Shown here one piece after another: positions 1 to 32,816 of a DNA stretch of 32,816 nt. Positions within the stretch are counted from its first letter, which is position 1. Each line of letters begins with the position of its first letter. This stretch comes from Alphaproteobacteria bacterium. GTDB taxonomy: Bacteria > Pseudomonadota > Alphaproteobacteria > Caulobacterales > Maricaulaceae. Where the stretch lies: NCBI GenBank assembly GCA_030428405.1, contig JAUIEH010000002.1:1-32816 (forward strand), in the 5' to 3' direction. A program made the position numbers and the translations under genes. Under the pieces are notes generated by a model. The model was not told where the DNA came from. It did no database searches and saw only the letters and a list, made by a program, of their open reading frames with translations.

Positions 1-28
1 GCTTTCGCTAAAGCGCAGCGTAAAGGGG

Positions 29-56
29 TCGCCCGCCGCGTCGCCGCGGCGGGCGA
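29..56. repeat. Perfect 12-bp inverted repeat with 4-nt loop (TCGCCCGCCGCG-tcgc-CGCGGCGGGCGA), possible transcript-end hairpin of the dioxygenase gene
   Basis: Read directly; just downstream (minus strand) of the dioxygenase stop; no clear U-tract. Confidence 0.5.
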
Positions 57-82
57 TGAACAGTCCGGTCGTCATAACTGCG

Positions 83-922
83 TTATGTCGCCATGGTCGC
101 GAACTGCTCAGAGCTGAACTCGGGATGCTGCTCAAAGAACCCTTTGCGAGCGAGCACCACACGTTGCAGCGTGCGCGTGCCCGCTTTCGCGATATCTCCG
201 CGACCGTGCTGCAGCGCCAAATTGTCCCAAAGCACCAAATCGCCTTTGCGCCAACGGTGCTCATAGACGAGCTGGTCGTCATATTGATGAGCGAACAGCT
301 CATCGATGAGCGCTCGGCTCTCATCGGCCGGAAGCTCGACGATTCGTGCGATCTGATTCAGAGCCGCGTAAAGAATGAGGTCGCCCGTACGCGGATGTTT
401 CATCACGAGCGGATGGACGTGCCGCGGCAAGCCGTCGGGAATATCTTCGGTGTTCGCCCCCGTCATGTCGACCGCGAACACGTGCAGCGCATGCAGACCC
501 TCGAGCCGTCGCTTTTGCGCATCGTTCAGCCGGCGATAGCCGTCCACTGCGCTTATATAGCGTGTCGAACTCTTCTCTTCTTCGACGTCGACCGCGTGCA
601 AGCTAATGCCCAGAAACGGCTCTGGACTGAACGCCAAGTCTGAATGGAACGCCAGCGGTCCGTCGCCGAGCGAGCCCGCGCCAGCCTTGTTGGAGATGTA
701 GCCGACGCCGTCTCCCTGAGTGCTCAACAGAGGTCCGAATTGCGAAATGAATTCGATTTGGGCTTCGTGCGAGAGGCTCTGATTTCGAAACACGACGAGG
801 TAATGGCGGTCGTATAACGCCTTCAACTCCGCGATTGTTTCATCGTCGATCGGCTTCGACAGGTCGATATCGACCTCGACGCCGAACGGCGACAATTCAT
901 GCGTGCTAAGACGGCTCGGCAT
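83..922 (-). CDS. TauD/TfdA-family Fe(II)/2-oxoglutarate-dependent dioxygenase
   Basis: ORF 83..964, likely start at internal Met (MPSRLSTHELSPFGVEV); HSDLAF (HxD) and C-terminal LWDNLALQHGR motifs typical of TauD/TfdA. Confidence 0.88.
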   Translation of the reverse strand: MPSRLSTHELSPFGVEVDIDLSKPIDDETIAELKALYDRHYLVVFRNQSLSHEAQIEFISQFGPLLSTQGDGVGYISNKAGAGSLGDGPLAFHSDLAFSPEPFLGISLHAVDVEEEKSSTRYISAVDGYRRLNDAQKRRLEGLHALHVFAVDMTGANTEDIPDGLPRHVHPLVMKHPRTGDLILYAALNQIARIVELPADESRALIDELFAHQYDDQLVYEHRWRKGDLVLWDNLALQHGRGDIAKAGTRTLQRVVLARKGFFEQHPEFSSEQFATMAT

Positions 923-964
923 ATGGCTGCTCCGGTCTGTGTCGCCGACCGGCGACGAGCCCAA

Positions 965-979
965 CTTAACACCGTTAAG
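965..979. promoter_or_regulatory. Inverted repeat CTTAAC-ACC-GTTAAG upstream of the dioxygenase gene, possible operator
   Basis: Perfect 6-bp arms, 3-nt spacer, ~43 bp upstream of the proposed start codon. Confidence 0.35.
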
Positions 980-1461
980 CTGCCGCGCAACCCTGTACGC
1001 TGAACAAAGAGACCCGACTCAAACCCTGGATCATTTTCCGGCTAGCAGGCCAAGCGTGGAAACTGTGAGGGACTGGCGGAGCGCGCAGTCTGCGGCGAAC
1101 TCGTCTCCACCGTTTGCAGGGAAAATACAGGGAACATTCATTGAGCTTGGATCGAACAGAGGACAGCCCATGTGGAAGCACGCGGCTTTTTAGATGATTG
1201 GATACGATTTCCCTCATCGGTGGAACAGGGAAATAGATGTTCGAAACAAGGAATTGCGCCTCTCGCAGGGAGAGCTGCCATCATCCGAGAGCAGAGGTTT
1301 CGTGTCATCGGCCAAGGTTGCTCGCCTGCACCCTGGGCATTCAAACTCACTAAGTATAACGCTCGAAAAGCGGTAAAACTAATTGATCTACACTGTAATC
1401 TTTCGTTCTAGTCGCGTTGACAATGGTCTGCCAAAAGCCTTCCTCGTTTTCCGCCAAATCA

Positions 1462-2625
1462 TCAAAGCGCTTCGATGATCGTCACGTTGGCGAGCCCTCC
1501 GCCTTCGCACATGGTTTGCAAGCCATACCGCGCGCCGCGCCGTCTCAGCGCGTGCGCAAGCGTCGCCATAAGTTTTGCGCCGGTCGCTCCGAGGGGATGG
1601 CCGAGCGCGATGGCGCCGCCATTGACGTTCAGCTTGCCGGGGTCTGCTCCGGTATGGCGTAACCAGGCCAGCGGCACGGGCGCGAACGCCTCGTTGACCT
1701 CGAACAGATCAATTTCGTCGATACTTAAGCCAGCGCGCGCGAGCGCGCGATCGGTGGCGAAGAGCGGCTCTTCCAGCATGATGACCGGATCGCCGCCCGT
1801 GACCGTCAGTTGACGGATTCGTGCCAAGGGGCGCAGGTCATAGGCCTCGACGGCGTGCTCCGACATGACGAGAACGGCCGCCGCCCCGTCGCAAATCTGA
1901 CTCGCGACTCCGGCGGTTATATGTCCGCCTTCGACAAGCGGTTGGAGCGACGCCAAGCCCTCCATCGAGGCGTCGAAGCGCACGCCTTCATCAACCTTGT
2001 GCAACTCAACCTCGCCAGTCGGCGTCGTCCATTCCACGGGAACGATCTCAGCATCGAAGGCGCCCTCTTCGATGGCGGCGGCAGAGCGCTTATGGCTTTC
2101 GAACGCAAAGGCGTCGAGCTGCTCGCGAGAGAAGCCGTATTTCTCCGCCATCATCTCGGCACCAATGAACTGGCTGAATCCGTCAACGCCGAAGCGCGCC
2201 TTCATCGCCTCGCTGTACGGGTCACAACCTTTTTCAGACAGAACCGACGAAAACATCGGCACGCGCGTCATGCTTTCTACACCGGCCGCTATCACGACAT
2301 CTTGCGTGCCCGACATGACCGCTTGCGCAGCAAAGTGCACGGATTGTTGCGATGAGCCGCATTGGCGGTCAATCGATACAGCGGGTACGGACTGCGGCAG
2401 CCGCGACGACAACACTGCATTGCGCCCAATATGCAGCGATTGCTCGCCGACCTGACCGACGCACCCCATGATGACGTCCTCGACGACGGCGGGGTCGAAG
2501 TCGTTGCGGTCGATCAGCGCATTGAGCGTGCAGGCGGCCAAATCTGCAGGATGCCAGCCCGAGAGGCGCCCGTTGCGTTTGCCGCCCGCCGTGCGCACTG
2601 CGTCGACGATGAATGCGTCAGCCAA
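1462..2625 (-). CDS. Thiolase (acetyl-CoA C-acyltransferase)
   Basis: Nucleophile context DRQCGSSQQSV, GGAIALGHPLGATGA, C-terminal TMCEGGG; proposed TTG start (LADAFIVDAVRT) preceded by purine-rich AGAGAGAGGA; ORF extends to 2691. Confidence 0.88.
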   Translation of the reverse strand: MADAFIVDAVRTAGGKRNGRLSGWHPADLAACTLNALIDRNDFDPAVVEDVIMGCVGQVGEQSLHIGRNAVLSSRLPQSVPAVSIDRQCGSSQQSVHFAAQAVMSGTQDVVIAAGVESMTRVPMFSSVLSEKGCDPYSEAMKARFGVDGFSQFIGAEMMAEKYGFSREQLDAFAFESHKRSAAAIEEGAFDAEIVPVEWTTPTGEVELHKVDEGVRFDASMEGLASLQPLVEGGHITAGVASQICDGAAAVLVMSEHAVEAYDLRPLARIRQLTVTGGDPVIMLEEPLFATDRALARAGLSIDEIDLFEVNEAFAPVPLAWLRHTGADPGKLNVNGGAIALGHPLGATGAKLMATLAHALRRRGARYGLQTMCEGGGLANVTIIEAL

Positions 2626-2687
2626 GTTTTGTCCTCTCTCTTGAGGTGGGCCGCAATTCACCCGCTTCCAGCGGACATCGCTTGCGG

Positions 2688-5600
2688 TCAATCGGGATCG
2701 TGATGCTTGACTGTGACGCCGTGCGCCTCTCGGTCCCAGACGTCGCCGGTCAGCCCCTCTTCGCGCAGCTGAACTTTGCGCACCTTTTCCGTCGGCGTCT
2801 TGGGAAGCTCCGGCAAGACGCGAACGAAGCGGGGCACCATGAAATGCGCCATCCGTGTTCGGCAGAATAAGATCAGCTCTTTTGGATCGATTTCATGACC
2901 TGGCGCCGGCGAGACGACGATCAGAATTTCGTCCTCGCCATATTCGCTCGGCACAGCGACCGCTGCGGCTTCGCGCACACTGGGATGGGAGAGAAATTCC
3001 GCTTCGACCTCAAATGACGAAACATTCTCGCCGCGTCGGCGGATTGCATCCTTCATTCTATCGACGAAGTAGAAGTTACCGAGTTCGTCCTGCTTGAAAC
3101 CGTCGCCTGTGTGAAACCACCCGTTTCGCCAAGCTTCCGCCGTCGCTTCGGGCATGGCGTTGTAGCCGTGGTTCATCGACCACGGGCGATCGACCCGCAA
3201 AATCATTTCACCAATTTCGCCCACGCTGACTTCCTCGTCATGAGCGTCGACAAGGCGCGCTTCCACACCGTCGCGCGTCACCCCGCAGGCGCCGGCGATG
3301 GTCGGGTTCTTCTCCGAAACGATGGGACACGAAATCTCGGACATGTTGAACAGCGTGTAGAGATCAATTCCGAACCGCTCACGAAACTCAGTGCTCGTCT
3401 CCAATAGCGGAATCAGGAACGCCCAGCTTAGACAATGGTCCTTATCGTCGGCTGATGTCGGCTGTCGCAACAAGAAGCTCGCCATCGCTCCCAGCAGCGT
3501 GCAGCAATTCGCGTTGAGTCTGCGGATTAGCGGCCAAAACTCGTCCGTGCGGAAACGCTCGACGATCGCAGCCGAGCGCCCTAGCAGCAACATGGCGTAT
3601 GTGCCGACCGTGCCCCCAACATGGAACAGCGGCAAGTTCACCAGATAACGTAAATCCTCTGAATCGCGCTCCTCAAAACACACTGCGGCCGTCGTCGCGA
3701 GATGACAATATGAGCTCAGCACGCCCTTGGACGGTCCCGTGGTTCCCGAGGTGAAGATAATGGATTGTTCGTCCCAGGGTTCGATCGGTCGTTCCAGCAC
3801 GACATCGTCTTCAGCCGGCACGGTAAGCAGATCAAAGCTCTTCGCCTCGCGCCCGGCGCCATATGCGCCCGATCGCGCGTCGAGTTCGCCCCTCACCACG
3901 ACGCCGGCGAGCTTCGGCGCTTCGACCTCTGACAGGCGCGGCGCGAATGCGGCGTCGGCGACGATCACGGCGGCGTCGGAATTATTCACCGTGTGCTGTA
4001 ATATCCCGCCGCGATAGCTGGTGTTGAGCGGCACATAGGTCGCGCCGATCCAGTTGGCGCCAAACCAGATGCGCATGGCGTCGGGGCCGTTCGCAAACCA
4101 AGACAAAACGCGCTCGCCCTGGCGGACGCCCAGCGCGCGCAGTCCTGCGCCTGCGTTTCGCGCGGCTTCGGCGGCGTCCCGATAGGTCCATGTCTCGCCT
4201 GAATCGAAAACCGCGAAAACCTGATCGCCACGCTCGCGCTCATGTCGTTCGAGCACGTAGCGCAGCACACAATCCTCGCGCGCGGGAACCTCGGACGATT
4301 TCCAGCTCGGTTGCTTATTCGTGTCCGGATCAGAGATTGCGGTTTGGGCCGGCTTAGCCGACGCCGAGCCTGCGGCGTCGGTCAATACCGGCAGCTCCAG
4401 GCGCGAAGGATGAACGCCGCCATGATGAACGCGGTTGCGCGCGGCCAGACCGGTCGTCTCAACACCCGGCGGTCCGCCCGTATTCATATTCGGGTCGATA
4501 TGCGGATAGTTCGCGCTCGCGATCATCACGCGGAGACGGTGGCCTTGCGCGAGGCGCCAGGCGGCGTGGCCCAGCGAAATTCGGACTTCCTCGACGCGTC
4601 CCGGCTCCAGCATCGCTTCCCGGTCGAAACCGTTGCGGAAGCGCGCACGAATCATGCCTTCCGCAAACGGCGTACTGACGCCCTCGGGCGAGACATCGCA
4701 AAGATGGCTGACGAAATCAGTGTCGCGCCGATTGCTCGAAATCCAAAGCACGAGTTCGGGTTCGCCGACAATGTCTACATCCGTACCGAGCGGATCGGAG
4801 GTGTAGACTGCAACGTCGGCACGCTGTTCGATCGGCGCCTGATCTACCGGGCCCATGACTAAACCGCCGAGATAGATCGTGCGCCCGCCGCGCGTCGGCG
4901 TCGGCCGTTCGGGGTCGTAGAGAAATTCGTCCGTGCGTTTGCGATAGTTTGGCGCGGCGTCGAGCATTCGTCCGTCATCGGACCGGCGCGCGGCGCGCCC
5001 GCGGCTCGAAAGCCAGAGCGTTTTCTTGCGCGCCTGCGCTGGCGGCCAAGTTTCACTCGTGCACCAAGAATTGGCGTTGAGCAGATAATATCGCACGCGC
5101 GACGGCGCATCGACGGTTTCGCCGTTGAGATGCCTCCGGAAGAAGCTGATATGAGCGTCTGGCACGCCGCCCGCGCGCGCAGAGCCCATAATGCCGAAAT
5201 TCTGCGATCCGCTATACGATGTCAGCGCGCCTGAATGCGCCCAGCCGCCCATCAGTAATTCGTGATCCGCGGCAGAACGCCCCGACAGGTTTTGAAATAG
5301 GCCGACGCTGGAGCGCTGAAAGACGTCGTACCAGCCGCCAATGCTCAGTACAGGCACGTCAATTTTGGACAGATCGACGCCGCGCGGCGCCGCGCCGATC
5401 GTTCGGTTGAACAATTCCTCCGGATGGACTGGAAAACCCGACGCGGCGAACGCCGGCGCCTCTACGATCGGCCGGTGATCCATCATCGTGCGCGGCGCAA
5501 GCGCTGCTCCGGCGATCATCTGCATCACCGCTGGGTCGGGCGCGTCTCCTTCCGCGATCTTCTTCTTCAGCCAATCAGCGCCCATGAACGCCAACCACCC

Positions 5601-6089
5601 ATAGAGATGGTCGAGGCGGAAGGCGCCGCCAGTCTCGATCAGATCGAATTCTTCAAGCGCGACCATTGACGGCGCGATGGCCTGAAGACAAGGCGGCTGG
5701 AGCGCTGCGGCGAAAAGCTGCACAATGGCGAGATAGGATTGACCCGCCATGCCGATTTGATCGGTGCTCCACGACTGGGCCGCCGTCCAGGCGATCGTGT
5801 CGTAGCCGTCCTCGCCTTCTTGCTCCCACATTATGGCGCGCCATTCGCCGTCAGAGGCGCCGCGGCCGCGCGTGTCCTGGACGAGTACGTTGAAGCCGGC
5901 GCGGGCGAGCTGTTCCGGCCGCACGCCTTCTATCGCGGAAATTTCCGATTTGCCGTATGGCGTGCGCATCAACACGGTCGCGCAGGGCTCATCCGTAGAC
6001 GGACGCCATAGGTCCGCGCGCAGGACGACGCCGTCGCGCATCGGCGTCTCCACGTCTTGATGGACCACAAAGCCGACCACGCTCGTCAC
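2688..6089 (-). CDS. Fusion protein: N-terminal CocE/NonD-type X-Pro dipeptidyl-peptidase-like hydrolase (~aa 1-571) plus C-terminal AMP-dependent acyl-CoA ligase (~aa 602-1133)
   Basis: Uninterrupted 1133-aa ORF. GQSYLA nucleophile, GGWYDVF Asp, GGWAHSG His and C-terminal beta-domain of CocE; then a polar linker; then FTSGTTGPSKG, GWFHTGD, RMKDAIRRRGENVSS, TPTEKVRK of acyl-CoA ligases. Confidence 0.92.
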   Translation of the reverse strand: MTSVVGFVVHQDVETPMRDGVVLRADLWRPSTDEPCATVLMRTPYGKSEISAIEGVRPEQLARAGFNVLVQDTRGRGASDGEWRAIMWEQEGEDGYDTIAWTAAQSWSTDQIGMAGQSYLAIVQLFAAALQPPCLQAIAPSMVALEEFDLIETGGAFRLDHLYGWLAFMGADWLKKKIAEGDAPDPAVMQMIAGAALAPRTMMDHRPIVEAPAFAASGFPVHPEELFNRTIGAAPRGVDLSKIDVPVLSIGGWYDVFQRSSVGLFQNLSGRSAADHELLMGGWAHSGALTSYSGSQNFGIMGSARAGGVPDAHISFFRRHLNGETVDAPSRVRYYLLNANSWCTSETWPPAQARKKTLWLSSRGRAARRSDDGRMLDAAPNYRKRTDEFLYDPERPTPTRGGRTIYLGGLVMGPVDQAPIEQRADVAVYTSDPLGTDVDIVGEPELVLWISSNRRDTDFVSHLCDVSPEGVSTPFAEGMIRARFRNGFDREAMLEPGRVEEVRISLGHAAWRLAQGHRLRVMIASANYPHIDPNMNTGGPPGVETTGLAARNRVHHGGVHPSRLELPVLTDAAGSASAKPAQTAISDPDTNKQPSWKSSEVPAREDCVLRYVLERHERERGDQVFAVFDSGETWTYRDAAEAARNAGAGLRALGVRQGERVLSWFANGPDAMRIWFGANWIGATYVPLNTSYRGGILQHTVNNSDAAVIVADAAFAPRLSEVEAPKLAGVVVRGELDARSGAYGAGREAKSFDLLTVPAEDDVVLERPIEPWDEQSIIFTSGTTGPSKGVLSSYCHLATTAAVCFEERDSEDLRYLVNLPLFHVGGTVGTYAMLLLGRSAAIVERFRTDEFWPLIRRLNANCCTLLGAMASFLLRQPTSADDKDHCLSWAFLIPLLETSTEFRERFGIDLYTLFNMSEISCPIVSEKNPTIAGACGVTRDGVEARLVDAHDEEVSVGEIGEMILRVDRPWSMNHGYNAMPEATAEAWRNGWFHTGDGFKQDELGNFYFVDRMKDAIRRRGENVSSFEVEAEFLSHPSVREAAAVAVPSEYGEDEILIVVSPAPGHEIDPKELILFCRTRMAHFMVPRFVRVLPELPKTPTEKVRKVQLREEGLTGDVWDREAHGVTVKHHDPD

Positions 6090-6148
6090 CTCCCCCGGCT
6101 TGGCCTTGCTGCGCGCAACTCGGCGATTACGCGCAGCTCGCAGGCCGC

Positions 6149-6949
6149 TCAGTCACCCGTGAATTCGGGCGGTCTCTTTTCAAGGAATGCACGCGCGCCT
6201 TCTCGCGCATCCGCGATTCCCTTTGTTCTTGCTTGATGATAGAGTTCTTGAATGCGCAGTCGATCGGCGAAGCCCTCACCAACCATGGCTTCACGCATTT
6301 CCTTGTAAAGACCGATCACGCGCGTCGGCCCCCGGGCGAACTTAGCGGCGATTTCGGCGACGTCGGAGGCCAAGGCGTCATCGTCGCTAAGTCCGTGCAG
6401 AAAGCCGATGCTCAAGGCTTCCTCGGCGTCTAACAATCGCCCGGTGAGCAATATCTCGGTCGCGCGGCTCCACCCAATCGCGGAGGCGAAACCTGCACCG
6501 TTGCCGACTTGTCCGACCTTGACGAGCCCGCTGCCGATACGCGCGCTTTTGGCGCCATAACGAACGTCGCATGCTGATGCGAGTTCGGCGCCCGCGCCTG
6601 CCGCAAAGCCGTTGATCGCTGCAATGACGGGCTTCGGCAGGCGGATGATGGCCTGCATGATGCGGATGTAAATCGATGATCCGTCCAACGGATCTAGCGC
6701 GGCGGAGGCATTGTCGGGGTTCGAATTCAGCCAGGCGTCTAGCCCGTCAATATCGTCGCCGGCGCAGAACGCGCGACCGCGTCCCGTGAGCACGACGACG
6801 CGCGTTTGCGGGTCGCGTTCAGCGTCGCGGAGAGCGTTGAGTAGCCCCACGCCCAAATCGCGATCGAGCGCATTCAACTTATCAGGACGATCAAGCGTGA
6901 GCGTCAAAACGCACTCGGATTGTACGATATCCAGGCTGGGCGCGCTCAT
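6149..6949 (-). CDS. Enoyl-CoA hydratase/isomerase (crotonase) family protein
   Basis: Crotonase fold motifs (GRGRAFCAGDDID, PVIAAINGFAAGAG); start Met (MSAPSLDIV) overlaps the upstream SDR stop. Confidence 0.85.
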   Translation of the reverse strand: MSAPSLDIVQSECVLTLTLDRPDKLNALDRDLGVGLLNALRDAERDPQTRVVVLTGRGRAFCAGDDIDGLDAWLNSNPDNASAALDPLDGSSIYIRIMQAIIRLPKPVIAAINGFAAGAGAELASACDVRYGAKSARIGSGLVKVGQVGNGAGFASAIGWSRATEILLTGRLLDAEEALSIGFLHGLSDDDALASDVAEIAAKFARGPTRVIGLYKEMREAMVGEGFADRLRIQELYHQARTKGIADAREGARAFLEKRPPEFTGD

Positions 6950-7776
6950 GTGGCCGACGAATCGGGAAGCATATGCGGCGTCCAAGGACTGTCCGCGTTG
7001 CGGTTGTCGCGCCTAAACCAGCGCGGATAGCCGTGCAGCGTTTGACCGCCGTCGACGACGATGGAGGCGCCAGTCACGTAGGCGGCCGCATCGGAGCAGA
7101 GAAAGCTAACGACCTCGGCGACATCGTCCGGTTGACCAATGCGCGCAAGCGCCGTCTCCGCGAGCAACGTTTCGCGCACCTCGTCTTGCGCAAGCACGCC
7201 ATCCGTCATGGCAGTGGCGACCGCGCCTGGCAGGATCACGTTGACGCGCACGCCTTGGGCGCCGAGCTCAGACGCCAAGATTCGCGTCAGGATCAACAGC
7301 CCGCCTTTTGAAGCGCAATACGCACCGAAGAGGTCCGTCGGCGTCGTCGCGCCGGTTGATGCGTTCAAGACGATGGCGCCGCCATGGGGCATGCGCCGCG
7401 CCGCGGCCTGCGCCACGAAAAACGTACCGCTCAGATTGATGTCGACGTGACGACGCCAGTCAGTTTGAGTGACATCTAGCAGCGCGCCATATCGTCCGTA
7501 GCCGGCGTTCGCGAAACAGAAATCTAGGCCTTCACAGGAAGCATCGACCTTTTCAAACGCGGACGCGATCGAATCATAATCCGCCTGATCATAAACAATC
7601 GGCTCGACCGACCCGCCTTGCGCGCGACATGTATCCGCCACGGAGACGAGTTGATCGGCCTTACGGTCAAGCGCGAATACGCGCGCGCCCTCGGCTGCGA
7701 GCTTGGCCACGCTGGCGGCGCCCATGCCGCTTGCAGCGCCGGTCACGACGCCAATTTTGTCTTTGTACAGTTTCAT
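6946..7776 (-). CDS. SDR-family oxidoreductase
   Basis: TGAASGMG cofactor motif, NAG, YCASK catalytic motif, C-terminal VTGASIVVDGG. Confidence 0.9.
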   Translation of the reverse strand: MKLYKDKIGVVTGAASGMGAASVAKLAAEGARVFALDRKADQLVSVADTCRAQGGSVEPIVYDQADYDSIASAFEKVDASCEGLDFCFANAGYGRYGALLDVTQTDWRRHVDINLSGTFFVAQAAARRMPHGGAIVLNASTGATTPTDLFGAYCASKGGLLILTRILASELGAQGVRVNVILPGAVATAMTDGVLAQDEVRETLLAETALARIGQPDDVAEVVSFLCSDAAAYVTGASIVVDGGQTLHGYPRWFRRDNRNADSPWTPHMLPDSSAT

Positions 7777-7815
7777 AATTCGCGCGACTTAGAGAATGAT
7801 GACGACATTGCATGA

Positions 7816-7831
7816 ATGAACGTATGTTCAT
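7816..7831. promoter_or_regulatory. Putative TetR operator ATGAACGTATGTTCAT upstream of the SDR-ECH-fusion-thiolase operon
   Basis: ATGAAC-N4-GTTCAT perfect arms, 40 bp upstream of the SDR start; recurs at 14231 and elsewhere. Confidence 0.7.
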
Positions 7832-7853
7832 TTTTACGCACAATGCGCGTCTG

Positions 7854-8519
7854 TCAAGTAGCGTCAGGGCGGATCGGCACGATGGCGGCGCCGGAATGCG
7901 CCATGCGCGCGGCGAATTCGGCGTAGACGTCAGCGAGTTGTTCGGGCGTCATCGCACCGTCATCGTTGAACCATTCCGACACGCGAACGACCATGTCGAT
8001 CATCGCCATGGCGAGCAAATGCCCAGCCGGTTCGCCACTTGTTTTCGGCAGATCAAACTCGCCCACGGCAGCACCCGCGCGCAAAATATCTTCAAAGACG
8101 GCGCGCACGCGGCGGCGCAGCTGACGCACATGTTCTTTCTCTTCGCCCGACAGGAAATGATATTCCTGATTGGCGACCAGCGCGCTTTGACGATTGGTGG
8201 AATGAAACACCACGAATTCGCGGATGAGATTTTTCAGCCGGTCGGACTGATTGCGCGCCGGCTGTCCGAGCGCGAGATAGATCTTCTCTTCGACGACCTG
8301 ATGGGTGTCTTTGATGATCTCGAAGAGCAGCTTGTCTTTAGAGCTGAAGTGATTGTAGAGCGCGCCCGGCGTGAAACCGCATGCTTCGGTGATGTTGCGA
8401 GTCGTCGTCGCCTTGAAGCCATTCTTGAAAAACAGCTCCGTCGCGACCGCCTTGATATAATCGGCGGTGTTCGCCGGGACCGCGCGCGCCGGGCCAGAAA
8501 CTTTAGCTTTCGCCATCAC
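7854..8519 (-). CDS. TetR/AcrR-family transcriptional regulator
   Basis: N-terminal HTH: FFKNGFKATTTRNITEACGFTPGALYNHFSSKDKLLFEI. Confidence 0.9.
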   Translation of the reverse strand: MMAKAKVSGPARAVPANTADYIKAVATELFFKNGFKATTTRNITEACGFTPGALYNHFSSKDKLLFEIIKDTHQVVEEKIYLALGQPARNQSDRLKNLIREFVVFHSTNRQSALVANQEYHFLSGEEKEHVRQLRRRVRAVFEDILRAGAAVGEFDLPKTSGEPAGHLLAMAMIDMVVRVSEWFNDDGAMTPEQLADVYAEFAARMAHSGAAIVPIRPDAT

Positions 8520-8597
8520 CGCAACTTTCTCGCCGAGCCGCTCTGAACATCATGACCGAGACACGGATCATTGACAAACGCGCGCCCCGTCAACGTA

Positions 8598-8613
8598 ATG
8601 AGCAAACGCTCAC
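8598..8613. promoter_or_regulatory. Putative TetR operator ATGAGCAAACGCTCAC between tetR and the divergent SDR
   Basis: TGAGC-N4-GCTCA inverted repeat, same family as the 7816/14231/27042 sites. Confidence 0.6.
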
Positions 8614-8866
8614 CCGCAGCACCATAGCGTCTGCGTCGCGAAAATGAAGCCGCCATTCGAACGCCATTCTCAACTGCAGCGAGAAACAGGGAAACCGACA
8701 ACGGCGCGACTGTCAGCATTGTCGCTGTGCGCGTGACGGCGCGACGCGATATCGGCGCCGGCGCCTGGCTAGGTTTGCAGGCGACACGACTACAGCGCGC
8801 CTGCGCCGCTTAGAGAACCGCCATCCGCCTTATTCGTCGTCAAAGGCGCTTGTAACGAGGATCAGC

Positions 8867-9625
8867 ATGTCCGCCACGCAAAACCCCCGCAACCAGGCCG
8901 TCATCGTCACGGGCGCCGCGCGCGGCATAGGGCGCGCGATCGCCTTGCGTTTCGCGTTGGAAGGCGCGCGCGTCGCCGCCGTCGACATTCTCGCCGATGA
9001 ATTGGCAGAGCTTTGTGCGTGCGAAACCGCGCTCAGTCGCATCGTCGCCGTCGAAGCCGACATTTCGACGCCGGAGGGAGCGCGCGAGGCGACGAATCGC
9101 GCGCTTGAAGCGCTTGGCGGACACGTCGATGTCATCGTCAACAATGCCGGCATCGAGCACCGCGCACCTATCGCCAGCCACGAAGCAGACGCATGGCGTC
9201 GCGTCATGGCGATCAATCTCGACGCGCCATTCTTCATTGTACAGACCGCTTTGCCAGCGTTGCTCGCGGCCGACGCGCCGGCGATCGTCAACATCGCATC
9301 AACGGCGCGCATCGGCTTTTTTGGCCAGCCCGCCTACGATACCTCGAAAGGCGGCCTGGTGACGCTGACGCGCTCTATGGCGAATGAGCTCGGTCGCGAA
9401 GGCGTTCGCGTCAACGCCGTAGCCCCGGGCTTCATCGCAACGAATATGGTCGCCGACGATCCGAAGATCACCGCGATCGGCGAAAAGCAGGTCCGACTTC
9501 AGCCGTTGCAGCGCATGGGCAAGCCGGAGGAAGTCGCCGCCGCCGTCGTCTGGCTGGCCTCGTCCAACGCCTCCTACATCACCGGTCAGACATTGCATGT
9601 CGACGGCGGTTGGGTGCGAATCTAG
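8867..9625 (+). CDS. SDR-family oxidoreductase
   Basis: TGAARGIG, NNAG, YDTSK, C-terminal ITGQTLHVDGGW. Confidence 0.9.
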   Translation: MSATQNPRNQAVIVTGAARGIGRAIALRFALEGARVAAVDILADELAELCACETALSRIVAVEADISTPEGAREATNRALEALGGHVDVIVNNAGIEHRAPIASHEADAWRRVMAINLDAPFFIVQTALPALLAADAPAIVNIASTARIGFFGQPAYDTSKGGLVTLTRSMANELGREGVRVNAVAPGFIATNMVADDPKITAIGEKQVRLQPLQRMGKPEEVAAAVVWLASSNASYITGQTLHVDGGWVRI

Positions 9626-9649
9626 CCTGTCAGATCACGGCGCACGTTC

Positions 9650-10477
9650 TCACTCGCCCGGCGACAATTCCGATTGCGGCGCGCCGGCGGATTTCGAGCG
9701 GTCGGTCAATCCCGCGCCGCCAAAGGCGGACCAGCCGCCATCGACCGGCAGAACAACGCCGGTGATATAGCTCGCCCGGTCAGACAAGAGGAATGTGATC
9801 GCCTGCGCCACCTCATCAGGCTTGCCGAAGCGTCCCATCGGGCAGCGCGCGGCGAGCCGGTCCTGGCCGTTGTGGAAGTTTGACGCGACCGTGCTCGCCA
9901 TCGGCGCATCTATCACGCCCGGCGCAACGGCGTTCACGCGCACGCCGTAATGCGCCAGATCGCTTGCTATGGAATGAGTCAAGGCGATCATGCCGGCCTT
10001 GCTCACGCCATAGGCGTTCGACGCAGGCAATGGCTGGATACCGCCGACGGAGGAAACCAGCACCACTGCGCCGCCGCGCCCCAGCGCGCGCGCAGATTCC
10101 CGACCGACGAGAAACGATCCTTGCAAGTTGACAGTGACCACGCGCCGCCAGTCAGACAGTTCCTGCCGACGCGTGCCCGCGAGCACCTCCATCACGCCGG
10201 CAGCATGAACGACGCCGTCAAGTCCGCCAAGCGTTTCGCGCGCCGCCGCGAACAGATCCGCGACCGAGGCTTCGTCGGTGACATCGGCCGCCTGAGCGCC
10301 AATGACGCCGACGGCGCGCCCCGCTGCGCGCATCTCTTCCTCATATAGGTCGGTGGCGAACACGCCGGCGCCGCAGTCGACGAGGTCTTTGATCACTGCC
10401 GTGCCGATCGCGCCTGCAGCGCCGGTGACCAGGATGCGTCGTCCCTCCAGCATCAGCATCGCGTCCTCATTCTGCAT
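9650..10477 (-). CDS. SDR-family oxidoreductase
   Basis: TGAAGAIG, HAAG, YGVSK, ITGVVLPVDGGW; start chosen at MQNEDAMLMLEG, ORF extends to 10570. Confidence 0.88.
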   Translation of the reverse strand: MQNEDAMLMLEGRRILVTGAAGAIGTAVIKDLVDCGAGVFATDLYEEEMRAAGRAVGVIGAQAADVTDEASVADLFAAARETLGGLDGVVHAAGVMEVLAGTRRQELSDWRRVVTVNLQGSFLVGRESARALGRGGAVVLVSSVGGIQPLPASNAYGVSKAGMIALTHSIASDLAHYGVRVNAVAPGVIDAPMASTVASNFHNGQDRLAARCPMGRFGKPDEVAQAITFLLSDRASYITGVVLPVDGGWSAFGGAGLTDRSKSAGAPQSELSPGE

Positions 10478-10549
10478 GCCCGCTTTCCCCCGCAACCGAC
10501 GATTCGGCTGGCCCGCGCGCAGGCTAGCGCGTCGCGCGACCCGTACATA

Positions 10550-10565
10550 ATGAGCGTTCGTATAT
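10550..10565. promoter_or_regulatory. Degenerate putative TetR operator ATGAGCGTTCGTATAT upstream of the SDR
   Basis: 12/16 match by eye to ATGAACGTTAGTTCAT. Confidence 0.4.
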
Positions 10566-10698
10566 ATCAATATTGCACCCCGCGCCTCTGCGTCGCAACA
10601 GCCAAACGCGGCGAGGCCTCATCCTGGACGTAAATATCGCAGGCGCGGAAGGCTGCGGCGCCCAAATCCTTGACGGCGTGATCATGCGCCTCTTTACT

Positions 10699-10714
10699 CT
10701 AAACAAACGCTCAC
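10699..10714. promoter_or_regulatory. Putative TetR operator (reverse complement GTGAGCGTTTGTTTAG) upstream of the acyl-CoA ligase
   Basis: Left half GTGAGCGTTTG matches the 8598 site (reverse complement) exactly; right half degenerate; ~80 bp upstream of the ligase ATG. Confidence 0.45.
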
Positions 10715-10793
10715 ATGCACCGAGGCAAGGCGCGCCTCACATACACAGGCGCGCGTTACGCTCCGTTTTTGATCGCGCCGCGAAGAGCACGCT

Positions 10794-12425
10794 ATGGTCT
10801 CCACGAACGCCTCCGCCGCCCCGCGCCCGTCCGAAACCCTCGACGCCGGGGCGCTCTTAAGACGCCAGGCGCGCGACATTCCGGACACGATTTTCGCCGT
10901 ATTCCCAGACGGGGACGCCTGGACCTTCGCGGATGCACTGCGCCAAGCCGAGGGCGTGAAAGCGGGGTTGCGGCGCATCGGCGTTTCGCCAGGCGACACC
11001 GTATTGACGATGCTGCCGAACGGTCGCGACGGTCTGCGCGCTCTCTTGGGCGTGTGGCTCGCTGGCGCAGTCTATGCACCGCTCAACACGGCCTATCGCG
11101 GCGACCTCCTGCAGCACGTGGTCAATCTGTCTCAAGCGCGCGTCATGCTAGCGCATGATCAAGTCGTCGAGCGCCTGCGTGGTCTCGCATTGCCCGAATT
11201 GTCATGCGTCATCGCGATGGGGGGGGACGGCGAGATTGATTTGGGACCGGACATAACCTTGGCGGGTCCAGATACTATCGCGCCTGAGCAAGCGCATTCT
11301 GGCGAAGATCATGATGAGCCGCGCGAAACCTGGCGCACCTGCGCGCTGATTTATACCTCCGGCACGACGGGACCGTCGAAAGCGGTCGAGCAGTCCTGGG
11401 CGTTTTACGACGCGTTCTGCAACACGATGTATGGCGAATTATCCGCCGACGATCGGTATTACGGCTATCTTCCGCTGTTCCATACGGGCGGCGTTTCCAT
11501 GGCCTACGCCATACTGAGACTTGGCGCGTCAATGGTGATGACCCAGGCCTTCAGCACAAGCACTTATTGGGACGATGTCCGCCGCTATGGCGTGACAAGC
11601 GCCTGCATCATGGGTTCGATGGGCGCTGCTATGGAACGCGAAGAGCCTCGCGACGACGACGCGGATAACCCGATGCGCTTCGTGATGATGGGACCGATGG
11701 TGGAGAATATCGAAGCGTTCAGACGACGCTTCGGCGTCGAGCTGTTCACGGAGTACGGAACGACGGAGGTCGGCATACCGTTTCGCTCAGGCTTCGATGT
11801 CGCCGACCACACGACCTGCGGACGCTTGGTGGAGGGTTATCAAGTCCGGCTTGTCGACGCCTATGACCGCGACGTGCCGGACGGCGAAGCCGGCGAGCTC
11901 GTCGTGCGTCATGATCGGCCGTGGGTGTTGAATTCAGGCTATCGCGGCATGCCGGACAAAACGGCGGAAGCCTGGCGCAATGGCTGGTTTCACACCGGCG
12001 ATCTGTTCCGGCGCGCGCCGTCGGGCGACTATTTCTTCGTTGATCGCGCAAAAGACGCGCTGCGTCGGCGCGGCGAAAACGTCTCCTCGCTCGAAGTTGA
12101 AACCGAACTCCTCAAACATCCTGACATTATGGCCGCCGCAGTCGTCGGCGTGGCCAGCGGCGACGGCGTCGGCGAAGAGGAAATCAAAGCCTGCCTCGTG
12201 CTTCGTCCGGATTCGGACATCGATTTTCACACCTACATTCCAGAGCTCGCCGAACGCATGCCGCACTTCATGGTGCCGCGCTTTTTCGAGTTATTGCCCG
12301 AACTGCCGATGACCTCGACATCGAAGATCCGCAAGGTCGAACTTCGTGCGCGCGGCGTGACGCCTGAGACGTTCGACCGCGAGGCCGCCGGCATCAAAAT
12401 CAGGCGCGAGAAGCTGCGCGCCTGA
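10794..12425 (+). CDS. AMP-dependent acyl-CoA ligase (CaiC/FadD-like), paralogous to the ligase half of the fusion protein
   Basis: YTSGTTGPSKAV, GWFHTGD, RAKDALRRRGENVSS, TSTSKIRK. Confidence 0.92.
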   Translation: MVSTNASAAPRPSETLDAGALLRRQARDIPDTIFAVFPDGDAWTFADALRQAEGVKAGLRRIGVSPGDTVLTMLPNGRDGLRALLGVWLAGAVYAPLNTAYRGDLLQHVVNLSQARVMLAHDQVVERLRGLALPELSCVIAMGGDGEIDLGPDITLAGPDTIAPEQAHSGEDHDEPRETWRTCALIYTSGTTGPSKAVEQSWAFYDAFCNTMYGELSADDRYYGYLPLFHTGGVSMAYAILRLGASMVMTQAFSTSTYWDDVRRYGVTSACIMGSMGAAMEREEPRDDDADNPMRFVMMGPMVENIEAFRRRFGVELFTEYGTTEVGIPFRSGFDVADHTTCGRLVEGYQVRLVDAYDRDVPDGEAGELVVRHDRPWVLNSGYRGMPDKTAEAWRNGWFHTGDLFRRAPSGDYFFVDRAKDALRRRGENVSSLEVETELLKHPDIMAAAVVGVASGDGVGEEEIKACLVLRPDSDIDFHTYIPELAERMPHFMVPRFFELLPELPMTSTSKIRKVELRARGVTPETFDREAAGIKIRREKLRA

Positions 12426-12431
12426 GCCGGT

Positions 12432-13205
12432 CTATCCCGTGGGAGGCGGCGCGCCGCCGGCGGACACGATGCGCACCGCCATCCACGCATGAAGGTCAGC
12501 GACAGCTTCAGCCGATTGCGCGGCGCCTGGCTCGTACCAGCGCGCGGCGCGAATGCCCATGTTCAACAGCGACATGACGACGATATTGATCTGGGACGGC
12601 GAAAGTCCGGACTCGAAAACGCCGGCGTTCACCCCCGACTGAACGACCTCAGCGAAAGCGCTGCGCAATCGGCGCCGATTGGCGATATTGCGCTTGCGGT
12701 CATTGCCCGAGAGCCAGCGATATTCCGAACTCGCCGTTAGCGCGGCCCGCTGATGCGTCAGGTGAAAGAGCACGAAGGCGCGCACCATGTTGGACAATTG
12801 CGCGGCCGGGTCCGCCCCGCCCGCCTCGCGCGCACTCGATACGCAATCCCAAACCCGCGTCTGAGCGTCCAACGCGATCGCCAGCAGCAGCTCTTCTTTG
12901 GACTTGAAGTGGTTGTATAAAGCGCCCGGCGTTAGTCCGCACGCGGTCGTTATCTGGCGAATGGTCGTCGAGACGAAGCCATGCTCGAAAAATAGATTCA
13001 CAGCCGCTTCGAGAATGCGATCGCGCGCGTCAGTGCGTGAGTTGGGGCCGAACGCGTCGCCGCGCCGCGATTGCGGCTTTGGTTTCAATTGAGCCGGCTT
13101 CGGAGAATCGTCATCGCCATGACGTCGTCCGACCCCGCGCCGGGCGCCAGATCCGTCGCGTCGGCCAGGCGCTGTATCAGACCGCGGCTTTTCGTGCTTC
13201 CCCAT
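12432..13205 (-). CDS. TetR/AcrR-family transcriptional regulator (start uncertain)
   Basis: HTH: FFEHGFVSTTIRQITTACGLTPGALYNHFKSKEELLLAI; ORF extends to 13265, proposed start MGKHEK; 5' end overlaps the ACAD 3' end. Confidence 0.85.
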   Translation of the reverse strand: MGKHEKPRSDTAPGRRDGSGARRGVGRRHGDDDSPKPAQLKPKPQSRRGDAFGPNSRTDARDRILEAAVNLFFEHGFVSTTIRQITTACGLTPGALYNHFKSKEELLLAIALDAQTRVWDCVSSAREAGGADPAAQLSNMVRAFVLFHLTHQRAALTASSEYRWLSGNDRKRNIANRRRLRSAFAEVVQSGVNAGVFESGLSPSQINIVVMSLLNMGIRAARWYEPGAAQSAEAVADLHAWMAVRIVSAGGAPPPTG

Positions 13206-14218
13206 GCTCCTTGCAACTCCATCACGGTGCGACTGGCGCGTCGCGAAATGTCCGTTGCGGCCCATTTGGCCATGGCTGAACCCCGCAAGAGTTCGGCCAT
13301 CGGAGCGTTTCGATCCGCACGGTCCGCAGCGTCCGACAACAATAATCGCGCAGCCGTCAGCTCTCTGTCGACAAACGCCAACGGCGCGTCACGACTGTCG
13401 GGCCGTTTCGCTTCGGCGTCAAAGCGTCGTCGCGCCCGCTCTATCCCCTTGTCGAATGCTGCGCGCGCAATGCCCAGATGAATGGCCGCCAGGCCGAGAC
13501 GACCCGTGCGCACCAGCTCATGGAGCCACATTTTGGCGGCCTGGCCTTCTTGCCCGATAAGGTGATTCTCGGGCGTCCGGACGGCATTAAGGATCACCGG
13601 ATTGATCGACAATTGCGGCACGCCGGAAAAATCGTAACGCGGCTTGATTTCGAGCCCTTCCGCACCTGCCTCGATGAGAAAAATCGACGGGCCGGCATCC
13701 GTCGCCGCTGTGACGAGAAAAATATCGGCGACGCCGGCCCAGGCCGCCATCGCCTTGCGTCCATCGATCACCCACGCATCGCCGTCGCGGCGCGCGCGCG
13801 TATTCAACGCCGAAATCGACGAGCCCCCGACAGGTTCGGTGATGGCGTCACAGGTGAACAGCTCTCCGGCGGCGACCCTCGGAATGATCGACGCCGCCAA
13901 GTCTTTGGACGCATATTCCTGTAATATGGTGGTCGCAGCGCACGAACTCGTAATCTGAAATCCCAGCGCTGTCGCGCGCGCGGAAAATATCTCGACCAGT
14001 TCTGCGAACTCCCGGTGGCTCGCCGCGCCGCCGCCAAATTCGGCGTTCAGCGTCACGGCTAGGAATCCCTCCGATCCAAGAGCTGCAAGTAGCGCTGGGC
14101 TGAATTCGTCGCCTTCGTCGAACGCTTCCAACGCGGCCGGTCCGCTCGCGATCCACTCATGCGCGCGCTCGACAATTTCGCTCATCAGTTCCCCCGATTT
14201 CAGCCGCGGCATCGACAT
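13085..14218 (-). CDS. Acyl-CoA dehydrogenase family protein (ACAD-1), atypical active site
   Basis: ITEPVGGSS, AWVIDGRKAMAAWAG and C-terminal helical domain; C-terminal catalytic segment reads LAPGAGSDDV. Confidence 0.85.
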   Translation of the reverse strand: MSMPRLKSGELMSEIVERAHEWIASGPAALEAFDEGDEFSPALLAALGSEGFLAVTLNAEFGGGAASHREFAELVEIFSARATALGFQITSSCAATTILQEYASKDLAASIIPRVAAGELFTCDAITEPVGGSSISALNTRARRDGDAWVIDGRKAMAAWAGVADIFLVTAATDAGPSIFLIEAGAEGLEIKPRYDFSGVPQLSINPVILNAVRTPENHLIGQEGQAAKMWLHELVRTGRLGLAAIHLGIARAAFDKGIERARRRFDAEAKRPDSRDAPLAFVDRELTAARLLLSDAADRADRNAPMAELLRGSAMAKWAATDISRRASRTVMELQGAWGSTKSRGLIQRLADATDLAPGAGSDDVMAMTILRSRLN

Positions 14219-14230
14219 CGTTGATTATAA

Positions 14231-14246
14231 ATGAACGTTAGTTCAT
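14231..14246. promoter_or_regulatory. Putative TetR operator ATGAACGTTAGTTCAT in the divergent ACAD-1/ACAD-2 intergenic region
   Basis: ATGAAC-N4-GTTCAT perfect arms between two divergent starts (14218 minus, 14283 plus). Confidence 0.7.
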
Positions 14247-14282
14247 AGTTTGGATTGCAACAAGGCTGATGTGATATTCTCT

Positions 14283-15422
14283 ATGTTGAGCGACGAACTA
14301 GAGACTTACCGCGAAGGCGTGCGACGCGCGATCGAGCGCCGCTTGTCCGAAGGCGCCGGGCCGCGCGCGCTGGCCGATTCCTATCCGAGCGAATGTCTGG
14401 AGGCGCTCGCCGACATCAAGGTCGCGGGCCTTAATCTCTCGCCCGCCTACGGTGGCGAAGAAGTCGGATTCGTCGCAGAAGGCGTGGTCGCAGAGGAACT
14501 CGCGCGCGTCGATATGAATGCGGCCTTCTGGTTTCTGGGGTCGCGCCGCCAAGGCAAGGCCATCGAAGTCGGCGGCTCGTCCGAAATGCAGGACGCCTAT
14601 CTGGCCGATATCATCAACGCCAAAATTTGGACGGCGTGGGGTTCTACGGAACCAAGCAGCGGCAACGACATTCAAGGCATGCGCACCCGCGCCGAGCGGC
14701 GCGGCGACAAATGGGTGGTGAACGGAGAAAAAACCTCTGTCAGCGCGGGCATGCTCAGCCCCTTCATCATCATCTTCGCGCGCACCATAATCGGTGGCGA
14801 AGAGAGCGGCCTCACCTCCTTCATCGTTCCTGTCGACACACCCGGATTGCAGCGCACGCCGTTTCGCGACGGCGTCTTAAAACCGATGGGACGATGCAGC
14901 GCCTATTTCGACGACCTCGAACTTAGCGACGCACATGTCATCGGCGAACCGGGGCGCGGCGGCAGACTCGCACTCGCCACGTTTCAAGCCGCTAGGCCCA
15001 TCGCAGCGCTAATGGCGCTGGGATGCGCGGCGGCCACGCTGGAGGAGACGATCGGCTACACGCGCGAGCGCGTGGTCATGGGACGTCCTATCGGCGGCTA
15101 TCAGGGCGCAAGCTTTCGGGTCGCCGATGCAGCCACCGCGATCCACGCCGCGCGGCTGGCTTGCTATCACGCGCTTCAGCGCCTCGACGAGACCGGTCGC
15201 GACGAAGTCGCAACCTCGATGGCGAAGCTGCACGGCACGCATGTCGCCTGCGATGTCATGAAATCGCTGATGGAAGTGTGGGGCCATTATGCGTTCACGC
15301 ACGAATACCCATTGCTTCAGCGCTATAACGACGTCACGTCGACGCTGTCCTGGGACGGCAGCAGCGACATCCACCGGCTCGTCATCGCCCGCGCGCTGAT
15401 CGGTCGTGAGATCACCGGATGA
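14283..15422 (+). CDS. Acyl-CoA dehydrogenase family protein (ACAD-2), first gene of the F420 operon
   Basis: WGSTEPSSGND, WVVNGEKTSVSAG, C-terminal TLSWDGSSDIHRLVIARALIG; ATG start chosen, ORF from a TTG at 14250. Confidence 0.88.
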   Translation: MLSDELETYREGVRRAIERRLSEGAGPRALADSYPSECLEALADIKVAGLNLSPAYGGEEVGFVAEGVVAEELARVDMNAAFWFLGSRRQGKAIEVGGSSEMQDAYLADIINAKIWTAWGSTEPSSGNDIQGMRTRAERRGDKWVVNGEKTSVSAGMLSPFIIIFARTIIGGEESGLTSFIVPVDTPGLQRTPFRDGVLKPMGRCSAYFDDLELSDAHVIGEPGRGGRLALATFQAARPIAALMALGCAAATLEETIGYTRERVVMGRPIGGYQGASFRVADAATAIHAARLACYHALQRLDETGRDEVATSMAKLHGTHVACDVMKSLMEVWGHYAFTHEYPLLQRYNDVTSTLSWDGSSDIHRLVIARALIGREITG

Positions 15423-16078
15423 GCGCACACAACACCATCGCCATTATCGGCGGCGCCGGCGCCATGGGCGGAGGGCTTGCGTCGGCTTTTCTGCGCGCCG
15501 GACGCAGTGTGGTGATCGGTTCGCGCGATCGCGCCCGCGCCAACGCTGCTGCGTCTGCGCTTGCAGCCGACACAGCGCATGCCGACGTCACCGGTCTGAG
15601 CAATCTCGACGCCGCTAAGAGCGCCCCCGAAATCGTCGTTCTGACCGTTCCTTATGCCAATCACCTCAACGTATTGAGAGAAATTCAGCCGGGTCTCGAC
15701 AACAAAATTCTTATCGACGCCACTGTACCCCTGCGCCCGCCAAAGGTCGCTCGTGTGCAGCTGCCGGAGAAAGGTTCGGCGGCCGTCGAGGCGCAGGCGT
15801 TTCTCGGCGCAAGCGTGCGCGTGGTTTCGGCGTTCCAGAATGTCAGTGCGGAAAAACTGAAAACGGGCGCCCCCAATTGCGATGTGTTGGTGGCGGGAGA
15901 CGACGTTGATGCGCGCGAGCGCGTCATCGCGCTGGCCCAGGAAGCCGGCATGGCCGCGTGGCACGCCGGCCCGCTCGACAATTCAGCCGCCGCCGAAGCG
16001 CTCACATCCGTGTTGATCCATATCAACAAGCGCTATGGCGCGACGGCGGGCGCGGGCATTCGCATCGTCCTCGACTAA
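15419..16078 (+). CDS. npdG: F420-dependent NADP oxidoreductase-like protein (Fno/NpdG)
   Basis: N-terminal IIGGAGAMGGGLASAFLRAGRSVVIGSRD Rossmann motif, VPYANHL, DATVPL, AFQNVSAEKL; ATGA overlap with ACAD-2; adjacent to F420 biosynthesis genes. Confidence 0.85.
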   Translation: MSAHNTIAIIGGAGAMGGGLASAFLRAGRSVVIGSRDRARANAAASALAADTAHADVTGLSNLDAAKSAPEIVVLTVPYANHLNVLREIQPGLDNKILIDATVPLRPPKVARVQLPEKGSAAVEAQAFLGASVRVVSAFQNVSAEKLKTGAPNCDVLVAGDDVDARERVIALAQEAGMAAWHAGPLDNSAAAEALTSVLIHINKRYGATAGAGIRIVLD

Positions 16079-16081
16079 GCC

Positions 16082-16903
16082 ATGACGACGACCGACGACG
16101 CCTCCCCGCCAAACGCCGCCGCTGGCAACGACCAGCGCCCTCCCGGCGCCGCGCGATATGAAGCAATCGCACTTTGCGGCGTCGGCGAAGTTTCGAGCGG
16201 AGACGACCTGGCCGAAACCATCCTGAAAGCGAGCGCGACGTCGGGCGTCGCGCTCGAAACCGGCGACATCGTCGTCATTGCACAGAAAATTGTTTCCAAA
16301 TCCGAAGGCCGCCTCGTTGCTCTCAATGACGTCACGCCGACGGCGCGCGCCATACGCATCGCGAAACAGACGAACAAGGACTCGCGCCTGATCGAACTTT
16401 TGCTTCAAGAATCATCGCGCATATCGCGCATCGGCAACGGCGTCGTCATCACGCAGCACCGCACCGGCGTGACGCTCGCAAACGCCGGCATCGACGCCTC
16501 CAACGCGGCCGAAGGCAGCGTCGTTTTGTGGCCGGAGGATCCGGACGCCTCCGCGCGCGCCATCAAACACAGCGTCGAAGAGAAATGCGGCGTCCGGATC
16601 GGAGTCATCATTTCCGACAGCATCGGACGCCCGTGGCGGCTAGGAACGATCGGCCACGCCATCGGCGTCGCCGGATTCGCACCGCTCAACAATTGTTGCG
16701 GCCGCCTCGATCGCGCCGGCCGCGCGCTGCAACACACATTCGTCGCGATCGCCGATGAAATGGCAGCGGCGGCCTCGTTGCTGATGGGCGAAGGCGATGA
16801 AGGCCGCCCCATCGTCGTGCTTCGCGGCCTAGGCGCACCGATGTCGGACGAGGGTGCGGCGAGCGATCTCCTCCGTCCCGCTGAACACGACATGTATCGA
16901 TGA
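16082..16903 (+). CDS. cofE: F420-0:gamma-glutamyl ligase (CofE-type, without the FbiB C-terminal domain)
   Basis: GDIVVIAQKIVSKSEGR, ISDSIGRPWRLGTIGHAIGVAGF motifs; 273 aa. Confidence 0.93.
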   Translation: MTTTDDASPPNAAAGNDQRPPGAARYEAIALCGVGEVSSGDDLAETILKASATSGVALETGDIVVIAQKIVSKSEGRLVALNDVTPTARAIRIAKQTNKDSRLIELLLQESSRISRIGNGVVITQHRTGVTLANAGIDASNAAEGSVVLWPEDPDASARAIKHSVEEKCGVRIGVIISDSIGRPWRLGTIGHAIGVAGFAPLNNCCGRLDRAGRALQHTFVAIADEMAAAASLLMGEGDEGRPIVVLRGLGAPMSDEGAASDLLRPAEHDMYR

Positions 16904-17859
16904 GCGACAAGCTCTCTGAGCAAATGATATGCGCCATGTCGGGCGGCGTGGGCGGGGCGAAGCTCGCTCTCGGGCTAGCGCGCGTCTTGCGCCCCGGCGC
17001 GCTCGCCGTCATCGCCAATACGGGCGACGATTTTGATCATCTCGGTCTGCGCATCTGGCCGGATTTCGACACGCTGCTCTACACGCTGGCGGATATCGCA
17101 AATCCCGAAACGGGCTGGGGGCGCGCCGGCGAGACCTGGACATTCATGCGCACGCTCAGCGCGCTCGGCGGCGAAGACTGGTTCCAGCTCGGCGACGCCG
17201 ACCTCGCCGTACATGTCATCCGAACGGAAATGCTCCGGCGAGGATTGAGCGCGAGCGACATCGCCCTTCGGCTTACGCAAGCTTTCAAGGTCGAACACGT
17301 GATCGCGCCGGCGACCGAAAGTTGTGTTCGCACGGTACTAAATACCGAAGACTGTGAAATGCCGTTCCAGGATTATTTCGTGCGCGAACGCTGCGCTCCG
17401 ATCGTGCGCGGCGTTCGCTATGATGGCGCGGAGCGCGCGCAACCCTCGCCGGTATTCCGACGCGCGCTGAGCGGCGATTGCCGGGGCTTTATTCTGTGTC
17501 CGTCGAACCCATTGTTGAGCCTTGAACCCATCCTCTCCATTACAGGCGTGCGTCAGGCTCTTCGCGACCGCCAGGCGCCGCTAGTCGCGGTCTGCCCGAT
17601 CATCGGCGGCGAAGCCGTCAAAGGCCCCTCGGTCAAGATCCTCAACGAGCTGGGCGAAGATGCGACTGCACTTGGATTTGCTGCGCGCTATAGCGACATT
17701 CTCGACGCAATTCTCATTGACCCGGCCGACTCCGACCACGGCGCGGACATCAGAAAACTCGGCGTCAGCGTCGTCGAAACGCCGATCCTGATGACCACGC
17801 TCGACGATAAGAAGCGGGTCGCGAACGACGTGCTGCGCACGCTCGAGGCGCTGGCATGA
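16900..17859 (+). CDS. cofD: 2-phospho-L-lactate transferase family (CofD/FbiA)
   Basis: MSGGVGGAKLALGLARVL, NTGDDFDHLGLRIWPDFDTLLYTLA, CPSNPLLSLEPIL; ATGA overlap with cofE. Confidence 0.95.
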   Translation: MSDKLSEQMICAMSGGVGGAKLALGLARVLRPGALAVIANTGDDFDHLGLRIWPDFDTLLYTLADIANPETGWGRAGETWTFMRTLSALGGEDWFQLGDADLAVHVIRTEMLRRGLSASDIALRLTQAFKVEHVIAPATESCVRTVLNTEDCEMPFQDYFVRERCAPIVRGVRYDGAERAQPSPVFRRALSGDCRGFILCPSNPLLSLEPILSITGVRQALRDRQAPLVAVCPIIGGEAVKGPSVKILNELGEDATALGFAARYSDILDAILIDPADSDHGADIRKLGVSVVETPILMTTLDDKKRVANDVLRTLEALA

Positions 17860-18446
17860 CGCGCGTGGTCATTCCGCTCAAATCTCTTGAGGAGGCCAAA
17901 TCCCGGCTTGTTCCCGCGCTGTCGCCACGGTCGCGCCGCGAGCTCGCAATCTCAATGGCGGCTCATGTCATCGCCGCGACAATTCGCACCGCAGCCGTCA
18001 ACGGCGTTGTCGTGGTCACCACTGATCGAACGCTCGCCGCTCTCGCTCGCGCGCGCGGCGTCGAAGTGATCCAATCGCGCGCCGACACCGGGATGAATGA
18101 AGCCGTCCGGATCGGACTTGATTGGGCTGGACGCAGCGAAAACCGCCTGGTTTTGCCAGGCGACCTTCCATTATTGTCCGCCGACGCAATAAACGAGCTG
18201 ATCGGTCGGGCGTCGCGACGGCGACCCAGCATTGCGCCGGACGCGGCGGGAACCGGAACCAACGCGCTGTTCATTCCGGCGGGATGGCGCATGCGAACGC
18301 GCTTCGGCGACGACAGCATGAGCGCGCACCTGGCCGAAGGCGCTCGGGCGCTTTGGAGGAAAGCGCCAACGCCCTTCATAGACGTGGATGCGCCCGACGA
18401 TTTGATCCTTACGCGCCGCTGCCTGCGTCTTCGGAGTATGCGATGA
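17856..18446 (+). CDS. cofC: Phospholactate/PEP/3-PG guanylyltransferase family (CofC/FbiD)
   Basis: IPLKSLEEAKSRL, LPGDLPLLSADAI, GTGTNALF; ATGA overlap with cofD. Confidence 0.93.
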   Translation: MTRVVIPLKSLEEAKSRLVPALSPRSRRELAISMAAHVIAATIRTAAVNGVVVVTTDRTLAALARARGVEVIQSRADTGMNEAVRIGLDWAGRSENRLVLPGDLPLLSADAINELIGRASRRRPSIAPDAAGTGTNALFIPAGWRMRTRFGDDSMSAHLAEGARALWRKAPTPFIDVDAPDDLILTRRCLRLRSMR

Positions 18447-20791
18447 CGATCGAACTCGAACAACGCCTTAGCGAGGCCCAGGGCATAGAAGCATTGCTCC
18501 GCATTCTGGAGAACGAGTCCCTCGCCGCATTGATGCAGGCGGCGCGAATGCGGCGCGACCGCGCCTTTGGCGGCGTGGTCACCTATTCGCGCAAAGTTTT
18601 CATTCCGTTGACGCAGCTTTGTCGAAATGTGTGCGGCTATTGCACCTTCGCGAAAGCTCCGAAACATGTAGACGCGCCCTTTCTGAGCGCAGATCAAATC
18701 CTGGACATCGCGCGCGCCGGCGTCGCGCGAGGTTGTCGCGAAGCCTTATTCACGCTCGGCGAACGGCCAGAGCTGCGTTATCCGGCCGCGCGCGCGTTTC
18801 TTGATGACGTCGACTGCGCCTCGACCGTCGATTATCTCGCCCGTGCGGCCAAACTCGTCTTCAACGAAACTGGGCTGTTGCCTCATATCAACGCCGGCAG
18901 TCTGAAGCCGGACGAAATCGCACTGCTTCGTCCCGTCTCGGTTTCCATGGGCGCCATGCTGGAGACTGCCTCAGAGCGCCTCGCCCAGCGTGGTGGTCCG
19001 CATTTCGGCGCACCCGATAAGGCCCCCCAGATCCGGCTTCGAGCGATTGAAGACGCTGGTCGCTTGCGCACGCCGTTCACCACGGGCCTGCTGATCGGCA
19101 TCGGCGAAACGCGCCGGGAGCGGATGGACGCCCTTCGACGCATCCGCGCGCTACATGAAAATCACGGCCACATTCAAGAAGTCATCATTCAGAATTTCCG
19201 TGCAAAGCCACGTACCCGAATGGCGCATGCGCCGGAACCCGCGCTCGACGATTTTCTCTGGTCCATTGCGACCGCGCGCCTTTTGTTGCCCGACGAGATA
19301 TCCGTCCAGGCGCCGCCTAATCTTAATCCAGCTCACTTGGACGCAATTCTGCAGGCAGGCGCCAATGATTGGGGCGGCGTGTCCCCCGTGACGCCGGACC
19401 ATGTCAATCCGGAACGACCATGGCCGCATGTCGACGCGCTGAGCGACGCCGCCGGGCGCAACGGCAAGACGCTCGCGCAACGCCTCGCGCTATATCCGCG
19501 CTACGTGCGCCGCGCTGATGATTGGGTCGACGCCGGACTGGCCCGTTCCGTGAGGCGACTGAGCGATTCCGAAGGAGCGGCGCGCGAAGACGACTGGGAA
19601 GCCGGCGGCGAGACACCCGCGCCACCACCCCCCACTCGTATTCCGTATACCGTGTATTACAACTCCGCGCTCAACGACCTTATCGGCGAAATCGAACGTC
19701 ACGGCGCAGTCGAACTCAAGGAAACGGAAATTGAGCAGCTCTTCAGCGCGCGCGGCGGCGATTTTCATCGCGTCTGTGCGCTGGCGGACGAAGCACGTCG
19801 CGCGAACTGCGGCGATGCGGTCACATATGTCGTAAACCGCAACATCAACTACACCAATATCTGCCGCTATCGATGCGCATTTTGTGCTTTCGCCAAGGGT
19901 AAGACGTCGCCCGAGCTTCGCGGAGCGCCCGTCATCATGCCGCTTTCGGAAATCGCACAACGCGCGCGTGAAGCCGCCGCGCGCGGCGCGAGCGAAGTCT
20001 GCCTTCAAGGCGGCATCCACCCGGATTTCACCGGCGAAACCTATCTGGAGATATGCAGCACCGTTGCAGACGCCGCGCCGGAACTGCACATCCACGCCTT
20101 TTCGCCGCTCGAGATTCTCCACGGCGCAACCTCGCTAAATTGGACGACTGAGCGCTTCCTTGAGGAACTCAAAGCGCGAGGTTTGCGTTCGCTGCCCGGC
20201 ACGGCGGCGGAAATTCTGTGCGACGACGTGCGCTCGGTGATCTGTCCGGACAAGCTGACCTCGCAAGAATGGCTCGACGTCATCAAGACGGCGCACGCCG
20301 TCGGTTTGCCGACGACCTCGACGATGATGTTCGGACATGTCGAGCAACCGATCCACTGGGCGCGCCATTTGCTGGCGCTCAAGGAGCTGCAAGAGCGAAC
20401 ACATTCAATCACCGAATTTGTGCCGCTTCCCTTTGTTGCGCGTGAAGCGCCTATGTTTCTTAGAGGCGAGGCGCGCGCGGGGCCGACATTCCGCGAAGCC
20501 CTACTCGTTCACGCGGTCAGTCGGCTCGTGCTCGGGCCGAGCATCCGCAATATTCAGACGTCGTGGGTGAAGATGGGGCGCAATGGCGGTCTGGCTGCAT
20601 TGCAGGCCGGCGCGAACGATTTCGGCGGTGTACTGATGAATGAAAGCATCACGCGCGCGGCCGGCGCCCGCCATGGCCAGGAAATGCCAGTTGAGGATTT
20701 CAAAACCGCCATCGCCTCGATCGGCCGACGGCCTGTTCAACGCACCACGCTCTATGAGCACGCCGCACACAGGCCGACCGTACACGCATAA
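18443..20791 (+). CDS. fbiC: FO synthase, CofG-CofH fusion (FbiC)
   Basis: Two radical-SAM CxxxCxxC motifs (CRNVCGYC, CRYRCAFC); proposed start MTIELEQ with ATGA overlap to cofC; ORF track extends upstream to 18122. Confidence 0.96.
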   Translation: MTIELEQRLSEAQGIEALLRILENESLAALMQAARMRRDRAFGGVVTYSRKVFIPLTQLCRNVCGYCTFAKAPKHVDAPFLSADQILDIARAGVARGCREALFTLGERPELRYPAARAFLDDVDCASTVDYLARAAKLVFNETGLLPHINAGSLKPDEIALLRPVSVSMGAMLETASERLAQRGGPHFGAPDKAPQIRLRAIEDAGRLRTPFTTGLLIGIGETRRERMDALRRIRALHENHGHIQEVIIQNFRAKPRTRMAHAPEPALDDFLWSIATARLLLPDEISVQAPPNLNPAHLDAILQAGANDWGGVSPVTPDHVNPERPWPHVDALSDAAGRNGKTLAQRLALYPRYVRRADDWVDAGLARSVRRLSDSEGAAREDDWEAGGETPAPPPPTRIPYTVYYNSALNDLIGEIERHGAVELKETEIEQLFSARGGDFHRVCALADEARRANCGDAVTYVVNRNINYTNICRYRCAFCAFAKGKTSPELRGAPVIMPLSEIAQRAREAAARGASEVCLQGGIHPDFTGETYLEICSTVADAAPELHIHAFSPLEILHGATSLNWTTERFLEELKARGLRSLPGTAAEILCDDVRSVICPDKLTSQEWLDVIKTAHAVGLPTTSTMMFGHVEQPIHWARHLLALKELQERTHSITEFVPLPFVAREAPMFLRGEARAGPTFREALLVHAVSRLVLGPSIRNIQTSWVKMGRNGGLAALQAGANDFGGVLMNESITRAAGARHGQEMPVEDFKTAIASIGRRPVQRTTLYEHAAHRPTVHA

Positions 20792-20837
20792 CTCAGCACG
20801 AAGAAGGTGACCCCGTCCCGGCCGCCACGTCCGTGCG

Positions 20838-22010
20838 TTAATAGGATCGCGGCAAGCCGAGGTCGTGCTGCGCGATGAAGTTCAAAATCATCTCTTCGGA
20901 CACGGGCGCGAATTTAAACAGGCGCGCATCGCGCCAGAGCCGCTCGAGATGGCTCTCCTTGGCGTATCCCATGCCGCCATAGACCTGCATTGCGCGCTCG
21001 ATCGCATCGCTCGCAGCCTGCGCAGCGATCAGCTTGGCGACATTCGCTTCCCCGCCATAGGGCCGTCCCTGATCGCACAGCCATGCGGCTTTAAGGTTCA
21101 TCAGGCTGGCGCACTCGATCTCGGCGGAAGCCTGCGCCAACGGAAACTGAACGCCCTGATAGGAGCCGATCGGACGCCCGGCAAACACTCTGCGATTTCG
21201 CGCATACTCGCCCGCAAGCTTCAAGGCGAGACGGCCCGCGCCGACCAGGCCCGCCGTCGTCACGATGCGCTCCGTATTCAAAACATCGAGTAAGGCCGGC
21301 CAACCGCGATCGAGTTCACCCAGCAAGTCTTCGCGCGTAAGCGCGACATCTTCGAAAAACACCGTGCTTGAGGACAACGTATTCGTGCCCAGCTTTTCGA
21401 TTGGGTGATGGCTGACGCCGGCGCGTTCCGGCTCAATGACGAACAGCGAAAGACCATCGGCGCGCCGTTGTGCGTCCTCCTTTTTGGTCGTTCGGCAAAC
21501 GACCAGCATTTTCTCGGCTTCTTCAACGCCGGTGATCCAGATTTTGGAACCACTGAGCAGCCAGCCTTCGCCGTTTTGTCGCGCGAACGTCTTGATCTCC
21601 AGGCTGTTGCTGCCCGCCCCGGGCTCCGTCAGCGCCATCGAGAAGCGCACCTTGCCTGAAATGATCTTCGGCAAAAGGTCCGTGCGCATTGTTTCTGCGC
21701 CATAGCTTGATACCGCGACGCCGCCGAATATCGGCGTCAGCATGAACATTTGCGCCAGCGTGGCGCCAGCGCCACCGGCCGTCAGCGCTTCGATCGCGCG
21801 CGCCATCTGCACCATGCCGAGACCGGAGCCGCCATGTTCGACGGGCAACGCCACGCCCGCCAGGCCGGCCTGGCAGATCGCTGCCCAGATTTCACGCGGA
21901 TAAGCCTTTTCGGAATCTAGCTTGCGCCAGTATTCTAATCCGAACGCCTCGCCGATGCGCGTCGCGGTGTCGACGATCATGCGGTCTTCGTCGGAAACGT
22001 CGAAGTCCAA
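20838..22010 (-). CDS. Acyl-CoA dehydrogenase family protein (ACAD-3)
   Basis: ALTEPGAGSNS, WLLSGSKIWITGVEEA, MQVYGGMGYAKESHLERLWRDARLF. Confidence 0.92.
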   Translation of the reverse strand: MDFDVSDEDRMIVDTATRIGEAFGLEYWRKLDSEKAYPREIWAAICQAGLAGVALPVEHGGSGLGMVQMARAIEALTAGGAGATLAQMFMLTPIFGGVAVSSYGAETMRTDLLPKIISGKVRFSMALTEPGAGSNSLEIKTFARQNGEGWLLSGSKIWITGVEEAEKMLVVCRTTKKEDAQRRADGLSLFVIEPERAGVSHHPIEKLGTNTLSSSTVFFEDVALTREDLLGELDRGWPALLDVLNTERIVTTAGLVGAGRLALKLAGEYARNRRVFAGRPIGSYQGVQFPLAQASAEIECASLMNLKAAWLCDQGRPYGGEANVAKLIAAQAASDAIERAMQVYGGMGYAKESHLERLWRDARLFKFAPVSEEMILNFIAQHDLGLPRSY

Positions 22011-22021
22011 CGTTTTTCTCC

Positions 22022-23062
22022 TTACAATGACAAGAACACGATGGGGTCGTTGAACCCATCGGCGACAGCGTCGAGAAACGCTTCGATGGCGTCAGCAGCT
22101 GCGCCGTTTTGTCGAACGCGCAAACCGACGCAAGCCGCAGCGCCCGCATCATCAATGCGCAGGGCTATGGCGCATGGCGAGAACGACGCTGGCGGCACGA
22201 CCGTGCCGCCGCGGCCAGCTGACAGCCGGATCAACACTCCGGCGAGTCGCGACGGCGTCGTCGCGTCTGGTTGTGCAAGCCGCGCCGAGACATTCGCAAC
22301 GCCAAGGCGCGCGGCGGACTCGAGGCTCACGGCGAGCTCAAGCAACGCCCCGTCGCGCATTTCCACCTGCACCGTTCCGTCTAAGTTAAATCGAGCCAGC
22401 GCCGCGGCGCGCGCGACGATGACGACCGCGATCGACGCAGTTTCAACCTGTGTGTCCAACCGCGCGCTCAGTCGCGCCGCGAGCGCCTGAACTGGCTCCA
22501 ACGAAACCGTGAGTATGGCTTGCCAGCTGACGTCCGCCTGGCTTGGTGCGGCGTCACGACCGAGCGCCGGCGCAAGTGAGGCCGGCTGCAAGGCGTTTGC
22601 GGATGGCGCAGCTTGGGCGCGCTGCGCATCGTCCTGCAGCGCGCCCGCAACAGCTTCAACATCGCGCGCGCGGATTTCGCCCTTGGACCCGGAGCCCGCG
22701 ATCTCTACTAGCGCGACGCCGCGCTCGGCCGCGAGCCGGCGGGCATAGGGCGTCGCAACGATACGCGCGCCGTCGCCACCCCTTCGGGCTTCCTCGCTAG
22801 GCGCGCTTTCCGCCGCGCCCGAACACGACAGGCGCGCAATCTCCCGACCCACCTCGACGACGACGCCTGCTTCGACGAGGATCGTCTCCACAACGCCGTC
22901 GGCCTCAGATTCGAGCTCGTGCGCGAGCTTGTCGGTTTCGACGACCGCCAGCACGTCGCCCTTGCGCACGACGGCCCCCGGCGCCACGCGCCATTGAGCC
23001 ACAACGCCCTCCTGCATCGTAAGGCCGAGCTTGGGCATGAGAACGTCAAGGAAAGCGCTCAC
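22022..23062 (-). CDS. Lipoyl-domain E2-like protein of a 2-oxoacid dehydrogenase complex, degenerate catalytic domain
   Basis: Lipoyl domain MPKLGLTMQEG...VVETDKLAHELES; peripheral-subunit-binding segment TPYARRLAAERGVAL...GSGSKGEIRARDVE; DHRxxDG replaced by LRVRQNG; proposed GTG start. Confidence 0.8.
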   Translation of the reverse strand: MSAFLDVLMPKLGLTMQEGVVAQWRVAPGAVVRKGDVLAVVETDKLAHELESEADGVVETILVEAGVVVEVGREIARLSCSGAAESAPSEEARRGGDGARIVATPYARRLAAERGVALVEIAGSGSKGEIRARDVEAVAGALQDDAQRAQAAPSANALQPASLAPALGRDAAPSQADVSWQAILTVSLEPVQALAARLSARLDTQVETASIAVVIVARAAALARFNLDGTVQVEMRDGALLELAVSLESAARLGVANVSARLAQPDATTPSRLAGVLIRLSAGRGGTVVPPASFSPCAIALRIDDAGAAACVGLRVRQNGAAADAIEAFLDAVADGFNDPIVFLSL

Positions 23063-23063
23063 C

Positions 23064-23849
23064 TCAGCGGCCTTCAAACACCGCAGCGCGCTTGTCGAGA
23101 AACGCCTGACAGCCCTCATGTGCGTCTTCGCTGTCGAGCGCCAGGCCGATCATCGCCTGCTCATAAGCGAGCGCGGCCTCGCTTGGCATGTCGGCGCCGT
23201 GGCGCAGCGCGCGCTTGAGAAGCTTGAGTACGAGCGGCGATTTCTGCGCGATCGCATCGGCCGTTTCGTGTACGGCCGAACGCAGCTCGGCGTCTGCGAC
23301 GACGCGGTTGATTAAGCCGAATTGCACGGCCTCCGCCGCGCCGATGCGCCGCCCCGTGAACATGAGCTCCCGCGCGACGCAAGGCGCAAGTTGGCGCAAA
23401 GTACGCTGACTGCCGCCCGCGCCAGGGAACAGTCCCAGCGTGATTTCGGGAAGACCGAATTTTGCGCTCTCAACGGCGATGCGGATATCGAGACACAACA
23501 TCAGCTCGACCCCGCCGCCCAGCGCCCAGCCGTTCACGGCCGCGATCGTGGGCTTGTCCGTGGTTTCGAAACGCCGGAACACGCGGTGAATGATTTCGGC
23601 GAATTCGAGATAGTGGCTGAGACCGAGACGGCTGTTGAGATCGGCGATGTCGCCGCCTGCGACGAATGCGCGGTCTCCGGCGCCGGTGACGATGATGCAA
23701 TGCACGCCGTCGTCGCGCTCCAGCTCCGTCAGAGCCGCTTCGAGCTCCAAGAGCGTATCCACATTCAGCGCATTGAGCGTATCGGGACGATTCAAGACGA
23801 TCGTCGCCACTGCGCCGCTTGCCTCCACTTTCACGCTTGGGTCTGACAT
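23064..23849 (-). CDS. Enoyl-CoA hydratase (crotonase family)
   Basis: DRAFVAGGDIAD, AAVNGWALGGGVELML, FGLPEITLGLFPGAGGSQR. Confidence 0.92.
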   Translation of the reverse strand: MSDPSVKVEASGAVATIVLNRPDTLNALNVDTLLELEAALTELERDDGVHCIIVTGAGDRAFVAGGDIADLNSRLGLSHYLEFAEIIHRVFRRFETTDKPTIAAVNGWALGGGVELMLCLDIRIAVESAKFGLPEITLGLFPGAGGSQRTLRQLAPCVARELMFTGRRIGAAEAVQFGLINRVVADAELRSAVHETADAIAQKSPLVLKLLKRALRHGADMPSEAALAYEQAMIGLALDSEDAHEGCQAFLDKRAAVFEGR

Positions 23850-23861
23850 TGCGGACTCCCT

Positions 23862-24839
23862 TTAAGAGACTGACCGGCGCGCAGCCTCAATGATCGCCTC
23901 GGCATTCGGTCGGAAAACGCGCTCCAAATCCGGCGCGAATGGCGGTGGCATGAATGGTGCGGCGACACGTTCTGGCGGCGCATCAAGGTCGAAGAATCCG
24001 AATTCGGCGACATGCGCGCATATCTCCGCCGCCGGACCGAAATCGCGCACGGCCTCATGGACGACTACGAGCCGGTGCGTGCGTGCGACCGAAGCCAGAA
24101 CGGCGTCCTTGTCCCATGGCTGCAAGCTGCGTAGGTCGATGACTTCTGCGGACACGCCCTCGCTCGCCAGCATTTCCGCCGCCTTCAAGGCGTCCCGGCA
24201 GACTGCGCCGTAAGCGAGAATGGTTAGATCGGTCCCGGCGCGCAGCGTTTTCGCTTCTCCAATCGCGACCGCATTTTCCGCCTGCGGCGCCGGCCCGCTT
24301 GCACCGTATAGTGACTTATTCTCGATAAAGATGACCGGATCGGGGTCGGCGACCGCCGCCTTCATCAGGTGATAAGCGTCCGCCGGCGTGGACGGACAAA
24401 CCGTCTTCAGCCCCGGGACATGCGCGAACCACGCTTCAAGGCACTGCGAATGTTGCGGCCCCGCGCTGAGCCCGCCGCCATGCGGCGTGCGCAAAACCAG
24501 CGGCGCAGAAGCGCGGCCGCCGAACATGAACCGCATTTTCGCAGCCTGATTGACGAGCGCGTCCATCGCCAGAGTGACGAAATCCATGAACATGATCTCG
24601 ACGACCGGGCGAAGACCGCACATGGCGGCGCCGACCGCCGCGCCCACAATGGCCGCCTCCGATATCGGCGTGTCGCGCACGCGGTGCTCGCCGAATTCGT
24701 TCAGGAGCCCGCGCGTCACGCCGAATGAGCCTCCGGCCCCAGCGATGTCTTCGCCAATCACGATGACGGCGTCATCGGCCGCCATGCATTCGCGCAGCGC
24801 CTGATTGATCGCTCGGCCGAACTTAATTTCGCTGCTCAT
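23862..24839 (-). CDS. Thiamine-PP-dependent dehydrogenase E1 beta subunit (PDH/acetoin dehydrogenase type)
   Basis: IGEDIAGAGGSFGVTRGL, PISEAAIVGAAVGAAMCGLRPVVEIMFMDF, IDLRSLQPWDKDAVLASV. Confidence 0.93.
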   Translation of the reverse strand: MSSEIKFGRAINQALRECMAADDAVIVIGEDIAGAGGSFGVTRGLLNEFGEHRVRDTPISEAAIVGAAVGAAMCGLRPVVEIMFMDFVTLAMDALVNQAAKMRFMFGGRASAPLVLRTPHGGGLSAGPQHSQCLEAWFAHVPGLKTVCPSTPADAYHLMKAAVADPDPVIFIENKSLYGASGPAPQAENAVAIGEAKTLRAGTDLTILAYGAVCRDALKAAEMLASEGVSAEVIDLRSLQPWDKDAVLASVARTHRLVVVHEAVRDFGPAAEICAHVAEFGFFDLDAPPERVAAPFMPPPFAPDLERVFRPNAEAIIEAARRSVS

Positions 24840-25813
24840 GACAACGCTGATCGTGCGTAGACGTCGTTGTACGCCGCCTCCAACTCGCTCGGCGAAGCGG
24901 CGCGCGCATAGGCGACGGCGGCTTCTATTTCAGCGGCGACTTCGGCGTCTATGCGGGCGGCCTCGCCGGGATCGAGGCGCTCCAAGCGTGTACGCATAAC
25001 CGCGAAAGGATCGACAACCTCCGCGCGCTCCACATCCTCGGCGCCGCGATAACTCTGAGAATCCCCAGCGAAATGTCCGCGATGACGTTCAGTGCGACAC
25101 TCCAACAGCGCCGGTCCCGCGCCGGAGCGAATATCCGCCAGACAGGTCTCAGCGGCGGACGCGACGGTCTCTGCGTCCTCGCCGAGCACGCAAGTGAAAG
25201 CGATCCCGTAAGCGGCGGCGAATTTCTCCAAATCGACGGCCAGCACGGCATCTGCGCGCGAAAACTCCGACCAGCCATTATTTTCGCACACGAACAAAAC
25301 CGGTAGCCGCCACAAGGCCGCGAGGTTTAAACATTCATGAATCACGCCTTCGGCCACCGCGCCGTCGCCAAAATAGGCGACCGCGATATTGGCGCTATTC
25401 TTGACCTGATGCGCAAGCGCGCTGCCAAGCGCCAATGGCGCGCCGGCGCCGACAATGCCGTTCGCGCCCAGCATGCCGCGCGATATGTCGGCGACATGCA
25501 TGGATCCGCCGCGCCCTCGACATGCGCCCTCATCGCGGCCCATCACTTCAGCGAAAAACGGTTTGAGCGCGACGCCTTGGGCCAGCGCGTGACCATGACC
25601 GCGATGATTGGAGGCGACCGTATCTCCCTCGCGCAATGCCGATGCAACGCCTGCGGCCACGCCCTCCTGACCGATGCTGAGATGGATAAATCCCGGAATC
25701 TCTCCGTCTGCGAACAGCCGCTCCAATCGCTCTTCGACCCGTCGGATCAGACAAACCGCCCGAAAGAGCGCCCGCGTGCGCTCCGCGTTTTCCACCTCGC
25801 TGGCCATCAACAC
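24836..25813 (-). CDS. Thiamine-PP-dependent dehydrogenase E1 alpha subunit (PDH/acetoin dehydrogenase type)
   Basis: IHLSIGQEGVAAGVA, NHRGHGHALAQG, GRGGSMHVAD, YFGDGAVAEGVIHECLNLAALWRLPVLFVCENN; ATGA overlap with E1 beta. Confidence 0.94.
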   Translation of the reverse strand: MLMASEVENAERTRALFRAVCLIRRVEERLERLFADGEIPGFIHLSIGQEGVAAGVASALREGDTVASNHRGHGHALAQGVALKPFFAEVMGRDEGACRGRGGSMHVADISRGMLGANGIVGAGAPLALGSALAHQVKNSANIAVAYFGDGAVAEGVIHECLNLAALWRLPVLFVCENNGWSEFSRADAVLAVDLEKFAAAYGIAFTCVLGEDAETVASAAETCLADIRSGAGPALLECRTERHRGHFAGDSQSYRGAEDVERAEVVDPFAVMRTRLERLDPGEAARIDAEVAAEIEAAVAYARAASPSELEAAYNDVYARSALS

Positions 25814-25831
25814 GCCCCGTTCAATTTCAAT

Positions 25832-25847
25832 ATGAACTATCGCTCAT
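25832..25847. promoter_or_regulatory. Putative TetR operator ATGAACTATCGCTCAT upstream of the E1-alpha operon
   Basis: Reverse complement ATGAGCGATAGTTCAT is 14/16 identical to the 14231 site; 19 bp upstream of the start. Confidence 0.6.
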
Positions 25848-25902
25848 TTATATTCCTGTAAACATCATTACGCCTCAGATGACGCTCAACCGATCGCCAA
25901 TG

Positions 25903-26691
25903 TCACGACGCCGGTCGCCGTCGCGGTCCGCCATATGCGTGCCAAGAGGTCGCGGCGAGGAAACCGGCGTCTACGGGCAAATTGACCCCCGTGACGCCGG
26001 ATGCGGCGTCGCCGACGAGAAACGCGACGGCGGCGGCGACCTCTTCAGGTTCGACAAGCCGATCGAGCGCGCTTGAGTCTTTCATCACCTGAGCGTCAAG
26101 CACGCCGTGTTCGACGCCTTTTTTCAGCGCCGGCGTCGCCGTAAAGCCGGGACTGACCGCGTTTACGCGCACGCCGAACGGTCCCCATTCCACCGCCAGC
26201 GTTTGCGTCAGCATCAAGACACCGGCTTTGGCCGGTCCGTAGCTGAGCAACGGCCCCGACGTCGTCGCGGCGACGGATGCGATATTGACGATCGCGCCCT
26301 GGCCCGCCTCCGCCATGGCAAGCCCGAAAGCGCGATTGACCAGATATGCGCCACGCAGATGAACCGCTATGGCCTGATCCCATTCCGCCTGGCGAAGTTC
26401 AGTGGGCGGAACCGTCCGCTGCAGCACGCCCGCTGCATTCACCAACGCATGTGGCGCGCCGTGCCGCTCTAGTATGCTCTGCGCTGCGCGGCTGACTTCG
26501 TCTTCCAGGGACACGTCGAAGGCCAGAGCCTCACCGCCACAGCACTTGGCCGTCGCCTCGGCGGAAGCTTGGTCACGATCGGCCGCGATAACGAACGCGC
26601 CGTCTTTCGCCAAGCGGAGCGCGCAGCTGAGCCCGATACCGCTGCCAGCGCCAGTGACGACGGCGACTTTGATTGCTTGTCGCTCTGTCAT
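25903..26691 (-). CDS. SDR-family oxidoreductase
   Basis: TGAGSGIG, NAAG, YGPAK, VTGVNLPVDAG. Confidence 0.9.
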   Translation of the reverse strand: MTERQAIKVAVVTGAGSGIGLSCALRLAKDGAFVIAADRDQASAEATAKCCGGEALAFDVSLEDEVSRAAQSILERHGAPHALVNAAGVLQRTVPPTELRQAEWDQAIAVHLRGAYLVNRAFGLAMAEAGQGAIVNIASVAATTSGPLLSYGPAKAGVLMLTQTLAVEWGPFGVRVNAVSPGFTATPALKKGVEHGVLDAQVMKDSSALDRLVEPEEVAAAVAFLVGDAASGVTGVNLPVDAGFLAATSWHAYGGPRRRPAS

Positions 26692-26732
26692 CCGACGACA
26701 TCTCCGAGCGATTCTGAATGCGTACGCTTATT

Positions 26733-26748
26733 TATAGCGAACGCTGAC
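26733..26748. promoter_or_regulatory. Weak candidate TetR operator (reverse complement GTCAGCGTTCGCTATA) upstream of the SDR
   Basis: Partial match to the recurring motif; shares AGCGTTCG core with the 10550 site. Confidence 0.25.
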
Positions 26749-27041
26749 ACGGTGTCGTCGTCGCGTCTAGGCCCGCAAATCGAGGCTGCAACGACGAACA
26801 AATCGATGCCGAAGGCGGCCGAGATGTTCGCTTGAGCTGCGCTACTTCCCCCTTCCTCAGCGGTCAATGTCCGCAGCTTCTCCTTTACCAACAGTCGTAA
26901 TGAGAACCGATGCCACCCGCTCGCGGCCTTGTTGCGTAATGCCAAGTTTTTGTCGGAATCCAAGCGCTTCGCGACCCCGCGCAACCAAACGTGTCCACAT
27001 GCGCCGTGACTTCCAAATCACACTTGAACTCGCTTAGGTAA

Positions 27042-27057
27042 GTGAGCGATTGCTTAT
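27042..27057. promoter_or_regulatory. Putative TetR operator GTGAGCGATTGCTTAT upstream of the TonB-dependent receptor
   Basis: 14/16 identical to the reverse complement of the 8598 site (GTGAGCGTTTGCTCAT). Confidence 0.55.
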
Positions 27058-27187
27058 TTTGAATTGCCGTCATAACTTGATGCTCCGCGGTTCACTCAAG
27101 AAGCCGCAGGCCACCATTCGTGGCGAAAAATCAGAGGGCTGCGCCAGCACACCGAAGCGGCGCAAATATTGAGGGGGAGGAACTGGT

Positions 27188-29479
27188 ATGGTTGATAGTC
27201 GTCTGCAACGGCGCGCACTGCTGGCGCTTGGGGCTTCCGGCGCGTCGTTGGCGTTTGCCGGCTTGGGCGCATACGGAGCTGCGGCTCAAGATCAGAGCGT
27301 CGACGGCGCGCGCTCGGGCGGCGTGGAGCGGATCATCGTCACGTCTCGGCGCGTTGAAGAAAGCCTTCAAGACGTTCCGGTCGCGGTGACAGCGTTTCAA
27401 GGCGACGCCCTTGAATCCCGACTAGTCGAAGACATTATCGACATTCAAAACATCACGCCGAGCTTGACGCTTTATCAGGCCACGAATTCGAACAACTCGA
27501 CTGCGGCGTTCATCCGCGGCATCGGTCAGGCCGACCAGCTTTATTCATTCGATCCCGGCGTCGGCATTTATATTGACGACGTCTTCGTGAATCGTCTGCA
27601 GATGGGCTTCATCGAAGCGCTCGACATCGACAGGGTCGAAGTGCTGCGCGGCCCCCAGGGCGTGCTCTACGGAAAGAACACGAATGGCGGAGCAGTGCGC
27701 TTTTACAGCCAGGCGCCGGAACACGAACTTTCCGGGCAGATCGATCTGACCGTCGGCAGCGAGAACCGCACGGACGTGCGCGGAATGATCAATATGCCGA
27801 TCGTTCCCGGTACATTTGCAGTGCGCGCCAATATCCTGGCGCGGTCGCGCGACGGCTACATCACGCAAACGACGACAGGCCAGACGGTCGACGACGTCGA
27901 GCTGCTCGTCGGTCGTATCGCCGGCCGCCTCGAACTCGATAATTTCGAAGCGCTCCTGACATTCGACGTTCAAGACGACAATTCCGGCGCGCCGTTCCCG
28001 ACACCGATCACGCCTTTGGTCATCTCCGACCCGGTCGGGCTTTATTGCGCAAGCATCGGCATGGCTGCGCCGTGCGTCGACACAGCTCAACCGGCTCTTG
28101 CGCCCTATCAGACCGGCGCCGAATTAACACCGCTTGCGGACAACAACGCCTGGGGCGCTAGCGCGCGGCTTTCCTGGTCCAACGGTCCATGGACGGCGAC
28201 GTCAATTACGGCGTTCCGGGATGTCGATCTGGAATTGGCGTTCGACCTCGACGCCTCGCCGCTTCCATTGTTCATCGACTTTCAGGACCAGCAATCCGAA
28301 CAGTTTTCGCAAGAGTTCCAGCTCGCCTTTGACAATGACGGACCGCTCGACGTCGTTCTCGGCGCGTTTTATTTCGACGAGACTACCGATTTCGGCGCGA
28401 CGCAGGCCGTCGATGCGTTTCTCTTGAATCCCGGATTCGTCAACCAGGTCAGTCAAAGCACAAGCTCATACGCAGCGTTCGCTCACGTCAGCTACGACCT
28501 AACCGAACGGCTCGCAATTTCCGGCGGCTTGCGTTATTCGTATGAAGAGAAGGACAACTCAAATTTCCTGCGCCTTCAGCATCCTTTCTTCTTCCTGCCG
28601 ATCGGAACGGATGTCGGCGGCTTCATCGATCCGGCGACCGGGTTCCCTTTCTCCGCCGATCTCATCACCGGGAGCGACAGCTGGTCTGATATTCTCCCTC
28701 GCATCGCACTTGAATATCAGGCTACTGACGACACGCTGCTTTACGCCAGCTATTCGGAAGGCTTCAAGAGCGGCGGCTTCAACGGTCGCTTCAGCTCGGG
28801 CGCCAATCAACAACCCTTTTACGATCAAGAAACCGTTCGAACCTACGAAATCGGCGTCAAGACGACTTGGTTGGACAACCGCGTACGCACGAACATTGCG
28901 GTGTTCTACAACGATTTCGAAGGCTATCAGGCCACGGTCGAAGTTCCGGACCCCGTGCTCGGCACGCTGCAGACCATCACCAACGCCGCCGATTTCACGT
29001 CATTCGGTTTTGAGTTCGAGTGGCTTGCTCAACCGACGGATCAGTTCACCTTTGGCGGCGCATTGGCTTATATCGACAGCGAGTTCTCAGGTTTCATCAA
29101 CCCGGCTACGGGCGCTGATCTGAGCTCCAACGAGTTGCAGAGCACGCCTGATTGGACGCTCAGCGCTTATGTCGATTATACGATCCCGATCGCGCATTGG
29201 GCGGAACTCAGCCTGGGCGCCGACTTCGCCTATCGCGGCTCTTATTTCACCGAAATCGACAACAACCCGCTTCTGTTTCAGGACGACTACACCCTGTTCA
29301 ACGCCCGCGCGACGCTGCGGTCGCCGAACGACGTGTGGTCTGCGACGCTTGCTGGACGCAATCTTGGCGATGAAGCAGTGCTCGTCGACGGCCGCGTCAT
29401 ATCCGGGCTGATATCCGTAACCAGCGCAGATTATGCAGACCCCAGAACGTGGAGCCTCACATTGTCGCGCCGCTTCTAG
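27188..29479 (+). CDS. TonB-dependent outer-membrane receptor
   Basis: Plug-domain motifs (IIVTSRRVEESLQDVPVAVTAF, FIRGIG, IDRVEVLRGPQGVLYGKNTNGGAVRF), C-terminal aromatic residue SRRF; strong RBS GGGGGAGG. Confidence 0.95.
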   Translation: MVDSRLQRRALLALGASGASLAFAGLGAYGAAAQDQSVDGARSGGVERIIVTSRRVEESLQDVPVAVTAFQGDALESRLVEDIIDIQNITPSLTLYQATNSNNSTAAFIRGIGQADQLYSFDPGVGIYIDDVFVNRLQMGFIEALDIDRVEVLRGPQGVLYGKNTNGGAVRFYSQAPEHELSGQIDLTVGSENRTDVRGMINMPIVPGTFAVRANILARSRDGYITQTTTGQTVDDVELLVGRIAGRLELDNFEALLTFDVQDDNSGAPFPTPITPLVISDPVGLYCASIGMAAPCVDTAQPALAPYQTGAELTPLADNNAWGASARLSWSNGPWTATSITAFRDVDLELAFDLDASPLPLFIDFQDQQSEQFSQEFQLAFDNDGPLDVVLGAFYFDETTDFGATQAVDAFLLNPGFVNQVSQSTSSYAAFAHVSYDLTERLAISGGLRYSYEEKDNSNFLRLQHPFFFLPIGTDVGGFIDPATGFPFSADLITGSDSWSDILPRIALEYQATDDTLLYASYSEGFKSGGFNGRFSSGANQQPFYDQETVRTYEIGVKTTWLDNRVRTNIAVFYNDFEGYQATVEVPDPVLGTLQTITNAADFTSFGFEFEWLAQPTDQFTFGGALAYIDSEFSGFINPATGADLSSNELQSTPDWTLSAYVDYTIPIAHWAELSLGADFAYRGSYFTEIDNNPLLFQDDYTLFNARATLRSPNDVWSATLAGRNLGDEAVLVDGRVISGLISVTSADYADPRTWSLTLSRRF

Positions 29480-29506
29480 GCAAACTCTCTCTCCCTCACT
29501 TGAACC

Positions 29507-29540
29507 GGCGAGCGAAGGAGACTTCGCTCGCCGCTTTTTT
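29507..29540 (+). terminator. Rho-independent terminator after the TonB-dependent receptor
   Basis: GGCGAGCGAAG-gaga-CTTCGCTCGCC perfect 11-bp stem followed by GCTTTTTT. Confidence 0.9.
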
Positions 29541-29630
29541 CGCGACGCTGGGCGCAGATCAACACGCGTTATCATCCCAACGCCAATTGAAGGATAACGC
29601 CGTGCTCGCATCACTTCGGAGCAAATCGCT

Positions 29631-30446
29631 ATGACCGACTGGATGGAGTATATCGGCGAAGCCGGCGAGATCGAACATGACGGTTGCAGACTGCATTACC
29701 GCGTTTCAGGATCGGAAACGAACCCGCCGATTGTTCTGACGCATGGCGGAGCTTTGGACCTCCGAAGCTGGAACGCGCAGATCCCAGCGCTTATCGACAA
29801 CTATCGCATCATAACATGGGATAGTCGCGGACACGGACTTTCGAAACCGATCGGCGGAATAACTCTGCATGGCGCCGCGAAAGATCTCAAAGCGGTCCTG
29901 GATCATCTTAACGTCCGCAACCCTATTCTCGCTGGCCTCTCCTGGGGCGGATATGTGATTCAAGAATACGCCTATCACCGCATGGGATCTGTCCGCGCGA
30001 TGATCTGTCTGGATACGACAGCGGTCACCTATACGAAGCTGTCCAAATTCGAGAGCTGGAGCTTCCGACACTCAACATTCTACCACCGTCTGTACCCTTA
30101 CGGCTTTCTGAAATGGGCGACGCCGCCCGCGGTCGCTCATGACAAGTCCGTGCGCAAATACGTCAAAGAAGCCATGAGCATGATGAGCGGACGCGAGTTC
30201 ATCACGTTTTGGAAGGCGGTCTCGCGCAGTCTCCATTTCGATGAAAGCTATGACTATCCGTTTCCACTCCTGATCGCATATGGCGAAGAGGACAATGCCG
30301 GCAGCATCAAGGGCTGCGCGGAACCCTGGCATCAACACGCCTCGAATTCGACGCTTGTGACGATTCCGCGCGCCAAACATTGCGCCAATCAGGACAATCC
30401 GGAACGAACCAACGAACTGATTCTAGATTTCTGTTCCCGATTATGA
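29631..30446 (+). CDS. Alpha/beta hydrolase
   Basis: LTHGGALDLRSW, WDSRGHGLS, GLSWGGYV nucleophile elbow, AKHCANQD C-terminal His. Confidence 0.9.
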   Translation: MTDWMEYIGEAGEIEHDGCRLHYRVSGSETNPPIVLTHGGALDLRSWNAQIPALIDNYRIITWDSRGHGLSKPIGGITLHGAAKDLKAVLDHLNVRNPILAGLSWGGYVIQEYAYHRMGSVRAMICLDTTAVTYTKLSKFESWSFRHSTFYHRLYPYGFLKWATPPAVAHDKSVRKYVKEAMSMMSGREFITFWKAVSRSLHFDESYDYPFPLLIAYGEEDNAGSIKGCAEPWHQHASNSTLVTIPRAKHCANQDNPERTNELILDFCSRL

Positions 30447-30540
30447 GTTGCCCGTTCAGGAAATGGATTTTTCGCTGCTGGCGCCCATCCGCCGCTCCAC
30501 AGTCTTTAACTGAAGCCAACACCTCACTGCGGAGCATCTC

Positions 30541-31776
30541 ATGACTGACGGCGTTTACGTTCTCGGCGGCTATCAGACCGATTTCGCGCGCAATTGGGCG
30601 CGCGAAGGCGGCGATCTGTTCGCCATGGTCAAGGAAACGATCGAAGGCGGATTGAGCGCGGCCGAGCTTGAGCCCAGCGACATCGAATGCGCCCATGTCG
30701 GCAATTTCACCTCAGAGATTTTCTGCAATCAGGGCCATCTCGGCGGCTTCTTCGCAGCCGTTGATCCGCACTTCACGGGCATGCCCGCCTCGCGCCATGA
30801 AGCGGCCTGCGCCTCAGGCTCGATGGCGCTTCTCAGCGCGATGGCCGAAATCGAAGCGGGCCGCTACGACCTCATCGCCGTCCTGGGCGTTGAAATGATG
30901 CGCAATGTGCCCGGCGATCAAGCCGCTGCGAATATCGGTCCGCCCGCCATGTGGGCGGGGCGCGAATGCGTCGGCGTGAAATATCCCTGGCCGCATATGT
31001 TCGCCCAACTCGGCGATGAATATGACCGCCGCTACGGCCTCAAGAACGAGCATCTCGCCGAAATCGCGAAAATCAATTTCGACAATGCGCGCGCCAATCC
31101 AAACGCGCAGAGCCGAAAGTGGTCGTTTACGGATGAAAGCTTCTCACAGGATGACGAAGCCAATCCCGTGATTGACGGGCGCATCCGGCGCACCGATTGC
31201 GGGCAAATCACGGACGGCGCGGCGATCGTGTTCCTCGCCAACGCCCAAAAGGCCGCCGATTACGCCAAGCGCCGCGGCGGCGCGCTCGAACAGCTTCCCA
31301 AGATTGAGGGCTGGGGCCATCGCACCGCCCATATCGCGCTTGAGCCCAAGCTCGAGGCGAGCGCTGACGCCGACTATGTCTTCCCGCATGTGCGCCAGGC
31401 CGTGCAGGATGCGGTCGGGCGCGCCGGGTTCGAAAGCGCCAACGACCTCGACGGCGTTGAAATCCACGACTGCTTTACGACCACGGAATATATGGCGATC
31501 GACCATCTTGGCCTGACCGCGCCGGGAGAGAGCTGGAAAGCGATCGAGGAAGGCGTCATCCGACGCGACGGCGCCACGCCGATCAATCCCAGCGGTGGGC
31601 TCATCGGTCTCGGCCATCCTGTCGGCGCAACGGGCGTGCGCATGATGCTGGACTGCGCAAAACAGGTCTCCGGCAAGGCCGGCGATTATCAGATCGAAGG
31701 CGCCAAGAAATTTGGCATGCTGAATATTGGCGGCAGCGCGACGACCATCGCCAGCTTCGTCGTCGCGACCGGCTGA
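30541..31776 (+). CDS. SCP-x-type thiolase / lipid-transfer thiolase family
   Basis: HEAACASGSMAL nucleophile, VEIHDCFTTTEYMA (HDCF motif), NPSGGLIGLGHPVGATG. Confidence 0.9.
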   Translation: MTDGVYVLGGYQTDFARNWAREGGDLFAMVKETIEGGLSAAELEPSDIECAHVGNFTSEIFCNQGHLGGFFAAVDPHFTGMPASRHEAACASGSMALLSAMAEIEAGRYDLIAVLGVEMMRNVPGDQAAANIGPPAMWAGRECVGVKYPWPHMFAQLGDEYDRRYGLKNEHLAEIAKINFDNARANPNAQSRKWSFTDESFSQDDEANPVIDGRIRRTDCGQITDGAAIVFLANAQKAADYAKRRGGALEQLPKIEGWGHRTAHIALEPKLEASADADYVFPHVRQAVQDAVGRAGFESANDLDGVEIHDCFTTTEYMAIDHLGLTAPGESWKAIEEGVIRRDGATPINPSGGLIGLGHPVGATGVRMMLDCAKQVSGKAGDYQIEGAKKFGMLNIGGSATTIASFVVATG

Positions 31777-31859
31777 GACTACAGCACCAATGCTGGTCTG
31801 CTTCCCGAAAACTGGTCCGAAGCTTGAGTTAATCCCGGCTCCATCTGAGGAGCTGAGAC

Positions 31860-32138
31860 ATGGGCCGGAAGAGACATTCGCCCGAGGAGATTATCGCCAA
31901 GCTGCGTGAGATTGAGGTGCGGCTTGCCCGAGGAGAGACGACGCCGGTCGCGGTGCGCGCCGTGGCGATCACGGAGCAGACCTACTACCGCTGGCGACGC
32001 GAGTATGGCGGCCTGAAGGTCGACCAAGCCAAACGCTTCAAGGAGCTGGAGCGAGAGAACCAGCGACTGCGCAAAGCGGTCTCCGACCTAATGCTCGACA
32101 AGCTGATCCTCGAAGAGGCGGCGAAGGGAAACTTCTAA
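31860..32138 (+). CDS. IS3-family transposase OrfA
   Basis: RKRHSPEEIIAKLREIEVRLARG...ITEQTYYRWRREYGGL...LKELERENQRLRKAVSDLMLDKLILEEA: HTH plus leucine zipper typical of IS3 OrfA. Confidence 0.93.
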   Translation: MGRKRHSPEEIIAKLREIEVRLARGETTPVAVRAVAITEQTYYRWRREYGGLKVDQAKRFKELERENQRLRKAVSDLMLDKLILEEAAKGNF

Positions 32139-32816
32139 GCCCTTCGCGTCGTCGTGCGTGCGTCGACCACGTGGTGAGCGAGCATGGCGTTCCGAGCGCC
32201 GCGCCTGCCGCGTGATCGGCCAGCACCGATCGACCCAGCGCACCGAGCCGCAGGGTCGAACGGACGAAGGCGCGCTGACGGCGGCGATCATCCGCCTGGC
32301 CGAGCAGTATGGCCGCTACGGCTATCGTCGGATCACGGCGCTGCTTCGCTCTGAGGGGTGGTCCGTGAACGTCAAGCGGGTCTATCGCATATGGCGGCGT
32401 GAAGGGCTGAAAGTTCCAATGAAGCAACCCAAGCGCGGCCGGCTATGGCTCGCGGACGGCTCGTGCGTGCGGCTGCGGCCGCTGCGCCCGAACCACGTTT
32501 GGTCTTACGACTTTGTCCAGGACCGCACCCACGACGGCAAGGCCTATCGCATGCTGTGCGTGATCGACGAGTTTACACGCGAGGCTCTGGCGATCCGCGT
32601 TGACCGCAAGCTCAATGCGCAGCGCGTGCTTGAAACACTCGCCGATCTCTTCCTCGAACACGGCTCGCCCGAGCACATTCGCTCCGATAACGGACCAGAA
32701 TTCATCGCCATCGCACTGAGGAACTGGCTCGGCGGGCTGGGCGTGAAGACGCTCTATATCGAGCCCGGATCACCATGGGAAAACGGCTACTGCGAGAGCT
32801 TCAACTCCAAGCTCCG
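32126..32816 (+). pseudogene. IS3-family transposase OrfB (DDE, rve domain), truncated by window end; probable 1-nt deletion near 32191
   Basis: -1 frame gives GKLLSPSRRRACVDHVVSEHGV, then the frame changes to ERRACRVIGQHRSTQR...NHVWSYDFVQDRT...DEFTREALAIRVDRKL...HIRSDNGPEFIA...PGSPWENGYCESFNSKL. Confidence 0.8.

Follow-up and report, generated by a model that had tools for sequence, protein, structure and literature searches.

The fusion gene and its neighbourhood

The window, by which we mean the whole 32,816-nt stretch of alphaproteobacterial DNA analysed here, carries on its minus strand an uninterrupted reading frame (2688-6089) that encodes 1133 amino acids from a GTG codon, with no internal stop. 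The true start is probably the GTG at 6080, giving a protein of 1130 aa (2688..6080), because the Shine-Dalgarno sequence GGAGGTGA ends 5 nt before it and because it aligns with the methionine of both unfused orthologues described below. The frame joins a CocE/NonD hydrolase (residues 4-569) to an AMP-forming acyl-CoA ligase (residues 596-1133) through a disordered linker (about residues 570-595). Such a single-polypeptide fusion had been proposed in a first-pass annotation of this DNA, and the open frame together with the Pfam domains of both halves bears this out. No signal-peptide-like stretch was seen by eye at the N-terminus, and for that reason the protein is presumably cytoplasmic.

The hydrolase half (4383..6080, minus strand) comprises an alpha/beta hydrolase domain (PF02129, Peptidase_S15, residues 19-286, 172 bits) and a beta-sandwich (PF08530, PepX_C, residues 326-565, 141 bits), both far over the cut-off; the latter is the C-terminal beta domain that had been noticed earlier. 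The TIGR00976 CocE_NonD model spans residues 16-569 with 427.8 bits against a cut-off of 66.3, and is itself covered from position 2 to 548 of 550. The predicted catalytic residues Tyr45 (in RTPY), Ser118 (GQSYLA), Asp255 (GGWYDVF) and His285 (GGWAHSG), the last three of which lie in motifs already singled out in the first-pass annotation, line up with the matching motifs of the solved cocaine esterase and are conserved in eight of eight orthologues. Judged by this family score, the triad and the tyrosine, the hydrolase half is a member of the CocE/NonD family, and its best Foldseek match was cocaine esterase 1ju3 (TM 0.79 by target length).

The ligase half (2688..4304, minus strand) matches AMP-binding (PF00501, residues 614-965, 176 bits) and AMP-binding_C (PF13193, residues 1027-1102, 54 bits), again far over the cut-off. 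Its motifs are unbroken (the P-loop TSGTTGPSKG, FNMSE, FHTGD, RRRGEN and the A10 lysine, Lys1102, the predicted catalytic residue), and the P-loop and Lys1102 are conserved among orthologues. Foldseek matched it to AMP-forming ligases, including 4-coumarate- and benzoate-CoA ligase (TMt about 0.8). With both domains, the P-loop and the A10 lysine present, it is classed as an AMP-forming acyl-CoA ligase of the ANL superfamily, and the expectation of a complete ligase after the linker thus held. The top family match, the PRK06155-type NF004808, covers the whole ligase length with 481 bits; because this lies below the cut-off of 722, we do not assign the half to that equivalog. Neither half appears decayed, the predicted catalytic residues of both being intact.

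The fusion gene lies in an apparent operon of four minus-strand genes separated by gaps of less than 70 nt. The operon begins with an SDR dehydrogenase (6946..7776; 47-49% identical to its syntenic orthologues), followed by an enoyl-CoA hydratase/isomerase of the crotonase type (6149..6952; 53/52% identical to the orthologue adjoining the unfused ligase in L015/L017), the fusion itself and a PRK06504-type thiolase (1462..2625; 68% identical to the L015 orthologue), among whose nearest solved structures is the steroid thiolase FadA5. A TetR gene (12432..13265, minus strand) is a candidate regulator; its product, with homology only from about residue 76, shares 35-37% identity with the TetR that adjoins the unfused hydrolase gene in L085/L087. 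Assigning a substrate through the solved relatives of the TetR, thiolase and hydratase gave loose hints (FadA5, KstR2, PaaG-like) and was set aside. On the plus strand lie a second, unfused ligase (10794..12425; 42% identical to the fusion's ligase half) and a TonB receptor with an alpha/beta hydrolase (27188..30446), which are 38-39% and 30-31% identical, respectively, to their counterparts in the TonB-hydrolase pair that neighbours the unfused CocE gene of L085/L087. Acyl-CoA dehydrogenase genes are also found in the window.

Three further observations concern the window. A set of F420 biosynthesis genes (CofE, CofD, CofC and a CofG/H-like fusion) with an F420-dependent oxidoreductase occupies 15419-20791 on the plus strand, amid otherwise catabolic-looking genes. 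In a 2-oxoacid dehydrogenase cluster, an E2-like protein (22022-23119, minus strand) has lipoyl and E3-binding domains, and a catalytic acyltransferase domain was not recognised even at E 5. Between the SDR of the operon and the next SDR, a 244-aa ORF (7812-8546, plus strand) had no confident family match.

Unfused orthologues, gene pairs and a second fusion

In phylogenetic trees, each half of the fusion is sister to proteins of exactly the same two genomes (support 100/100 and 100/99). These genomes, Sphingopyxis sp. Root154 (L084/L085) and a Niveispirillum MAG (L086/L087), together G792/G794, each encode the orthologues of the two halves as separate proteins within a single gene cluster. 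In these clusters the SDR, hydratase and ligase genes stand in the same order as in the window, with the ligase unfused, and the Niveispirillum cluster also includes a thiolase 68% identical to that of the window. The CocE orthologues are 46-48% identical to the hydrolase half and adjoin genes for a TetR regulator and for a TonB-hydrolase pair, both of which have counterparts in the window. In both genomes, about 14-15 kb separates the CocE gene from the ligase gene of the cluster, and the two are on opposite strands. The cluster with unfused orthologues is rare: searches of 384 other genomes of the class for the hydratase (E ≤ 1e-55) and of 199 Root154 relatives for the CocE (E ≤ 1e-100) gave no match. 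The genome searches throughout were samples with few candidates scored per genome, and their counts are lower bounds.

Early searches found no other case, which made the architecture look unique to this genome. This was overturned by a search among relatives of Streptomyces iranensis, which recovered a second full-length fusion (L095, genome G1040) of 1169 aa; its four domains match those of the window fusion in kind and order, at 48% identity over residues 7-1127. The fusion is therefore genuine and not peculiar to this genome. The two fusions differ in that L095 has a linker of about 60 aa of unrelated sequence and lies in a cluster with ketosynthases. For this clade the hydrolase and ligase trees agree in topology, the fused state needs two changes on each, and a single origin of the two fusions was rejected by AU tests on both halves (p-AU 7.8e-6 for the hydrolase tree and 2e-89 for the ligase tree). 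With a common origin rejected for hydrolase and ligase alike, we conclude that the genes were fused twice, independently. Among 66 relatives of G1040, no fused form was seen.

Four further genomes (L096-L099), called actinobacterial here, like L095, on the basis of their recovery as relatives of a Streptomyces genome, have directly adjoining CocE and ligase genes, the stop codon of one overlapping the start codon of the next within 4 nt. In L097, L098 and L099 the CocE gene comes first (GTGA), and in L096 the order is reversed (ATGA). Homologues of the hydratase and the SDR stand beside the pair in all of the L096-L099 loci, and an Amidohydro_2 gene is present in the L099 cluster as well as in those of Sphingopyxis and Niveispirillum. 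In every one of the eight genomes where this CocE clade was found, the ligase orthologue either forms part of a fusion or is encoded next to the CocE gene or elsewhere in its cluster; conversely, two ligase orthologues (L108 and L109) lack a fused or adjacent CocE. The unfused pairs (L084/L085, L086/L087 and L096-L099) thus resemble the fusion in keeping the two orthologues together in a cluster with hydratase and SDR partners, and differ from it in encoding two separate polypeptides. The clusters also hold another alpha/beta hydrolase, often together with an Amidohydro_2 protein.

Several other candidates were considered. A Tistrella match (H1, query residues 484-1128) resembled a partial fusion, but the frame upstream contains stops, and the match is a chance extension. 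Acidobacterial CocE genes in long frames were not ligase fusions, their partners being Amidohydro_3 or Peptidase_M28 instead, and the acidobacterial L020/L021, in which a ligase gene lies upstream of a CocE gene, were rejected as orthologous pairs because the CocE falls outside the orthologous clade. A relative of an acidobacterial genome encodes CocE-type domains followed by Amidohydro_3 in one polypeptide of 1097 aa (L100:4860-8153, minus strand), and CocE-type domains are joined to PA/Peptidase_M28/TFR_dimer domains (glutamate-carboxypeptidase-like) in proteins of about 1300 aa (L101:3651-7559 and L104:4066-8136, both minus strand) that form one CocE tree clade represented in several genomes. 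In S. iranensis, a more distant CocE (36%), again outside the orthologous clade, is encoded next to an acyl-CoA ligase gene (29%) in divergent orientation (L018:6274-9668). Beside the CocE-ligase pair of L096 lie genes resembling those of ABC transporters, one of them for a Peripla_BP_6 binding protein (L096:1161-5809, minus strand), which suggests that the substrate or its acid is imported.

Could the window frame nevertheless be two adjacent genes merged by a sequencing or assembly error? The genome is a single draft in 610 contigs, the relatives searched included no other member of its genus, and several linker codons lie one substitution from a stop. The junction itself (4305..4382, minus strand, residues 570-595) is rich in Ala, Ser, Pro and Thr. 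The N-termini of the unfused ligases L015/L017 read M(N/S)xxxW...VP and align with about residues 590-602 of the fusion, and the unfused hydrolases stop soon after the strand equivalent to residues 561-568. Therefore, although the linker of about 30 polar residues described in the first-pass annotation does exist, most of it is native hydrolase tail and native ligase N-terminus. Codon 590, which sits about where the start codon of the unfused ligases falls, is ACG; among codons 555-614 in all frames the sole ATG meets a stop after 13 codons, and as alternative in-frame starts the region offers TTG at codon 569 and GTG codons within the conserved motif. Because the ligase start codon is missing as well as the stop, undoing a single sequencing error would still not give two normal genes. 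Third-position G+C also runs on across the junction without a break. An artefact is thus extremely improbable; with the same architecture arisen independently in L095, the fusion is natural.

Proposed activity and alternative readings

An AlphaFold2 model built from a shallow 16-row alignment reached a pLDDT of 75.8 and a pTM of 0.52, with the relative placement of the two halves not fixed. Residues 571-598 are disordered in it (pLDDT < 50). This disorder and the fact that the two fusions have unrelated linkers speak for a flexible tether in the predicted structure and lend no support to a tunnel, nor to the earlier suggestion that the acid is channelled to its CoA thioester.

We consider it fairly probable that the protein is a soluble bifunctional enzyme, formed by the in-frame joining of two cognate pathway genes, that would free an acid from an ester or lactone and activate it as a CoA thioester. 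In this scheme the CocE/NonD half would act as a cytoplasmic serine hydrolase (Ser118-His285-Asp255, with Tyr45 in the oxyanion hole), cleaving an ester or a lactone, or less likely an amide. The ligase half would then convert an acid, most likely the hydrolase product, to its CoA thioester in an ATP-dependent, AMP-forming reaction, and the hydratase, SDR dehydrogenase and thiolase of the operon could degrade the thioester by hydration, dehydrogenation and thiolysis, as in beta-oxidation. Fusion would ensure that the two activities are made in equal numbers and kept close together by the flexible tether. The intact domains and motifs, the operon, the co-clustered orthologues, the overlapping pairs and the second fusion of separate origin all favour this reading. 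Repeated independent fusion and overlapping unfused genes are strong comparative evidence that the CocE/NonD hydrolase and the acyl-CoA ligase work together. The functional link in the hydrolyse-then-activate enzyme first envisaged therefore stands, whereas the catalysis, the order of the steps and the shared intermediate are what we infer, the order from family chemistry and operon content.

Some observations fit the proposed bifunctional enzyme less well. The distant, oppositely oriented genes of G792/G794 indicate that tight coupling is not obligatory, two ligase orthologues occur apart from any fused or adjacent CocE, and the disordered linker is unconserved between the two fusions. The other alpha/beta hydrolase or the Amidohydro_2 protein of the orthologue clusters could also be what supplies the ligase with its substrate. 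The halves might accordingly act at different, non-consecutive points of one pathway, with fusion fixing their co-expression and stoichiometry only, as the arrangement in G792/G794, the reversed gene order in L096 and the additional hydrolases of the clusters would allow; we regard this as rather unlikely, because the stop/start overlap in all four adjacent pairs and the two independent fusions favour consecutive steps. There is a slimmer chance still that the order is reversed, the ligase making an acyl-CoA first and the CocE half acting on the thioester, or on a later ester or lactone, by thioesterase activity, ring opening or acyl transfer. Several actinobacterial clusters do pair the two genes with KAS III and FabF-like ketosynthases and with ketoreductases, resembling macrotetrolide clusters (PMC4979870, PMC10817512), but the operon of the fusion includes thiolase and enoyl-CoA hydratase genes, a ketosynthase was not found among the window genes examined, and the solved CocE homologues are carboxylesterases.

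Significance and relation to known systems

Both halves belong to known families; what is new is their fusion, its convergence and the conserved pair. The view that the architecture is not an established one holds for the open-access literature, in which we found no paper on the CocE/NonD-ligase combination (subscription papers and InterPro/CDART lay outside the search), but, as L095 demonstrates, it is not confined to this genome. We tentatively suggest that the undescribed pair, with its crotonase, SDRs and often Amidohydro_2, may define a new pathway of ester or lactone catabolism across phyla that couples hydrolysis to CoA activation, its two genes having been fused on at least two occasions. 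The pair offers a testable role for two large families whose members are mostly without known substrates, and, on its sequence, the fusion might serve as a ready-made bifunctional enzyme for converting esters to acyl-CoAs in one pot.

How does this system compare with those already described? In macrotetrolide (nonactin) clusters, CoA esters are built up by an ACP-less pathway (PMC4979870, PMC10817512). These clusters include the ligase NonL, the hydratase homologue NonS and NonD, the name contained in that of TIGR00976. The L095 and L098 loci, with ketosynthase, ketoreductase, hydratase, CoA ligase and CocE/NonD genes, are likened to them by kinds of enzyme and not by NonL or NonD sequence, and the likeness is a lead only. 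Such an ACP-less type II PKS make-up is present in the L095 cluster and was not seen among the window genes examined. The PRK06155-type ATP-dependent acyl-CoA ligases of the ANL superfamily are the nearest family of the ligase half, which differs from them in carrying a hydrolase at its N-terminal side. Cocaine esterase CocE (PDB 1ju3, 3i2j) shares with the fusion both hydrolase domains, the triad and the oxyanion tyrosine in a full-length alignment (residues 8-569) at about 30% identity; the fusion, in contrast, adds a whole ligase and sits in an operon for CoA-dependent degradation.
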